Positions 1 to 64,000 of a stretch of 64,000 bases of DNA are shown in pieces (positions within the stretch are counted from its first letter, which is position 1; each line of letters begins with the position of its first letter). Source of the stretch: Parvibaculaceae bacterium PLY_AMNH_Bact1 (GTDB lineage Bacteria > Pseudomonadota > Alphaproteobacteria > Parvibaculales > Parvibaculaceae); assembly GCA_032881465.1 (NCBI GenBank), contig CP126168.1, positions 2,977,501-3,041,500 on the forward strand. The letters run 5' to 3'. Under the pieces are notes generated by a model. That model did not search any database, had not been told where the DNA came from, and saw nothing but the letters and a program-made list of their open reading frames with translations. Both the position numbers and the translations under genes were made by a program.

Positions 1-699
1 GGCGATACGTTCGAAGTGTTCTTCACTCGCGAGTATGACGAGGACGGAACCCCCGTGCGCGAAGGCGATGTTCTCTACGCATCAATGAATGTACGCGGCA
101 AAGAACGGCGCCTGTGGCGGCATGAACCAACCGATGGCGGAAATTGGGATTACTTCGACGAACAGGGACGCTCCATGCGGAAGTTCCTTATGAAGACACC
201 AATTGATGGTGCTCGCATTTCGTCAAACTTCGGCAATCGTCGCCATCCGATTCTCGGGTACACAAGGCTCCACGCCGGCACAGATTTCGCGGCGCCAAGC
301 GGCACGCCGATCTATGCAGCAGGCAATGGCACCATTGAGATGGCCCAGCGAAATGGCAGCTTCGGCAATTATGTTCGCATCCGTCATGCCAATGGCTACC
401 AAACAGCCTATGCACACATGCGAGGCTATGGCCGTGGCATTCGCAAAGGTGTGCGCGTACGCCAGGGTCAGGTCATTGGTTATGTAGGAACCACGGGACG
501 TTCGACTGGACCCCATCTCCACTATGAAGTGATCCGCAACGGCAACAAGGTGAACCCACAGCGTATCCGCGTACCAACAGGGCGCACACTTTCAGGCGAG
601 CAACTTGCCGCGTTCCAGGAATCGCGAAGCAGCATCAACACGCTGATGGCTGAGGCACCGTCTATGACCCGCCTCGCTGAAGCGGACATTGATAACTGA
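1..699 (+). CDS. M23 family metallopeptidase (LytM-type), 5'-truncated by window edge
   Basis: Reading frame 1 is open from the first base, so the gene begins outside the window; only the last 232 residues are visible. The C-terminal half is a peptidase M23/LytM domain: HxxxD zinc motif at visible residues 91-95 (LHAGTD), then a Gly-rich beta-sheet core, and the HLH motif at 172-174 (GPHLHYE). Enzymes of this family cleave peptide cross-links of peptidoglycan in the periplasm, or act as degenerate activators; here both zinc motifs are intact, so an active endopeptidase is inferred. The next gene starts 11 nt before this stop, so the two are probably co-transcribed. Confidence 0.9.
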   Translation, partial: GDTFEVFFTREYDEDGTPVREGDVLYASMNVRGKERRLWRHEPTDGGNWDYFDEQGRSMRKFLMKTPIDGARISSNFGNRRHPILGYTRLHAGTDFAAPSGTPIYAAGNGTIEMAQRNGSFGNYVRIRHANGYQTAYAHMRGYGRGIRKGVRVRQGQVIGYVGTTGRSTGPHLHYEVIRNGNKVNPQRIRVPTGRTLSGEQLAAFQESRSSINTLMAEAPSMTRLAEADIDN

Positions 700-1315
700 C
701 ATCAAAACACCCCCAGGGCGGCTTGAGAAAGCAGCCTTGGGCGTCGCCTTCATTGGCGTGACAGGTTGGTCTGCTATTGATCCAGCGGATGGATTGACCT
801 GGTGGCTTGAGGCGCTTCCCGCCATCCTGCTCTTTGCGGCCCTCGCCGCAACTCAGTATCGTTTTCCACTTACGCGCATTACCACTTGGGCTATCTGGGC
901 CTTACTTCTGATGATGGTCATCGGGGCGCACTACACCTATTCCGGCGTACCACCCTTTGACTGGCTGAAAGAACAGCTCAACCTGAGCCGCAATCACTAT
1001 GACCGCGTGAGTCATGTTCTGCAGGGTGTCACCGTGGCACTCTTCGCCAGAGAGATCACCCGTCGTACGATCGAGGTCCGCCGCAGTGCTACACTCTTTG
1101 CCCTGATAATCATGGCAACACTTGGGGTCAGTGCCGGCTGTGAATTGATCGAATGGCTGGCCGCGGAAATTTTTGACGACGGCGCGATGGAGTTCCTCGG
1201 AATGCAGGGAGACGTCTGGGACGCCCAAAAAGACATGGGCCTCGCCCTTATCGGCGCCTTTGTCACCATCGGCTTGCTTCGCAGAGCCCAGGACCGCCAG
1301 ATTGACGGGACCTGA
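689..1315 (+). CDS. YjdF-like (DUF2238) integral membrane protein
   Basis: 208 aa with about six hydrophobic segments (roughly residues 12-30, 38-56, 63-83, 108-124, 131-155, 180-198). The segment GAHYTY followed by RNHYDRVSHVLQG matches what I remember of the DUF2238/YjdF inner-membrane family, whose function is unknown. The start is a TTG overlapping the end of the M23 gene by 11 nt, which suggests translational coupling; a later start is possible because TTG is weak. No catalytic motif is evident. Confidence 0.75.
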   Translation: MITDIKTPPGRLEKAALGVAFIGVTGWSAIDPADGLTWWLEALPAILLFAALAATQYRFPLTRITTWAIWALLLMMVIGAHYTYSGVPPFDWLKEQLNLSRNHYDRVSHVLQGVTVALFAREITRRTIEVRRSATLFALIIMATLGVSAGCELIEWLAAEIFDDGAMEFLGMQGDVWDAQKDMGLALIGAFVTIGLLRRAQDRQIDGT

Positions 1316-1408
1316 CGACCCCGACCTCATCGCCAAAGACAAACGTCAAATATCGCAGGTTTGATCAAAGAGCCTTGAGATAGGCTGAGCGGAAGCTGAG
1401 GGAGCCGA

Positions 1409-1540
1409 ATGTCTGAAGAAACAAACATGTCCGCACATAAAGCGCGCAATGGCGCGCCGCTCTTTGAGATCAATATGAATGATCCAAAGACGACGGCACC
1501 ATCGGACCTCATCACAGATATCTACGTGCCGCTAAAATAG
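1409..1540 (+). CDS. Small hypothetical protein, 43 aa
   Basis: ATG at 1409 is preceded by a good ribosome site (GAGGGAG at 1399-1405) and opens a 43-codon frame ending in TAG at 1538-1540, close to the convergent crotonase gene. The product is hydrophilic, with no signal peptide or membrane segment; its C-terminus reads DLITDIYVPLK. I do not recognise a family. The strong Shine-Dalgarno and otherwise unoccupied space are the reasons to call it; lack of any homology evidence is the reason for caution. Confidence 0.45.
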   Translation: MSEETNMSAHKARNGAPLFEINMNDPKTTAPSDLITDIYVPLK

Positions 1541-1555
1541 AGCAGGCCCCTCAGA

Positions 1556-2380
1556 TCACCGACCGGTGAACACTGGCTCTCGTTTTTCGACAAATGCCTT
1601 GGTCGCATTCTGATGGTCTTCGGTCTGACCACAATGAATATGATGGGTCGCCTCAAGGTCCATGCAGTCATTCAGATCGCCGGAAGAGATCGCGCGGTTG
1701 AGGTTCTCTTTCATATAGCGATAGGCGACAGTTGGTCCCGTTGCCAGGCGTCGCGCAATCTCTTGTGCTTTGACCTGCAGCTCTTCAGGCTCACAGACCC
1801 AGTTCGTAAGCCCCAAATCCAACGCGTCGGCCGCAGAAACACGATCAGAGAGATAATAAAGCTCCCGTGCCTTAGCCGTTCCCACGAGCTGTGTGAGGAA
1901 AAATGTTCCCCCATAGTCGCCTGAAAAACCCACCCGAGCGAAGGCGGTTGTCATCACCGCATTGCTCGCCATGATTCGCATGTCGCAAGCCAACGCGAGA
2001 CCAAGCCCGGCTCCCGCTGCGGCACCCGGAAGCGCAGCCAGAGTTGGCTTTGGCATCTCGTAGAGTTTCCCAGAGGTGCCCCGCTGATTGAGACGCTGCC
2101 GATGAATGCGGAAGTCGATTGTGTTTTCGTCCTGAGAACCATCCCCACTTGCAGCCATGCCTTTTACATCACCACCAGCACAGAAGCCCTTACCGGCACC
2201 TGTCAAAACGATGCAACGAACATCTGTATCCAGCTGCGCGGCTTCGAGCGTTGCCTGAAGCGCACCGGTCATCTCACCCGACATGGCATTGCGCGCCTCT
2301 GGCCGGTTCATTGTGAGCGTCAGCACGCCCTCATCCAGCTCGGCGAGAAGATGGTCTGTTCCTGTATCTGCAATGCTCAT
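1556..2380 (-). CDS. Enoyl-CoA hydratase/isomerase family protein (PaaG/ECI-like)
   Basis: 274-aa crotonase-fold protein. Visible motifs: CoA-binding GAGKGFCAGGD (61-71), oxyanion-hole region around PGAAAGAGLG (118-127), and FSGDYGG (152-158). True hydratases carry two glutamates; here the first position is Ala (AAAGAG) and the second is Asp155, the pattern of isomerase-type members such as PaaG (ring-1,2-epoxyphenylacetyl-CoA isomerase) or enoyl-CoA delta-isomerases. An isomerase role on an acyl-CoA is inferred; the substrate cannot be told. It stands alone on the minus strand, convergent with the small ORF at 1409. Confidence 0.8.
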   Translation of the reverse strand: MSIADTGTDHLLAELDEGVLTLTMNRPEARNAMSGEMTGALQATLEAAQLDTDVRCIVLTGAGKGFCAGGDVKGMAASGDGSQDENTIDFRIHRQRLNQRGTSGKLYEMPKPTLAALPGAAAGAGLGLALACDMRIMASNAVMTTAFARVGFSGDYGGTFFLTQLVGTAKARELYYLSDRVSAADALDLGLTNWVCEPEELQVKAQEIARRLATGPTVAYRYMKENLNRAISSGDLNDCMDLEATHHIHCGQTEDHQNATKAFVEKREPVFTGR

Positions 2381-2469
2381 GAGCGCGCTCCCGGCTTTTA
2401 TGGTTTGTTTCCCTAAACGCTAGGGCCTACGCACCATAGAGGCAACCGGGAAGCGGCATATCTACACTG

Positions 2470-3564
2470 CTATTGAGCACCCTCACCATTCCGTCGCAGA
2501 TCCGGATGCAGACTGGCTCCCAGAATGTGTTCGTTGCGTCCAATCACATGTTCTGTGTTGCCAACAATCAAGGGGTCTGGGCCGCGCACCACATGATGGT
2601 TTTTGTCCGGATAGGGCAAGGCACTCAGAAAATGCTGCATGCAATTGAGCCGCGCCCGCTTCTTGTCATTGGACTTCACGATGGTCCAGGGTGCGTCCGC
2701 CGTGTCGGTGTAGAAGAACATGGCCTCTTTGGCTTCCGTGTAGTCATTCCATTTGTTGAGTGAGGCCCGGTCAATTGGTGAAAGCTTCCACTGCTTAAGC
2801 GGGTCAACCTCTCGGGAGGCGAAGCGGCGTTTCTGCTCTTCCTGCGTAACTGAGAACCAATATTTAAAGAGACGAATGCCGCTTTGCGTCAGCATGCGTT
2901 CAAGCTCAGGAGCTTCACGCATAAACTCCAGATATTCAGTCGGTGAACAAAAGCCCATAACCCGGTCCACGCCCGCGCGGTTGTACCAGGAACGGTCAAA
3001 CATCACGATCTCACCGCCAGCTGGCAGATGCTCGATATAGCGTTGAAAAAACCATTGGGACTTCTGTCGGTCTGTCGGCTTTGGCAGCGCGACCACGCGA
3101 GCACCCCGCGGGTTGAGATGCTCCATGAACCGCTTAATCGTTCCGCCCTTACCTGCAGCATCACGGCCTTCAAACAGGACGACAATCTTCTCGTTGGTTT
3201 CCTCAACCCACTTCTGAACTTTCAGGAGCTCCACCTGCAGTTCGGCCTTATGACGTTCATAGGTGGGGCGTTTCATTTTTGTTTTGTACGGATAGGCACC
3301 GGTCTCGAAGGCATGCCGGATTGCCTCAGGATCATGCCGCATCTGCGCAAGGGTATGGAGCTGCTCACCGGTGGTCTGCTTCGGTTTTTTCTCCACCGTC
3401 TTCGCAACACGGGTGCTCTCTACCGGCGGCGCCGTGCTGGCACCCTTCTCCGGTCCGTCGACGACTCGCTCAGACGCCCCCGGAGGCGCACCCAGCACCT
3501 CAGACTCCCCTGCTGGTTTGCTTTCCAGCGCTTTCAATTCATCCCCAATGAGCTTGTCGTTCAT
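2470..3564 (-). CDS. ppk2: Polyphosphate kinase 2 family protein
   Basis: Polyphosphate:nucleotide phosphotransferase of the PPK2 family, 364 aa from the chosen start. Walker A GRDAAGKGG lies near residues 133-141 and the Walker-B/lid segment VMFDRSWYNR near 187-196, both diagnostic. PPK2 enzymes transfer phosphate between polyphosphate and nucleotides (typically making GTP or ATP). An upstream ATG at 3582 exists, but 3564 has a GGAGG at 3571-3575 at ideal spacing, so I prefer it. The first ~80 residues are a Pro/Ala/Glu-rich, probably disordered extension. A FixK/FNR-like palindrome sits about 65 bp upstream. Confidence 0.92.
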   Translation of the reverse strand: MNDKLIGDELKALESKPAGESEVLGAPPGASERVVDGPEKGASTAPPVESTRVAKTVEKKPKQTTGEQLHTLAQMRHDPEAIRHAFETGAYPYKTKMKRPTYERHKAELQVELLKVQKWVEETNEKIVVLFEGRDAAGKGGTIKRFMEHLNPRGARVVALPKPTDRQKSQWFFQRYIEHLPAGGEIVMFDRSWYNRAGVDRVMGFCSPTEYLEFMREAPELERMLTQSGIRLFKYWFSVTQEEQKRRFASREVDPLKQWKLSPIDRASLNKWNDYTEAKEAMFFYTDTADAPWTIVKSNDKKRARLNCMQHFLSALPYPDKNHHVVRGPDPLIVGNTEHVIGRNEHILGASLHPDLRRNGEGAQ

Positions 3565-3628
3565 GACCACCCTCCGTCTCATATTTCAATAAAGACATAA
3601 GGATATGTTTATATTGACATACTAGTCA

Positions 3629-3642
3629 TTGACTCAGATCAA
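3629..3642 (-). promoter_or_regulatory. Candidate FixK/FNR box upstream of ppk2
   Basis: On the minus strand this reads TTGATCTGAGTCAA, a full match to TTGA-N6-TCAA and one mismatch from TTGAT-N4-ATCAA, the consensus for FNR/FixK-type regulators. Its centre lies about 72 bp upstream of the chosen ATG; a start site near 3594 would put it at about -41.5, the class II activator position. The -10 region is not strong. Inferred oxygen-dependent control of ppk2. Confidence 0.4.
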
Positions 3643-3657
3643 GAAACAACAGCCAAC

Positions 3658-3975
3658 CTAAGTGCGGTCTCCGTAAACAATGATCAAAGCACCCAACGCC
3701 GAAACACCACCGCCAGCGAGATCCCAACGATCGGGCATTGTTCGCTCGACAACAAACATCCAAACGAGAGATGCCACGATGTAGATCCCACCATAGGCCG
3801 CATACGCCCGCCCGGCGAAGGCGCTATCGACCTTCGTCAGTAGAAAAGCAAAAAGAACGAGAAGCACAACACCTGGTGCTAGCCACCAGCTGCTCTGTCC
3901 GTCTCGGGCCCAAGCCCAGATTGCAAAGCACCCAGCAATCTCTGCTGCAGCGGCGGCCACGTAGAAGCCATTCAT
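3658..3975 (-). CDS. YnfA/UPF0060 family small membrane protein
   Basis: 105-aa protein with four hydrophobic segments and the family-typical beginning ([12 protein letters not shown]) and later [13 protein letters not shown]. YnfA proteins are small multidrug-resistance-like membrane proteins of uncertain substrate. The frame extends upstream to 4071, but ATG 3975 overlaps the stop of the preceding gene as ATGA and gives the usual family length. It is the third gene of the operon driven by the MerR-type promoter at 4646-4676, which suggests a metal or efflux role, but this is inference. Confidence 0.85.
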
Positions 3976-4211
3976 CGGGCGGCCTGCGAATTTGAGCGAC
4001 CACGCCACCAGCGATACAGAGCGAAGGACCCCAGTAAGACAATGAACGGAATCAAGACAAAGTCGAGCCAAGCCAAGTCAAACCATGTAGGCAGGTAAGC
4101 CAGAACACCTGCTCCAAACATCACCACCAACACTGGCGGCAGCGCGCAGAGCACGACACCAAACACCGCCCCCAGCGCCGCCCGTCTGCCTGTTTGATCA
4201 AGCCCACTCAT
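3972..4211 (-). CDS. MerF-like small membrane protein lacking the cysteine pairs
   Basis: 79 aa, two hydrophobic segments (about 11-38 and 47-66). The stretch [20 protein letters not shown] resembles the first helix of the mercury transporter MerF (LCCFTPVLVILLG), but the vicinal Cys pair is reduced to one Cys (C22) and the C-terminal Cys pair is absent. Start ATG at 4211 overlaps the upstream stop (ATGA), and its own stop overlaps the YnfA start the same way. It may be a divergent metal or metalloid permease component, or only structurally similar. Confidence 0.6.
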
Positions 4212-4612
4212 GCGCCAACTACAAACTCATCGGAAAGGCTGCGCACAAGCACCCCGAGCACCTCCTGTTCAGCGGTGAGTGTCAACAGAACTTCATTGCC
4301 TTCGACCCTCACATCCCAGGACACATGCGCACAGCAAACCTGTTCCAGCTTCACCAGATCTTGAAGTTCGGCGTCCAGCTCCGCGCTCTGCAAAAAACGA
4401 AACACAGCATGGTCAGGTCGGCGGTCATAGCCCAGCATCTGTCCAAACAGTACCTGCCACCTGCCAAGCCGTTCTGGCATCTCTGCCGGATTCAGCGTGC
4501 ACCCAGCATCCACTATTTCGTTTGCCGACACACCGCCGCAACAAGACTTGTCGATGGCGCAGCTTGGCCCCTCGTTCTCATTTGTAGAAGCTATCTCTGT
4601 TTTCTCGTCCAT
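4208..4612 (-). CDS. Cys-rich hypothetical protein with two CC motifs
   Basis: 134 aa, first gene of the MerR-driven operon. Six cysteines: C18, the pair C24-C25 (DKSCCGG), C38 and the pair C93-C94 in LEQVCCAHVSWDV. I recall small proteins of the pattern 'LERxCCPFxxF' near mer- and MerR-type regulators, but I know no established function. No signal peptide or membrane helix, so cytoplasmic. An AGGGA sits 8 nt before ATG 4612. Metal binding by the CC pairs is an inference from cysteine spacing and promoter context. Confidence 0.7.
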   Translation of the reverse strand: MDEKTEIASTNENEGPSCAIDKSCCGGVSANEIVDAGCTLNPAEMPERLGRWQVLFGQMLGYDRRPDHAVFRFLQSAELDAELQDLVKLEQVCCAHVSWDVRVEGNEVLLTLTAEQEVLGVLVRSLSDEFVVGA

Positions 4613-4645
4613 AGCCGGCGTCCCTATTTTGTTGACCCGGCGCCC

Positions 4646-4676
4646 ACCCTAATTGTTAAAGTAAACTTTAAGTCAA
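4646..4676 (-). promoter_or_regulatory. MerR-type promoter with operator palindrome
   Basis: On the minus strand: -35 TTGACT (4676-4671), a 19-bp spacer (4670-4652) and -10 TAGGGT (4651-4646). Centred in the spacer is a perfect inverted repeat TTAAAGT-N2-ACTTTAA (plus-strand 4656-4671). A long 19-20 bp spacer with a central dyad is the hallmark of promoters untwisted by MerR-family activators. It drives the operon 4612-3658 and lies between it and the divergent merR gene. Confidence 0.8.
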
Positions 4677-4703
4677 GAGGGTTTTGTGAATCAGGAGAGA
4701 CAC

Positions 4704-5117
4704 ATGTCAGATCTGACGATTGGAGCTGTCGCCAAGGAAACCGGCCTCAACACATCATCCATTCGCTACTACGAATCCATCGGCCTGCTGCCTCCAGCAC
4801 CGCGCAAAAGCGGGCGACGCCTCTACGACCCCAGCGTGATCGATCGCTTGCGCATCATCGAAGCAGCAAAAGCCCTCGACTTCACATTGGATGAGATGAA
4901 ACTCTTCTTTGAAGGCGTGTCAGAAACGAGCCCTCCAAGCAAGGTATGGCGCGCCTTTGCCGACACAAAGCTTGATGCCATCGAAAAGCAGATTGCCCAC
5001 GCCCAATCCTTGCAGCGCATTTTGAAGATGGGTCTGACTTGTGAATGCCTGAAGCTGAGCGATTGCATGCCCGTCGGGCCTGAACCTGGTTGGAACCCAA
5101 ACTGCCGCCCAGTTTAA
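4704..5117 (+). CDS. MerR family transcriptional regulator (metal/redox type)
   Basis: 137 aa. N-terminal winged HTH (TIGAVAKETGLNTSSIRYYE, residues 5-24), then the dimerisation coiled coil (about 80-112) and a C-terminal cysteine cluster C113, C115, C121 plus C134. The CxCLxxxDC spacing looks like SoxR's last three cluster cysteines, but SoxR's first Cys is absent, and so is the dimer-helix Cys of MerR/ZntR. A GTG exists at 4686, but ATG 4704 has a better ribosome site (CAGGAGAGACAC). Divergent from the three-gene operon whose promoter it presumably controls. Confidence 0.88.
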   Translation: MSDLTIGAVAKETGLNTSSIRYYESIGLLPPAPRKSGRRLYDPSVIDRLRIIEAAKALDFTLDEMKLFFEGVSETSPPSKVWRAFADTKLDAIEKQIAHAQSLQRILKMGLTCECLKLSDCMPVGPEPGWNPNCRPV

Positions 5118-5118
5118 C

Positions 5119-5190
5119 CTAATCCAGAACCTCGACAATGACGAGAGAGGCATCCGGAATGGACGCCGCCACGTCAGCGCCCGCTGAACC
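5119..5190 (-). pseudogene. Possible remnant of an alpha/beta-hydrolase C-terminus
   Basis: A short minus-strand frame ending in TAG (5121-5119) reads VAASIPDASLVIVEVLD. The intact alpha/beta hydrolase 650 bp away has MAASIPNGTLVIVEGED near its C-terminus. There is an in-frame stop just upstream and no room for a full gene. It looks like the stub left by a lost duplicate, but it is very short and could be chance. Confidence 0.25.
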
Positions 5191-5277
5191 TGCCTATACT
5201 TGCGAGAGTTTGGACAGAGCCCCTATGTTGCGTGCACTTAACGCTTTTAGGGCCCCGGCCCCTGGCCGTCGAACAAC

Positions 5278-5661
5278 CTAGCCTCTAGCAGCGACCGCTT
5301 GTTCAATTGCAGACTTCACCTTGCCCAAATGAACCATGTCTTTGGAAGTCAATGCCTGCGTGTCGCCACTAGCTGTCCTGATGACCAGGTGATGTTTGGG
5401 TTGAGCAGAATACAATAACCAACCGATTCCAGATGCTATTCCAAGAGTCACCAGACCAACCAGAACCTCACCGGCGCTTAGGAGACTCCATCCAAATAGT
5501 GCGAGGACAACAACTACAATCCAGAAGAAAACACTTTTGCTTTCCTCTTTGACGATCGAAATCGAGCCGATCCCATTTATTGGATAGGAAGTACCACTGA
5601 TAGTCGCCATCGTCTTCGTGACAGAGATACTGCCTTGTTGGAAAATCGTCTCATCATCCAT
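5278..5661 (-). CDS. DUF6232-like membrane protein
   Basis: 127 aa. A short N-terminal beta-rich part (TIFQQGSISVTKTMATISGT) is followed by two hydrophobic helices (about 44-62 and 65-84) and a C-terminal soluble tail (HLVIRTASGDTQALTS). This layout, with a TYPINGI-type strand before the helices, fits the DUF6232 family as I remember it; function unknown. It stands alone; no operon partner. Confidence 0.6.
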   Translation of the reverse strand: MDDETIFQQGSISVTKTMATISGTSYPINGIGSISIVKEESKSVFFWIVVVVLALFGWSLLSAGEVLVGLVTLGIASGIGWLLYSAQPKHHLVIRTASGDTQALTSKDMVHLGKVKSAIEQAVAARG

Positions 5662-5779
5662 GTACTAATCTCCATCGAACAACCCGAGAAGGATAATAGG
5701 CATTTTACCCGAGTATCAAGCTTAAACCCGAGAGGCCCCTAAAAAGGAACACCTGCAACCTCGCCCCCTCTGCCAATCC

Positions 5780-6658
5780 CTACCTCAGAAACTCGACAAT
5801 GCGCGGCGTGACCTTTTCCGGCGCCATCAATGGCGCGAAGTGGTCTTCACCTTCAACAATCACTAGTGTCCCGTTTGGAATAGATGCTGCCATCTCCCGC
5901 GTATGCGTTTCTTTGATGGAATCAAACTCCCCCGCCATGACGAGCGTAGGGCTTGAAACTCCTCCAAGGTCACCAACCGTGAAGGTCGGCTGGGTATCCC
6001 ACATGGTCATGAGCTTGCCGTGAAACACCGGCCAGTGGTCTGGGTCCGGCGCGACGGACTGATAGAAGGAGCGCACAACCTCCCAACTCGGATCGTCCGG
6101 TGAAGAATTAATGCCTTCGCCTTCTTCATCAGGCACCAGACCATTCGTGTGAAAGTTGGAGCCGTAGGTCACAAGCTTTCCCACACGGGTAGGATAGCGG
6201 ATCGCCATATCGAGCCCGATATTGCCCCCATCACTCCACCCGACAATGTCGGCCTTCTGAAGTCCCAGATGATCCATCAACGCGATCATATCATCTGCCA
6301 TTTGCGCGTAGGAAAGGGGTACACCCTCAGCATCACTCGTCCGCCCATGGGCGCGACTGTCTGGTGCCACCACAAAATGGTCTTCAGTCAATGCGGTGAT
6401 CTGATTGTGCATGGTCTCAATAAATGCACTTCCACCGTGCAGCACCAGGACGGGCGAGCCCTCACTATGGGTTTCCCCATAGGTTTCGTAATAGAGCGAG
6501 ATGTCGTTGATATCGACACGGACCTCGTCCTGGACGTTCCCCGGGATCAGCTTCCAAGCATAGAAACCAACAATGCCATTGCTCGTGCGGTCAAGGTAGA
6601 CAAACACACCCGCGCAGAGCGTTATCAGCACACCCAAACCCAACAGAAATTTATTCAT
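5780..6658 (-). CDS. Membrane-anchored alpha/beta hydrolase
   Basis: 292 aa. An N-terminal hydrophobic segment (residues 2-20, uncleaved anchor or signal) precedes an alpha/beta hydrolase fold: oxyanion region VLHGGSA, nucleophile elbow GWSDGG (Ser), and catalytic His in GEDHFAP near the C-terminus; the Asp is likely in AGEFDSI. Substrate unknown. ATG 6658 is chosen over the GTG at 6679 because GGGAGG lies about 9 nt upstream of it. A short similar fragment lies at 5119-5190. Confidence 0.85.
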   Translation of the reverse strand: MNKFLLGLGVLITLCAGVFVYLDRTSNGIVGFYAWKLIPGNVQDEVRVDINDISLYYETYGETHSEGSPVLVLHGGSAFIETMHNQITALTEDHFVVAPDSRAHGRTSDAEGVPLSYAQMADDMIALMDHLGLQKADIVGWSDGGNIGLDMAIRYPTRVGKLVTYGSNFHTNGLVPDEEGEGINSSPDDPSWEVVRSFYQSVAPDPDHWPVFHGKLMTMWDTQPTFTVGDLGGVSSPTLVMAGEFDSIKETHTREMAASIPNGTLVIVEGEDHFAPLMAPEKVTPRIVEFLR

Positions 6659-6785
6659 GATCGCTACCTCCCAGTTCACCTGAGCTTACGCCCCTCCGCT
6701 CAAAACCCAAGATCCAATCGATCTACATCGGGGAACCGAACCTCATTAGACCACGAGCATTCCCGTCCGGGGATAAGAGACACAC

Positions 6786-6815
6786 AAAAAAAGGGCCGTG
6801 CGCCAGGCACAGCCC
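6786..6815 (-). terminator. Rho-independent terminator of clpB
   Basis: On the minus strand a 9-bp stem (GGGCTGTGC / GCACGGCCC, one G-T pair) with a 5-nt loop is followed by seven T residues. It lies about 27 nt after the clpB stop. Confidence 0.9.
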
Positions 6816-6841
6816 TTCTTCACGCCCTAACGAGTGATAAT

Positions 6842-9445
6842 TTACTCAGCTGCCTGCGCGGCAATTGCTCGGCCATTGATCACAAGACCATCAGGCCCTG
6901 CAGAAACAGGCACCGTCTCGCCATCCTTCACCACGCCTTCCAACAGCAAGTCCGCAAGCGGGTCCTGCACATTGCGCTGAATGACCCGCTTCAAAGGCCG
7001 CGCCCCATAAACCGGGTCATAGCCTTTATCCGCAAGCCAGCTGCGCGCTGCTTCGTCCAGTTCCAGAACAATCTTCCGGTCGACGAGCAATGCATCAAGA
7101 CGCTGCATCTGAATGTCGACAATGCCGTCCATCTGCTCCCGCGTGAGACGATGAAATAGCAAAATCTCATCCAGCCGGTTCAGGAACTCAGGCCGGAAGC
7201 GGCTACGCACCACATCCATCACCTGGTCCCGCACAGCCTCTGTATCATCACCTGCCTCCTGGTCAGCAAGGAATTCAGAGCCGAGATTGGAGGTCATGAT
7301 GATGAGCGTATTCTTGAAGTCGACCGTGCGGCCCTGCCCGTCTGTCAGACGGCCATCATCAAGCACCTGCAACAACACATTGAAGACATCCGGATGGGCT
7401 TTCTCGATCTCATCAAAAAGCACCACCTGATAAGGCCGCCGCCGCACTGCCTCGGTGAGCGCACCACCTTCCTCATAGCCAACATAGCCCGGAGGCGCCC
7501 CGATGAGACGCGAGACAGAATGTTTCTCCATATATTCCGACATGTCGAGACGACAAATCGCCTGGTCATCATCGAAGAGGAAGTCCGCAAGCGTCTTGGT
7601 GAGCTCCGTCTTACCGACACCGGTGGGCCCGAGGAACATGAAGGACCCGATCGGCCGTGATGGATCTTGAAGACCCGCACGGGACCGGCGAACGGCCCGC
7701 GACACAGCGCTCACAGCTTCTGCCTGTCCGATGACGCGCGCAGATAGCTCCTTCTCCATCTCAAGCAGCTTCTCACGCTCGCCTTCCAGCATCTTATCGA
7801 CCGGAATACCCGTCCAGCGGGAGACGACTTGCGCCACATGGCTCGCAGTCACGGTCTCTTCGACCATGCCCTCACCTGGTTCCGCGTCTTCACTTTCAGA
7901 CAGTCGCTTCTCAAGCTCTGGGATCACACCGTAAGAGAGCTCACTCGCCCGCTCCAGATTGCCACTCCGTTGGGCCTGGACAAGCTCGTTACGCGCCGCA
8001 TCCAGTTCCTCTTGAACTTTCTGCGCCTGGCCGAGCTTATCTTTCTCCCGCTGCCAGACGGATGTGACGGACGCAGACTTAGACTCAAGATCCGCGAGAT
8101 CTGATTCGAGTTTCTCCAGCCGGTCCTTGCTGGCGCTGTCGGTTTCTTTCTTCAGCGCCTCCCGCTCTATCTTGAGCTGAATGATGCGCCGATCAAGTTC
8201 GTCCAGTTCCTCTGGCTTGCTGTCCACCTGCATCCGCAACCGACTGCCCGCCTCGTCCATCAGGTCAATGGCCTTGTCAGGCAGGAAGCGATCCGAAATA
8301 TAGCGGTCCGACAGGGTCGCGGATGAGACAAGCGCCGCATCAGAAATCCGAACCCCATGGTGGAGCTCATATTTCTCTTTCAGGCCACGCAGAATGGAGA
8401 TCGTATCTTCCACCGTCGGCTCTTCCACCATGACAGGCTGGAACCGGCGGGCAAGTGCGGCATCTTTTTCCACATGTTTGCGATACTCATCAAGCGTTGT
8501 CGCGCCCACACAGTGAAGTTCACCACGTGCTAGTGCTGGCTTGAGCAAATTGGACGCATCCATCGCCCCGTCTGTTTTGCCCGCACCCACAAGCGTATGC
8601 ATCTCATCAATGAAGAGAATGATCCCGCCATCAGCCGAACTCACTTCACTCAGCACCGCTTTCAGGCGCTCTTCAAATTCACCGCGATATTTTGCACCGG
8701 CGATCAGCGCACCCATGTCGAGGGACAGGAGCTTTTTGTCCCGCAAGCTTTCGGGCACATCTCCATCAACGATTCGCAGCGCCAGGCCTTCCGCGATGGC
8801 GGTCTTACCCACGCCGGGCTCGCCAATGAGCACCGGATTATTTTTCGTCCGACGCGACAAGACCTGCACGGAGCGACGAATCTCTTCATCCCGCCCGATG
8901 ACCGGATCAAGCTTGCCGTTTTCTGCATCTTCAGTGAGGTCTCGCGCATATTTTTTGAGCGCATCATAGGCGTCTTCCGCCGATGCACTGTCCGCTGTTC
9001 GTCCTTTGCGCACTGAATTAATTGCCTCGTTGAGAGCCTGCGCTGTCACGCCGGCATTTTTCAAAATACCAGCTGATGCTGCGCCTTGTTCAATGGCCAA
9101 GGCCAGCAATAGTCGCTCAGCGGTTACATAGGAATCGCCAGCCTTTTTGGCGACCTGTTCCGCCTGGTCGAAAACGCGAGCAGTTTCTGGTGCGAGATAA
9201 ATCTGACCCGCGCCATCCCCTTCAACTTTGGGCATCTTGCCAAGCTCAAGCTCAACCGCTTCAAGCGCCGCGTCAGGCCGACCACCGGCCGCACGGATGA
9301 GATTGGCCGCCAGGCCTTCTTCATCATCCAATAAAACTTTGAGAAGATGTTCCGGTGTGAACCGCTGATGTCCGGAACGCAATGCCAGCCCCTGCGCTGA
9401 CTGAACGAAGCCGCGGCTTCGGTCTGTATATTTTTCAAGATCCAT
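6842..9445 (-). CDS. clpB: ATP-dependent chaperone ClpB
   Basis: 867-aa Hsp100 disaggregase that, with DnaK, extracts polypeptides from aggregates in the cytoplasm. Visible: Clp N-domain (2-150), AAA1 with Walker A GEPGVGKT, the long ClpB middle coiled coil (about 400-530, rich in Glu/Lys), AAA2 with GPTGVGKT and the sensor motif GARPLKR. The frame opens at 9502, but the family start [12 protein letters not shown] is at 9445, after a G-rich ribosome site. Followed by a strong terminator. No convincing sigma-32 promoter was found by eye. Confidence 0.97.
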
Positions 9446-9747
9446 CTGGACCCCCATTTCAAGCACGCACCGCTTGCCCCATTTGCCAAACTGGCAGGCC
9501 ACAAACGTACGCCTCAGCCATCTAACCGTCGGAACACTGAACCCAGAGCCCGCTAGGCGAAATGGCTTAGATCAAGACCAAACGCGATTGCACGGGCAGA
9601 AGTATGCCGCACAAACCGTTGACGACCTTCTTATGAAGCATCGACTTGAAATATATGGGTGTGACATCCGGGCAACACAAGAGGAAGCCCAGATCAATCA
9701 TCAAAAAAATCGCTGAAACCAGCCGTAAAAGCCGAACACGCGCCGAA
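9446..9747. other. Intergenic region between DUF4167 gene and clpB
   Basis: About 300 bp with no supported gene; short open frames here have no ribosome site or recognisable product. It must hold the clpB promoter, but I could not find a clear -35/-10 or heat-shock promoter pair. Confidence 0.5.
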
Positions 9748-10317
9748 TTACGCGGGCACGTCTTCTGATGCAGGCTTGTCATCGCCCCCATCTGAATCTG
9801 AGTCAGATTTGGCTTTGGCTGGAGCGCGCCGACGCCGGGGAGCCCGACGACGTGGGGCTGGTTTTTCTTCCCCATCACCATCAGCCGCATCGCTTTCAGC
9901 AACGGCCTCTTCAGTCTCAGGTTTCTCAGCTACCTCTGCGGCAGTCTGATCGTCTGCACCGGAATCTTCACCATTCGCCCGGCCATTGCCGCCCCGAGCC
10001 TGACCTTCACGACCTTGGCCATCACGGCCTTGGTTGTCCTGACGGTTCTGGCTTTCTTGGCGATTCTGTTCCTGCTGCGCCTGAGCAGCAACAATCAGCC
10101 GGTGATAATGCTCGGCATGCTGGAAATAGCTTTCCGACGCAATGCGGTCACCCGACGACTGCGCATCACGCGCCAGCGCCTGATACTTCTCGTAAATATG
10201 GCTCGCCGTGCCACGGATTTTTACGTCCGGCCCGTTGCTTTCCATACTCCGGCTAAGGGGATTTTGTGGTTTGCGTCCGCGCCCACGAGAGCGCTTCTGG
10301 TTTTGGCCCTGCCTCAT
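9748..10317 (-). CDS. DUF4167 domain protein
   Basis: 189 aa. The N-terminal ~85 residues are the conserved DUF4167 core (basic RGRGRKPQNPLSRS, then NGPDVKIRGTA and HAEHYHRL), typical of alphaproteobacteria. The remainder is low complexity: Gln/Asn/Arg-rich, then acidic, ending in an Arg/Ala-rich tail (APRRRRAPAK). Basic ends suggest nucleic-acid binding; function unestablished. Start ATG 10317 preferred over 10359: CGGAG is just upstream and the family begins MRQGQN. Neighbours prmC-prfA and clpB are the usual ones for this family. Confidence 0.88.
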   Translation of the reverse strand: MRQGQNQKRSRGRGRKPQNPLSRSMESNGPDVKIRGTASHIYEKYQALARDAQSSGDRIASESYFQHAEHYHRLIVAAQAQQEQNRQESQNRQDNQGRDGQGREGQARGGNGRANGEDSGADDQTAAEVAEKPETEEAVAESDAADGDGEEKPAPRRRAPRRRRAPAKAKSDSDSDGGDDKPASEDVPA

Positions 10318-10717
10318 ATCACTCCGGCTCTGTTTACCAGTTGAAAATACACCGTCCATAGCGACCCAGCGGCTCGTTTCTGCGCATCTGCAGACAAAGC
10401 CACAAGACTAAATCTCGCCAGGACTAAGCGATTGCCCTTCTATGTGTGCCCGTTTTAAAGGCCTACACACTGACCCAACCCATGCTCAACACGCCCCATC
10501 AACAGACGGGACAGAAGTCATGAAAGAATGTTCCAGACGCTCAAGCTACAATTTCCACAGCTAGATGACGTCCAATGGGGCTTGCCACCATATTCTGCCC
10601 CTGCCCCTCATCTCCAGCCAAACCGGTCCCTACCGGCAGCGAAATGTGTCTAGAGGCTTGATTCTCTTCAAGGAACCTACCCTCTGAGCGCTCCATGTCC
10701 AAATGTTTTTTTGGATT
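10318..10717. other. Intergenic region upstream of the DUF4167 gene
   Basis: 400 bp between prmC and the DUF4167 gene. I see no ORF with a ribosome site, no tRNA-like fold and no hairpin with a T tract; a promoter for the DUF4167 gene is expected but none stands out. Confidence 0.5.
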
Positions 10718-11593
10718 TCACATTCCGCGTTTCACCTTGAGGACCCTGGGAATACCCGCAAGGTCTGAATGAAGCCCACAAACCTCAAGGCCCACACCTG
10801 CTGCAATCCCGGATACATCGTCCGACTGCCCAATACCCAGCTCCCAAAAGGCCACCCCCGCCGGGGCTAAAAGGCGCTGTGTTTCCCGCGCGATCTCCTG
10901 ATACGCGGTCAGGCCATCATCGCCCCCATCCAGGGCAGTCATGGGATCATGCTCCCGCACTTCCTGCGACAAGCCAGCAATATCAGCCGACGGGATATAG
11001 GGAGGATTTGAAACAATCAGATCAAAGGGGCGGTCCAGCCCTGCGCCCCAATTGCCAATGCTGAACGTCACCCGATCTGCAAGACCAAGCTGTTCTGCAT
11101 TATGCGTCGCCGCCTCGACGGCTTCGGGAGCACAATCAATGCCGCGCCCTCGCGCATTTGGTAGTTCGGAGAGTAGTGCCAACAGCAAACATCCCGTCCC
11201 GGTCCCCAAATCAAGAATACTGCTGGGAGCCCCCCTCGCCGTCACATGATCAAGAACCGCCTCCACCAATGTCTCACTGTCTGGGCGCGGATCCAGCGTC
11301 GCACCATTGAGTGAGAAGGTGAGGCCCCAGAATTCACGATGACCCAAAATGCGCGAAACAGGTTCACCAGAAAGGCGGCGGTCCACATAGGCCTTCAATA
11401 GTTCAAGGCTTGGATCAGCAATCAACTGATCGGGATCAGCAATCAGCGCGACTTCATCGACCTGCGTCGCTGCGGCCATGAGAAGCCGCGCGTCGAGCTC
11501 GGCGGAAGGAATATCGGCAGCGCGAAACTGGTCAAGAAGATCACGATAGACGACACCTCGCGGCACAGCGCCTGGATGCCCGTCGGCACTCAC
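10718..11593 (-). CDS. prmC: Release factor glutamine methyltransferase PrmC
   Basis: 291 aa. Methylates the Gln of the GGQ motif in class 1 release factors. N-terminal helical domain (to ~90), then a SAM-dependent methyltransferase domain with motif [16 protein letters not shown] and the diagnostic [13 protein letters not shown] start at 11593 overlaps the prfA stop as GTGA, so it is translationally coupled to its own substrate's gene, a common arrangement. Confidence 0.96.
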
Positions 11594-12663
11594 GCTTCGC
11601 TCTCTTCTCCCAGAGCGGCAAGACGCGCCGCCTGATCCTCAGCAATGAGCGCATCAATCAGCTCAGCAGCACCATCGCCTTCGATGATTTTATCAAGCTT
11701 GTGCAGCGTCAGATTGATCCGGTGGTCCGTCACACGGCCTTGCGGAAAATTGTAGGTCCGAATGCGTTCAGACCGATCCCCGGAGCCCACCTGACCCTTC
11801 CGGTCATCTGCCCGTTCTTTCGCCGCCCGTTCCCGCTCCGCATCATAAAGACGCGCCCGCAAGATCTTCAGCGCCTTCGCTTTGTTTTTGTGCTGCGACT
11901 TCTCATCCTGCTGTTGCACCACAAGACCGGTGGGAAGGTGGGTAATCCGCACCGCACTGTCTGTTGTGTTGACGTGCTGACCACCAGCCCCACTTGCACG
12001 GAACACATCAATGCGGATGTCTTTGTCTTCAATCTCAATATCAACTTCTTCGGGCTCAGGAAGCACAGCAACCGTCGCCGCCGACGTGTGGATACGCCCT
12101 CCGGACTCAGTTGTCGGCACCCGCTGCACCCGGTGAACACCAGATTCGAACTTGAGCTTTGCAAAGACACCCTTACCGCTGATAGAGGCAGTGATCTCCT
12201 TAAAGCCACCAACATCCCCGGCTGAAATCGACACGGGCTCTACTTTCCAGCCCTGTGATTGCGCATACCGCTCATACATGCGGTAAAGATCGCCTGCAAA
12301 AAGTGCGGCTTCATCCCCGCCCGTTCCCGCACGCACTTCCAAAATGACATTGAGCTCATCTGCTGCATCTTTCGGGAGCAGCAGGATTTGCATTTCCTGT
12401 TCAAGCTTCGGCAACGTGTCCGCGAGAGCATCCAGCTCCTCTCGGGCCATCTCCGCCATTTCAGGATCGCCAAGCATTTCTTTTGCGTCCTGCTCCGCGC
12501 GACGCGCCTCGCCAAGGCCCCGCGCTGCTTCCGCAACAGGCTGCAGCTCTGCAAATTCTTTTGAAAGCGCTACAAAACGGTCCGGCGAGACGTCGGCATT
12601 CATCTCTGCCTGAACAGCATCAAAACGATCGAGGACTTTTGCGAGTTTTTCGTGAGGGATCAT
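11590..12663 (-). CDS. prfA: Peptide chain release factor 1
   Basis: 357 aa, RF1 reading UAA and UAG. GGQ motif in [19 protein letters not shown] (about 222-240), which positions the catalytic Gln at the peptidyl-transferase centre; stop-codon recognition loop in domain 2 ([18 protein letters not shown]). Length typical. Leads the prfA-prmC pair. Confidence 0.97.
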
Positions 12664-12717
12664 GGGTCAGGCAGCCGATGTAAGAAGAGCAGGAAATCAA
12701 AGATAGACGGTTCCCAG

Positions 12718-13869
12718 CTAATCCCCCGCGAGGACTGCAGGCGCGCCTTCTTTCGCGGCATCTTCTGATGCACGTGCTTCCTCAATCTCGGCCGCTTTCT
12801 CTTCAACGAGTTCAACCAGATGATCAACCATCTTATCATTGGTCATTTTGTGATCTGGAAGCCCGCGCAGATAGACCATACCGGACCCAGCCCCGCCGCC
12901 TGTAAACCCAATGTCGGTTTGGGAGGCTTCGCCCGGCCCGTTCACAACGCAACCGATAACCGACAGCGACATGGACGTGGAAATATGCGCCAGCCGCTCT
13001 TCAAGAATCGAGACGGTCTCAATCACATTAAAGCCCTGACGTGCACAAGACGGACAGGAAATGATGGTCACACCACGGTGTCTCAGGTTAAGCGATTTGA
13101 GAATTTCAAAACCCGCTTTGATTTCTTCGACAGGGTCCGCCGATAAGGACACCCGGATCGTATCCCCAATCCCTGCCCATAGAAGCGAGCCCATACCAAT
13201 GGCAGACTTTACGGTCCCGCTCATCAGCCCGCCCGCTTCGGTAATCCCGAGATGAAGAGGACAATCAACGGCGTCCGCCAGCCCTTGATAGGCAGCTACC
13301 GTCATAAAGACATCAGAGGCTTTGACGCTGATTTTATATTCGTGGAAATCATTCTCTTCGAGCAGCCGGACATGCTCCAGCGCACTTTCCACCATAGCAT
13401 CGGGACAGGGCTCACCATACTTCTCGAGAAGGTGACGCTCCAAAGACCCGGCATTCACGCCAATGCGAATGGAACAGCCATGGTCCTTTGCCGCCTGCAC
13501 CACTTCCCGCACCCGTTCGGCAGAACCGATATTGCCAGGATTGATGCGAAGACAAGCAGCGCCTGCTTCAGCAGCTTCCAGGGCGCGTTTGTAGTGGAAA
13601 TGGATGTCCGCGACGATCGGCACCTCGGCCGCGCGAACAATTTCTTTAAGTGCAGCCGTTGAAGGCTCATCAGGGCAAGACACCCGAACAATGTCCGCGC
13701 CCGCATCCTCAAGCTGCCGGATCTGATCAATCGTAGCACCCGCATCAGATGTAGGTGTATTGGTCATTGATTGAACGGCAATCGGCGCGTCACCCCCGAT
13801 TGGAACAGGGCCGACATGGATCTGACGGCATTTCCGCCGTTCAATATCACGCCAGGGACGAATACTCAT
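12718..13869 (-). CDS. ispG: 4-hydroxy-3-methylbut-2-enyl diphosphate synthase (IspG/GcpE)
   Basis: 383 aa from ATG 13869 (family start [13 protein letters not shown]). Reduces MEcPP to HMBPP in the MEP isoprenoid pathway, using a [4Fe-4S] cluster; ligands visible in [12 protein letters not shown] and [10 protein letters not shown]. The TIM-barrel half ([14 protein letters not shown] onwards) is intact. The tail after the core is acidic/Ala-rich. No clear Shine-Dalgarno precedes the chosen ATG; a GTG at 13887 is the alternative. Confidence 0.95.
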
Positions 13870-14071
13870 GTCAGTCTGCCATTTCACCTGAAAAGAGGGA
13901 CTGGGCTTCTATAGCAAATGCCGGAGCGGTTTTCAGGAAAAGTGCCAAATTAGATTTTGGGGTTTTCCGCCAAAAAGCCGCAGCGAAAACGCGGCAAAAA
14001 GACCCCCCGATCCCCAGCACGGAAGGGGGCATCAGCAAGAGTTGCGACATCAATTCGCAATAGGTTGGGGC

Positions 14072-15208
14072 TCAGCGGCGCAACAGATCGTCAGGATTGA
14101 GCGACTTTCCTGTCAGGACCAGACCTGAGGGTCCAGCAGCGCCCAAAAGCGCCCCATCAACAAAGACCTCAAAAGCGCCTGCGTCCCGTGCAACCAAAAT
14201 AGCGCCGGCATCTACCGGGGCCCGATACATTTCACCCTCAGCCATTGTCTGATTGAGAAGAACGGAGCCGTCTCCTGCTTCGATACGAAGCCAGGCCTGT
14301 TTCAAAGCGCGAACAGTCACCCGCGCGCCTTCATTCTCAAGGCCATAAACACGAGCACCACCAACAGCCAGTGCCAGATCATCAGCAATCACGACCGCTG
14401 GTTCTTCGCCAGACGGCGGTGTGGTCGGCGTCAATGCTGCAACATCAATTTCGTTCGCAGCCGGTTCGATCGCAGATGCCGCTGGCGTTCCCTCAGCAAT
14501 TGGCGCCACAGCCGCAGGCTCAACAAGAGGTGTGTCGGCAATCGGCTGGCTGATCACTGGAATATCACGCGTACTACCGGCCGCAGACGCACTGTCACCC
14601 GCAAGACTGGTGACCGGTTCTGCGCGGGCAATATCCGGTTCAGCTGCAGACGGCTGAGCAATAGTGGTTGAAGCAAGACCAAGACGTTCAGGTACGGGCG
14701 GAACTCGCTCCGTCACCATCCGGTCTGCCGAAACAGACAGGAGCCAGGCACCATAAACACCGGCGCCAAGCAAAATTGCCAGTATGAACAGAGAGCCTCT
14801 GGGAAGCCGCGCATCCTGGCGGACATCTTGATATGCATGTTGGCCGAGGTTCGTTTCCTCGGTCTCAGTCTCAGATTTGTAGAGAGCGACCATTTCTGCG
14901 GCATCCAGCCCAAGATATACCGCATAGGTGCGCACAAAACCGATGGCATAAGCCCGGCCAGGCAGATCATCGTGGCGACTTTCTTCGAGAGCTTCCAGGT
15001 AAGGGCGGCGAATCCGGAGCTTATCAGACACCGATTTGAGGTCTTCACCCGTCTTTAGCCGTGCTTTCCGCAGCACGGTTCCAGCCTCTTCACCATCTAG
15101 TGGCGTGTCTGCTGTGATATCACGCAGGTGAATACGTCGACCTTCCTCACCACCTTCAGCGGCAGCGGAAAACTTCGTCACAGTCGTCTTTTCAGTTTCC
15201 GAATTCAT
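14072..15208 (-). CDS. RodZ-like helix-turn-helix membrane protein (DUF4115)
   Basis: 378 aa. An N-terminal HTH_25 domain (about 38-110: VLRKARLKTGEDLKSVSDKL, then RPYLEALEESR), a transmembrane segment (about 132-150), a long Ala/Pro/Thr-rich periplasmic linker, and a C-terminal DUF4115 domain (VTVRALKQAWLRIEAGDGS). This is the architecture of RodZ, which links MreB to the elongasome, though alphaproteobacterial members are divergent. Start 15208 chosen over 15274 for its GGGAAGG ribosome site. Upstream neighbour of ispG, as often seen. Confidence 0.85.
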   Translation of the reverse strand: MNSETEKTTVTKFSAAAEGGEEGRRIHLRDITADTPLDGEEAGTVLRKARLKTGEDLKSVSDKLRIRRPYLEALEESRHDDLPGRAYAIGFVRTYAVYLGLDAAEMVALYKSETETEETNLGQHAYQDVRQDARLPRGSLFILAILLGAGVYGAWLLSVSADRMVTERVPPVPERLGLASTTIAQPSAAEPDIARAEPVTSLAGDSASAAGSTRDIPVISQPIADTPLVEPAAVAPIAEGTPAASAIEPAANEIDVAALTPTTPPSGEEPAVVIADDLALAVGGARVYGLENEGARVTVRALKQAWLRIEAGDGSVLLNQTMAEGEMYRAPVDAGAILVARDAGAFEVFVDGALLGAAGPSGLVLTGKSLNPDDLLRR

Positions 15209-15261
15209 CGGCCTTCCCGGTCTCGCAGTCTGGTGCGAGTTTTTGGTCTCTTCTAAGCGGT

Positions 15262-15450
15262 TCACACCGCCCAATCCATTGCTTCCAACTCTGGATGTGA
15301 CCCGCGCAAAATTTGCAAAGCATGGTCAATAGAAAAACCCAGAAAAACAGCCACTTTTAGACCGTCTGAACCTGAATTCCCCTCATCCGGAGACATCATA
15401 TGCGTCAACATCTCGTCAGAATAATGACGCGGCACAATACTAAGCCCCAA
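15262..15450 (-). CDS. Hypothetical small protein (doubtful)
   Basis: A 62-codon frame from a TTG at 15450 (or ATG 15411, 49 codons) in the ptsP-rodZ gap. The product has one mildly hydrophobic stretch (LKVAVFLGFSIDHAL) and no recognised domain. Neither start has a strong ribosome site. It may be just untranslated leader of the rodZ-like gene. Confidence 0.25.
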   Translation of the reverse strand: MGLSIVPRHYSDEMLTHMMSPDEGNSGSDGLKVAVFLGFSIDHALQILRGSHPELEAMDWAV

Positions 15451-15532
15451 TTGTGCCTATCTGATGGTTAAATAAATCAAAAGATGTGAGGTCCTGCAAA
15501 TAAAGAGTTGCTCTGCATACGGCAAATTCTTC

Positions 15533-17791
15533 TTAAATTGCAATTCCTTGAGCATCAGCATAGTCGCGAAGGGCATCTCGGACACTCGCATCTGGAAGGC
15601 TGTAGAGGCCTTCCATGAAACTTTCAAGATCTGCCACATTCAGAGACCGGACCATCATTTTCACCGGTCCAATGGCTGCCGGGGACATCGAAATGGTGCG
15701 AAGCCCCAGGCCGAGCAGCGCCATCGCCTCCAGCGGGTTTCCGGCCATTTCACCACAAAGCGATAGCGGAACATCATGGCGGGCGCATATCAGCACCACC
15801 TGACGCAGGAAATTGAGCGCACCGGGGCTCAGAAGGTCATAGCGGTTCGCGACCCGCGGATTCCCGCGGTCACTGGCAAACAGAAACTGGATCAGATCAT
15901 TGCTGCCAATGGACACAAAATCCACCTTAGGAAGCAGCGCCTCCATCTGCCAGAACAGAGCCGGGACTTCCAGCATGGTTCCGACAGCAACGGAACGAGG
16001 CTTTTCCCGACCGTGCTGGTCAAGACGCGCAAGCTCTTTGTCCACCAAAGCCCGGGCACGCTCATATTCAGAGACGTCAGCAACCATTGGAAACATGAGA
16101 CGTAAATCACGTCCAACAGCCGCCGAAAGCAAAGCCCTTACCTGGTGTCGCAAGAGCGCTGGGCGATCAAGCGCAATACGGATGGCACGCCACCCTAGCG
16201 CCGGATTTTCCTCTTCCGCCTGTTGCATGTAGGGAAGCATCTTGTCGCCGCCGATATCCAGCGTCCGAAAGACAACCGGCAAGTCACCCGCGCTGGTCAT
16301 CACATCGCTATAAAGCTCCACCTGTTCACGTTGACTGGGAAGCTTTGAAGCGATCATAAATTGCAGCTCGGTGCGGAAGAGACCTATCCCATCTGCCCCA
16401 CTCTCTTCCAAATGCGGCAGGTCGACCATGAGACCAGCATTCACATTGAGTGCTACCTGCACGCCATCCAGCGTTACAGATGGCTCATGACGAATAGCCT
16501 TATATTGTGCCTGGCGCCGCGCGCGGAAACGCGCTTTCTCAGAGTAGGCATCAACAATGTCCTGGCTCGGCCGGACATAAAGCTCGCCCGTATCCCCATC
16601 GACAATGACGGCGTCGCCATCCTCAACCCGGTCGGGAATGCCCTGCGCGCGTCCGATGGCTGCAATACCCAGTGCGCGCGCCACGATGGCAACATGTGCA
16701 TTGGCGGAACCTTCTTCGAGAACCAGACCACGCAGGCGATCCTTCTCATAATCAAGCAGTTCAGCCGGGCCCATATTACGCGCAATAATGATGGCATCTT
16801 CCGGAAGGTCACCGCTCGCCGACGAGAGAGCGACACCGGTCAAGTGGCGCAGGAGACGATTTGCAAGATCATCCAGATCATGCAGCCGGTCCCGCAAATA
16901 AGGATCTGTCTGCCGCATCATCCGCGCCCGCGTATCATTCTGGACGCGCTCGACCGCCGCCTCTGCCGTGAGGCCCGTCTTCACCGCCTCTAACATGCGT
17001 TTAAGCCAGCCCCGGTCATTGGCAAACATGCGATAGGCCTGAAGCACCTCCCGGTGCTCACCTGCATGACTGAGGTCTGAGGTGGTCAACATCTTGTCGA
17101 TAGAGGAGCGCAACTCATAGACGGCTTTTTCAAGCCGCTCTGACTCGACTTCCACATTCTCCGCAATCAATCGCGTCACATGAACGCGCGGCTCATGGAG
17201 AACCGCATGGCCAAGGGCAAGACCGCTAGAAAGAGCCGTACCTTCAAGGTAGTGCGGCTGCTGGGACGCCGAATCCTGACCATCATCGTCGAAGGCAATC
17301 AGATCAGAAGCTGCCGCAAGCTCTGCCAAAACCATCGCGATGGTTTCAAGGGCTTCGACTTCCTCTTCCGAATAATGGCGCATGGTGCGGTTTTGAACCA
17401 CCAGCACGCCAGCGACCCGCCCGGACCGAAGGATCGGAACACCCATGAGGGATTTGTAGATCTCTTCGCCTGTTTCCGGCCGATAGGCAAAGTTCGGATG
17501 TGCCTGCGCGTCCGAGAGATTGAGAGGGCGGGCGTGCGCAGCAATGTCGCCGACGAGGCCGGTGCCGACTTTCAGACGGGTCTTGTGAACCGCAGAAGGT
17601 TTCAGACCCTCAGTCGCATAGAGCTCAAGCTCGGCACCCGACTGCATCAGATAGATCGAGCACACTTCAGCGACCATATTCTGAGCGATCAGGTGCGCCA
17701 CCTGATCAAGGCGCGCCTGCGACTCACTCACCTCAGCCATTGCTTCACGCAAACGGCGCAGGAGAACGCGAGGGCCTGGTGTCCCGGGCAT
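15533..17791 (-). CDS. ptsP: Phosphoenolpyruvate-protein phosphotransferase PtsP (enzyme I-Ntr)
   Basis: 752 aa. N-terminal GAF domain (about 17-160), then enzyme I: the phosphohistidine segment GSANAHVAIVARALG, PEP-binding barrel with the catalytic Cys in LCGEMAGNP and the metal-binding SIGSNDLIQF. First component of the nitrogen phosphotransferase relay PtsP-NPr-EIIA-Ntr, which adjusts potassium, nitrogen and carbon physiology. ATG 17791 has GAGAGG upstream. The usual neighbour lysC precedes it. Confidence 0.95.
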   Translation of the reverse strand: MPGTPGPRVLLRRLREAMAEVSESQARLDQVAHLIAQNMVAEVCSIYLMQSGAELELYATEGLKPSAVHKTRLKVGTGLVGDIAAHARPLNLSDAQAHPNFAYRPETGEEIYKSLMGVPILRSGRVAGVLVVQNRTMRHYSEEEVEALETIAMVLAELAAASDLIAFDDDGQDSASQQPHYLEGTALSSGLALGHAVLHEPRVHVTRLIAENVEVESERLEKAVYELRSSIDKMLTTSDLSHAGEHREVLQAYRMFANDRGWLKRMLEAVKTGLTAEAAVERVQNDTRARMMRQTDPYLRDRLHDLDDLANRLLRHLTGVALSSASGDLPEDAIIIARNMGPAELLDYEKDRLRGLVLEEGSANAHVAIVARALGIAAIGRAQGIPDRVEDGDAVIVDGDTGELYVRPSQDIVDAYSEKARFRARRQAQYKAIRHEPSVTLDGVQVALNVNAGLMVDLPHLEESGADGIGLFRTELQFMIASKLPSQREQVELYSDVMTSAGDLPVVFRTLDIGGDKMLPYMQQAEEENPALGWRAIRIALDRPALLRHQVRALLSAAVGRDLRLMFPMVADVSEYERARALVDKELARLDQHGREKPRSVAVGTMLEVPALFWQMEALLPKVDFVSIGSNDLIQFLFASDRGNPRVANRYDLLSPGALNFLRQVVLICARHDVPLSLCGEMAGNPLEAMALLGLGLRTISMSPAAIGPVKMMVRSLNVADLESFMEGLYSLPDASVRDALRDYADAQGIAI

Positions 17792-17893
17792 CAGGCCACC
17801 TCTCGCAAGGCTAGCCGCACACCCGCAAAGCGGGCTGCAATGATATGCGCCTTCGTAACCGACATCTTGTCTTTCTTATCTAAACGTGCCGTT

Positions 17894-19165
17894 TTATGCC
17901 GCAGCTTCGTCGTCAAGACCATAGGCCGAATGGAGAGCCCGCACCGCGAGCTCCGTATACTCTGCGGAAATCAGAACACTCACCTTGATTTCTGATGTGG
18001 AAATCACTTGGAGATTGATGCCCTTGTCCGCAAGCGTCTGGAACATTTTTTGAGCAACACCTGCATGTGACCGCATACCGATACCGATGACCGATACTTT
18101 CACCACATCCGTATCGCTCAGAATTTGCTCATACCCGATCATATCGCATGCTGCCTCAATAACAGCGACGGCCCGCTCCAGGTCCGCAACGGGCACGGTG
18201 AACGTCAAATCTGTGCGTTCGCCGTCCTCAGAAACATTCTGCACAATCATATCAACATTAATGGCAGCATCAGCCAGTGGACCAAAGATACGCGCCGCAA
18301 CACCAGGCTGGTCAGCAACTTTGATCAAGGTGATCTTGGCTTCGTCTTTCGTATAGGCAATGCCACTTACGACTTCTTGTTCCACGATTTCTTCCTCGCC
18401 ACAGACAAGTGTCCCCGGACCAACATAAGACGATCCGCTTCCGGTTCCTTGAGGTGAATCAGGTGCATCAAAACTTGAGCGAACCTGAAGGCGCACATTG
18501 TGCACCATTGCCAGTTCTACGGACCTTGTCTGTAGAACCTTGGCACCAAGCGACGCCATTTCGAGCATCTCTTCATAACTTATTTTATCGAGTTTCTTTG
18601 CTTTCGAAACAATGCGTGGGTCTGTTGTGTAGACCCCATCCACATCTGTGTAGATGTCACACCGCTCTGCATTGAGCGCCGCGGCCACGGCCACTGCACT
18701 CGTATCAGACCCTCCGCGCCCAAGCGTCGCAATGCGCCCGTCGGGGCTAATGCCCTGGAACCCGGCAATAACGGCAACCTGTCCCTGGTCGATCCTCTCA
18801 CCGAGCTTCGTGGCGTCAATGTCAGCAATCCGCGCAGCGCCATGGGCGTCATCTGTCAGAATGGGGATCTGCCAGCCAAGCCAGGAGCGTGCTGATACCC
18901 CCATCTCTTGGAGGGTAATCGCCAAAAGCCCGACAGAGATCTGCTCACCAGCAGAAACGACTGCGTCATATTCCCGCGCGTCATGAAGAGAAGCTGCTTC
19001 TTTAGTCCATGTAACCAGCTGATTTGTTGTACCCGCCATGGCAGACACAACGACAGCAACCTGATGACCCGCCGCAACTTCACGCTTCACATGGGTCGCC
19101 ACATTGCTGATCCGCTCTAGATCAGCAACTGATGTACCACCAAATTTCATGACCAGTCGGGCCAT
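17894..19165 (-). CDS. lysC: Aspartate kinase
   Basis: 423-aa aspartokinase, first step of the Lys/Thr/Met pathway. Starts MARLVMKFGGTSVADL with the kinase KFGGTS motif; GRGGSDTSAVAVAAAL and the DVDGVYTTDPRIV segment are typical. Two C-terminal ACT domains (about 265-400, beginning ITLIKVADQPGVAARIF) predict feedback inhibition by lysine and/or threonine. Divergent from ubiG. Confidence 0.97.
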   Translation of the reverse strand: MARLVMKFGGTSVADLERISNVATHVKREVAAGHQVAVVVSAMAGTTNQLVTWTKEAASLHDAREYDAVVSAGEQISVGLLAITLQEMGVSARSWLGWQIPILTDDAHGAARIADIDATKLGERIDQGQVAVIAGFQGISPDGRIATLGRGGSDTSAVAVAAALNAERCDIYTDVDGVYTTDPRIVSKAKKLDKISYEEMLEMASLGAKVLQTRSVELAMVHNVRLQVRSSFDAPDSPQGTGSGSSYVGPGTLVCGEEEIVEQEVVSGIAYTKDEAKITLIKVADQPGVAARIFGPLADAAINVDMIVQNVSEDGERTDLTFTVPVADLERAVAVIEAACDMIGYEQILSDTDVVKVSVIGIGMRSHAGVAQKMFQTLADKGINLQVISTSEIKVSVLISAEYTELAVRALHSAYGLDDEAAA

Positions 19166-19379
19166 TATCTCTAACCTTCACGCAAGTGGCCCATACCCGG
19201 TAAGCTGACGCGGTAACTGGACCGCGTGGTCAGGCCATGCACATATACATAAACAAAAGCGGTGTGCTTCTGAGGCAAGGCCCTCATCAACCCATCCGCT
19301 TTTTGCGGGGCCATACATACTCGGATGCCCCCCCATCCGCAACATTGGCTGCATCAGTGGCCGCAGAAGGAGCGTTCAA

Positions 19380-20144
19380 GTGATCGACGTTGCTCAAAGC
19401 CCGACATCTAGCGTCGATAAGGACGAAATCGCCCGTTTTTCAGCCATGGCAGCCGAATGGTGGGATCCGAAAGGAAAATTCGCGCCACTGCACAAATTTA
19501 ATCCAACGCGCCTGGCCTTCATAAGAGAACGTGTTGTCGATCACTTTGGCCTGGAGTCAGCAAAAACTGCGCCATTCGAGGGCCTCTCCTTGCTGGACAT
19601 AGGCTGCGGTGGCGGTCTCTTGAGCGAACCCATGACCCGCCTTGGGGCAAGCGTGATCGGGGCTGACGCGGGCGACGCAAACATCAAGACCGCCAGCGTC
19701 CATGCGCAAGAACAGGGCCTCAATATTGACTACCGCGTCACCACTGCAGAAGAGCTTGCTGCAAGCGGTGCCCAATTCGACATCATTTTGAACATGGAAG
19801 TGATCGAGCATGTGGCAGACCGTGATGGGTTCCTCGTCTCCTGCTCTCAGATGCTGAAACCCGGCGGCATCCTTTTTTGCGCAACCCTCAACCGGTCATT
19901 GAAAGCCTTTGGTCTCGCAATCGTGGGGGCTGAATATGTCCTGCGCTGGCTTCCTCGCGGAACCCACGATTGGAACAAGTTCATCACACCCGCTGAGCTT
20001 TTCAAAAGCATTGAGCGCACAGGTCTCGAAGTCACCGAAGAGACCGGCGTGACTTACAATCCGCTATCTGACCGCTGGTCGCTTTCAACCGACATGGGCG
20101 TCAACTATATGATGGTGGCAACCAAACCAAAGCCCACCCCATGA
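19380..20144 (+). CDS. ubiG: Ubiquinone biosynthesis O-methyltransferase UbiG
   Basis: 254 aa. SAM-dependent methyltransferase for both O-methylations in ubiquinone synthesis. Diagnostic [20 protein letters not shown] and NPTRLAFI near the N-terminus; motif [16 protein letters not shown]; membrane-associating loop [17 protein letters not shown] start at 19380 with AGGAG 8 nt upstream. Its stop overlaps the following tetR start (ATGA). Confidence 0.96.
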
Positions 20145-20779
20145 CCGACCCGAACATTGACCTGGAGCCAAAAAACAAGCCGCGTCAGAAACGCGCCATA
20201 GAGACCTATGAGCGAGTTCTGGACGTTGCGGCTCGTTTGCTTGAGGAAGAAGGGGTGGAGCGCATCTCCACCAATCTGATAGCTGAAAAAGCCGAAATCA
20301 CCCCTCCCACTCTCTATCGCTACTTCCCAAACAAATATGCGGTTCTGCGCGCGCTGGGCGATCGGCTCATGCAAGAGCAGAATGAAATTTTCGAACGGTT
20401 TTTGACCGATGCCGGGGACAGCATCGAGGCCCAAATCGAGGGAACCTACGAAAACCTGATGGAAACACTCCGAGTGACCGAACAGCACCCAGGCGGTCTC
20501 TCGATCATGCGCGCCCTTCGTGCCGTCCCAACGCTGCAGCAGGTCCGGCTTGCCTCCCACCATCAGGTGACCGACGAATGGGCCGAGCATCTGAGCACAC
20601 TTTTCCCCAAAATCCCCAAGGCGGAGCTCTGGATTAAAGCACGCCTGACTGTCGATATCGGGTATGCCGCCATCGAAATGGCGATGGAAGAGCAGGCAAT
20701 CTCCTCTGAGACGGTACTCCGGGAGGCCACAACGGCCATTACCGCCTATTGGCAGCAAGTCATCTCCATTTCTAAATAA
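20141..20779 (+). CDS. TetR family transcriptional regulator
   Basis: 212 aa. N-terminal TetR HTH (about 16-62: [13 protein letters not shown]-like turn and [17 protein letters not shown]), then an all-helical ligand domain. Overlaps ubiG by 4 nt, so it is co-transcribed with it. Its stop codon falls inside the left arm of a long palindrome that abuts the promoter of the next operon, so it very likely represses that cassette. Inducer unknown. Confidence 0.9.
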
Positions 20780-20828
20780 TAGTCATAACTATTATTTAGT
20801 TGACCCCTGGGCACAAATGGGCTTTTAT
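20772..20828 (+). promoter_or_regulatory. TetR operator palindrome plus promoter for the cyt c/oxidase operon
   Basis: A perfect inverted repeat with 12-bp arms (CTAAATAATAGT / ACTATTATTTAG) and a 4-nt centre occupies 20772-20799. It abuts a -35 TTGACC (20800-20805) followed by a 17-bp spacer and -10 TTTTAT (20823-20828). Repressor bound here would block RNA polymerase. The left arm includes the TetR stop codon. An alternative is an AT-rich terminator hairpin, but there is no T tract after it. Confidence 0.7.
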
Positions 20829-20866
20829 GTGCGGGCTGCACCATCGCTGCACATAGGGGACACGCA

Positions 20867-21259
20867 ATGAAACCGGCCATATTGGGCGCAAAAGCCCTTC
20901 TGCTCGCAACCGCTATGGGCCTTGCCGCCTGCGGTGAGGCGCCTCAATCCGCCGAAGAACGGGCAGCAATCATCGCTGCTGCCGAAACACGGGTGCCGAG
21001 CGACGCTGTCCTTGCCGAAAAATATGAGCGCGCCTGCCAGGCCTGTCACGCTGACCCGGAAAACGGCGCACCCCTCTCTGGAGATGTGAGAGCATGGACG
21101 CCACGGATGGAGGCACGTGGCACAGAAGGCCTTCTGCAAAGCACGCTCAACGGGTTTGAAGGCATGCCACCGCTCGGCGCCTGCCCCGATTGCGGCATAG
21201 ACGATTTTGAAAACCTGATTGCCTTTATGGCCACAAATGAAAACGGGGAAGAGAAATGA
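20867..21259 (+). CDS. Class I cytochrome c lipoprotein (c5-like)
   Basis: 130 aa. Signal peptide with lipobox LAAC (Cys22), so probably anchored to a membrane facing the periplasm. Haem-binding CQACH at 57-61; likely axial Met in GFEGMPP; an extra Cys pair in GACPDCG as in cytochrome c5. Stop overlaps the oxidase gene start (ATGA), so it is the probable electron acceptor of that oxidase. Confidence 0.88.
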   Translation: MKPAILGAKALLLATAMGLAACGEAPQSAEERAAIIAAAETRVPSDAVLAEKYERACQACHADPENGAPLSGDVRAWTPRMEARGTEGLLQSTLNGFEGMPPLGACPDCGIDDFENLIAFMATNENGEEK

Positions 21260-22638
21260 GCCTCAGCCGACGTGAGATGATGATGCAGGGCGCCGCGGTT
21301 GCAGCGCTCGCGACCGGAAAGCCTTTCTCTGCTTTCGCAGAAACACCAGCCAAAACGCAAGAACAGCGGATCAAGTGGCAGAACTGGTCAGGCGGTCAAA
21401 GCTGCCTGCCTGAAGCAAGACTTGCTCCGGCCACTGCGGCTGAAGTGGCTGAGATCATCGCGACCAGTACAAAACCCATCCGGCCGGTGGGAACCGGGCA
21501 CTCCTTTACGGCTCTAGTCCCTACCGACGGCACCATCATGTCCCTCGACCGTTTAAGCGGTGTTTTAGAGACAAACGACGAGACCATGGAAGCAACGGTG
21601 GGGGCCGGAAGCAAGCTTGGCGACCTTGGCGCTCCGCTGGAAGAAAAAGGCCAGGCGCTCATCAACATGCCCGACATCAACCGCCAAACACTGGCGGGCT
21701 CTATTTCCACATCGACCCATGGCACAGGTGAGAACTTCGGCTCACTCTCAAGCTACGTCACCGGTCTCGAGCTCGTGAGCGCCGCAGGCGAGACAATCTG
21801 GTGCGACAAGGATCAACAGCCAGACCTCTTTCAGGCAGCACGCGTCTCTCTCGGGTCACTCGGCATCATCACAAAAATTCGCCTACAAAACCGCACGCCC
21901 CACCGCATCAACAAGCGTACCTGGGTTGTGCCCTTCGATGAGATGATGGAACAAGCCGACACATTCGCGGCAGAGAACCGTAATTTTGAATTCTACTACA
22001 TTCCCTTCTCATCCATGTGTATGGGGATCAGCCACAACGAGACAGACGAACCTCTCGCCCCCTCCAGTGCCGAAGACGATGACGGTGTCATGACCCTAAA
22101 AGCGCTCGCTGACTATTTGGGCTGGGCACCATCGCTTCGCGAATATTTCATCCGGTCTGCCCTTGAGGATCTGCCGGAAGAGACGTTCGTCGACACCTCC
22201 TGGAAGGTCTATCCAAGCGACCGCAATGTGCGCTTCAACGAAATGGAGTACCACCTGCCGCGGGAAAACGCGCTTGCTGCACTCAAAGAGATACGCACGC
22301 TCGTTGAAGGAGAGAATATTGATCTCTTCTTCCCTTGGGAGTTCCGATATGTGAAGTCAGACGACATCTGGCTTTCTCCCTTTCAAGGACGAGAAAGCTG
22401 CTCCATCGCCATTCACAGATATTACGAAGAAGACTACAAACCGCTCTTCTCAGCAGTAGAACCCATTCTGCAGAAACATGGCGGCCGTCCGCACTGGGGC
22501 AAGCTGCACACGCTGAAAGCACCAGATTTCGCGACGCTCTATCCAAACTGGAATGACTTCTTGACTGTCCGGCAAGCGATGGATCCAGACGGCGTGTTTC
22601 TGAACGACCATTTGAGGGAGGTATTCGGCCTTGCATGA
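21256..22638 (+). CDS. Tat-exported FAD-linked sugar-lactone oxidase (D-arabinono-1,4-lactone oxidase family)
   Basis: 460 aa. N-terminal twin-arginine signal (LSRREMMMQGAAVAALATG), FAD_binding_4 domain (about 45-215) with GTGHSFTALV, where the His is the usual site of covalent FAD attachment, and a C-terminal ALO domain ending in RPHWGKLHTL. Members oxidise aldono-lactones or alditols. Export with its cofactor through Tat and its coupling to a cytochrome c lipoprotein suggest a periplasmic dehydrogenase feeding the respiratory chain rather than an oxygen-using oxidase. Substrate unknown. Confidence 0.88.
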   Translation: MSLSRREMMMQGAAVAALATGKPFSAFAETPAKTQEQRIKWQNWSGGQSCLPEARLAPATAAEVAEIIATSTKPIRPVGTGHSFTALVPTDGTIMSLDRLSGVLETNDETMEATVGAGSKLGDLGAPLEEKGQALINMPDINRQTLAGSISTSTHGTGENFGSLSSYVTGLELVSAAGETIWCDKDQQPDLFQAARVSLGSLGIITKIRLQNRTPHRINKRTWVVPFDEMMEQADTFAAENRNFEFYYIPFSSMCMGISHNETDEPLAPSSAEDDDGVMTLKALADYLGWAPSLREYFIRSALEDLPEETFVDTSWKVYPSDRNVRFNEMEYHLPRENALAALKEIRTLVEGENIDLFFPWEFRYVKSDDIWLSPFQGRESCSIAIHRYYEEDYKPLFSAVEPILQKHGGRPHWGKLHTLKAPDFATLYPNWNDFLTVRQAMDPDGVFLNDHLREVFGLA

Positions 22639-23950
22639 TCTCCTCAATCAGCTGAAATCTCGTTTCAATGGCTTGAGCAGGCGCTCACTCATACTGGGGA
22701 GCGGCGGCATCGCAACGCTTGGTCTGTTGGCACTATCACGGCCGGCAAAAGAAGGCGGGCCTATTGAGCCATATTTCGAAAAGCTCGGAGCCGCAGTGTC
22801 TGAGAAAGGGCTGGCGCGCCCCACCCTTGTGGTTGATCTCGCCCGCCTCGATCAGAACATTGAAGTGATGAAATCACATCTGCGACCGGACATGGGATAC
22901 CGCATTGTCGCGAAATCACTGCCATCATTGCCACTCATTCGCCATGTCATGGCAGCCGCTGACACGAACAAGCTGATGCTGTTTCATCAGCCTTTCGTCA
23001 ATCTGGTGGCAGAAAAAGAACCAAGCGCCGACGTGCTTTTGGGAAAACCCATGCCGGTTGGGGCCGCCGCTCGTTTCTATGACGAGCTGGGACCAACATC
23101 CTTTGACTCTTCCACACAATTGCAATGGCTCATCGACACACCGGAACGGCTCGCAGAATATCAAGATCTCGCGAACGCCCGTGGACAAGCAATGCGCATC
23201 AACTTGGAGTTGGATGTGGGCCTGCATCGGGGCGGTCTCACTGATCCGGCAACATTGAAACCCATCCTGGAAACCATTGACGCAGATCCACTGCTCACCT
23301 TCTCCGGCTTCATGGGCTATGACCCCCACCTGGCATCTGTGCCGGATCTCATGGGCTGGCAGGGACGGGCGATTGAAACCTCAATGGACATCTACAAGGC
23401 ATTTGTCGATGCTGCGGCTGAGCACTATGGAGACGACTGGAAACCGAAAGAGCTCACCCTCAATACCGCTGGCAGTCCCACCTACCAGCTCCACAAGGAG
23501 ACAATGCATGCCAATGAAGTTGCTGTTGGCTCCGCTCTTGTAAAGCCCACCCATTTCGATGTCTCGACACTGTCAGACCATGTGCCAGCGAGCTTCATCA
23601 CAACACCGGTCGTGAAGACTGCAGAGCGCACGGATATTCCAGGCCTTGAAGCACTTACAGGCCCGACCCGCCTCTGGGACCGGAACACGGCACAGACCTT
23701 CTTCATCTATGGCGGCAATTGGCTGGCAGAGCCAGTCTCGCCACCGGGCCTACGCACCAATGGCGTGTTTGGCCGGTCCAGCAATCAGGAAATGTTGAAC
23801 GGATCAGACATGATCGACCTCGCCGCGAACGACACGGTCGTTCTGCGTCCAACACAAAGCGAATTTGTCTTTCTACAATTTGGTGACATTCAAGTATTTG
23901 ATGGCGGAAAGATCACTGAAAGCTGGCCCGTCTTTACGCAGGGGGCATAA
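22631..23950 (+). CDS. Tat-exported DSD1/D-threonine-aldolase-like PLP-fold protein
   Basis: 439 aa. Twin-arginine-like signal (LSRRSLILGSGGIATLGLLAL), then an alanine-racemase-type barrel with the PLP lysine in RIVAKSLPS and a Ser/Gly phosphate region (LNTAGSPTY). TTG start at 22631 overlaps the oxidase gene by 8 nt and has GGGAGG 9 nt upstream. D-threonine aldolases and D-serine dehydratases carry a PSHxC metal site near the C-terminus; here the position reads LRPTQSEFVF, so the metal ligands are missing. Reaction unknown; perhaps racemase-like. Confidence 0.8.
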   Translation: MHDLLNQLKSRFNGLSRRSLILGSGGIATLGLLALSRPAKEGGPIEPYFEKLGAAVSEKGLARPTLVVDLARLDQNIEVMKSHLRPDMGYRIVAKSLPSLPLIRHVMAAADTNKLMLFHQPFVNLVAEKEPSADVLLGKPMPVGAAARFYDELGPTSFDSSTQLQWLIDTPERLAEYQDLANARGQAMRINLELDVGLHRGGLTDPATLKPILETIDADPLLTFSGFMGYDPHLASVPDLMGWQGRAIETSMDIYKAFVDAAAEHYGDDWKPKELTLNTAGSPTYQLHKETMHANEVAVGSALVKPTHFDVSTLSDHVPASFITTPVVKTAERTDIPGLEALTGPTRLWDRNTAQTFFIYGGNWLAEPVSPPGLRTNGVFGRSSNQEMLNGSDMIDLAANDTVVLRPTQSEFVFLQFGDIQVFDGGKITESWPVFTQGA

Positions 23951-23952
23951 GG

Positions 23953-24381
23953 TCAGTTCGCCTTGCTCTTATCGTCCCCGGGAAGTGGCGCAACGGAAAC
24001 GCCTTCATCTATCAGGTCTTTAGCTTCATCCAGTGTGGCTTCGCCATAGATTTCGCGCTCATCCGCCTCGCCATAGTGAATGCGGCGCGCTTCATCGGCA
24101 AACTGGTCGCCCACATAGTCGAAATTGGATTCAACATGTTCCCGCACCTTGCTCATGAACATCTGCACTTGTTCAACTGCTTCTGTAGGAGACGTGCCAC
24201 CGCTCTTTTTGCGCTTTGACGTTACAACAGAAGGGGCCATGAGTGCCTTCTGGACCTTCGTGCTTTCACAATAAGGACAGGCAACTTCCTTCGCGGCAAC
24301 CTGGGCATCAAACGCGTCTGATCCGGCAAACCAACCGTCAAACTCGTGATCCTGCTCACAGATAAGGCGATACTTAATCAT
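23953..24381 (-). CDS. DUF1178 family protein
   Basis: 142 aa. MIKYRLICEQDHEFDGWF with a CPYC pair at 36-39 is the family signature; probably zinc-binding, function unknown. The Lys/Ser-rich middle and acidic end are typical. Four nt downstream of the nitrilase gene, with which it is usually paired in alphaproteobacteria. Convergent with the PLP-protein gene. Confidence 0.9.
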   Translation of the reverse strand: MIKYRLICEQDHEFDGWFAGSDAFDAQVAAKEVACPYCESTKVQKALMAPSVVTSKRKKSGGTSPTEAVEQVQMFMSKVREHVESNFDYVGDQFADEARRIHYGEADEREIYGEATLDEAKDLIDEGVSVAPLPGDDKSKAN

Positions 24382-24384
24382 TGC

Positions 24385-25248
24385 TCATTCACCAGTGAAT
24401 TTCTCTGGCGCCATGGTAGCACGGTCATGGACAAGACTTGGAATGCGGCCTCGTGCCTCATCAATCTTCGCCGGATCAATCTCAGCCAGGATCACGCAAG
24501 GATCCGTCCCGGCTTCTGCCAGGACCTCGCCCCAGGGATCGACAATCAACGAGTGACCATAGGTCTCTCGACCATTTTCATGGGTTCCACCCTGGGCCGG
24601 CGCAAAGACAAAGCACCCTGTTTCAATAGCCCGTGCGCGAAGCAACACATGCCAGTGCGCCTCACCGGTGGGCTTCGTGAATGCCGAAGGAACGCTCAGA
24701 TACCCGCCCCCCTCCTGAGCGAGCTGCCGATAGAGATGGGGGAAACGCAAATCATAACAAACCGTCATGCCTAGTTTGCCCCCCGGACAAAGCGCTGACA
24801 GGTCCGCCAGAACCGACATCTTTCCCGCCTGATAGTTCTTTGACTCCCGGTACGCTTCGCCATTCCCAAGATCCACATCAAACATGTGGATCTTGTCATA
24901 GCGCGCCGCGATCTCACCCTCAGACGAGAGGAGAAAAGACCTGTTCGCAGCTTTGCTGTCGGCCACTTTCACGGCCAGCGACCCAATCAGAAGGTGCACG
25001 CCAAGCTCAGAGGCGAGGCCCTGAAACGCCTTGAGCGCCCGGTCCTCATCTTCAGCAACAATGTTGGCGAAAAGCCGTTTGGCCCCGAGCTCCATCAGCG
25101 CAGTTGTTTCAGGTGTTGCAATGAACCGTGCTCCACGTCGCGCTGCCTCACGGATAAGCGCAGTGGCCTCTTCAATATTCCGGTCAACATCAACACCAGT
25201 ACGCATCTGCACGCAGGCCGCGATGAACTTGTCTCTCAGAGCGCTCAC
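24385..25248 (-). CDS. Carbon-nitrogen hydrolase (Nit-type, nitrilase superfamily)
   Basis: 287 aa. Catalytic triad visible: Glu in IATPETTALME, Lys in YDKIHMFDVD, Cys in TVCYDLRFPHLYR. The Nit1/Nit2 branch removes damaged or deaminated glutathione/omega-amide metabolites, which fits the adjacent glutaredoxin gene; this assignment is by family similarity. GTG start at 25248, just after grxC. Confidence 0.9.
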   Translation of the reverse strand: MSALRDKFIAACVQMRTGVDVDRNIEEATALIREAARRGARFIATPETTALMELGAKRLFANIVAEDEDRALKAFQGLASELGVHLLIGSLAVKVADSKAANRSFLLSSEGEIAARYDKIHMFDVDLGNGEAYRESKNYQAGKMSVLADLSALCPGGKLGMTVCYDLRFPHLYRQLAQEGGGYLSVPSAFTKPTGEAHWHVLLRARAIETGCFVFAPAQGGTHENGRETYGHSLIVDPWGEVLAEAGTDPCVILAEIDPAKIDEARGRIPSLVHDRATMAPEKFTGE

Positions 25249-25251
25249 AAA

Positions 25252-25509
25252 TCACCCAGCTAGAATGGGGTCAAGCGCCCCCTTGGAATCCAGCGCGTAG
25301 AGATCGTCACAGCCACCCACATGGGTGTCCCCAATAAAAATCTGCGGCACTGTGTGCCCACCCCCTGAACGCGACATCATTTCCCGTCTCAGATCAGGGT
25401 CCATGCCCACATCAATCTCTTTAACGTTAGCGCCTTTTTGCGAAAGTAGCTTCTTCGCCTGATGACAGTAGGGGCACATCATCGTCGTATAAATCGTCAC
25501 GTCTGCCAT
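25252..25509 (-). CDS. grxC: Glutaredoxin 3
   Basis: 85 aa, dithiol glutaredoxin with CPYC at residues 13-16, the TVPQIFI cis-Pro segment and the GGCDDL glutathione-binding end. Reduces disulfides and glutathionylated proteins in the cytoplasm. Heads the grxC-nit-DUF1178 operon; comF lies upstream. Confidence 0.96.
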   Translation of the reverse strand: MADVTIYTTMMCPYCHQAKKLLSQKGANVKEIDVGMDPDLRREMMSRSGGGHTVPQIFIGDTHVGGCDDLYALDSKGALDPILAG

Positions 25510-25545
25510 CGGGTCACTCCTGGGTGGTCTTCAGATTGCGCGGGA

Positions 25546-26325
25546 TCATATAGGGGCTTCGTCCTGCGGAACAACCCGAGCGAGCGTCAGGACATCGACA
25601 CTCAAAGCCCCCTCAGCCGCCAAACGCTTCGCGCAGGCTTCCACAGTCGCCCCAGTAGTGAGCACATCGTCTATGAGCAACAGGCGTTTTCCCTCAACAT
25701 CTCCGCCTTTTCCGGGCGTTAACGCGAAGGCACCCGACACATTGCGTCGTCTGGCGGTCGCTGACAGCCCAACCTGTGCTCGTGTCGCCCGCGTCCGGAT
25801 CAACAATTCGGGAGCGCAAGGAACACCCGTCAGGCGTGAAACGGCACGCGCCATCTCCGCTGATTGGTTAAAGCGCCGCTGAAACAGCCGCGCCCGGTGC
25901 AACGGCACGGGCACAATAAGGTCCGTTTCTGCAAGCAACTCATGCCCGGCACGCACCATCCATTTTGCGAAGAGAGGCACTGCTTCCAGACGATCTCCAT
26001 ATTTCAACCGAGAAACAAGCCGACCGCTGACCTGATCATATTGAAGCGCCGCCCGCGCCCGCCCGTAAGCAGGCCTATGAGCCAGCACTTCCGCGCTCAG
26101 TGCCCCAGGTCCCGGGTCAAAAGGAAAGGGAATACCACTTACCTCGCAAAGAGGCGCCTCGACAAATGTCAGACCCTTCCAACAATCGGCGCAAACCTGC
26201 GTTTCCCCCCAAAGAGGGGCCGCACAGGACACACACCGAGGCGGCAACAGAAGATTGGCCGTCAACCGCAGTGCTTCGCGAACGGTCCGGCCAGAATGCA
26301 CGATCTGCGGTCCAAACATTGCCAT
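25546..26325 (-). CDS. ComF family phosphoribosyltransferase-like protein
   Basis: 259 aa from ATG 26325. N-terminal zinc-finger-like CVSCAAPLWGETQVCADC, then a PRTase domain with the PRPP loop LLIDDVLTTGATV. ComF proteins serve DNA uptake in competent bacteria; elsewhere their role is unclear. The open frame extends to 26535, but this overlaps the divergent methyltransferase gene and has no family similarity, so I start at 26325 (26319 also possible). Confidence 0.85.
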   Translation of the reverse strand: MAMFGPQIVHSGRTVREALRLTANLLLPPRCVSCAAPLWGETQVCADCWKGLTFVEAPLCEVSGIPFPFDPGPGALSAEVLAHRPAYGRARAALQYDQVSGRLVSRLKYGDRLEAVPLFAKWMVRAGHELLAETDLIVPVPLHRARLFQRRFNQSAEMARAVSRLTGVPCAPELLIRTRATRAQVGLSATARRRNVSGAFALTPGKGGDVEGKRLLLIDDVLTTGATVEACAKRLAAEGALSVDVLTLARVVPQDEAPI

Positions 26326-26402
26326 GGACGGAGCATAAGCTGAGACGCTCACAGTGCGAAAGCAAACTTGCACGGGCAGCCCAGATTGCCATAGTGCGCA
26401 GT

Positions 26403-27326
26403 ATGACTTCTGCCGTTGCCCCATTTGACCGCCAACTTGTCGCCCGCCATCGTGCGCGTGCGGCAAAAAACTTTTCGGCGGCGGATTTTCTGGTCCGCCG
26501 GGCAGGCGAGGAGATTGGTGGGCGGCTAGAGACAACCAACCGCACCTTTCAGACAGCTCTTGACCTCGGGTGCCACAATGGCCTGCTTGCCCGTGACATT
26601 CTTAAAGCCGCCGGTGTGGAAACAATCATCTCTGCCGACCTGTCTCCATCAATGGCCGTTCAGGCACCCGCCCCCAGCATTGCGGCAGACGAAGAGTTTC
26701 TTCCCGTCCGGCTGGGTTCGCTCGATCTTGTTACCAGCGCACTGTCACTTCACTGGGTGAACGACCTGCCCGGAACCCTCCTACAAGTAAGGCAGGCTCT
26801 GAAACCCGATGGCCTCTTTCTCACCGCACTTTTTGGCGGCGAAACACTGCATGAATTACGCGATGTCCTCATGCAGGCAGAAGCAGAGTGTGAGGGGGGT
26901 GTCTCACCACGCGTCTCTCCTTTCGCAGATGTGCGTGATCTAGGCGGGCTTCTCCAACGCAGCGGCTTCGCGCTGCCTGTCGTCGATGCAGACCAGATCA
27001 TCGTCCGCTACGACACGATCTTCAACCTGATGGACGATCTGCGTGCCATGGGCGAAACCAACGCGATTGCCGCACGCAGAAAGACTCCGCTCAAGCGCGC
27101 CACCTTGATGCGGGCCGCTCAACTATACCAGGAGAAACATGCCGACCCAGATGGGCGCATTAGAGCCACCTTTGAGATCCTGTACGCAACAGGTTGGGCA
27201 CCTCACGAAAGTCAGCAGAAACCGATGCGGCCTGGCACAGCAGCTATGCGTTTAGCCGATGCGTTGAAGACAGACGAGTTAAGCACGGGTGAAAAAGCAC
27301 CCCGTTCGGATAGCAAGAACTCTTAA
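26403..27326 (+). CDS. SAM-dependent methyltransferase (BioC/NDUFAF5-like)
   Basis: 307 aa from ATG 26403 (MTSAVAPFDRQLV). Motif I ALDLGCHNGLLAR, later SALSLHWVNDLPGTL, typical of the BioC-like group to which the mitochondrial complex I assembly factor NDUFAF5 belongs. Divergent from comF by ~77 bp, a neighbourhood common in alphaproteobacteria. The open frame to 26100 is discounted because it overlaps comF. Substrate uncertain (complex I subunit or malonyl-ACP). Confidence 0.85.
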   Translation: MTSAVAPFDRQLVARHRARAAKNFSAADFLVRRAGEEIGGRLETTNRTFQTALDLGCHNGLLARDILKAAGVETIISADLSPSMAVQAPAPSIAADEEFLPVRLGSLDLVTSALSLHWVNDLPGTLLQVRQALKPDGLFLTALFGGETLHELRDVLMQAEAECEGGVSPRVSPFADVRDLGGLLQRSGFALPVVDADQIIVRYDTIFNLMDDLRAMGETNAIAARRKTPLKRATLMRAAQLYQEKHADPDGRIRATFEILYATGWAPHESQQKPMRPGTAAMRLADALKTDELSTGEKAPRSDSKNS

Positions 27327-27341
27327 GCTAGCTAGGATGCG

Positions 27342-27536
27342 TCAGGAAACGTCGATGCTTCGAAGAAGCGCGAAAATATCCGTCCCAATCGTGTTGACCA
27401 CACCGACAATCGCAACTGCAATAAGAGAAGCAATCAAACCATATTCAATCGCCGTTGCACCACTTGTGTCATCAAGAAAACGACCGACCGTCGCAGACTG
27501 GCCATGCGGATGAGTATCTGAAATTTTCATATTCAC
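27342..27536 (-). CDS. Flp/Fap-type pilin component
   Basis: 64 aa with the class IVb Flp prepilin signature: SGATAIEYGLIASLIAVAIVGVV, where cleavage before the hydrophobic helix and the Glu-Tyr pair are characteristic. Mature pilin would be about 40 residues. GTG start at 27536 overlaps the Nudix gene stop (GTGA) and has GAGGGA 6 nt upstream. No tad/cpa assembly genes are in the window, so it would depend on a locus elsewhere. Confidence 0.88.
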   Translation of the reverse strand: MNMKISDTHPHGQSATVGRFLDDTSGATAIEYGLIASLIAVAIVGVVNTIGTDIFALLRSIDVS

Positions 27537-27946
27537 AGAAAGTCCCTCAACATTGCGACCAATGGCTCATCTGCCGGTGGCATGGGATAGTCACCCATCC
27601 TAATCGGGCGCACCCATTTAAGGACTTGCCCTTCGACTGGCGTCGGAATGCCGTTCCACTTCCGACACACATAAAGTGGCATCAACAGATGAAATTTCTC
27701 ATAAGTATGGCTGGCAAAGGTAAACGGAGCGAGACAGGAAGCGGTCACATCTAATTCAAGTTCTTCCTTTAACTCCCGGATCAGAGCAACCTCTGGCGTT
27801 TCACCAGGCTCCACCTTACCGCCAGGAAACTCCCAGAGCCCAGCCATAGACTTACCTTCTGGGCGCTGTGCGAGCAGCACCCGACCTTCTATATCCACCA
27901 ATGCACAGGCGGAAACGAGCACGATGGGGAGATCGCTATTGGCCAT
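27533..27946 (-). CDS. Nudix hydrolase, MutT-like
   Basis: 137 aa. Complete Nudix box GGKVEPGETPEVALIRELKE with following EL. MutT-type enzymes hydrolyse 8-oxo-dGTP and related nucleotides. Start overlaps the GNAT gene stop (TAATG) and stop overlaps the Flp pilin start, so argJ-GNAT-Nudix-flp form one operon. argJ followed by mutT is common in this group. Confidence 0.92.
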   Translation of the reverse strand: MANSDLPIVLVSACALVDIEGRVLLAQRPEGKSMAGLWEFPGGKVEPGETPEVALIRELKEELELDVTASCLAPFTFASHTYEKFHLLMPLYVCRKWNGIPTPVEGQVLKWVRPIRMGDYPMPPADEPLVAMLRDFL

Positions 27947-28635
27947 TAGGCAACTTTGCCGGAAAAGGGCAGCACATTTGATAGTTCTGGATCTTTGGTC
28001 AGATCAGACACGAAGCGCCGGACCAGACGGGCCCCGCCACGGGCTGGCACATTAATCGTTTCGAAAGCATGTTCTTCAAAACCGAGCCCGCGGAGCACCG
28101 CAACCGACGCCGTATTTTCTGAATAGACCACCGCCTGGATCAACCGCAGCTTCAAAATATCCTTACCAAAGGCGATCGTCGCAGCAACTGCCTCGCGGCC
28201 AAAGCCCTGCCCCCAATAGTCCCGGCCAAGCCAGTAGCCCAATTCTGCAACCCCGCGATCGAGCATCATCAGAGCTGAGACGCCGACAAACTGTTGGGTC
28301 AGCCGTTCTTCGATGGCAAATCGATAGGCCGCTCCTCTGGCGCGCAAATCTTCTGCTTCATCGATCCACTCATGGGCCGCAGGAACGTCATAGGGGTAGG
28401 GAATAGTTTCCGTTTTCTGCAAAAGCAGTGGATCACTCGCAAACGCGCTGAGCCTCTCCGCATCGCTTGAGGCCATCCAGCGAAGTGTCAAGCGAGGCGT
28501 AAAAAGGGATCGCGATCCCAAGCCACCACCAAGCAGGCCCGGCGTGCTTGCATATCCATGATCACTTGGGTGATGTGCCAATTCTTCGCTCGCCCGAAAA
28601 TAACGCCGACATTGGTCAGCTACGATAATCCGCAT
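27946..28635 (-). CDS. GNAT family N-acetyltransferase (RimJ-like)
   Basis: About 229 aa. Acetyltransf_3 fold: [20 protein letters not shown] at the start, [15 protein letters not shown] as the acetyl-CoA loop, and [17 protein letters not shown]. Substrate unknown; relatives acetylate ribosomal protein N-termini or small amines. Start uncertain: ATG 28635 overlaps argJ by 20 nt, a downstream TTG is possible, and the frame is open to 28713. Confidence 0.85.
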
Positions 28636-29998
28636 TGATGCGAATGTACTCATGGGTGAGGTCACACGTCCAGACTGTTGCCTCGGCTCGCCCGACACCA
28701 ACATCAACAACAATCTTGATGTCTTTGCCTTTCATGTGACGCGTCACAGGCTTTTCATCAAAACCCTCAACCGCCACACCATTTTTGGCAACTAGAATAC
28801 CACCAATCTCAATCTTGAGCCTATCGCGATCAGCTTCCTCTCCTGCTTTCCCGACGGCCATGACAATGCGCCCCCAGTTAGCGTCCTCACCGGCAATCGC
28901 CGTCTTCACCAACGGAGAGTTCGCGACGGAAAGCGCGATCGTGCGCGCAGCTTTGTAGCTAGTAGCACCTGCCACCTTCACCTCAATAAATTTCGATGCG
29001 CCCTCGCCGTCTTTGACGACCTGATGCGCAAGATCAATCATCAGTTCATTCAAGGCATCACGGAAGTCTCGAAGCCGCGGATCGCCAGCGCGTGAAATTT
29101 TGGGCGTTGTGATGCCATTGGCTTCTGCCGCTTCCATGGCGCCACCGGTTGCAAAGAAGAGCACCGTGTCACTTGTCGACGTGTCACTATCAACAGTGAT
29201 GGAATTGAAACTGTCTCTCACCCCAAGCATCAACAATGTCTGAACCACTGACGCGGGTAGTTCCGCATCAGTAAACAGGAACACCAGCATGGTGGCGAGA
29301 TCCGGTTGGATCATGCCAGACCCTTTTGCGATCCCATTAATGCGGACATCGACATCACCGATCTTCACCGTCTTTGTCGCAAGTTTTGGAAAGGTATCCG
29401 TTGTCATGATCGCCCGGGCGGCAGCTTCCCAACCAGGGTCGCCTGCATTGACAGCTTTTGTCAGAGCCGTTCCGATGGCATCCCCGTCAAGGACTTCACC
29501 GATGACCCCGGTAGAGGCGACAAAGACGTCTTTCTGGCGGCACCCCACCATGGCTGCGGCCACCGACGCTGTCTGCCGCACGGTCTGCAGTCCCGCTTTC
29601 CCGGTAAAGGCATTTGCATTACCCGCATTGACAACGAGTGCTCGCGCAAGGCCGCCTTCAAGCGAGTTTTGACACCAGGTGACAGGTGCTGCCGCTGTCT
29701 TGGAAGTTGTAAATACACCACCGACCTGTGTGCCCTCAGCCATACGGGCGACAAGAAGGTCATCACGACCTTTATATTTGGTGCCACTATTCGTTGTTGC
29801 CAGCTCAACGCCGGCCAGAGGAGGCAAGCTTGCCAGCTTTTTGGGAGCCAGTGGCGATATCGGCTCCAGCGCCTCCTTTTTGGACGCTTTCTTCGAGATC
29901 TTTTTCTTTGCCGCTTTCTTAGACACCGTCTTCGCCCCGGATTTGTTGGCCCCGGATTTAGGTGCAGCTTTAGCTGACGTTGCTGATGGCTTGGACAT
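28616..29998 (-). CDS. argJ: Arginine biosynthesis bifunctional protein ArgJ with basic N-terminal extension
   Basis: 460 aa. Ornithine acetyltransferase / N-acetylglutamate synthase, recycling the acetyl group in arginine synthesis. Autocleavage region [16 protein letters not shown]: the Thr after Ala becomes the nucleophile of the beta chain. Usual length is about 400-410; here ~50 extra N-terminal residues are Lys/Ala/Ser-rich ([17 protein letters not shown]), like a histone H1 tail. ATG 29998 has AGGGG upstream. Confidence 0.95.
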
Positions 29999-30076
29999 GA
30001 AAAGCACCCCTAAATCAAATCAACCCGAAACCCGGTGGTTAAGTAGGCTAATCTCCCTCGACTGACCTCATATGAC

Positions 30077-30958
30077 CTATTCTTGAGGCGCAATCAACGG
30101 CCGGGTGCCTTCTCCTTCTGCACCGACGACTTCAACCGTCGCCGCTGCCCGCATTTCATCCATCATTGTCCGGCCTTCCTGCTGAGCCAGAGCTTCAATC
30201 ACCTGGTCTTTCACAAGATCAAATCCAGGCACTTCCTGAACCCGACGATCTTCCACCTTGATCACATGCCAGCCAAACTTGGTCTTTACCGGCGCTGATA
30301 TCTCTCCAGCCTGAAGCGCAAACGCCGCATCGTTGAACTCTGCAACCATGGTTCCGGCGGTGAAATACCCCAGGTCACCCCCCTCTGCGCCGCTGGGGCC
30401 GGTTGAGTGCTCTTTTGCAAGCTCTTCAAAATCTCCACCCGCATCCAGCGCCTCGATCACCGCCTGAGCTTCCTCTTCGGTGGCCACGAGAATGTGACGG
30501 GCTTTGATCTCTTCCTGGGGTTCAGCAGATCCGACCTGAGCATCATAAAATTCCTTCGCCGCCTCATCAGAAATGCGCGAGGTGATGAGCTGGGTCCAAT
30601 AGACGTCCCGGAGCGCTTTGTTCTGATAATAGGCCAACCGACGCTGAACGCCCGGATCATCCACAAGGCCTTTCGTGCGGGCTTCGCTGGAGACGATAGT
30701 CCGATCAATCAGGAGACTGAGAAGATACTCAAATTTGACGTCTTCAGGCACGCTGGCGAGTGCCTGTGCCGTCTCTTCTTCTGCCAACAAAAGGTCTGAA
30801 AACCGGATTTCCTCGCCATTGACCCGCGCGACAACCGCATCATCCTCATCTGCTCCCAGTGCCGGTAGGGGATTGCCGAGAGAAACCGCCGCAAAAAGGG
30901 CAACACCGAGGAGCCAGACCGGCGTCCGCGCGGTCAGAGAAGACATCAAAAACATCAT
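30077..30958 (-). CDS. Periplasmic peptidyl-prolyl isomerase (parvulin/SurA-like)
   Basis: 293 aa. Signal peptide (about 1-35, ending PALGA), N-terminal SurA-like helical chaperone part, then a rotamase domain from about 148 (KARHILVATEEEAQAVIEAL ... GGDLGYFTAGTMVAEF ... TKFGWHVIKVEDR). Assists folding of exported proteins in the periplasm. Sits between argJ and the divergent secA, a frequent alphaproteobacterial arrangement. Two adjacent ATGs; the first is used. Confidence 0.92.
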   Translation of the reverse strand: MMFLMSSLTARTPVWLLGVALFAAVSLGNPLPALGADEDDAVVARVNGEEIRFSDLLLAEEETAQALASVPEDVKFEYLLSLLIDRTIVSSEARTKGLVDDPGVQRRLAYYQNKALRDVYWTQLITSRISDEAAKEFYDAQVGSAEPQEEIKARHILVATEEEAQAVIEALDAGGDFEELAKEHSTGPSGAEGGDLGYFTAGTMVAEFNDAAFALQAGEISAPVKTKFGWHVIKVEDRRVQEVPGFDLVKDQVIEALAQQEGRTMMDEMRAAATVEVVGAEGEGTRPLIAPQE

Positions 30959-31288
30959 GGGAGAAGGACCTTGAAGAGAACAGTGAGACCCGGTTCATCC
31001 GGGCTTCAGGTGAGACCCTATAGTGAGGGGTTGGACCAGTTCATACAAGGGCGTGTGCCATTAAGATTTCGCAATGAATGCAAGACATTAACGAATATTG
31101 GAAGCTCAAGAGTGGGGCCCCGCGGCGGACCCTTGGAAGCGTTGACAAGGACCAAGCCCCCCCTTACATCAATTGGGTTCGGTTGTGCGCTTTTTCGAAG
31201 CGGAAGGGCTGCTTCTGACACAATAACCGGGCATCACCGCTGGCGTTCTGCAAGCGAGCTGATTGCCCCAACAAGGTGACATACCCTG
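30959..31288. other. Intergenic region between the parvulin gene and secA
   Basis: 330 bp between divergent genes. It holds a candidate secA promoter (see 31142) and presumably the promoter for the parvulin-argJ direction, for which nothing clear was seen. No ORF with a ribosome site. Confidence 0.5.
31142..31170 (+). promoter_or_regulatory. Candidate secA promoter
   Basis: TTGACA (31142-31147), 17-bp spacer, TACATC (31165-31170). The -35 is a perfect match; the -10 matches 3 of 6. It lies ~120 bp before the secA ATG. Confidence 0.4.
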
Positions 31289-34030
31289 ATGGCTAGCTTG
31301 GGCGCATTTGCCAAGCGGATCTTTGGCTCCAGCAACGACCGCAAGATTAAATCTCTGACAGCTCGGGTGAGTGCAATCAACGCGCTGGAACCCGATATGG
31401 AAGCCTTGTCGGACGACGCACTCCGCGCAAAGACCCAGGAATTCAGAGAGCGCCTCGAAGCGGGCGAAACGCTGGATGATCTGTTGACAGAAGCTTTTGC
31501 GACCGTGCGCGAAGGCGCAAAGCGAAGCCTTGGTCAACGTCACTACGATGTGCAGCTGATCGGCGGCATGGCGCTCCACGAGGGCCGAATTTCTGAAATG
31601 AAAACCGGTGAAGGGAAGACCCTTGTCGCCACCTTGGCTGCCTACCTGAATGCCCTTCCTGCAAAAGGGGTTCACGTGGTCACCGTTAATGACTATCTGG
31701 CCAGCCGCGATGCGGCCTGGATGGGCCAGGTTTACGAATTCCTTGGGCTCACCACCGGAGTCATCCTGCACGGCCTCAGCGACGAAGAACGGCGCGCGGC
31801 CTACGCTGCAGATATCACCTATGGCACGAACAATGAGCTCGGCTTCGACTATCTACGCGACAATATGAAGTATCAGCTGGGGGCCATGGTCCAGCGCAGC
31901 CACTTTTTTGCGATTGTCGATGAGGTAGACTCGATCCTCGTCGACGAAGCGCGAACACCGCTGATCATCTCCGGACCGCTGGAGGATAATTCAGAGCTCT
32001 ATGTAACAGTCGACAAGATCATCCCCTCGCTGGTCGAAGAAGATTATGAGCTGGATGAAAAAGCCCGCACATCAAACCTGACCGACGAAGGCAACGAGCA
32101 TGTCGAGGAATTGCTCCGCGAAGCAGGGATCATGGAAGAAGGCACTCTCTACGATGTAGAGAACATCTCCCTGGTGCATCATGCAAACTGCGCACTCAAA
32201 GCACACAAGCTCTTTCAGAAAGACAAAGACTACATTGTCAAAGGCGGCAAGGTCGTCATCATTGACGAATTCACCGGCCGCATGATGGAAGGCCGCCGCT
32301 ATTCAGAAGGCTTGCATCAAGCGCTTGAAGCCAAAGAACAGGTTGAGATCCAACCTGAAAACCAGACACTGGCATCGGTAACCTTCCAGAACTATTTCCG
32401 CCTCTATGAAAAGCTCGCGGGCATGACCGGCACAGCGCTCACCGAAGCTGAAGAGTTCATGGACATTTATGGCCTCGACGTTTTGGAAATTCCGACCAAT
32501 GTGGGCATTGCCCGGATTGACGAAGACGATGAGGTCTACCGGACCGCTCGGGAAAAGTTCGACGGGATCATCCTGGAACTGGAAGACTGCGCAAAGCGGG
32601 GCCAGCCGGTTCTTGTCGGCACCACCTCCATTGAGAAGTCAGAATACTTGGCCGCTCTTCTGAAAAAGAAGAAGGTAAAGCACAATGTTCTGAACGCCCG
32701 CTATCACGAACAGGAAGCGCACATCATCGCGCAAGCTGGCGTGCCAGGCGCGGTCACCATTGCAACCAACATGGCGGGTCGTGGAACCGATATTCAGCTT
32801 GGTGGCAACTTGGAAATGCGCATCAATGATGAGATCGACGAAAGCCTGGATGACGAGACTCGTGCTAAACGCATCGCTGAGATTGAATCAGACGTCGCCG
32901 CGAAGAAACAACAGGCGCTGGATGCTGGCGGTCTCTACATCATTGGCACCGAACGCCACGAAAGCCGTCGCATCGATAATCAGCTGCGTGGACGTGCCGG
33001 ACGCCAAGGCGACCCAGGCCGGTCAAAATTCTATCTGAGCCTGGAAGATGATCTCATGCGGATCTTCGGCACTGACCGTATGGACGGCATGCTGCAGAAG
33101 CTGGGACTGGAAGAAGGCGAAGCCATCATCCATCCGTGGATCAACAAGGCACTGGCAAAAGCGCAGCAGAAGGTCGAAGCACGCAACTTCGACATTCGGA
33201 AGAACCTGCTCAAGTTCGACAATGTCATGAATGATCAGCGTAAAGCGATCTTTGAGCAACGCATCGACCTCATGCATGCGGAAGATGTGTCTGAAGATGT
33301 ACGCGACATGCGTCATGAATGCATTGACGACCTTGTTCGGGCGCACATCCCCGAGAAGGCCTATGTCGAACAATGGGATGTTGACGGCCTGAAAGAGGAG
33401 ACCGTGAAAATCTTTGGCCTCGACTTACCCATTGAAGACTGGGCTGAAGAAGAAGGCATTGCGGACGAAGAGATCAAAGATCGCATCTATCAGGCAGGTG
33501 ATGCCGCCATGGCGAAGAAGGTTGCTGATGTCGGCGCCGAAACCTTCCGTCAGATCGAAAAAGCAATTCTTTTGCAGACGGTCGACCAGCGCTGGCGCGA
33601 GCACCTTCAAATGCTCGATCACCTGCGCCAATCCGTTGGCTTACGGGGTTACGGGCAACGTGATCCGCTGAACGAATATAAGACAGAAGCATTCTCACTC
33701 TTTGAAAGTCTCCTGACACGTCTGCGTGAAGATGTGACACGGCAGCTGATGACCCTGCAGTTTGTCACCGAGCAGCCGCCAGAGCTGGGAGAAGAGGACC
33801 TTCCAGAGATGCAGGCCCACCACGTGGATCCGCTTACTGGCCGCGATGAAATGGCAGAAGAAGATGGCGGTGTCGCTCTGGCAGAACGCCCGCGCACGGC
33901 GCGGAACAGGCCCGCAGACGTTGCCATGAACCCGAACGACCCGTCTACCTGGGGCAAAATTGCGCGCAACGCGCCCTGCCCGTGTGGGTCCGGCAAAAAA
34001 TACAAGCATTGCCACGGAGCGCTGGCTTAA
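31289..34030 (+). CDS. secA: Preprotein translocase subunit SecA
   Basis: 913 aa, the ATPase motor that pushes unfolded preproteins through SecYEG. Walker [18 protein letters not shown]-like [21 protein letters not shown] region, [14 protein letters not shown] in the second nucleotide domain, and a C-terminal zinc/SecB-binding tail [17 protein letters not shown] 31289 with AAGGTG about 12 nt upstream. Ends tail-to-tail (4-nt overlap) with the DHFR-like gene. Confidence 0.98.
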
Positions 34031-34548
34031 AACCGATAGACGGACCGGACAACACCCAAATCCATGGCGGCGCTTTCAACAAGTGTCGCCATTTCTTTTT
34101 CTGACGCCGAAAGCCAGAGCGGGACACCACCCCCAAGCAATACAGGCATCGTGAATATCTCAAGCGTGTCCAAGCCGCCCGCCTGGCGAAACTGGTGCAA
34201 AAGATCTGATCCACCAACAACCCAAACGTCACCACCGACGAACTGCCTGAGTTCATTGATCAACGGGCGAACATCATCGCCCGCCCAAATATGCGATTGT
34301 GGCGGCGGATTGACGACCTTTCGATGGGTCGCCAAAACCACGTCTTTTCCGGGGTAAGGCCAGTCACCATCATAGGCGTCGACAAAATCGAAGCTCTTGC
34401 GCCCCATAACAACGCACCCGATATCGGCAATAAACGCCTCATAACCAAAGTCTGAGCCGTCAAAATCATCCAGCCAACCCACACCATGGTCAGCATCGGC
34501 GATAAAGCCGTCTAGACTGGTGGCGATATATCCTCTGATTTGAGCCAC
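34027..34548 (-). CDS. Dihydrofolate reductase-fold protein (RibD C-terminal family)
   Basis: 173 aa. Starts [17 protein letters not shown], then [11 protein letters not shown] and [11 protein letters not shown], typical of the YyaP/RibD_C group of NADPH-dependent reductases. Not the folate enzyme itself; substrate unknown. Three nt after the GST gene, so the last gene of an MFS-GST-reductase operon. Confidence 0.88.
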
Positions 34549-34551
34549 GCG

Positions 34552-35217
34552 TCAGTCCTCAGTTTTTTGCGCCCAAGGATAGGCGGCGAGATCAAACGCC
34601 GTTGCAACCACGGAAGGCCTATTCTTCATCTCATTCCACCACCCAGATAGAGCGGGGAGGTCCTGAAGCAGGAGCTGACCGTCAAGTGTTTCAGCTAAAT
34701 ACGCAATCATCGGCACCGCGTGCAAATCTGCAAGGGTGACAGCCTTGCTGTTCAAAGCGCCAACGGCAACAAATCTCTCTTCAAGGATTGCAAGCGAAGC
34801 CGCTAGCCGCTTCACCATGCGCTCTTTGATCAAATCGTCCGGCCACCCGCCCACGAGTGTCGTGAAAAGCGTCTGTGTGACCAGCTCACGAAGATCCGGC
34901 CAGATGTAATTGTCGAGAACAGAGATGGTCGCCGCCATCTGCGCCCGCGCGACAGGGTCACTCGGCGCAAGTGGTGGCGCTGGCAAGACTTCATCAAGAT
35001 AGGAACAAATGGGTCCTGCCTCAAAAAGCATATGGCCCTCGTGTTCAAGGGCGGGAACCATGCCGAACGGATGGCGTTCTTTTTGCGCCACAGGCATGCC
35101 AGCGGAGATGAAATCCACCTCCTCCAACAGATAAGGCGTACCCTTCTCCTCAAGCACCAGACGGACGATGCGCGTATAGGCGCTATAGGCTGGACCGTAG
35201 AGAACAAAGTCCGACAC
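34552..35217 (-). CDS. Glutathione S-transferase family protein
   Basis: 221 aa. Thioredoxin-like N-terminal domain (YGPAYSAYTRIVRLVLEEKG, cis-Pro in GMVPALEHEG, glutathione-binding EAGPICSYLDE) and an all-helical C-terminal domain. GTG start at 35217 shares a base with the MFS stop (TAGTG). Detoxification role inferred from the neighbouring transporter and epoxide hydrolases. Confidence 0.9.
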   Translation of the reverse strand: MSDFVLYGPAYSAYTRIVRLVLEEKGTPYLLEEVDFISAGMPVAQKERHPFGMVPALEHEGHMLFEAGPICSYLDEVLPAPPLAPSDPVARAQMAATISVLDNYIWPDLRELVTQTLFTTLVGGWPDDLIKERMVKRLAASLAILEERFVAVGALNSKAVTLADLHAVPMIAYLAETLDGQLLLQDLPALSGWWNEMKNRPSVVATAFDLAAYPWAQKTED

Positions 35218-36527
35218 TAGTTTCCATTCGCCTCACGCCCGAGTGCTTTGCCAGCGAGGTAATAGTGATACGCCCCCCATAGGCTGACAAAACTCATCAG
35301 CAACAACGCATAGCGAAGAGACTCAATGCCATAGGATGGCTCCAACACGTCACTCAAAATACCCACAAGCTGCGGTCCAAAGCCAAGCCCGATGATGTTC
35401 AGGATGAACAACATGATTGAGGAAATAGTGGTACGCATGTGAAGTGGTGCCCGGCTTTGAATGAGTGCAAAGCTGGGTCCAAGGTAAAACGCACCAAGGA
35501 TCGTCATCGGCACATAGAGCCACAGCGCCAACTCTTTCTCGACGAGAAAAAACGCGAGAATGATCGGAGCCGCAACCACTTTAGCAAGGGCGACAATCCA
35601 GGGTGTCCATCGCACATCTTTCGCGCCCATCCGATCCGCGAGTTTGCCCCCAAGAATGGCGCCCATCGCACCAAAAATGCCGACAACAAGCGCAAGAAAG
35701 ATTCCCGTCTCTTCATAGCTCATCTTGAAACTGCGGATAAAAAAGGAAAACCCCCAGACCGCACCGCCATAGCCCACAAAGGAAATAATTGTCACACCCA
35801 GAACAGTGTGAAAGGACGCACGATCGGTCCACAGATGACGAAAACCCGCTGCGATCTGACCGCGCGCTTCGCTCCAATCGATAGGGCCAAGCTCCGGCTC
35901 AGGTCTACCTTCTGAGAAACCCCGCGGCGGTTCTTTGAGAGTAAAACGCACGAGAAGCGCAATAACAATCCCAGGAAGCCCTACCAACAAGAAGGCCTCC
36001 CGCCAGCCATATTGGGCAACCACAAACGCCCCCACAGCAAACGCAATCATGGTGCCGAGATAAACACCCAGCGCATAAATTGCCAGCGCACCACTGCGTT
36101 CCTCGGGCGGGTACATATCTGCAATCATCGAGTGTGATGGCGGGCTTGATCCTGCCTCCCCAACACCGACCCCGATCCGGGCAATCGCCAGTGTGCCGAA
36201 ACCGGAAACGAACGCACAGGCCGCCGTCATTAAACTCCAGATAGAAACAGCAGCAGCAATAATGTTGCGGCGGTTTGATCGGTCCGCCAAAAACGCAATC
36301 GGCATGCCAAGCGTGGCATAAAAAATCGCAAACGCAATCCCTGACAAAAAGCCGAGTTGCCAATCCGCCAGCAAAAACTCTTCTTTAATGGCAGGCAGAA
36401 CCACGCCCATAATCTGCCGGTCGACATAGCTGGAAATATACGCGAGCAATAAAATGCCAAGCGCATATCGCCGATATGTCTTGGACATCGTAAATTCCGT
36501 CGCGTCCGCGACAGCTTGAGTAGCCAT
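35217..36527 (-). CDS. MFS transporter (spinster-like)
   Basis: 436 aa with about 12 hydrophobic segments. N-terminal SYVDRQIMGVVLPAIKEEF and the loop-2 motif GMPIAFLADRSNRRNI are typical of the Spns-like/OFA-side MFS group; GVGVGEAGSSPPSHSMIADM lies in helix 4-5. Start ATG 36527 has GGGGGAG just upstream; the frame to 36701 has no support. Translationally coupled to the GST gene; substrate unknown. Confidence 0.9.
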   Translation of the reverse strand: MATQAVADATEFTMSKTYRRYALGILLLAYISSYVDRQIMGVVLPAIKEEFLLADWQLGFLSGIAFAIFYATLGMPIAFLADRSNRRNIIAAAVSIWSLMTAACAFVSGFGTLAIARIGVGVGEAGSSPPSHSMIADMYPPEERSGALAIYALGVYLGTMIAFAVGAFVVAQYGWREAFLLVGLPGIVIALLVRFTLKEPPRGFSEGRPEPELGPIDWSEARGQIAAGFRHLWTDRASFHTVLGVTIISFVGYGGAVWGFSFFIRSFKMSYEETGIFLALVVGIFGAMGAILGGKLADRMGAKDVRWTPWIVALAKVVAAPIILAFFLVEKELALWLYVPMTILGAFYLGPSFALIQSRAPLHMRTTISSIMLFILNIIGLGFGPQLVGILSDVLEPSYGIESLRYALLLMSFVSLWGAYHYYLAGKALGREANGN

Positions 36528-36615
36528 GTCTCCCCCCAGGAGTGAAGTTCCTTTTCGCCACCCTACCCGCCAGCCCCCCAAAGCGGCAAAACAAATCCTC
36601 AAACGCCGCCTTTTG

Positions 36616-36643
36616 TTGCGCGGACGACCGGCCCTGCCATAAT
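36616..36643 (+). promoter_or_regulatory. Candidate promoter of the epoxide hydrolase pair
   Basis: TTGCGC (36616-36621), 16-bp spacer, CATAAT (36638-36643, 5 of 6). The predicted start site is ~20 nt before ATG 36671. Lies in the divergent gap with the MFS gene. Confidence 0.45.
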
Positions 36644-36670
36644 GGGAAAAACAAAATTCAGGGAGAGATG

Positions 36671-37858
36671 ATGAGCACCCCAACCCCCTTTCAGGTTGCA
36701 ATCGAGCAATCCACCATCAATGCCATTCAATCAAAGGTAAAAGCCTATGAGTGGCATGAAATGCCCGAGATCGATCCCGGTGCCGATCGCTGGGCCTATG
36801 GCGCAGACATGGACTACATGAAAGAGCTCTGCGCCTATTGGGTCGATGAGTTCGATTGGCGCACCGCCGAAGCAAAGCTCAACGCCTTTCCTCAGTTCAA
36901 AACAACCATTGAGGCCCAAGAAATCCACTTCTACCATGTGAAAGGGTCCGGCAGTGCGCCGCAGCCCATGATCCTGACCCATGGCTGGCCGGGCTCCGTG
37001 TTTGAATTTCTGGATGTCATCGATCTTTTGGCTCACCCCGAAAACCATGGCGGGGACGCAGAAGATGGCCTCACCCTGGTGATCCCATCGCTCCCCGGTT
37101 ACGGCTTTTCGGGCAAGCCGAAAAAACCTCTGGGGCCCAAGCGCACAGCCGAGCTTTGGGACAAGCTTATGCGCGAGACGCTGGGTTATGAGACTTACAT
37201 TGCCCAGGGTGGCGATTGGGGCTCCGTCGTCTCCGGCTTTCTCGCCTACAATCACGGGACGAACAAAGGCGGCGGATGCAAAGCCGTGCATCTCAACATG
37301 TGGGGGGTGCGCCCGAGCGGCATCGCGCCGGAAACCGAAGAAGAAAAAGCATGGGCCGGTGCCGCCGCCTTCAACTTCGAAATGGAAGGCGCTTATTTAA
37401 GACTTCAGATGACCAAGCCTCAGTCCCTCTCCTATGCCATGATGGACAGCCCGGTGGGTGTTGCCGCCTGGTTCACAGAAAAGTTCAATACCTGGTCAGA
37501 CACACGCGGAACAGATGGCACTGAGCATATTGAGAACACCTACACCAAGGACCAGTTGCTCACCAACATCATGATTTACCTGGTGACCGGCACATTCAAC
37601 ACGGCGACCTGGTTCTATCGGGGCATGTTTGAAGAAGGCGGCACCGACATGGCACCGGACACCAAGGTCGAAGTGCCCACGGGCATCGCTTACTTCCCGA
37701 AAGAGTTTCTGGTCTTCCCGCCGCGCTCTATGGCGGAGAAAGGCTTCAACATTGAGCGTTGGACCGAGTTTGAAAAAGGCGGGCATTTCGCCGCATTGGA
37801 AACGGGATCCGTTTTTGCCGATGATGTGCGAGCGTTTGCAAAACAGGTGAAAGGGTAA
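36671..37858 (+). CDS. Epoxide hydrolase (microsomal type), copy 1
   Basis: 395 aa. N-terminal EHN domain (FPQFKTTIEAQEIHFYHVKG), then an alpha/beta hydrolase with HGWPGS (oxyanion hole) and nucleophile Asp in QGGDWGSVV; C-terminal His in EKGGHFAALE. This is the mEH/juvenile-hormone EH family, hydrolysing epoxides to diols. Two ATGs in a row; the second is preferred for the GGGAG spacing. Paralogue follows 3 nt later. Confidence 0.92.
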   Translation: MSTPTPFQVAIEQSTINAIQSKVKAYEWHEMPEIDPGADRWAYGADMDYMKELCAYWVDEFDWRTAEAKLNAFPQFKTTIEAQEIHFYHVKGSGSAPQPMILTHGWPGSVFEFLDVIDLLAHPENHGGDAEDGLTLVIPSLPGYGFSGKPKKPLGPKRTAELWDKLMRETLGYETYIAQGGDWGSVVSGFLAYNHGTNKGGGCKAVHLNMWGVRPSGIAPETEEEKAWAGAAAFNFEMEGAYLRLQMTKPQSLSYAMMDSPVGVAAWFTEKFNTWSDTRGTDGTEHIENTYTKDQLLTNIMIYLVTGTFNTATWFYRGMFEEGGTDMAPDTKVEVPTGIAYFPKEFLVFPPRSMAEKGFNIERWTEFEKGGHFAALETGSVFADDVRAFAKQVKG

Positions 37859-37861
37859 CCC

Positions 37862-39061
37862 ATGACCCGGCCCGTCATTCCAGCAGATCCCTTCAAGATC
37901 CATGTGCCCGATCACGAAATCGCGGACCTGAAGCACAGGCTGGAACAAACGCGCCTGCCTAATGAGCCTGATGGCAACGATCATTGGGACTATGGCACGA
38001 GCCTGTCTTACATGGAGCGACTGATCTCTTATTGGCGGGATGATTTCGATTGGCGCAAACAGGAAGCCTGGTTGAACTCTTTCCCGCAATACAAAGTTGC
38101 GTTGACCGATGACGCGGATCAGGACCATGAAATCCACTTCGTGTATGAAAGAGGGTCAGGGGAAAATCCGATCCCGCTTATCATGACCCATGGATGGCCT
38201 TCCACGTTTCGCGAATTCCTTGATGTCATTGATCGGCTGGCGCACCCAGAGAATTACGGTAGATCAGGCCCGGCTTTTGATGTCATCGTGCCATCGCTCA
38301 TTGGCTATGGCTTTTCATCTCTGCCGCGCCAGCCAATAGGACCGGCCATCATGGCTGATCTCTGGCATCAGTTGATGACCGACGTGTTGGGATATGACAC
38401 CTACTGCGCACAGGCGGGCGACTGGGGAAGCTTCGTCACCTCCCGCCTTGCCCTGCAGCACGCAGATGCAGTGCGTGCAATCCACCTCACCATGTTGCCA
38501 CTCAGACCCAATCTGAAGCACGAAAGCCAGCCGCCTATTACCAAGGAAGAAAGCACGTGGATAAAGGAAATGAAGACCTGGTGGGCGGGCGAAGAAGGGT
38601 ATCGGTCAATCCAGTCGACCAAACCCATGGCGCTTGCCTATGCGGTGATGGACTCACCCGCCGGTCTCGCCGGCTGGTTAGCGGACAAATATTACCGGTT
38701 GGGTGACACCGACAAGTCTCACACCTGGGAAGGCATGGAAGCCCGTTTCCCCATGGAGACGATCCTCACGCAACTCTCAATCTACTGGTTCACCGGCACA
38801 ATCAATTCAGCCAATACGCTTTACAAAGCAGGGCCCGCAGAAGGATCAGGACTGCTGAAGCCAGGTCAAAAAGTAACCGTGCCAACAGCCTATTCGGAAT
38901 ACCCAATGGACACCCTGCCCATCACGCCGAGATCATGGGCCGAACGAAGCTATAATCTGAAACAGTTCAAGATAATGGACAAAGGCGGCCACTTCGCTGC
39001 CATGGAAGAACCCGAACTGTTTGCCGACGATGTACGAGACACGTTTGCTCAGATGCTCTGA
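37862..39061 (+). CDS. Epoxide hydrolase (microsomal type), copy 2
   Basis: 399 aa, tandem paralogue of the preceding gene with the same plan: EHN domain (FPQYKVALTD), HGWPST, nucleophile Asp in AQAGDWGSFV, and C-terminal DKGGHFAAMEEP. The two proteins are clearly related but well diverged, so the duplication is not recent. Ends overlapping the convergent PAS_5 gene by 13 nt. Confidence 0.92.
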   Translation: MTRPVIPADPFKIHVPDHEIADLKHRLEQTRLPNEPDGNDHWDYGTSLSYMERLISYWRDDFDWRKQEAWLNSFPQYKVALTDDADQDHEIHFVYERGSGENPIPLIMTHGWPSTFREFLDVIDRLAHPENYGRSGPAFDVIVPSLIGYGFSSLPRQPIGPAIMADLWHQLMTDVLGYDTYCAQAGDWGSFVTSRLALQHADAVRAIHLTMLPLRPNLKHESQPPITKEESTWIKEMKTWWAGEEGYRSIQSTKPMALAYAVMDSPAGLAGWLADKYYRLGDTDKSHTWEGMEARFPMETILTQLSIYWFTGTINSANTLYKAGPAEGSGLLKPGQKVTVPTAYSEYPMDTLPITPRSWAERSYNLKQFKIMDKGGHFAAMEEPELFADDVRDTFAQML

Positions 39062-39591
39062 GGCGTCTGCACTGCTGCAAGCATAGGAACACCCGCCCCC
39101 AAATCGATCCACTCCATCTGCTCAGGCATCGAAAATTTGCTTGAAGGGTCACCATAAGTGACCTCTTCAACAATCACCTGATGCATCAGCAAGCGGGCAC
39201 CAACTCCCCCATCATCGGCAAGAGGAAGGGCCAGTGTTTCGAAAAGGCAATCACGGCCAGTATCGGCCCGCGCATGGGTGGTGAAAAACATGCCGCAAGG
39301 ACGCATCAAAGTTTCCTCGATTTGCGCGAAATAGAATGTGCGCGCATCCTCGTCCATCCGATTGCCGACAGCCTGACCCGTCATTTCCTCGCTGTAGAAC
39401 TCACAGATTGCAGTGCCCGCAAACCGCAGCCGATAGCCCGTAGGGCCGCCTCGCTCCACAATTGTGCACCAGGGCATTTGCTTCGCCACACAGATAGGAT
39501 CCCAGGCACGATAGGCAGGCATGCGTCCGCCTCGCAGGCTCATCCAGTAGTCGTAAATGAACTTGCTATCTTCGCTTTTGAATTCCGTCAC
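39049..39591 (-). CDS. PAS_5 (DUF1457) domain protein, copy A
   Basis: 180 aa. Core signatures: IYDYWMSLRGGRMPAYRAWD, then YRLRFAGTAICEFYSEEMTG. Single-domain PAS_5 proteins occur mainly in alphaproteobacteria; role unknown, possibly small-ligand sensing. GTG start. Its 3' end overlaps the epoxide hydrolase end. A second copy lies directly upstream. Confidence 0.85.
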   Translation of the reverse strand: MTEFKSEDSKFIYDYWMSLRGGRMPAYRAWDPICVAKQMPWCTIVERGGPTGYRLRFAGTAICEFYSEEMTGQAVGNRMDEDARTFYFAQIEETLMRPCGMFFTTHARADTGRDCLFETLALPLADDGGVGARLLMHQVIVEEVTYGDPSSKFSMPEQMEWIDLGAGVPMLAAVQTPQSI

Positions 39592-39679
39592 AGCGTCCAG
39601 CCCCAGCGGATAATCCCAATGGTGAGACTATAATTACACAAATAGGTTTAACTTTACTTGATGGCGAGCCCAGTAAAAT

Positions 39680-40246
39680 TTACGCCTGAATATTAGAATT
39701 TTGGGGTTCAGCGAATGCCGTATCAGCTTCAGGAACACCCCACCCAAGGTCAATCCAGGTTGCTTCTAAATTCGCCGAAACTTCCGGGGCGGCTTCACCA
39801 AAGCCAGTGGTATCCGCCAGCGCCATATAGACAAGCAACCGGTCGGCAGTACCGTTCTTCCCAGCTAGTGGCAAAAAGAGAAGTTCCGCATCACACTCCC
39901 GGCCAGCAGCACCACGCACTTTATAAGACGACAATTGTCCGCAAGGGACCCTCAGCATAGCGCGCTGCATGCTGTCGGTAGCGGCATAAACATCTGGTGA
40001 TGGGAAAAATTCCTTCATCCGACGTCCCGTAAGCTCCACGCCAACAAAATCGCAGATCTGGGTACCCGCAAACCGGTACACAAAGTCATCGTCAGAATTC
40101 AGTTCAAGAATGAGCATGTTAGGCGTCAGCTTTGGAATTTGAGCCGGGTCCCAACACCTGTGGCTTGGCAAGCCACCCTCACCAAGCGATTGCCAGTGGG
40201 TATAAAGGCGCTCTGTATCGCAATGACGAAATTCCAGCATAGACAT
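39680..40246 (-). CDS. PAS_5 (DUF1457) domain protein, copy B
   Basis: 188 aa. LYTHWQSLGEGGLPSHRCWD and YRFAGTQICDFVGVELTGRR match copy A's motifs in the same order, ending WIDLGWGVP versus WIDLGAGVP in A. It is a tandem paralogue with an 88-bp gap. No output domain. Confidence 0.85.
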   Translation of the reverse strand: MSMLEFRHCDTERLYTHWQSLGEGGLPSHRCWDPAQIPKLTPNMLILELNSDDDFVYRFAGTQICDFVGVELTGRRMKEFFPSPDVYAATDSMQRAMLRVPCGQLSSYKVRGAAGRECDAELLFLPLAGKNGTADRLLVYMALADTTGFGEAAPEVSANLEATWIDLGWGVPEADTAFAEPQNSNIQA

Positions 40247-40344
40247 TCCAATTGACAGATCTTGCCTCTATCGAAAAGTCTATGCCTAAAAGGTTTAGCT
40301 TTGATTGCCCTGGAACAGGGTTTCTAAAGAGTAAACAAAAGTCT

Positions 40345-41304
40345 CTAGGAGACTCCGGTCCGGCCTATGGCCATGAACTTTTCTTGCCGTTGACGGCGAA
40401 GCGACGCACCGTCCAGACCAGACATATCCCGCAATTCATGTTCAAGAGCATCGCCTACGTCAGCCATCATCTGAGCGCGCTCACGATGCGCCCCACCAAC
40501 AGGCTCTGGCAAGATACGGTCAATAACACCAAGCTCAAGCAGGCTCTGCGCGGTGACTTTCATGGCCGCCGCCGCATCCTTTGCTTTGTCTGAATTGCGC
40601 CAAAGAATAGACGCAGAGGCTTCTGGTGAGGCAACCGTGTAAATCGAATGCTCCAGCATCAAAACCCGGCTCGCCGTGGCAATGGCAAGCGCACCACCTG
40701 ATCCGCCCTCGCCAATAACGAGAGAGACAAACGGCACCTGAACGTTAAGGCAGGTATCGATTGAGCGTGCAATCGCCTCAGCCTGACCACGCTCTTCCCC
40801 TTCGCGACCAGGAAAGGCACCGGCAGTATCGATCAAAGTGATGACGGGCATGGAAAAACGGTCCGCCATTTCCATCAGGCGGACAGCTTTACGATAGCCT
40901 TCTGGCTGTGCCATGCCGAAATTGTGCTTCATGCGGGTCTCGACATCATTGCCCTTTTCGTGACCCATGATGACAACCGACCGACCGCGGAAACGCCCCA
41001 GTCCACCCACAATGGCTTCATCCTCACCGAAGTTCCGATCACCGGCGAGCGGCGTAAAGTCTTCAATCAACGCGTTTGCGTAGTCGAGAAAATGAGGCCG
41101 GTTTGGGTGCCGGGCGACCTGTGTTTTCTGCCAGGTATCCAGATTGGCATACATGTCTTTCAACAGCTGCGCAGCTTTTGCCTCGAGCTTTGAAACATCA
41201 TCAGAAATGCCCGCGGTCGGATCTTCCTGCGCCAGGAGTTTCAACTCCTGAACTTTACCTTCCAGCTCGGCAATCGGTTTTTCAAATTCGAGATATGTAT
41301 GCAT
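40345..41304 (-). CDS. accA: Acetyl-CoA carboxylase carboxyltransferase subunit alpha
   Basis: 319 aa. Carboxyltransferase alpha subunit for malonyl-CoA formation in fatty acid synthesis. MHTYLEFEKPIAELEGKVQ start; DTAGAFPGREGEERGQAEAI and GEGGSGGALAI are the CoA-binding/oxyanion segments. Length typical. xerD lies upstream as commonly seen. Confidence 0.97.
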   Translation of the reverse strand: MHTYLEFEKPIAELEGKVQELKLLAQEDPTAGISDDVSKLEAKAAQLLKDMYANLDTWQKTQVARHPNRPHFLDYANALIEDFTPLAGDRNFGEDEAIVGGLGRFRGRSVVIMGHEKGNDVETRMKHNFGMAQPEGYRKAVRLMEMADRFSMPVITLIDTAGAFPGREGEERGQAEAIARSIDTCLNVQVPFVSLVIGEGGSGGALAIATASRVLMLEHSIYTVASPEASASILWRNSDKAKDAAAAMKVTAQSLLELGVIDRILPEPVGGAHRERAQMMADVGDALEHELRDMSGLDGASLRRQRQEKFMAIGRTGVS

Positions 41305-41431
41305 GCGCTCTTAAGTTTACTTAACGGCCAAAATGCGATCGGCGGCGGCACACTGGCCTGCCACCTATCGCTTGTCAACCATGAGACAAAATGCCGGTTA
41401 ATGGCGGAAATCTTAGCCAAATCTGGTAATT

Positions 41432-42409
41432 TCAGTCGAGCTTTCTCTTTCCAAGTGGATGATGATTGGTCACCAGCTCTCGCAGCCGTTCTTCCAGAAC
41501 ATGGGTATAAATCTGCGTGGTCGAAATGTCTGCATGCCCCAGCAACTGCTGGACGGACCTGAGGTCAGCTCCGTTGGCCAATAGATGACTGGCAAAGGCA
41601 TGCCGAAGTGTATGTGGAGAGAGGCGCGTCGGGTCAATCTGCGCAATTTCCGCAAGCTCCTTTAGCATCTGCGCAAACCGATGCCGCGTCAGGTGACCGG
41701 ATTTGCCCCGAGACGGAAATAGATAAGAGCTTTTCACGTCACCGAGAGCCTCCTTGCGACAGTCTAGATAGTGCGCAATAGCCTCTGCCGCAGGTTCACT
41801 CAGCGGCACCATCCGTTCGCGACCGCCTTTACCCTTCACACCCACCATCCGATCCGGACTGGTAACCGCCGCGACAGGAAGGCCTACCAGTTCGCTCACC
41901 CGCAGACCCGTCGCGTAGATCACTTGCATCAGGCATCGCGTGCGGGCCTGCCTGTAGGATTTCTTCACAGGATCAGCGATCGTCGCGCCATAGCTTTCCG
42001 TCGCCAGCAGCAACAGGTCCACTTCTTCAACACTCAAGGTTTTGGGAAGCGGCCTGGCAAGTTTGGGGCCTTCGATAATCGCGCAAGGGTCATCCGCCCG
42101 CACATCGTCACTCATCAGAAACTGCGCGAACTGTCGAATGGACGAAAGGCGCCGAGCAGCTGTTGAAGCGGCAAGCCCCGCTTGTTCCATGAGTGCAAGA
42201 TAGGCACGCACATCATTGCTATTAAAAGCTGAGAAGGCATTGCCACGCTTTTTCAGCGCCACCCCAAAATCCTTTAAATCCCGCGCATAAGCATCAAGCG
42301 TGTTCTGAGAGGCACCACGCTCGGCACTGAGCATCTCAAGAAATGCTTCCAGCCGATAGGCGTCAGCAGGAAGGTGAGAGGGATCCACGCCCGGTCTACG
42401 CCTTGGCAT
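41432..42409 (-). CDS. xerD: Tyrosine recombinase XerD
   Basis: 325 aa. Catalytic residues: Arg in YATGLRVSELV, His-x-x-Arg in HTLRHAFASHLL, His in LLGHADIST, nucleophile Tyr in TQIYTH. N-terminal SAM-like DNA-binding domain (LEMLSAERGASQNTLDAYARD). Acts with XerC at dif to resolve chromosome dimers; core-genome position next to accA argues against a mobile integrase. ATG 42409 is chosen over the TTG at 42418, which overlaps the upstream stop, for better SD spacing. Confidence 0.95.
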   Translation of the reverse strand: MPRRRPGVDPSHLPADAYRLEAFLEMLSAERGASQNTLDAYARDLKDFGVALKKRGNAFSAFNSNDVRAYLALMEQAGLAASTAARRLSSIRQFAQFLMSDDVRADDPCAIIEGPKLARPLPKTLSVEEVDLLLLATESYGATIADPVKKSYRQARTRCLMQVIYATGLRVSELVGLPVAAVTSPDRMVGVKGKGGRERMVPLSEPAAEAIAHYLDCRKEALGDVKSSYLFPSRGKSGHLTRHRFAQMLKELAEIAQIDPTRLSPHTLRHAFASHLLANGADLRSVQQLLGHADISTTQIYTHVLEERLRELVTNHHPLGKRKLD

Positions 42410-42414
42410 CGACT

Positions 42415-44511
42415 TCAAGTCCTATCGCCAATGCGAGCCATCAGGGCTTCCGCAGCAAGCCTGCGAGCCTCTTGCTCAAGCCCCACAATGCGAAGCGCCT
42501 TCACCGTCTCGGAAAGAGTTTGCGGATGGGCTTGCCCCACACCACCGTCAGACAAGGCTGCCAACGTAAGGAGCACGGTTTCACCGACGCGTTTCTGACT
42601 GCTGGCGAGCTTCAGTCTCTGAGAAACAGCGACCGGGGCGACCTCGCCCCCTGGAAGCCCGCCTGAAACCAACACCGCATCCCAGACCGATGCAGGCAGT
42701 TGTAGACCGAGCGCATCCAACAACACAATTTCCAGCGCCGCAAACTCACGAGCCGCACCACCTGCCGCAAGGTCATTCAGCGCAGGTTGTAAAAACGCGG
42801 GGATTGAGATCGAGGGCGCCACCTCCGCATCTGCATCCACCAATGGGGGGAGCGGTGCACCAGCCACCGTGTTGGGGTCGATGAGACGCAGAACAGCTGC
42901 CAACTCGCGCACTTGGCTAGTATCGAGAGCAGCACCCTCGACTACAGAGAGCCACATCCCTGCGCGCACTCGGTCCCCTTGTTCGATAAAAGCGCGGACG
43001 GCTAACGGCGCAAAAGACGTCAGGACGTTTGAGGGAGGGACACTTGCAAGAGAGCCACGATGCGCGGCAAGAGTGGCCGCATAAGCATCCCCGCCACGTT
43101 CGCGGAAGAAGAGCATTGCCAATAGATCAGCTCGCCCCGCAGGCACCCGCTCGTCCAACACGGCCTGATGAAACAAAGCCCGCCTGCGATAGGGAGATGC
43201 AGGTTCAACGCCGACGCGCACACCCGCCACATCTTCGCGCGTGTAAGACACAGCAAGATAGGCGGCTGCCATTTGATCACCATCAATCAGGCCAAGTGCA
43301 GCAGCCCTCTCAGCAGCCGCAATCCGCACCTCAGGATCAAGGGCACTATCCTCTGCGACAGGCACCAGCAGGGAAGGAACCAACCGCCCGACCACGTCAC
43401 CTGGCAGCACACGACCCGCCAGCCCCATCATTCGGTAGATGAGGGGATCGAGCAATCTTGGCTCCGCAGCATCCAAAGAAAGCCCATCTGTGGCAGCCGC
43501 AGCCAAGGACAGGAAATAGGGGGCATCAAGCCCCTGCTCGCGGGCAAGATCAACGGTAAGGTTAGCCGCAGCTGTCATGCCCCCTGATATTTGGCAAAAG
43601 ATGGAAAGTTTAAGCGCAAAACCCGCCACAAGGTCTGTTCCAGGGTCGCCCCCCACCGGCAAACCGCCAAGCAGGTTACAGGCTGCATCCCGGTCTCCGG
43701 TGGCCAGTGTGGCGAGCGCAAACTCCATGGCTGCTGCCGGGCTCGGCTGGGACACCCCCGCACGGGCATAAAGCCGCGCGATATCATCAGATCGTCCAGC
43801 GCCATTCAATCGTTGCAGGCGCAATGCCAGTAGTGACGGTCCGCTGCTTGTTCCCTGCGGGGGGCGCGCACTTGTGAGCAACAAACGTCTTGAGAGCGCA
43901 CCAAGAGTGGGGGAGTTTGTCGGACCTGGTACTTGGGCGATCAGCTGTTCGACGACCCGTCGGTCAGTCCCAGACCACATGGCAGTTCCTAGTCCACCAT
44001 TACGATCATCAAGCAGACCAACACTTGCCTCATCAACCTTGCCAAGGGCACCAACCTCTATCCCAGTCCCCGCTTCGCCGGGGCGCGCACCCACAGCCCG
44101 TGTCGGCAGGTCTCCACGGCCGCCTGCACTTGGACCAGCTGGGAAAAGCGATACCGGGTCGTTAGCTGGAGCCTCAAAATCACTTGGTGCACCAGACGCG
44201 TCACCAACACCTGGCGGCAAGATCCGAATGGGGCCGGTTTGCACTTGTGGCGCGGTTGGGATCTCGGACGAGGGGGTATCAATCGCCGCATCCCAGTCCG
44301 CGGGGACCTCCAAAACCGGGTCACCGGGCTCCGCAACTGGGCGCATCCCTTCAGAGCCTGTCGTCTGATCACGGTTAAAAGGCCAACTCTGCTCACGTGG
44401 AGGATTACGGTCAAACGGCCAATCGTTGGATGGCTCTTCCGCCACAACCGGTGCCATACAGGACACAAAAAACAGAAGACCAGAAGCCAGGGGCTGCCAT
44501 GTTTGTTTCAT
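42415..44511 (-). CDS. Secreted helical-repeat protein of unknown function
   Basis: 698 aa. Signal peptide (LASGLLFFVSCMAPVVAEE, about 1-24), a long Pro/Gly-rich linker (25-190), then a mostly helical Ala/Leu-rich region to the end suggestive of a TPR-like solenoid (e.g. MEFALATLATGDRDAACNLL). No catalytic motif seen. It is bracketed by a tiny membrane protein 12 nt upstream and xerD downstream. Probably periplasmic. Confidence 0.8.
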   Translation of the reverse strand: MKQTWQPLASGLLFFVSCMAPVVAEEPSNDWPFDRNPPREQSWPFNRDQTTGSEGMRPVAEPGDPVLEVPADWDAAIDTPSSEIPTAPQVQTGPIRILPPGVGDASGAPSDFEAPANDPVSLFPAGPSAGGRGDLPTRAVGARPGEAGTGIEVGALGKVDEASVGLLDDRNGGLGTAMWSGTDRRVVEQLIAQVPGPTNSPTLGALSRRLLLTSARPPQGTSSGPSLLALRLQRLNGAGRSDDIARLYARAGVSQPSPAAAMEFALATLATGDRDAACNLLGGLPVGGDPGTDLVAGFALKLSIFCQISGGMTAAANLTVDLAREQGLDAPYFLSLAAAATDGLSLDAAEPRLLDPLIYRMMGLAGRVLPGDVVGRLVPSLLVPVAEDSALDPEVRIAAAERAAALGLIDGDQMAAAYLAVSYTREDVAGVRVGVEPASPYRRRALFHQAVLDERVPAGRADLLAMLFFRERGGDAYAATLAAHRGSLASVPPSNVLTSFAPLAVRAFIEQGDRVRAGMWLSVVEGAALDTSQVRELAAVLRLIDPNTVAGAPLPPLVDADAEVAPSISIPAFLQPALNDLAAGGAAREFAALEIVLLDALGLQLPASVWDAVLVSGGLPGGEVAPVAVSQRLKLASSQKRVGETVLLTLAALSDGGVGQAHPQTLSETVKALRIVGLEQEARRLAAEALMARIGDRT

Positions 44512-44523
44512 TGTGGATATTGC

Positions 44524-44667
44524 CTAGCGGGGGAAATTGTCGTTGGAGATTGTCTTCTCCACCGCACTTGGGTTGGGCGCCGTCGATTGGGCCAGGTACA
44601 CAACACCCGCAAGCCCGGCTCCCGCCAGGATGACCAAGACCACCAGCCCTCGAATAAAACTCTTCAT
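44524..44667 (-). CDS. Small single-pass membrane protein, 47 aa
   Basis: MKSFIRGLVVLVILAGAG start with one transmembrane helix (about 6-27) and a short tail ending KTISNDNFPR. ATG 44667 has GGAG about 9 nt upstream; the longer frame to 44760 has no support. I recall similar tiny proteins ending in '(N/D)DxFPR' beside aroK in alphaproteobacteria, so it is probably real. It is 12 nt from the solenoid gene and likely co-transcribed. Confidence 0.7.
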   Translation of the reverse strand: MKSFIRGLVVLVILAGAGLAGVVYLAQSTAPNPSAVEKTISNDNFPR

Positions 44668-44926
44668 CGGCCCCATCTCCAACTGATCTTCACGGCCCTG
44701 GCAGATACCGCCTCCCTTCAAAGGGATTTGCAGGTAAACGACAGACACTCTGGCTCCCAATCTGACTTATTGTGCACATTTGACCAAATTAGGGCATATG
44801 GGAAAGAAGGCTGAAACCTCTGCAAGAGTGCTCTAAGATGACCCAAATAGTCTGTTTTCAGCAGACCGAAACTGACACGACCGCTGCGCACTCCAATGCA
44901 GCAGGTTGCAAGCAACAGGTGATCAC

Positions 44927-45562
44927 ATGAGCGGCACCCAGCCGCTGAAAAGCAAACCGCCAGCCCATGACGCTGCGCGGAAATCTAAGGAAGCCATTTC
45001 CGTCGCAAATGCGCTGGGAAGCCGCTCAGTCGTGCTCGTGGGGCTTATGGGGGCGGGTAAAACAACCGTAGGACGTCGTCTGGCCAACCGGCTGGACCTG
45101 CCCTTCGTAGATGCTGACACGGAAATCGAAAAGGCAGCCGGGTCCAGCATTGCAGATATCTTTAAGGAATTTGGCGAAGCGCATTTCCGCGACGGAGAGC
45201 AGCGGGTCATTCATCGCTTGCTTGGAGAGGGGCCGCGGATTCTAGCGACCGGCGGCGGGGCCTTTATGAACCCGAAGACCAGAGAAGCCTGCCAAGAGAA
45301 CAGCATCTCTATTTGGCTGAAAGCAGATCTGGACGTCCTCATGAAACGTGTCTCCAAGCGATCTCATCGGCCTCTTTTGCAAAATGACCACCCGGAAGCC
45401 GTTATGAAGCGCTTGATCGACGAGCGCTACCCTATATATGCGACAGCTGATCTGAGCATAGACAGCAAAGAAGGTCCCCATGACGCGGTCGTTGACGAAA
45501 TTGTTCACGCACTCGCCATCGAGCTGAAATGCGCCCAGGCGGAGAGCGGGACGGAGACATAG
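44927..45562 (+). CDS. aroK: Shikimate kinase
   Basis: 211 aa. P-loop GLMGAGKTT, shikimate-binding DADTEIEKAAG and FRDGEQRVI, GGGAFMNPKTR. Phosphorylates shikimate in the aromatic pathway. ATG 44927 with AGGTG upstream; a ~35-residue N-terminal extension precedes the kinase fold. First gene of aroK-aroB-corC. Confidence 0.96.
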   Translation: MSGTQPLKSKPPAHDAARKSKEAISVANALGSRSVVLVGLMGAGKTTVGRRLANRLDLPFVDADTEIEKAAGSSIADIFKEFGEAHFRDGEQRVIHRLLGEGPRILATGGGAFMNPKTREACQENSISIWLKADLDVLMKRVSKRSHRPLLQNDHPEAVMKRLIDERYPIYATADLSIDSKEGPHDAVVDEIVHALAIELKCAQAESGTET

Positions 45563-45567
45563 AGTAA

Positions 45568-46704
45568 ATGACAAGCCTCACAGCAGACAAAGTCACAGTC
45601 GACTCGGTTACAGTCGATTTGGGGGACCGCGCCTACAATATTCTTGTAGGACCAGACCTCATCGCCAATGCAGGCAGCCATATCGCACCCCTCCTGAAGC
45701 GAGGTCGAGTGGTCATCGTAACCGATGAGAATGTTGCAGACCGTCATCTAGCGACACTTGAGAAGAGTCTTGGTGCTGCTGATGTCAAGTCAAACGCGTT
45801 CATCTTGCCTGCAGGTGAGAAGACAAAAAATTTCGACCAGCTACAGTCCCTTCTGGCCGACTTGCTTGACGCAGGCGTTGAGCGGGGTGATCTGATCATT
45901 GCTCTTGGAGGCGGTGTCATTGGCGACCTGACCGGCTTTGCCGCAAGTGTGTTGCGTCGCGGCGTCGACTTCGCTCAAGTTCCGACCAGCCTCCTAGCTC
46001 AGGTGGACAGCTCCGTGGGCGGCAAGACGGGCATCAATGTGCCACAAGGAAAAAACCTGGTCGGCGCGTTTCACCAGCCCCGACTGGTGCTGGCTGATAT
46101 CTCGGCATTGAAGACCCTACCACCACGCGAATTGCGAGCGGGCTACGCCGAAGTCGTCAAATACGGATTGATTGATGACGCCCCCTTCTTCAACTGGCTG
46201 GAAACCAATGTCGAAAAACTGATGGCCGGGGATCCGCAGGCTTTGACCCAGGCGATCGTCAAAAGTTGCCAATCAAAGGCCCGGATTGTCGCACAGGACG
46301 AACGCGAGGGCGGCGTGCGCGCACTCCTCAACTTAGGCCACACCTTTGGCCACGCACTGGAAGCGGCGACGGGCTTTTCAGACCGTCTGATCCACGGCGA
46401 AGGCGTCGCAATTGGCATGGGGTTAGCCTTCAACCTGTCCGCGAAGCTCGGCCTCTGTTCCGGTCAAGACGCAACCCGCGCTGCCCGACACTTGGAAGCA
46501 GCAGGCCTGCCGACAAAGCTCTCAGACATTCCAGGTGACCTGCCAGGTCCCGACCGCCTCATCGAACTGATGGGCCAGGACAAAAAAGTTGTCGATGGCA
46601 CTCTCACCTTCATCCTGGCAAAAGGTATTGGCGATGCCTTTATCACCCGCGATGTAAGCAGCAGCGACCTGCTTGACTTCATGACTGACCAAAAGGCTGT
46701 CTGA
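45568..46704 (+). CDS. aroB: 3-dehydroquinate synthase
   Basis: 378 aa. NAD-binding GGGVIGDLTGFAASV, metal ligands in GYAEVVKYGLI (Glu) and LNLGHTFGHALEA (His), GEGVAIGM. Second step of the shikimate pathway. Five nt after aroK; stop shares bases with the corC-like start (TGATG). Confidence 0.97.
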   Translation: MTSLTADKVTVDSVTVDLGDRAYNILVGPDLIANAGSHIAPLLKRGRVVIVTDENVADRHLATLEKSLGAADVKSNAFILPAGEKTKNFDQLQSLLADLLDAGVERGDLIIALGGGVIGDLTGFAASVLRRGVDFAQVPTSLLAQVDSSVGGKTGINVPQGKNLVGAFHQPRLVLADISALKTLPPRELRAGYAEVVKYGLIDDAPFFNWLETNVEKLMAGDPQALTQAIVKSCQSKARIVAQDEREGGVRALLNLGHTFGHALEAATGFSDRLIHGEGVAIGMGLAFNLSAKLGLCSGQDATRAARHLEAAGLPTKLSDIPGDLPGPDRLIELMGQDKKVVDGTLTFILAKGIGDAFITRDVSSSDLLDFMTDQKAV

Positions 46705-47987
46705 TGGACACCATCGACCTCATTCTGACAATCATCAGCATATTTATTTTGTTGTGTCTTTCCGGCTTCTTTTCAGGGTCTGAAACAGCCCTCACGGCTG
46801 CGTCCCGCGCGCGTATGCACCATTTGAGCGAAAATGGAAGCAAGAGAGCCCAACGGGTCCAACGTTTAACCGAAGACCGTGAACGCCTCATCGGCGCCAT
46901 CCTGCTCGGCAACAACCTGGTCAACATTCTGGCGTCAGCCCTCGCGACCAGCGTGCTCATCTACTTTTTTGGCGATGCTGGCGTTGTCTATGCAACTCTG
47001 GTGATGACTGCCTTGGTATTGGTCTTCGCGGAAGTCATGCCAAAGACTTATGCGATCTCTCATACCGACCGCATGGCACTCGCTGTCGCGCCCATTATTG
47101 GTTTTGTCGTGCGCGTCTTCGCGCCCATCACCACAACCATTGCCTTTATCGTGCAACGAACACTGGGCCTTTTCGGCGTGTCGACAGACGGCGCCGACCA
47201 TGCCCTCTCCGTTCATGATGAACTCCGCGGTGCCATCAACCTGCACCATCAAGAAGGCCAGGTGGTCAAGCGCGACAAAGACATGCTTGGCGGCATCCTC
47301 GACCTCAGCGAACTTGAAGTCGAAGAAATCATGGTGCACAGAAAAAACATGATCATGGTGGATGCCGATCAGCCCGCCATCGACATCATTCGCGAAGTAA
47401 TGCAAAGCCCCCACACACGCATCCCGCTTTGGCAGGGCGAGCCAGAGAACATTGTCGGCGTTTTGCATGCCAAAGATCTGCTGCGCGCCATTGCCGGTGA
47501 TGAGGCCGATCCTGACACCCTCAACATATTGAGCCTCGCGACCAAACCCTGGTTCGTGCCGGAGACGACAAGCGTTCAAGGTCAGCTCAACGCCTTTCTA
47601 CGCAAGAAGACCCACTTCGCGCTCGTCGTGGACGAGTATGGCGGCCTGATGGGCCTTGTGACTCTGGAAGACATCCTTGAAGAGATCGTAGGTGACATCG
47701 CCGACGAGCACGACATCGACTTTATTGACGTCAATCGCGAGGCGGACGGCTCCGTGCTCGTTGACGGCACCGTGACCATCCGGGATCTCAACCGGAATAT
47801 GGACTGGACGCTGCCTGACGAAGAGGCGACAACCATCGCCGGGCTCGTCATCCATGAAGCACAGACCATCCCGGAAAAAGGTCAAGCTTTTACCTTCCAC
47901 GGGTTTCGCTTCACCATTGAAGAAAAGCAGCGCAACCAGCTCACGAAACTGCGGGTCCGTCCTGTTAAAGCCGTGGCAACCGCTTAA
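46704..47987 (+). CDS. CNNM/CorC family transporter-like protein (HlyC/CorC)
   Basis: 427 aa. N-terminal CNNM transmembrane domain (about 1-190, GSETALTAASRAR typical), two CBS domains (about 205-330; VEEIMVHRKNMIMVD, then VVDEYGGLMGLVTLEDILEE) and a C-terminal CorC_HlyC domain (DGTVTIRDLNRNMDWTLP). Family implicated in Mg2+/Co2+ homeostasis. Coupled to aroB; tail-overlaps bolA. Confidence 0.93.
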   Translation: MDTIDLILTIISIFILLCLSGFFSGSETALTAASRARMHHLSENGSKRAQRVQRLTEDRERLIGAILLGNNLVNILASALATSVLIYFFGDAGVVYATLVMTALVLVFAEVMPKTYAISHTDRMALAVAPIIGFVVRVFAPITTTIAFIVQRTLGLFGVSTDGADHALSVHDELRGAINLHHQEGQVVKRDKDMLGGILDLSELEVEEIMVHRKNMIMVDADQPAIDIIREVMQSPHTRIPLWQGEPENIVGVLHAKDLLRAIAGDEADPDTLNILSLATKPWFVPETTSVQGQLNAFLRKKTHFALVVDEYGGLMGLVTLEDILEEIVGDIADEHDIDFIDVNREADGSVLVDGTVTIRDLNRNMDWTLPDEEATTIAGLVIHEAQTIPEKGQAFTFHGFRFTIEEKQRNQLTKLRVRPVKAVATA

Positions 47988-48259
47988 GCCCCATCTTCTT
48001 CTGGTGTCAGTGTTTTCAGCTGCATTGCGTGCACCCTGTCGGCAAGCAGGTCAGCCAAAAGCGCATTAACCCGGCGATGGCGCGCCACCCGATTTTCTCC
48101 TTCAAACTGGGAGGAAACAATTGTCAGATGGAAATGAGTTTCTCCCTCTGGTCGTGCCCCAGCGTGACCTGCATGAAGATGGGATTTGTCTGCGACCTCC
48201 AGCCTCACCGGCTGAAGCGCTTCACTAACGATTTCCTCGATTTGTTCTGCTATAGTCAT
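47984..48259 (-). CDS. BolA family protein
   Basis: 91 aa. BolA fold with HAGARPEGETHFHLTIVS and HRRVNALL. Partners monothiol glutaredoxins in Fe-S/iron regulation. Divergent from the J-domain gene, the usual alphaproteobacterial arrangement. Confidence 0.93.
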   Translation of the reverse strand: MTIAEQIEEIVSEALQPVRLEVADKSHLHAGHAGARPEGETHFHLTIVSSQFEGENRVARHRRVNALLADLLADRVHAMQLKTLTPEEDGA

Positions 48260-48357
48260 CCACCCTCTTAACTCTGTGCTGGTACAGTGCGAAACATCAC
48301 AATTGGTACAGACTTAGTACAGATATAGTCCGAAGTTTTGAAACGAGAGCTGCTCCT

Positions 48358-48963
48358 GTGAATTCCACGTCAAAATATTTCGATTCGATCCGGATCGCGC
48401 CTCAGAAAAAGAAGAAAGAAAAAAAGGCCAATCGCCCTTGCGAATGGCCTGATTGCACCTCAACGGCCCCTCATCGCGCGCCCAAAGGCCGTAATTCCGA
48501 GGGCCAATATGCGTGGTTCTGTGAGAGCCATATCCGCGAATACAACAAAAACTACAATTTCTTCGCCAATATGAGCGAGGATGAAGTCCGCGGATATCAG
48601 GAGCAAAACCGGACTGGACACCGCCCCACCTGGAAAATGGGCATGAATCCGGAAGGATCTGGCGGTGGCAGGTTCCAGGCTGACCCAGCGTTCGCCGACA
48701 CTTTTGGGTTTTTCGGGGAAAATGACCCCTACAAGGAAAACGCGGACGGCACGCGCAAGCGCCCACCGCGCAATGCAGAGAAAAAAGCCTTGCTGGAGCT
48801 TGGTCTTGACGAGACCGCCACGATGAACGACATAAAGACCCGCTACAAAGAGCTTGTGAAGAAGTTTCACCCCGACACAAACGGGGGCGACCGGGCTGCT
48901 GAAGACCGGCTCCAGAAAGTCATCCAGGCACACGACTACCTGAAAAAGAGTGGCTTCTGCTAA
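48358..48963 (+). CDS. J-domain molecular chaperone with N-terminal Cys motif
   Basis: 201 aa. C-terminal J domain (about 140-201: LLELGLDETATMNDIKTRYK, HPD tripeptide in FHPDTNGGD), which activates Hsp70. N-terminal part has RPCEWPDCTSTAPHRAP and WFCESHIREYN, a C-x4-C ... C-x2-H pattern that could bind zinc. Starts at GTG 48358 with only a weak ribosome site (GAGAG). Lies between bolA and cobS, as in many relatives. Confidence 0.88.
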   Translation: MNSTSKYFDSIRIAPQKKKKEKKANRPCEWPDCTSTAPHRAPKGRNSEGQYAWFCESHIREYNKNYNFFANMSEDEVRGYQEQNRTGHRPTWKMGMNPEGSGGGRFQADPAFADTFGFFGENDPYKENADGTRKRPPRNAEKKALLELGLDETATMNDIKTRYKELVKKFHPDTNGGDRAAEDRLQKVIQAHDYLKKSGFC

Positions 48964-49189
48964 TCTCCTGCCGCGCTTTTTGAAGCATTTGCAGGTGGAG
49001 CAAAAATGCTGCACCGACCGCGAATGCAACAGGATAGGAAGTTTCGCGCGGTTTTAGATCAATCAGATCATGCCGCCAATGCAGCCTGCTTTGCCAATTT
49101 GCAAGGTAGGGCGAGCACGTTTGAACGTGAGATACTATCGGCTGGCTATGTTGTTTTTGGCCAGACAATGGGAAAGAGAGAAGAGCAGA

Positions 49190-50185
49190 ATGGAAGCGGA
49201 AGTACAGGGCAATTTGTCAGTTGAAGGCCCGGACACAACGGTGAAAGTCCGCGAGGCTTTCGGCATTGATATTGATATGGAAGTGCCCGCCTTTTCAGAG
49301 CGCAGCGAATATGTGCCCGATTTCGACGAGAACTACCTCTTCGATCGCGAAACAACGCTCGCCATTCTTGCAGGCTTTGCCTTTAACCGCCGTGTCATGG
49401 TCCAAGGCTATCATGGCACAGGTAAATCCACCCATATTGAGCAAGTCGCCGCGCGCCTGAACTGGCCATGTATCCGGGTTAACCTGGACAGCCACATCAG
49501 CCGGATCGATTTGATCGGGAAAGACGCCATTGTTCTGAAAGAGGGCAAGCAGGTAACCGAATTCCGCGAAGGTCTTCTTCCTTGGGCGCTCCAGCACCCC
49601 GTCGCGCTTGTCTTCGATGAGTATGATGCCGGTCGTCCGGACGTGATGTTCGTGATCCAGCGCGTGCTGGAAGTTCAAGGCAAGCTCACCCTGCTCGACC
49701 AGAACAAAGTGATCCGCCCGAACGACCATTTCCGTCTCTTTGCCACCGCCAACACCATTGGCCTAGGCGACACAAGTGGTCTCTATCACGGCACGCAGCA
49801 GATCAACCAGGGTCAGATGGACCGCTGGAACATCGTGACTGTGCTCAACTACCTGGAGCACGACGTGGAAACCGACATCATTCTGGCCAAAGCACAGAGC
49901 TATGCGAAGACAGAGGAAGGCAAAGCCACTGTGTCTTCCATGGTCCGCGTCGCAGACCTTACCCGCGCCGCCTTTATCCAAGGCGACATCTCTACCGTGA
50001 TGAGTCCACGGACCGTGCTCACCTGGGCAGAGAATGCAGAGATTTTTGATGATGTTGGCTTCGCCTTCCGCGTGACCTTCCTCAACAAATGCGATGAACT
50101 GGAACGGGCGACCGTGGCCGAGTTCTATCAACGCTGCTTTGGTGAAGATCTGCCAGACAGTGCTGCAACCATCATGGTGGCCTAA
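49190..50185 (+). CDS. cobS: Cobaltochelatase subunit CobS
   Basis: 331 aa. AAA+ ATPase subunit of the aerobic cobaltochelatase CobNST, which inserts Co2+ into hydrogenobyrinate a,c-diamide. Walker [10 protein letters not shown] at 73-81, Walker [11 protein letters not shown], sensor-1 [12 protein letters not shown] 49190 gives the family length; the frame open to 49070 is unsupported. CobN is not in the window. Confidence 0.96.
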
Positions 50186-50225
50186 GCAACACGCTTAGAG
50201 GTGCCGGGATCTGAGGATCGCGTCC

Positions 50226-52172
50226 ATGCAAAACAAGGAAGGTCCGGTCGAACCGTTCAAGCGAGCCTTGACGGCGGCCATGAAGACCATCGCCGAGCAG
50301 GAAGAACTGGCCGTGACCTTTGGCACGGAACCTCCAGGCCTTCGTGGATTGCGCGCGCGCCTTCCCCTGCCAAGCCGTGAGCTGGAAGCAAGTGAAGTTG
50401 CGGAAGTTCGCGGCTTCTCTGACGCCTATGCCCTTCGTCTTGCACATCATGACGCTGATGTAGATTCCAGATTGGCTCCAGACGGCAGCAATGCCCGCGC
50501 TATCTTCGATGCGGTTGAGCAAGCCCGTGTGGAGGCCATCGGCGCCACACAAATGGCTGGTATGGGTCAAAACCTGACCGCTGCGCTTGAAAAGCGTTGT
50601 AAGGCCCGCGGCTACGACAAGATCACCAACAAAGACGAAGCGCCGCTCGCAGAAGCTGTCGCCATGATGGCCCGCGAAAAGCTGACCGGCGCACCCGTGC
50701 CCGACGCAGCGCAAAACCTGGTCGACTTCTGGCGCCCCTGGATTGAAGAAAAAGCCTCTGGCGATCTCGACCGACTTGGCGAGGTCCTGGAAGATCAGGA
50801 AGCCTTTGCAAAGGTCATGCGGGATGTTCTGACCGACCTCGAAATGGGCGATGAGCTGGGCGACAGTCCGGATGATGCCGACGACGAGCAGGACGGTGAA
50901 GAAGGTGGCGAAGATCAGCCCGACGACGACGCTCAGGCTGGCGAAGCTGAACAGCCTGAAGGGGCAAGCGCCGAGCAAGCCGAAATGGCCGAAGGAGACG
51001 GCGAAGAAGGCGAAGAACAGATGGTCGAAGTGGACGCGGACGATATGCCCGCGGACGCTGAAGACATGGAAGATATGGGCGACGGCAACCAGCCATGGCG
51101 TCCAGATGGGATGGAAGAGGCAGCCCGTGCCCCCTCCTATAAAGTCTTTTCCCAGACCTATGATGAAGTGATCAGCGCCGAAGATCTGTGTGATCTCGAA
51201 GAACTCACGCGCCTACGCCAATATCTCGACCAGCAGCTCCATCAACTGCATGGCGTCGTCTCACGCTTGGCCAATCGGCTGCAGCGTAAACTGATGGCAA
51301 AGCAGAACCGTACCTGGGAGTTTGATCTGGAAGAAGGCATTCTGGATGCCGCACGCCTGACCCGCGCGATCACAGACCCCATGATGCCGCTCGCCTACAA
51401 GATGGAGAACGACACGGAGTTTCGCGATACCGTCGTTACCCTCCTGCTCGACAATTCAGGATCTATGCGCGGACGCCCCATCACGGTGGCCGCCCTTTGC
51501 GCAGATATTCTGGCGCGAACCCTTGAACGTTGTGGCGTAAAGGTGGAAATCCTCGGCTTCACGACCCGCGCCTGGAAGGGCGGACAGGCCCGTGAAAAAT
51601 GGCTCTCCGAAGGAAAACCCGGCAACCCCGGACGGCTCAATGATCTCCGCCACATCATCTACAAGGCTGCAGACAGCCCCTGGCGCCGCGCGCGCCGCAA
51701 TCTGGGTCTGATGATGCGTGAGGGCCTTCTGAAAGAAAACATCGACGGTGAAGCTCTTATCTGGGCCCACAACCGACTGCTCGCACGCCCCGAACACCGC
51801 AAAATCATGATGGTGATCTCTGATGGCGCGCCAGTCGACGACAGCACCCTGTCGGTGAATGCCGGCAACTATCTGGAACGCCACTTACGCCAGGTGATTG
51901 AAGACATTGAGACACGCTCACCAGTTGAACTGATCGCCATTGGCATCGGCCATGATGTGACCCGCTACTATGAACGCGCGGTCACCATCATTGATGCCGA
52001 ACAGCTGGGCGGTGCCATGACCGACAAGCTGGCGGAACTGTTTGATGAAAAGACAGGCCCTCAAGGACGCAAGCAGGATCGGCAAAATGCAGCTAAAAGG
52101 CCTGCGGGCAGAGGCCCAAGCTCTTTGAGCAAAACAAGCCTTCAGGACGTTACCACCGCTCGGCGGGGGTAA
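50226..52172 (+). CDS. cobT: Cobaltochelatase subunit CobT
   Basis: 648 aa, partner of CobS. N-terminal helical domain, a long acidic stretch (about 215-290, Asp/Glu-rich with Gly/Met), and a C-terminal VWA domain with [19 protein letters not shown]. The final ~35 residues after [10 protein letters not shown] are a basic, Ser/Arg-rich tail I do not recall as part of the family. 40 nt after cobS. Confidence 0.95.
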
Positions 52173-52478
52173 CGCACCTCAAGGTGCACTCGCTATTTGT
52201 CACCCTCGGGCCCAGACCCGAGGGTCCAAGAAACAGTGCGACTCTGTATGGATCCTCGTGTCGAGCACGAGGATGACGGTAAGGACAGAACGCCTCGCAG
52301 TCATTTGCGCCCGGTGGCCATCTAAAAGGTCGCCCAGCACTCCCTATTTTCCCTAGCGGCCACCTCCACATCACGAACCGTCCCCCATCCTACGCAATCC
52401 CTTTTGCATGGCTTCTGCTTGTTTCATTTGGTCATTTTGCCCAAATACATCCACTGGATGCTTTTAGGAGAAACAACC
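52173..52478. other. Intergenic region after cobT with palindromic repeats
   Basis: 306 bp holding three inverted repeats (52174-52187, 52202-52225, 52252-52274) and no gene with a ribosome site. The first (GCACCT-CA-AGGTGC) might stop transcription but has no T tract. Confidence 0.6.
52202..52274. repeat. REP-like pair of GC-rich palindromes
   Basis: Two strong hairpins: arms of 9 bp (ACCCTCGGG / CCCGAGGGT, 6-nt loop, 52202-52225) and 9 bp (ATCCTCGTG / CACGAGGAT, 5-nt loop, 52252-52274). Both contain a CTCG core and lie 26 bp apart in mirrored context (TGTCACCCTCG ... CGAGGATGACGG). This looks like the dispersed intergenic palindromes found in many alphaproteobacterial genomes. No other copy seen in the window. 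Confidence 0.65.
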
Positions 52479-53198
52479 ATGACAAGCCCTGTAACCTACA
52501 CACTTGAAGACGGCGTAGCTCACATCGCGATAGATGATGGCAAAGTGAACGCCATGTCCCCCACCCTGCTTCAGGCGATACACGACGCCTTTGACCAGGC
52601 AGAGAAGGACAAGGCTGTCGTCCTTTTATCTGGCAATGATCGTATCTTTTCCGCTGGCTTTGACATGGGTGTCTTCGCGACGGGAACGGCTGAAGACATT
52701 CACCGCATGATGACCCTCGGCGCAGACCTCACAGTAAAGTTGCTTTCCTTCCCCTTCCCTGTAGTCGCCGCCTGCACCGGCAGTGCCTACCCCATGGGTG
52801 CCTTTCTATTGCTCTCCTCAGACCTGCGGATTGGCCGAGACACCGGCATCAAGATTGGCCTGAACGAAGTGCGCATCAACATGACACTGCCCTACTTCGC
52901 AACTGAGCTTGCCCGCTACCGTCTGGCTCCAGCCTATTTCAACCGCACGGCCACAACTGGAGAGCTCTATGACGCCGAAGACGCACAGCGTGCAGGCTTC
53001 TTAGACAAAATAGTTGCCCCTGATGCGCTCCTTAAAACGGCGAAAGAAGCCGCTGCTGAACTGAAAGAAAAAGTCGGCATGGGTCACCACGCAGCAACGA
53101 AACTGCGTGTCCGCGCACCTGTGATTGAAGCTGTGAAAGCAGCCGCTGCCAGGGAACTGAGTTTGGAGAGTGCCCAGCGCTCTGTAGACGCACGCTAA
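52479..53198 (+). CDS. Enoyl-CoA hydratase/isomerase family protein (crotonase-like)
   Basis: 239 aa. Crotonase fold: NDRIFSAGFDMGVF (oxyanion strand), GSAYPMGAFLLLSSDLRIG, GLNEVRINMTLP. The classic first Glu is absent (Pro/Met at that place) but a Glu remains in NEVRI, so isomerase or hydrolase chemistry is as likely as hydration. ATG 52479 with AGGAGA 7 nt upstream; the frame to 52404 is unsupported. Followed by an epoxide hydrolase gene 18 nt later. Confidence 0.85.
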   Translation: MTSPVTYTLEDGVAHIAIDDGKVNAMSPTLLQAIHDAFDQAEKDKAVVLLSGNDRIFSAGFDMGVFATGTAEDIHRMMTLGADLTVKLLSFPFPVVAACTGSAYPMGAFLLLSSDLRIGRDTGIKIGLNEVRINMTLPYFATELARYRLAPAYFNRTATTGELYDAEDAQRAGFLDKIVAPDALLKTAKEAAAELKEKVGMGHHAATKLRVRAPVIEAVKAAAARELSLESAQRSVDAR

Positions 53199-53216
53199 CC
53201 ATCGAAGGCAAGATCC

Positions 53217-54182
53217 ATGACCAGCTCATTTCCCCACCCTGACTATGTCGAACTGCCCGGCCTCACAATGGCTGTCCACCAGATGGGCCCGGCAGAGGGT
53301 CAACCCGTCGTGTTCTGCCATGGCTGGCCGGAACTTGGCTATGCCTGGCACAAGCAGATGGAACCGCTGGCGCAAGCAGGGTACCGCGTCCTCGCCCCTG
53401 ATATGAGAGGCTATGGACACACTGGCGGGCCGACGGGGGAAGGAGCGGTCCCGCTCTACGACATGGAGCACCTCACCGGCGATCTGGCGCATCTTTGCGA
53501 TGCGTTGGATCTGCCACCCGCTATCTTTGTCGGGCACGATTGGGGCGGCTTTGTCGCCTGGGATATGCCCCTTCGCCATGCCGACAAAGTGGCCGGCGTG
53601 ATTGGCGTGAACTCAGCCTACGTTCCCCGCCCAGAGATTGATCCAATTGAGTTGATCAAGCTCGTCCACGGGCCGGACATGTACATGCTTCACTTCCAGC
53701 CTTATGGCGAGGCTGAAAAACAGTTAGGCCGGGACACAGACCGGGCTCTGCGTTTCCTCCACCAGCGCATGCCCGCCATGCAGACCCGGGCACCGAAGAA
53801 AAGACCTCTTAATATGCTCAAATCAATGGAGCGTCCCGAAACAGACTGGCCGGGCGCACCCCTTCATGAGCCGAAGGACCATGCAATCTACGTGGAGGCA
53901 TATGAGCGCACCGGCTGGGAGGGCGGGCTCAATTGGTACCGGAACCTCTCACGCAACTGGCAACAGACGGAAAATCTGCCAAAGACCATCAACCTGCCCT
54001 GCTTGATGGTCTTCGCGCAAAACGATGTTGTCCTCCCACCCTCATCGGGGGCGGAGATGGCGGACTACATCGAAGACCTAGAGACCCATACAATTCCAAA
54101 TTGTGGGCATTGGACGCCGACGGAAGCGCCGGACGCCTTGAATGATCTAATGTTGAGCTGGCTTGATCGAAAATTCTCCTGA
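53217..54182 (+). CDS. Alpha/beta-fold epoxide hydrolase (soluble type)
   Basis: 321 aa. HGWPELGYAW oxyanion motif and nucleophile Asp in VGHDWGGFVAWDM mark the soluble epoxide hydrolase/haloalkane dehalogenase clade; C-terminal His in PNCGHWTPTEAP. Different subfamily from the tandem pair at 36.7 kb. Likely co-transcribed with the crotonase and perhaps the following tetR. Confidence 0.9.
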   Translation: MTSSFPHPDYVELPGLTMAVHQMGPAEGQPVVFCHGWPELGYAWHKQMEPLAQAGYRVLAPDMRGYGHTGGPTGEGAVPLYDMEHLTGDLAHLCDALDLPPAIFVGHDWGGFVAWDMPLRHADKVAGVIGVNSAYVPRPEIDPIELIKLVHGPDMYMLHFQPYGEAEKQLGRDTDRALRFLHQRMPAMQTRAPKKRPLNMLKSMERPETDWPGAPLHEPKDHAIYVEAYERTGWEGGLNWYRNLSRNWQQTENLPKTINLPCLMVFAQNDVVLPPSSGAEMADYIEDLETHTIPNCGHWTPTEAPDALNDLMLSWLDRKFS

Positions 54183-54244
54183 CCTCGTACGGCCACCAGA
54201 GACGGGAACTAGCGAGAGAAACGCGACACGGCTATGGTGCAGCC

Positions 54245-54802
54245 ATGAGCGAGAACGCCCGCACAACTTATCGCCACGGCAATGTCCGAGAAGACGCACT
54301 TGCCGCGGCACATTCCCTGATCGCAGATTCGGGCTACGAAAAACTGAGCATCAGGCGTGTCGCTGATCAGGTGGGGATCGCCCACAGATCCCTCTACAAT
54401 CATTTCGAAGATCGCGATGCCCTACTCGATGCAGTGGCGACGGAAGGGTATGAAGCGCTTGCGAAAGCTCTAACCTCTGCCAAAACACCCGACAGCTTCG
54501 TCAGCGCCTACACACAGTTCGCGCTGAAAAATCCCTACCTCTATGCGCTCATGACCAGCCGCCCCCATGCCACCATGAAGGAAAAGCCAGAGCTGCAAAA
54601 AGCAGCCCACCTCGTTATCACCGAGGCGATCCGCCTGTTCAGCGATCAGGCCGCACCGACCGATGAAAAGAAACGATCCGTGTTTAAAATTCACATGATG
54701 CTTCACGGCGGCTTGTCGCTCTATCAATCCGGCATTCTGGACATGCCCTCTGATAAAGCTTTCGTGAAAGAACTCATTGCCATGGTTGAAGAAGCCTCCT
54801 AG
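54245..54802 (+). CDS. TetR family transcriptional regulator
   Basis: 185 aa. HTH at about 18-60 (LSIRRVADQVGIAHRSLYNH then FEDRDALLDAV) and a WHG-like C-terminal domain (HGGLSLYQSGILDMP). Possibly controls the upstream crotonase-epoxide hydrolase pair; no operator palindrome seen. Confidence 0.9.
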   Translation: MSENARTTYRHGNVREDALAAAHSLIADSGYEKLSIRRVADQVGIAHRSLYNHFEDRDALLDAVATEGYEALAKALTSAKTPDSFVSAYTQFALKNPYLYALMTSRPHATMKEKPELQKAAHLVITEAIRLFSDQAAPTDEKKRSVFKIHMMLHGGLSLYQSGILDMPSDKAFVKELIAMVEEAS

Positions 54803-54846
54803 ACGATGAACCAACGCTTTACTCGCTGACAAACGGAGAAACACCC

Positions 54847-55881
54847 ATGCGGCGCTTCATCTCACCCACCGCCCTCATGTCAACTGCCGGGCTTCTTGCG
54901 GTGGCCGGAGCAGCAAGCCTTTACTGGATCACCGGTTCTGGGCCTGCCCTTGCAGAGCCGACCACAATTTCAATCAAGGCAAATCCCGTCGCCTGGGACC
55001 CGGAAAACCCACGAGACACAGAAGCTGGCGCCCTCACCTTTATTGGCGGTCTGGAACTCACATCGAGCCATCCAGACTTTGGCGGCCTGTCAGGCTTGAT
55101 CGTCGGCAAAGGCGGTGATGCTCTCATTGCCATAACGGACCAGGGCAACTGGTTCACCGCCGACATTCTCGCAGACGGAAATCGTCCAACAGGCCTTGCA
55201 GATGCCTTGCTGGCCCCAATCCTGGGCGCGAACGGCGCCCGGCTTGCGGGAAAGCGAGATACCGATGCTGAAAGCTTGACCGTCGCCTTCGGAGCTGACC
55301 CAAGAAACAGCCCAACGCTGATCAGCTTTGAGCGCAACCACCGCTTGCAAAGCCATGACCTGACAAGCCTTGGATTCGACGCGCCCGCAACACCGGTCGA
55401 AGATTTTAACGCTTTCGACGGTCTGGAAAACAATGGCGGGTTGGAGGCCATCGCCTACCTGCCGGACGGATCACTCCTCGCCATCTCCGAGAATACGTTC
55501 GACGAAGACGGCCACATCATCGGCGCGCGACTGACAGAAGATGCCGCAACACCAGTGCGCTTAAAGCAGCACCTGCCTTACGTCTTAACTGACATGGACA
55601 TCCTCCCAAACGGGGATCTCATCACTCTGGAGCGCCACTATAACCCTCTGGCCGGTGTCTCCATGATGATGCGCCGCATTCCAGCAGATACGCTGGGAAG
55701 CAAAGAACCGCTCGACGGCGAAGTACTGGTGGAGGCCAACCACACCCGCTCTATCGACAATATGGAAGGCCTGTCCCTGCGCCAGGACGAAGAAGGACGT
55801 ACGCTGCTCTATGTGATTTCAGATGACAACTTCAATTCAGTCCAACGCACATTGCTGCTGGTTTTCGCCCTTGAGGACTGA
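54847..55881 (+). CDS. Exported esterase-like activity of phytase family protein
   Basis: 344 aa. Signal/anchor segment (about 9-36) followed by a beta-propeller-like sequence: GGLSGLIVGKGGDALIAITD, RDTDAESLTVAFG, SIDNMEGLSLRQDEEGRTLL. Matches the phytase-esterase-like family in layout. Substrate unknown. GGAG 9 nt before ATG. This gene is often found between cobT and rpmB in the Rhizobiales, as here. Confidence 0.8.
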   Translation: MRRFISPTALMSTAGLLAVAGAASLYWITGSGPALAEPTTISIKANPVAWDPENPRDTEAGALTFIGGLELTSSHPDFGGLSGLIVGKGGDALIAITDQGNWFTADILADGNRPTGLADALLAPILGANGARLAGKRDTDAESLTVAFGADPRNSPTLISFERNHRLQSHDLTSLGFDAPATPVEDFNAFDGLENNGGLEAIAYLPDGSLLAISENTFDEDGHIIGARLTEDAATPVRLKQHLPYVLTDMDILPNGDLITLERHYNPLAGVSMMMRRIPADTLGSKEPLDGEVLVEANHTRSIDNMEGLSLRQDEEGRTLLYVISDDNFNSVQRTLLLVFALED

Positions 55882-55883
55882 GG

Positions 55884-56519
55884 TCAAGCGCCGCCAAACC
55901 CCGGCAGCGGACGTATGAGACCTCTAAGTGCCCAATAGATAAAGACGTTCAGGAAGGCTGCCCCGGCATAGATACCTGCCATGACGGCAAGACGGTTTGC
56001 CCAGGGCTCCTCAGCGCCATAGGCCATTTGCCCGTAGAAGAACCCGGCAAAGATGAGGCCACCAAAGAGCGCACCATAAAAAGGCGCCCGCCACCAGGGA
56101 ATGCCGCGCACCTGATCAAAGACATAGATGGAGACAAGCTGCCCCGCGAAGAGCGCCCCAAAGAACGTCGCCATAACACCCAGAGACGCTACCTGCCCCT
56201 CAACCGTCCCCAACCCGTAAGTCGTAATCGCCCAGATTAGAATGCCTGCCACCAGCACCCAGGTGACAATGACCGACGCAATACTCGTCCCTGGACCGTA
56301 TTTGCGATTCACAAGATTAAGAACGAGGAAAATAAGAGGTAGCGCCACATGCCCGTAAGTCAGCCAGTAGCCTGGATTGAGATACCATTGCTCAGGCGGG
56401 AAAACATCAAACTGAGTGACAAACCGGGTCGAGCCAAGATAGGCGAGCGCAAACACGCCAAACAAAGCCGCAACCGGTAAAATCATTCTTCCAAGCGCGT
56501 TGAAAAAAGCACGCATCAC
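55884..56519 (-). CDS. Multi-pass membrane protein resembling VUT/YhhQ transporters
   Basis: 211 aa with about six hydrophobic segments. The run AGQLVSIYVFDQVRGIPWWR followed by APFYGALFGG resembles the queuosine-precursor transporter YhhQ (VUT family: FDxLRxxxWWRAPxxSxxxGS), but the DT-ALFF part is replaced by FAGFFYG, so it is divergent. Function inferred weakly. Convergent with the phytase-like gene. Confidence 0.55.
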   Translation of the reverse strand: MMRAFFNALGRMILPVAALFGVFALAYLGSTRFVTQFDVFPPEQWYLNPGYWLTYGHVALPLIFLVLNLVNRKYGPGTSIASVIVTWVLVAGILIWAITTYGLGTVEGQVASLGVMATFFGALFAGQLVSIYVFDQVRGIPWWRAPFYGALFGGLIFAGFFYGQMAYGAEEPWANRLAVMAGIYAGAAFLNVFIYWALRGLIRPLPGFGGA

Positions 56520-56710
56520 TCACAACCCCGCCGAATGAGTGCCAACGCATTTCGGAGAAAACAAGCTCTCTCCGACATGCCCAAACGATACTGTACGGAA
56601 TGTTAGCGGAGCAGGAGGCCATCTCCTAGTGGAAGCGCCACACCTTCAGCAAACATCGTAAACAACGGCGGGGAGGCATCGCTCATTGCTCATTTAAAAG
56701 GCACCCAGCC

Positions 56711-56740
56711 AAAAAAAGGGCCTCTCACAAGGAGAAGCCC
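56711..56740 (-). terminator. Rho-independent terminator of rpmB
   Basis: On the minus strand a 9-bp stem (GGGCTTCTC / GAGAGGCCC, one G-T pair), 5-nt loop and seven T residues, 28 nt after the rpmB stop. Confidence 0.9.
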
Positions 56741-56767
56741 ATTCTTTTTAAAACTGCCCGACCAGAA

Positions 56768-57061
56768 TCAGCTGGCAGTAGCCGCTTCCGCTTTTGCGAT
56801 CTCGCGCTTGATGCGCTGCGCTTTCGTAGACAGTTCTGATTCCCGCGCTTTGCGCAGATACCCGTCCAGGCCACCACGATGCTCAACAGAGCGAAGCGCA
56901 TGTGCGCTGATCCGCAGCTTGTACTGGCGACCGAGCTTCTCACTCATCAAAGTCACGTTGCAGAGATTCGGCAGGAACCGACGACGCGTTTTGTTGTTCG
57001 CGTGGCTCACATTGTTGCCTGTCATGACTGCTTTTCCAGTCAGCTCGCAGCGGCGTGCCAT
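56768..57061 (-). CDS. rpmB: 50S ribosomal protein L28
   Basis: 97 aa. Starts [20 protein letters not shown] and has [12 protein letters not shown], the L28 signature. The tail [15 protein letters not shown] is typical of alphaproteobacteria. Preceded by a long structured leader and followed by a strong terminator, so it is a monocistronic unit. Confidence 0.97.
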
Positions 57062-57097
57062 AGCTTCTTCCCATCTTGACCACCTTCTGCTGCCAGC

Positions 57098-57174
57098 ACC
57101 CGACCATGTCGGGTCAGCGCAAAAGGGTTTTGTAAACTCTTGCAGAGAAAGGCGCGGGGTGTCTCACCTGCGCC
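57098..57174 (-). promoter_or_regulatory. Structured rpmB leader (two hairpins)
   Basis: Between the predicted start site (~57183) and ATG 57061 lie two inverted repeats: 57098-57114 (ACCCGAC-N3-GTCGGGT, perfect 7-bp stem) and 57151-57174 (GGCGC/GCGCC stem with an inner GGTG/CACC stem). A ~120-nt structured leader before a ribosomal protein gene suggests autoregulation by L28, which is inference. Confidence 0.45.
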
Positions 57175-57189
57175 TCTCGTGAGCGGGGA

Positions 57190-57218
57190 GGTATAGAGCC
57201 GGTGGGGCTTCTCGTCAA
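57190..57218 (-). promoter_or_regulatory. rpmB promoter
   Basis: On the minus strand: TTGACG (57218-57213), 17-bp spacer, TATACC (57195-57190). Near-consensus sigma-70 type. Confidence 0.75.
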
Positions 57219-57269
57219 GCCTGTAGGCCTTCCAAAGTGGGGGCGATTTTGCCCTTTAATCCCAGAGGC

Positions 57270-58301
57270 TTAAGTGCCTTGATCCGGGAACAAAAGCGCC
57301 AAGAGCCTGTTTGCAGCGGCGGTGGGGGTGACGCCACCCGCTGCGACCTCATTTTCAAGCTCTCCCACCAAGCGACTGGCCTCTGCATGGGTTTGGAGCT
57401 GGGAGAGAAGTCCCTCCCGCAGCTCCGTCCACATCCAGGTCTTCGCTTGGTCGGCCCGGCGCCCCTGAAGTTCGCCTGATGCGTTCATTTTATCGCGAAA
57501 CTCCTGAATCGAGCCCCAAATCTCCTCAAGTCCCTCACTCTTCAATGCCGAGGCAAGAGCGACCGCCGGGGTCCAGTTAGGGCTCTTCGGTCGCATGAGA
57601 TGCAGCGCCGCGCCATATTCCGCCGCTGCACGGCGTGCAGCTGGCTTCAAATCCCCATCAGCCTTGTTGACCACGACCAGGTCCGCAAGTTCCATAATGC
57701 CACGTTTAATGCCCTGCAGTTCGTCGCCACCGCCAGGCGACAGCAGCAGCAAAAACATGTCGACCATGTCCGCCACGGCAGTCTCTGATTGCCCGACGCC
57801 AACTGTCTCGATGATGACAACATCGTAGCCCGCCGCTTCGGTGAGCAGCATGGCTTCACGGGTCCGTCGGGCAACGCCGCCAAGTGTCCCCCCTGACGGA
57901 GAGGGACGGATGAAGGCTGACGGGTCACGTGCCAAAAACTCCATACGGGTTTTATCGCCGAGGATGGAGCCGCCAGTCCGCGCCGAGGAAGGGTCAACAG
58001 CGAGCACCGCCACTTTGAGCCCCTGATCAATGAGATATTGCCCGAAAGCCTCTGTGAAGGTTGATTTCCCCACCCCTGGCGCCCCAGAGAGGCCGATGCG
58101 CACGGCCCGGCCGCTTAGGTCCAACACCTGAGCGAGGAGTTCCTGCGCAGCTTCCTGATGGTCTGCGCGGCTTGATTCCACAAGCGTGATACCGCGTGCC
58201 AGCGCCGCCCGTTCACCGGCCCGAATACCGGCAGAGAGAACGGTCGGGTCCGTTCGCTCAGACCGCGAGGATTTTCCTGATTTTGACCCCAAAACTGCCA
58301 T
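57270..58301 (-). CDS. meaB: Methylmalonyl-CoA mutase-associated GTPase MeaB (ArgK family)
   Basis: 343 aa from ATG 58301. P-loop GLSGAPGVGKST, VLAVDPSSARTGGSILGDKT and IIETVGVGQSE are signatures. Guards and reloads B12 in methylmalonyl-CoA mutase, whose gene lies 2 kb away. The start is uncertain: ATG 58379 (369 aa) and the frame to 58445 are alternatives, none with a strong ribosome site. Confidence 0.92.
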   Translation of the reverse strand: MAVLGSKSGKSSRSERTDPTVLSAGIRAGERAALARGITLVESSRADHQEAAQELLAQVLDLSGRAVRIGLSGAPGVGKSTFTEAFGQYLIDQGLKVAVLAVDPSSARTGGSILGDKTRMEFLARDPSAFIRPSPSGGTLGGVARRTREAMLLTEAAGYDVVIIETVGVGQSETAVADMVDMFLLLLSPGGGDELQGIKRGIMELADLVVVNKADGDLKPAARRAAAEYGAALHLMRPKSPNWTPAVALASALKSEGLEEIWGSIQEFRDKMNASGELQGRRADQAKTWMWTELREGLLSQLQTHAEASRLVGELENEVAAGGVTPTAAANRLLALLFPDQGT

Positions 58302-58424
58302 CCTGTTTGCATACCGGAGCAGGCGGGCCCAATCTAGTTTTTTGGCCAATTTTGACGCCAGTTTCACAATTCCTGACATTTCGCCGTTCAGAGAGGGTTC
58401 ATTTGCGGAGATCAAAATAGCGCC

Positions 58425-59255
58425 ATGACACAGAAAAGCTCCCAATCCAAAACCTCATGGCCCACAGCCGCCCTCATTGGCGCGTCCTGCCTGTTGGCAG
58501 GATCAGCATCAACGCCTGCAATGGCGGAAACCCTCCCGACCAATCTGAAAGTCGACTACGCCATCGCCCTTGGCGGTTTCAATCTCGGCACCGCGGATGT
58601 GGAAGCGAATCTGGGCAATGGAAGCTACGAACTTGATGCCACCGTCAGAACTGAAGGCATTGCGGACCAGTTTTTCGAGACAACCTTCGCTCTGGAAAGC
58701 CGGGGGTCCTTTTCGGGCAATCGGGTAAAACCGGCCCGCTTCATCTCCACCTATCAAGACGCCGATTCATCGCGCCGAGTTGAACTCACTTATCCCAGCC
58801 GAGGCGCCCCGGTGATGGCAGCCGAACCCGCCTATGGCGATGGCTTTGGTCCCCATGTGCAGCTCAATGACATCCTGATGACCCAGGACCCGATAAGCGC
58901 CCTCCTCCTGCCAACGAGGAGTACCACGACATCGCCCTGCGACCGCTCACTGCCGCTTTTCGACGGGCGCCGCCGCTATGACCTGCAATTGCGCGAAGAT
59001 GGTATGACTGAAGTAAACGGCGGAGAAAACGCCTATAGCGGCCCTGCCATGCGCTGCACCGTAGGCATGCTGCCGGTCGCTGGCTACGAACGCAAAACCC
59101 TTATTAAGCTGCTCGCACGCGAAGACTCCATACGGGTTTGGCTCGCACCTTTGGAGGGCGGTGATATCTGGATCCCCGTGCGAATGACCCTACGGACCCC
59201 TTTTGGGGGTGCGGTTATGCGGGCCACACGATTTGAAGTGGCCTCCAACCAGTAA
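58425..59255 (+). CDS. DUF3108 domain protein, copy 1
   Basis: 276 aa, exported (signal segment about 12-34, ending PAMAE). DUF3108 pattern: LKVDYAIALGGFNLGTADVE, YELDATVRTEGI, PLFDGRRRYDLQL, and YSGPAMRCTVGMLPVAGY. Probably periplasmic or outer-membrane associated; function unknown. Divergent from meaB; the far N-terminal part of the long meaB frame would overlap it. Confidence 0.88.
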   Translation: MTQKSSQSKTSWPTAALIGASCLLAGSASTPAMAETLPTNLKVDYAIALGGFNLGTADVEANLGNGSYELDATVRTEGIADQFFETTFALESRGSFSGNRVKPARFISTYQDADSSRRVELTYPSRGAPVMAAEPAYGDGFGPHVQLNDILMTQDPISALLLPTRSTTTSPCDRSLPLFDGRRRYDLQLREDGMTEVNGGENAYSGPAMRCTVGMLPVAGYERKTLIKLLAREDSIRVWLAPLEGGDIWIPVRMTLRTPFGGAVMRATRFEVASNQ

Positions 59256-59350
59256 CGACACCAAGAAAATGTGATCGGATAGGGCCTTGCCCGCGTATCC
59301 TGAAAGAGAGATGATGTTTCCATCGTCCGGCTCGGAGATACGAGGACCGC

Positions 59351-60247
59351 ATGACTTCATTCGCAAGACCATCACTTCAAACCCTCTTGATGACGGGTTT
59401 TGTCTTTTTTGTTGCGCTGCTTTACGCAACCGCTGTCAGCGCGACAGAAGAAACGACAGCTGAAGGTGAGACAGACGGAAGCGCGAACGAGGTCGATCTC
59501 ACATTCGAAATCTATGGTGGCGGCTTGCACATCGTATCGTTTGGAACACAAGCGACCCTAACACCAAAGCGATATGAAATAGCCGCCCAATTCCAGACCC
59601 AAGGCGTCGCTGACACACTCTTTAATGGGCGTGGCTCAAGCACAGCAAGCGGTATTCTGACGCCCGCAGGCCCACGGCTTCTCAGCTATTCACAAGAGTA
59701 TGATGGCCGGTTTGGTGAGCGCTCAATCACCATGGCCCTCGACGAAAGCGGCCGGTACGACGTGGCGGCGGAGCCAGCCGATGGGATCCACAAACAGGGC
59801 TTCTCAGCCTCCGCTGTTCAAGGAAAGGTCGACCCTTTAACCGCATCAATATTCACCGCGATCAATTCAACGGCAGCGCCATGCTCACAGACAATCCCGG
59901 TTTTTGATGGGCGCCGGATCTTCAATCTGAAATTCAAGGAGTTGGATGAGACCCAGCTACAGCCAATTGGTGCCGGGGCCTATGCCGGGCCCGCATGGAG
60001 GTGCAGTGTCCTCTATGATCCGGTTGCAGGCTTCACCCGAGAGTTTCTTGTTGATCGCGCAAAAAACCCGCTCCCCCCTTTCACTGTATGGCTTGCACGG
60101 TTTAACGAGCAGATGGGGCCAAGCGGCAACCAACCACTCGTTCTGCCAGTGCGCATGATGTTTGAAACAAGCATTGTCAACGCCATCGCACACCTCACAA
60201 CAGCTGAGGTTGACGGCAAAGCGCTCATTCAGCCTGCGATCAATTAA
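59351..60247 (+). CDS. DUF3108 domain protein, copy 2
   Basis: 298 aa. Signal peptide (about 10-32, ending VSATEE), then the same DUF3108 order as copy 1: VDLTFEIYGGGLHIVSF, AQFQTQGVADTLF, PVFDGRRIFNLKF, YAGPAWRCSVLYDPVAGF. Tandem paralogue 95 bp after copy 1; GAGGA ribosome site. Convergent with the mutase gene. Confidence 0.88.
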   Translation: MTSFARPSLQTLLMTGFVFFVALLYATAVSATEETTAEGETDGSANEVDLTFEIYGGGLHIVSFGTQATLTPKRYEIAAQFQTQGVADTLFNGRGSSTASGILTPAGPRLLSYSQEYDGRFGERSITMALDESGRYDVAAEPADGIHKQGFSASAVQGKVDPLTASIFTAINSTAAPCSQTIPVFDGRRIFNLKFKELDETQLQPIGAGAYAGPAWRCSVLYDPVAGFTREFLVDRAKNPLPPFTVWLARFNEQMGPSGNQPLVLPVRMMFETSIVNAIAHLTTAEVDGKALIQPAIN

Positions 60248-60253
60248 AGGCGC

Positions 60254-62419
60254 TTAAGCAGATCGTTTCTCACGAATAAGACGCAGCACATCTGCAGCAC
60301 ACTCAATGATGTTCGAGCCAGGACCGAAGATGGCAGAGGCACCAGCTTTGTAGAGGAAGTCATAGTCCTGGGCAGGAATAACCCCACCGCAGATCACGAC
60401 AACATCGCCTGCACCTTCTGCCTCTAGCGCCTTTACAATTTCAGGCACCAGCGTTTTGTGACCCGCCGCAAGGCTGGAAATACCAATCACATGAACATCA
60501 TTCTCGATCGCGTCCCGCGCAGCTTCCGCCGGTGTCTGAAACAACGGCCCAACATCCACATCAAAGCCTAAGTCCGCAAATGCTGTCGCCACGACCTTCG
60601 CACCACGATCATGACCATCCTGACCAACCTTTACGACCAGCATGCGCGGGCGACGACCCTCATCTGCCGCAAATTGCTCAATCTCGGTCTGGATTTTCTC
60701 AAATCCACCGTCGCCTTCATAGGCTTGAGAATAAACACCTGACACTGTCTTCACCTCCGCCCGGTGACGCCCAAAGACTTCTTCCATCGCATCGGAAATT
60801 TCGCCAACCGTTGCGCGAGCACGAGCCGCATCAACCGCGAGAGCGAGAAGATTACCATCGCCGCGCGCACCTTCAGTAAGCGCCTTCAAAGTCGCCTGCG
60901 TCTTCGCCTCATCACGGGTCGCCCTAATCTGCTTCAGACGCGCGATCTGCGCCTCTCGTACTTTCGCGTTGTCAACTTCCAGAATGTCGATATCGTCTTC
61001 GTTTTCAAGCCTGTACTTGTTCACGCCAACGACGACTTCCTCGACTTTGTCGATCCGCGCCTGCTTGCGGGCAGCCGCCTCCTCAATCTCCAATTTCGGC
61101 ATCCCGCTTTCAACGGCTTTGGTCATGCCACCGAGCTCTTCGATCTCCTGGATTTTTGCCCAAGCCTGCGACGCGATGGAGTGCGTCAGCGTTTCCACAT
61201 AATAGGAACCGCCCAGAGGGTCGATCACATTAGTGATGCCACTCTCTTCCTGAATGACAAGCTGCGTATTCCGCGCGATACGGGCTGAGAAGTCTGTCGG
61301 CAAAGCAATCGCTTCATCAAGCGCATTGGTGTGTAGGCTCTGCGTGCCGCCCAACACGGCTGCCAATGCTTCGAGTGTTGTCCGCATCACATTATTGTAG
61401 GGATCTTTCTCTGTGAGAGAGACACCCGACGTCTGACAGTGTGTCCGCAACATCAGCGACTTCGGGTTCTTCGCCCCAAATTCAGACATGATGCGATGCC
61501 AGAGAAGCCGCGCAGCACGGAGCTTCGCCACTTCCATGAAAAAATTCATCCCAATCGCAAAGAAGAACGAAAGCCGCGGTGCGAACTGATCAACATCCAA
61601 CCCTGCACCTTGCGCAGCTCGCACATATTCCATGCCATCAGCCAACGTAAAGGCAAGCTCTTGAACCTGCGTGGCGCCCGCTTCCTGCATGTGATAGCCG
61701 GAAATGGAGATGGTGTTGAATTTCGGCATGTTCGCGGAGCAATAGGCGATGATATCCGCAATGATCCGCATCGAAGGCGCTGGCGGATAGATATAGGTAT
61801 TGCGAACCATGAACTCCTTCAGAATGTCATTCTGAATAGTGCCTGCAAGCTTGTCCGGCGTGACGCCCTGCTCTTCGGCCGCAACAATGTAGTTGGCAAG
61901 GTTCGGAATAACCGCACCATTCATGGTCATAGAGACCGACATCTCATCCAGAGGAATTTGATCGAAGAGGATTTTCGTATCTTCGACACTGTCGATCGCC
62001 ACCCCAGCTTTGCCGACATCACCCACAACCCGTTCGTGGTCGCTGTCATAACCCCGGTGGGTTGCAAGGTCGAAAGCAACCGACAGGCCCTTCTGACCCG
62101 CTGCGAGGTTTCGCCGGTAAAAAGCATTTGATTCTTCGGCTGTAGAGAAGCCGGCATATTGCCGGATGGTCCAGGGGCGCCCCGCATACATGGTTGCCTG
62201 CGGACCACGCACGAAGGGGGCCATGCCCGGCATGGAATTGGCGTCATACCCTTCTTCAGCAATCGCCTCTAGGTCAGCGGCTGTATAGAGCGCCTTGACG
62301 TCGATCCCCTCAGGAGTCTCCCACGTCAAACTCTCGACAGAGCGGCCCTTCATCTGCTTTTCAGCCAAAGCGCGCCATGTCTCAATCGGAGTCTCTATCG
62401 GGGTTCTGTCACTGCCCAT
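60254..62419 (-). CDS. scpA: Methylmalonyl-CoA mutase
   Basis: 721 aa, single-chain (homodimeric-type) adenosyl-B12 enzyme converting methylmalonyl-CoA to succinyl-CoA in propionate use. Substrate barrel with [20 protein letters not shown] and [13 protein letters not shown]-terminal B12 domain with DxHxxG in [18 protein letters not shown] and later [10 protein letters not shown]. Strong upstream promoter at 62456. Depends on cobalamin, whose chelatase genes are 10 kb away. Confidence 0.97.
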
Positions 62420-62887
62420 GCGTCCACATTCCTAACCGGTCAGAAGTTGGCGCGGAGTATCGTGGAACGGCGCCGTCCGGTCAACAAAGCCCGAAAAACA
62501 GCCAAAAACATACGAAAACGTTGGGGCAAGGAGAAGAGAAATGCGGCGACGGGCCATAGGGTACGCAACCCCGTCGCCGCGATCCGGAGCATCAGCGCTT
62601 AGGGGTGTACCTAGGGGGCGCCGCACCAGATCAATCGCGCAATCAGGCTGGGAGTCCGTCATGCGCAGTTCTATTTTTCAGCATGTTCCAAAGAGAGACA
62701 AAACACAGGCAAGCACGAGTATGTGATGAGGGCGTTGTAACGAAGGATTAAGGATGATCGGACCTTTGCGCCTGCCGAGCCATGTTCTTGGCTGCCATTT
62801 AGACAATTTTTCCAGACCTGCCCGAAAATAGATCTAAGGATCAAATGTCCGAGGTGCGGCAGCGCCTGGACGCAGGGAGAATGTCTG
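62420..62887. other. Intergenic region between mcm and the PAS sensor gene
   Basis: About 470 bp between divergent genes with the mutase promoter (62456-62484) but no other clear signal. Short open frames here lack ribosome sites and family features. Confidence 0.5.
62456..62484 (-). promoter_or_regulatory. Methylmalonyl-CoA mutase promoter
   Basis: On the minus strand: TTGACC (62484-62479), 17-bp spacer, GATACT (62461-62456). The predicted start is ~30 nt before the ATG at 62419. Confidence 0.7.
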
Positions 62888-64000
62888 GTGCGACAGAGTT
62901 TGCAAACAATAAGGGATTTGGCTGGCAACGCCTGGCGTGGTCCCTTTGTCGCAAATTCGCTCACACCAGAGTGCATAGGAAAAGTCAAAGCCAGTCAGTT
63001 CGACTCCATCGCACGCGCTTACCGTGCAGCACCGTTCCTGATGTGTGGCGTTGGCTTGGCCCTATATCTCTTTTTTGAGAGCCAATATTCTGATGCGCTA
63101 ACGCTGACTTGGCTTCTTGCCGTGTTTGGAACCTACGCTGCCAAGATTTTGTTCCAGGAATATTACTTCCGCTCACCCGACGCAGGCGCAGAGCCGGAAA
63201 AATGGATCAATCAATATGCCGCGATCTACTGGGTGGTGAACGCCAACTGGGTATTGTTCCTTCCAATTTTCTGGAATCCGGAAAATGAAACACAGAACAT
63301 GCTCCTGTTTCTCGTTTTGATTTGTCATATCGTCACAGTGACAGCGATCGCATTCCGCAATTTCACAATCTATTTTTCCAACAGCGTGGCTCCCATCACC
63401 GCGGTTGTCGGTGGATGCTTGCTTGCTGGCGGGCCGGTTTACCCCGTCATGGGCATCTTGATGATTGCCTTCTACACCTTCCTTGGTTGTGTCGCGCGAT
63501 CAGCGCAGTTCGAAAATGTCGATACGCACCGCGTTCGCTTTCGGAATGAGGAGTTGATCGCCGATCTCGCGCAAGAAAAACAATCATCTGATCAGGCCCG
63601 CATACGCGCAGAACAGGCAAACCTGAATGCCCGCGAACGCGAAGAACTCTTCCGTGCATTGGTGGAGAATGCTTACGACACCATCATGTTGACAGACGAA
63701 GCAGGCTTCGTCCGTTACGCCGCACCGTCTGTTCGCCAGTTTGACATCATGCCCAACCAAGCGATAGGCCGACGCCTATCAGACTTGTTGACACCCATTG
63801 ATGACAATAGCCAGCTCAAGACGTCTCTGATCGAAGATGACGGTCAGGGCAGCATTCGCGAATTCAAAGACCACATCCGAACACCGCACGGAAACGATGC
63901 CTGGATTGAAGCTTCTGTAACAGATCTGCGCGGCACCGAGGCCGTTGGCGGCCTGGTGTTGAACATCAGAGATGTAACAGAACGAAAACGTGCAGACGAT
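62888..64000 (+). CDS. Membrane-bound PAS-domain sensor protein, 3'-truncated by window edge
   Basis: The frame stays open to the last base, so the C-terminus is outside the window; 371 codons are visible from GTG 62888, which has AGGGAGA 8 nt upstream. About six hydrophobic segments (from AAPFLMCGVGLALYLFF to MGILMIAFYTFLGCVAR), then a coiled coil rich in Glu/Arg/Ala (IADLAQEKQSSDQARIRAEQ) and a PAS domain (LFRALVENAYDTIMLTD ... NIRDVTERKRA). The output is unseen: histidine kinase or diguanylate cyclase are both usual. Confidence 0.82.
   Translation, partial: MRQSLQTIRDLAGNAWRGPFVANSLTPECIGKVKASQFDSIARAYRAAPFLMCGVGLALYLFFESQYSDALTLTWLLAVFGTYAAKILFQEYYFRSPDAGAEPEKWINQYAAIYWVVNANWVLFLPIFWNPENETQNMLLFLVLICHIVTVTAIAFRNFTIYFSNSVAPITAVVGGCLLAGGPVYPVMGILMIAFYTFLGCVARSAQFENVDTHRVRFRNEELIADLAQEKQSSDQARIRAEQANLNAREREELFRALVENAYDTIMLTDEAGFVRYAAPSVRQFDIMPNQAIGRRLSDLLTPIDDNSQLKTSLIEDDGQGSIREFKDHIRTPHGNDAWIEASVTDLRGTEAVGGLVLNIRDVTERKRADD

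What the first reader, a model, noticed from the sequence alone, without database searches (positions are those of the whole stretch)
20141..23950. TetR-governed, Tat-exported oxidase / PLP-fold / cytochrome c cassette
cyt c lipoprotein, FAD sugar-lactone oxidase and alanine-racemase-like PLP protein are chained by overlaps (21256-21259, 22631-22638). Both enzymes carry twin-arginine signals, which means cofactor-loaded export. A periplasmic PLP-fold protein beside a lactone oxidase is unusual and suggests a periplasmic oxidation pathway delivering electrons to cytochrome c.
Basis: partly seen in the sequence, partly recalled or inferred. Interest (0 to 1): 0.6.

Follow-up and report, generated by a model that had tools for sequence, protein, structure and literature searches.

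The report
Sphingosine-oxidising gene cassette with own switch
A marine-type bacterium carries a relative of the three-gene set that Pseudomonas uses to get rid of sphingosine, an antimicrobial lipid base, here next to a different regulatory gene and a matching DNA switch, which suggests that lipid-base breakdown reaches well beyond Pseudomonas and makes its unexplained third protein testable.

Summary
Window 20141-23950 encodes a TetR regulator, a cytochrome c lipoprotein, a Tat-signalled FAD oxidase (ALO family) and a Tat-signalled fold-III PLP protein, chained by overlaps. The trio is not unusual: it matches sphBCD of Pseudomonas aeruginosa (43/48/49% identity, same order), a sphingosine-induced operon whose first two genes are needed to deplete sphingosine. 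The PLP protein lies beside the oxidase in 78 of 80 named loci. The window genome encodes a full-length neutral ceramidase, and two other loci carry a ceramidase directly beside the pair. The substrate is therefore most likely a sphingoid base, not a sugar lactone. New here: (1) TetR stands in place of SphR, with a 28-bp perfect palindrome before the cassette, whose core recurs upstream of the cassette in 9 of 80 loci; (2) the PLP protein folds like D-threonine aldolase, not alanine racemase, but lacks that enzyme's metal pair and base histidine and carries an invariant Q-x-E, so its published 'aldolase' label is unproven; (3) oxidase and PLP protein mostly share their export state (105 of 111 loci). 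The chemistry (C1 oxidation, then cleavage) is inferred; it was proposed in print in 2014, and I found no demonstration.

The parts
20141..20779 (+). TetR-family regulator, probable local repressor of the cassette (stands in the place of SphR)
   Evidence: PF00440 E 6e-14, PF17918; homologue beside the cassette in 10 of 80 named loci at E <= 3e-35
20772..20799 (.). 28-bp perfect inverted repeat (12-bp arms, 4-bp spacer), candidate TetR operator; core ATAGTNNNNACTAT at 20779-20792
   Evidence: the 16-base form has one exact place in the 3.74-Mb genome; both arms change together in L040
20800..20828 (+). possible promoter, TTGACC-N17-TTTTAT, directly after the palindrome
   Evidence: read by eye, also seen in L038-L040; the consensus scan, which requires A at position 2 of the second hexamer, reported none, so weak
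20867..21259 (+). SphB-like cytochrome c lipoprotein, presumed electron acceptor
   Evidence: PF13442 E 1.1e-11; 43% identity over 106 positions to the P. aeruginosa cyt c5-family protein
21256..22638 (+). SphC-like Tat-signalled FAD oxidoreductase (ALO/alditol oxidase family)
   Evidence: 48% identity over 425 positions to P. aeruginosa SphC; H82, E362, R364, K416 in 24 of 24 rows; AF2 model resembles GALDH and alditol oxidase
22631..23950 (+). SphD-like Tat-signalled fold-III PLP protein with non-canonical active site (Q409-x-E411)
   Evidence: 49% identity over 403 positions to P. aeruginosa SphD; AF2 pLDDT 87.8, best match D-threonine aldolase 4v15 Z 34.1; residues

Best explanation
This is an alphaproteobacterial sphBCD-type cassette for oxidising free sphingoid bases (sphingosine and kin) in the periplasm. 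The ceramidase encoded elsewhere in the genome, probably secreted, releases the base from exogenous ceramide. The FAD enzyme (SphC-like) oxidises the base, most plausibly at the C1 alcohol, and passes electrons to the lipoprotein cytochrome c (SphB-like). The PLP protein (SphD-like) then acts on the C1-oxidised 2-amino-3-hydroxy product, most plausibly splitting C2-C3 into a C2 amine (glycine or glycinal) and a long-chain aldehyde. Oxidising C1 of natural (2S) sphingosine gives a D-configured amino acid or aldehyde, which fits a relative of D-specific enzymes. TetR represses the unit by binding the palindrome before it, and is released by a sphingoid base or product. SHOWN here: gene content, conservation, homology to sphBCD, palindrome, ceramidase gene. 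SHOWN by others in P. aeruginosa: sphBC are needed to deplete sphingosine, and SphC is a Tat substrate. INFERRED: substrate in this organism, site of oxidation, SphD reaction, TetR binding and ligand.
For: Same order and families as PA5328-5326 sphBCD (PMC5150637 passages) and as an annotated P. aeruginosa record next to sphR; identities 43/48/49%. P. aeruginosa SphC finds the window oxidase as its best match in this genome, 441.9 bits against 313 for a paralogue. sphBC-dependent sphingosine loss in P. aeruginosa (PMC11893366 abstract, passages, sections 20 and 22). Full-length neutral ceramidase in the own genome, 535 bits, in 0 of 14 control genomes. Ceramidase in 8 of 61 relatives, all 8 with the PLP gene, which 12 of 61 have. 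Ceramidase directly beside the pair in L061 and L101. No serine palmitoyltransferase-like gene seen: the only two TIGR01825 matches look like BioF and ALAS, so the substrate is probably exogenous. AldO-type active-site residues invariant in 24 of 24 rows. Palindrome recurrent at the cassette and associated with TetR.
Against: I found no biochemistry for SphC or SphD; the 2025 authors state that direct action is unproven, and sphD was dispensable for growth. C. crescentus sphBC did not significantly rescue a P. aeruginosa mutant. SphD-like proteins lack the metal and base residues of D-threonine aldolase. Most cassette genomes lack a strong ceramidase match: 11 of 15 in the class draw (one of these, G209, has a weak partial match) and 20 of 23 in the phylum draw. 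11 of the 12 relatives with SphD lie in one family. Hyphomonadaceae-type loci have no cytochrome c match beside the pair. The oxidase tree does not resolve one-to-one orthology: the signal-less own-genome paralogue falls on a long branch with L101 inside the group that holds P. aeruginosa SphC, and the window oxidase lies outside that group. In the genome-wide motif search the control pattern had more places (6) than the motif within one mismatch (2), so only the exact site and its recurrence count.
Confidence: 0.72

Rival explanations
1. A periplasmic sugar or alditol/aldonolactone oxidation pathway: the ALO enzyme oxidises a polyol or lactone and the PLP protein handles an unrelated amino compound.
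For: The oxidase is in the ALO family, with solved relatives acting on alditols and L-galactonolactone.
Against: It scores below the curated cut-off of the sugar-lactone oxidase model TIGR01678 (227.8 against 396.8). Its homologue in P. aeruginosa is induced by sphingosine and needed for its removal. Of 20 neighbouring proteins scanned from other loci, 2 are ceramidases; I saw no clear sugar-pathway enzyme, only one MFS transporter with a side match to Sugar_tr.
Confidence: 0.1
2. Reversed order: the PLP protein cleaves sphingosine itself by retro-aldol chemistry, as S1P lyase does with S1P, to ethanolamine and hexadecenal, and SphC oxidises the toxic aldehyde.
For: PLP retro-aldol cleavage needs no carboxylate (S1P lyase, recalled). 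An aldehyde dehydrogenase gene lies divergently next to the cassette in 29 of 80 loci, all Pseudomonas by title.
Against: In P. aeruginosa sphC mutants keep sphingosine while sphD is dispensable, so SphC appears to act first.
Confidence: 0.08
3. SphC oxidises C3 or the amine carbon rather than C1, and SphD is an epimerase, transaminase or dehydratase rather than a lyase.
For: SphD lacks the metal pair and base histidine of D-threonine aldolase and carries an invariant Q409-x-E411 with D/E at 231.
Against: Alditol oxidase relatives oxidise terminal primary alcohols (recalled), and their active-site residues are kept; the nearest solved folds are aldolases and dehydratases of D-configured hydroxy amino acids.
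Confidence: 0.25
4. Chance neighbours with no common function.
For: Nothing beyond the lack of biochemistry.
Confidence: 0.01

Closest known systems
sphBCD operon of Pseudomonas aeruginosa (PA5328-PA5326)
   Same: Same three families in the same order, 43/48/49% identity, lipoprotein cyt c, Tat-signalled oxidase; a neutral ceramidase in the genome in both (cerN in P. aeruginosa; PF04734 here).
   Different: TetR plus palindrome at the locus instead of the AraC-type SphR; no SphA-like porin match in the 17-kb same-genus loci L038-L042; SphD of this genus has a longer N-terminal extension; the ceramidase gene is far from the cassette.
D-threonine aldolase / D-3-hydroxyaspartate aldolase / D-serine dehydratase (PLP fold type III)
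   Same: Fold (Z 31-34), PLP lysine K95, R200.
   Different: Metal pair H-x-D and base His not kept (T/H and others at 408, S/T at 410, variable 236); invariant Q409 and E411; export signal.
Alditol oxidase AldO and L-galactono-1,4-lactone dehydrogenase (ALO family)
   Same: FAD_binding_4 + ALO domains, invariant H82, E362, R364, K416 aligning with AldO's FAD-linking His and active-site Glu/Arg/Lys (AldO roles and numbers recalled).
   Different: Tat signal, cytochrome c partner, PLP partner; 21-26% identity in the fold search.
Sphingosine-1-phosphate lyase pathway (recalled)
   Same: Would also end in a long-chain aldehyde and a small amine.
   Different: Fold-I PLP enzyme on a phosphorylated base inside cells; here oxidation would come first and no phosphorylation is proposed.

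Membership tests
sphBCD operon | cyt c (PF13442) - ALO oxidase (PF04030) - Ala_racemase_N protein (PF01168), in this order, one strand | tested here: met
sphBCD operon | sequence homology of all three proteins to the P. aeruginosa ones | tested here: met
   43%, 48%, 49% identity
sphBCD operon | one-to-one orthology of the oxidase by tree | tested here: inconclusive
   best match in the genome, but the tree puts a long-branched paralogue nearer to P. aeruginosa SphC
sphBCD operon | control by SphR | tested here: inconclusive
   No SphR-like protein at E <= 1e-6 in the 17-kb loci of the five same-genus relatives L038-L042; the whole own genome was not searched for it. TetR is there instead.
sphBCD operon | sphingosine depletion | not testable with these tools
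   needs culture work
D-threonine aldolase | fold | tested here: met
   4v15 Z 34.1, rmsd 2.4 over 344; alanine racemases 24-28
D-threonine aldolase | PLP lysine | tested here: met
   K95 in 30 of 30 SphD rows and in the same column as Lys in 8 of 8 aldolase-like relatives
D-threonine aldolase | metal pair H-x-D near the C-terminus (role recalled) | tested here: not met
   8 of 8 aldolase-like relatives read PHCDP; the SphD set has His at 408 in 8 of 30 and Asp at 410 in 0 of 30
D-threonine aldolase | catalytic base His193 (number recalled) | tested here: not met
   His in 8 of 8 aldolase-like relatives, in 0 of 30 SphD rows at position 236
Alanine racemase | closest to alanine racemase structures and over the alr model cut-off | tested here: not met
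   aldolases and dehydratases rank clearly higher; NCBIfam alr 12.3 bits against a cut-off of 168
ALO / alditol oxidase family | FAD_binding_4 + ALO domains, His for covalent FAD, E/R/K active site | tested here: met
   covalent FAD itself not testable
Sugar 1,4-lactone oxidase (TIGR01678) | score over the curated cut-off | tested here: not met
   227.8 against 396.8 bits
Tat substrates | RR motif plus hydrophobic stretch; Tat machinery in the genome | tested here: met
   P. aeruginosa SphC is listed as a Tat substrate in PMC6085387 (passage); export itself not tested
TetR-regulated unit | TetR binds the palindrome | not testable with these tools
   only sequence conservation

The most novel reading that the evidence does not exclude
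SphD founds a new catalytic type within PLP fold III: an exported lyase, without the D-threonine aldolase metal site, that splits C1-oxidised sphingoid bases with its own Q-x-E/Asp active site. With SphC and SphB it forms a phosphate-free, respiration-linked counterpart of the sphingosine kinase/S1P lyase route, spread over Alpha- and Gammaproteobacteria under interchangeable regulators (TetR with its own operator, or SphR).
Probability: 0.25. Interest if true: 0.75.

Novelty: new variant of a known kind. Interest (0 to 1): 0.5.

Why it matters
Sphingoid bases are antimicrobial lipids of skin, airway and plant surfaces, and how bacteria break them down is open: the product of the sphBCD route is unidentified and orthology outside Pseudomonas was left undecided (PMC11893366, sections 20 and 22). 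SphD beside SphC, with a ceramidase where present, offers a marker for true systems. The palindrome gives a simple reporter for the inducing ligand. The odd SphD active site turns the 'aldolase' label into a testable claim.

Tried and rejected
Rejected: sugar-lactone pathway as the main reading; alanine racemase as the nearest family; chance neighbourhood. The C1-oxidation-plus-cleavage idea came to me before I read the literature (note), but LaBauve and Wargo had published it in 2014 (passage), so it is not claimed as new; the stereochemical argument and the active-site mismatch are mine, and I met neither in the passages read.

Led nowhere or spoke against: the consensus promoter scan of 20700-20900 found nothing. 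In the genome-wide motif search (16-base form, one mismatch allowed) the motif had 2 places and the reversed control pattern 6, so the motif is not enriched in the genome; the 14-base core was searched exactly only in the window and the fetched loci. R. pomeroyi has a TetR gene ahead of its trio, but the similarity covers only the DNA-binding part and no operator match lies there. L042 and L048 have TetR but no site within one mismatch, and L055 has a site but no TetR seen. The oxidase tree does not settle orthology. Ceramidase co-occurrence is significant but thin outside one family: in the phylum draw 3 of 5 strong ceramidase genomes have SphD against 23 of 398 overall (p 0.0016); leaving out the window genome, 2 of 4 against 22 of 397, p 0.016, and 2 of 6 counting the weak matches, p 0.038. 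Most cassette genomes lack a strong ceramidase. In the fold comparison one annotated D-serine deaminase (3gwq, Z 26.3) scores as low as the alanine racemases. Two long rows (L146 in the PLP tree, the paralogue in the oxidase tree) have unsure places.

Mistake: the oxidase tree used the wrong reading frame of L006 (a neighbouring gene) as paralogue. That tree is discarded and was redone; the PLP tree is unaffected.
Full report
WHAT IS THERE. The four genes are as described. The TetR gene overlaps the 3' end of a ubiG-like methyltransferase gene by 4 bp. The cytochrome c, oxidase and PLP genes form a tight unit that starts 87 bp after the TetR stop codon. Both enzymes carry a twin-arginine motif followed by a hydrophobic stretch, the cytochrome a lipobox and one CxxCH. 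The genome (one contig, 3.74 Mb) has a TatC. The closest named loci are titled Rhodobiaceae and other alphaproteobacterial assemblies.

CONSERVATION. A scan of named genomes with the PLP protein returned 80 loci (178 relatives found, the best 80 kept). An oxidase relative lies beside it in 78 of 80 and a cytochrome c relative next to the pair in 65 of 80, at E <= 1e-6. The two without an oxidase are L053 and L109, the latter a 5.7-kb contig. By record titles the loci span Rhodobiaceae, Hyphomonadaceae, Rhodobacterales, Sphingomonadaceae, Pseudomonas (most of them) and other Gammaproteobacteria; some titles of assembled metagenomes may be wrong. In whole-genome draws a PLP match at E <= 1e-40 occurs in 15 of 385 genomes of the class and 23 of 398 of the phylum.

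IDENTITY. In 26 of the 80 loci, all titled Pseudomonas, the trio is followed by an SphA-like porin gene (PF13557) on the other strand, and an SphR-like AraC regulator (PF12625 + PF12833) is found in 29 (families; a few of the SphR matches are weak). Many other Pseudomonas loci have the trio without these two beside it. An annotated P. aeruginosa record shows cytochrome c5 - D-arabinono-1,4-lactone oxidase - DSD1 family PLP enzyme - transporter - sphR - argB. Two papers, read as passages, name PA5328-PA5326 sphBCD and give the same three kinds of protein in the same order (PMC5150637; PMC3900636). Window proteins are 43%, 48% and 49% identical to those of that record. P. aeruginosa SphC finds the window oxidase first in this genome (441.9 bits), ahead of a signal-less paralogue (313 bits). 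The oxidase tree does not settle one-to-one orthology, because that paralogue, on a long branch, falls with L101 in the group holding P. aeruginosa SphC while the window oxidase lies outside it. The PLP protein is the better marker: the own genome has only one other match to it, at 25% identity.

FUNCTION KNOWN FOR sphBCD. PMC11893366 (abstract, passages, sections 20 and 22): sphB and sphC are needed for full growth with, and loss of, sphingosine, and sphD is dispensable in those conditions. The product was not found and direct action is unproven. C. crescentus sphBC gave no significant rescue, and the two organisms that carry sphBC without sphD showed little or no effect of deletion. PMC12323605 (passages) repeats that sphingosine metabolism requires sphB and sphC. 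[quoted passage not shown] PMC6085387 (passage) lists SphC as a Tat substrate; PA5326 (SphD) does not occur in its main text.

CERAMIDASE. The own genome has one full-length neutral ceramidase (535 bits, profile 1-509), a family found in none of 14 control genomes; by eye its N-terminus looks like a signal peptide. Among 61 relatives, 8 have a ceramidase and all 8 have the PLP gene, which 12 of 61 have (one as a fragment). Seven of the 8 are one genus, so this is not independent evidence. In the class draw 12 of 385 genomes match; the four full-length ceramidases all lie in cassette genomes of one family, the other eight matches are weaker and partial (one of them, G209, in a cassette genome), and 11 of 15 cassette genomes lack a strong one. 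In the phylum draw 7 of 398 match, 5 strongly; 3 of these 5, in three families, have SphD against 23 of 398 (p 0.0016; without the window genome 2 of 4, p 0.016). Independently, in L061 a ceramidase (542 bits) follows the PLP gene by about 150 bp on the other strand, and in L101 a ceramidase (303.9 bits) directly precedes the oxidase with an SphR-like regulator beside it. TIGR01825 finds only two genes in the own genome: one sits among what look like biotin genes and resembles bioF, the other resembles 5-aminolevulinate synthase (named from context and recall). So no serine palmitoyltransferase was seen, and the bases are probably taken from outside.

REGULATION. Directly before the cassette lies a perfect 28-bp inverted repeat, 20772-20799 (12-bp arms), overlapping the TetR stop codon and abutting TTGACC at 20800. 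Its core ATAGTNNNNACTAT is the only exact match in the window (0.01 expected). The 16-base form AATAGTNNNNACTATT has one exact place in the genome and one more with a mismatch, while the reversed control pattern has 6 places: the site is single, but the motif as such is not rarer or commoner than chance there. The telling point is recurrence: sites within one mismatch lie upstream of the cassette in L038, L039, L040, L041, L052, L055, L056, L062 and L104, titled Rhodobiaceae, Hyphomonadaceae, Sphingomonadaceae, Rhodobacterales, Ruegeria or just Alphaproteobacteria, and apart from copies of the window's own site only 4 other places within one mismatch were seen in 1.5 Mb of fetched sequence. 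In L040 both arms have changed together. TetR and site go together in 8 of 80 loci; TetR alone in 2, site alone in 1, neither in 69 (p 1.4e-8, not corrected for relatedness). The promoter scan did not support the -35/-10 reading. The simplest reading is local repression by TetR of this unit, in place of activation by SphR.

PLP PROTEIN. The AF2 model (30-row alignment A3, pLDDT 87.8) matches D-threonine aldolase 4v15 (Z 34.1, rmsd 2.4, 344 aligned) and hydroxyaspartate aldolase 6qkb (Z 34.0). Dehydratases of the same group score 31-33, alanine racemases 24-28, and one annotated D-serine deaminase 26. Compared with eight aldolase-like relatives from unnamed related genomes (8 of the 18 loci L020-L037; called so from their motif, not family-scanned), the PLP lysine K95 and R200 are kept in 30 of 30 rows. 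The metal motif, PHCDP in 8 of 8 relatives, reads P-x-Q-S/T-E here: His at 408 in 8 of 30, Asp at 410 in 0 of 30, with Q409 and E411 in 30 of 30. The base histidine column (236) has His in 8 of 8 relatives and 0 of 30 here. So it is not filed as a D-threonine aldolase; it may still work like one by another route.

OXIDASE. The AF2 model (24-row alignment A4, pLDDT 86.9) matches L-galactonolactone dehydrogenase and alditol oxidases. H82, E362, R364 and K416, which align with AldO's FAD-linking His and active-site Glu, Arg and Lys (AldO roles and numbers recalled; index offset 4), are invariant in 24 of 24. Alditol oxidases act on a terminal CH2OH next to a carbon bearing a hetero-atom (recalled), which is the C1-C2 unit of a sphingoid base. 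By the usual priority rules, turning C1 of (2S)-sphingosine into an aldehyde or acid makes C2 D-configured (own inference), which suits a relative of D-specific enzymes.

EXPORT. Of 111 loci with both proteins, 95 have RR signals on both, 10 on neither, 4 on the oxidase only and 2 on the PLP protein only; those two have a cut or partial oxidase reading frame (a simple pattern test for RR signals only, some genomes counted twice, four loci with a lone PLP gene left out). So the two proteins tend to share a compartment. Signal-less pairs occur in several lineages, which suggests that the pair can work without a Tat signal.

VERDICT. A real, conserved cassette, already known in Pseudomonas as sphBCD, here in a form with TetR and a palindrome, in a genome with a ceramidase. 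Paper searches (listings only; one search showed 8 of 79 hits and 20 of 38) showed no paper on such a TetR-linked form; only open-licence papers are held. The new parts are the regulator and palindrome, the wider distribution with ceramidase, and the finding that the SphD active site is not that of the aldolase it is called.

Noticed in passing
L006 640-1947 (own genome, about 1698001-1699290): A second SphC-like oxidase (41% to P. aeruginosa SphC) without any export signal, next to a gene that looks like a DUF1329 protein (named from recall).
   Followed up: partly
L141-L144, L157, L158, L161-L167, L043: Oxidase-PLP pairs in which the PLP protein, and except in L141-L144 the oxidase too, lacks an RR export signal; several are in 5.6-7-Mb genomes of one family.
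   Followed up: partly
L065 4357-5982 and 28 other Pseudomonas loci: An aldehyde dehydrogenase gene lies divergently right next to the cassette (29 of 80 loci), which would suit a long-chain aldehyde product.
   Followed up: no
L147 (Yoonia sp. plasmid) 1-11131: SphD-like gene (41%) among genes annotated 2,4-dienoyl-CoA reductase, enoyl-CoA hydratase, AMP-binding protein and a lactone oxidase, as if the lipid tail went on to beta-oxidation.
   Followed up: no
L145 (NZ_CP070468.1): A P. aeruginosa record labelled plasmid carries a run of what look like core chromosomal genes (rph, pyrE, argB, dut) with sphBCD; it may be a chromosome segment.
   Followed up: no
L061 9434-13160: Ceramidase gene next to a PhoD-like phosphatase gene beside the cassette.
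   Followed up: no
L146 2539-3195: R. pomeroyi megaplasmid has TetR - cyt c - oxidase - PLP, but with a TetR similar only in its DNA-binding part and without the palindrome: a second TetR may have been recruited independently.
   Followed up: partly
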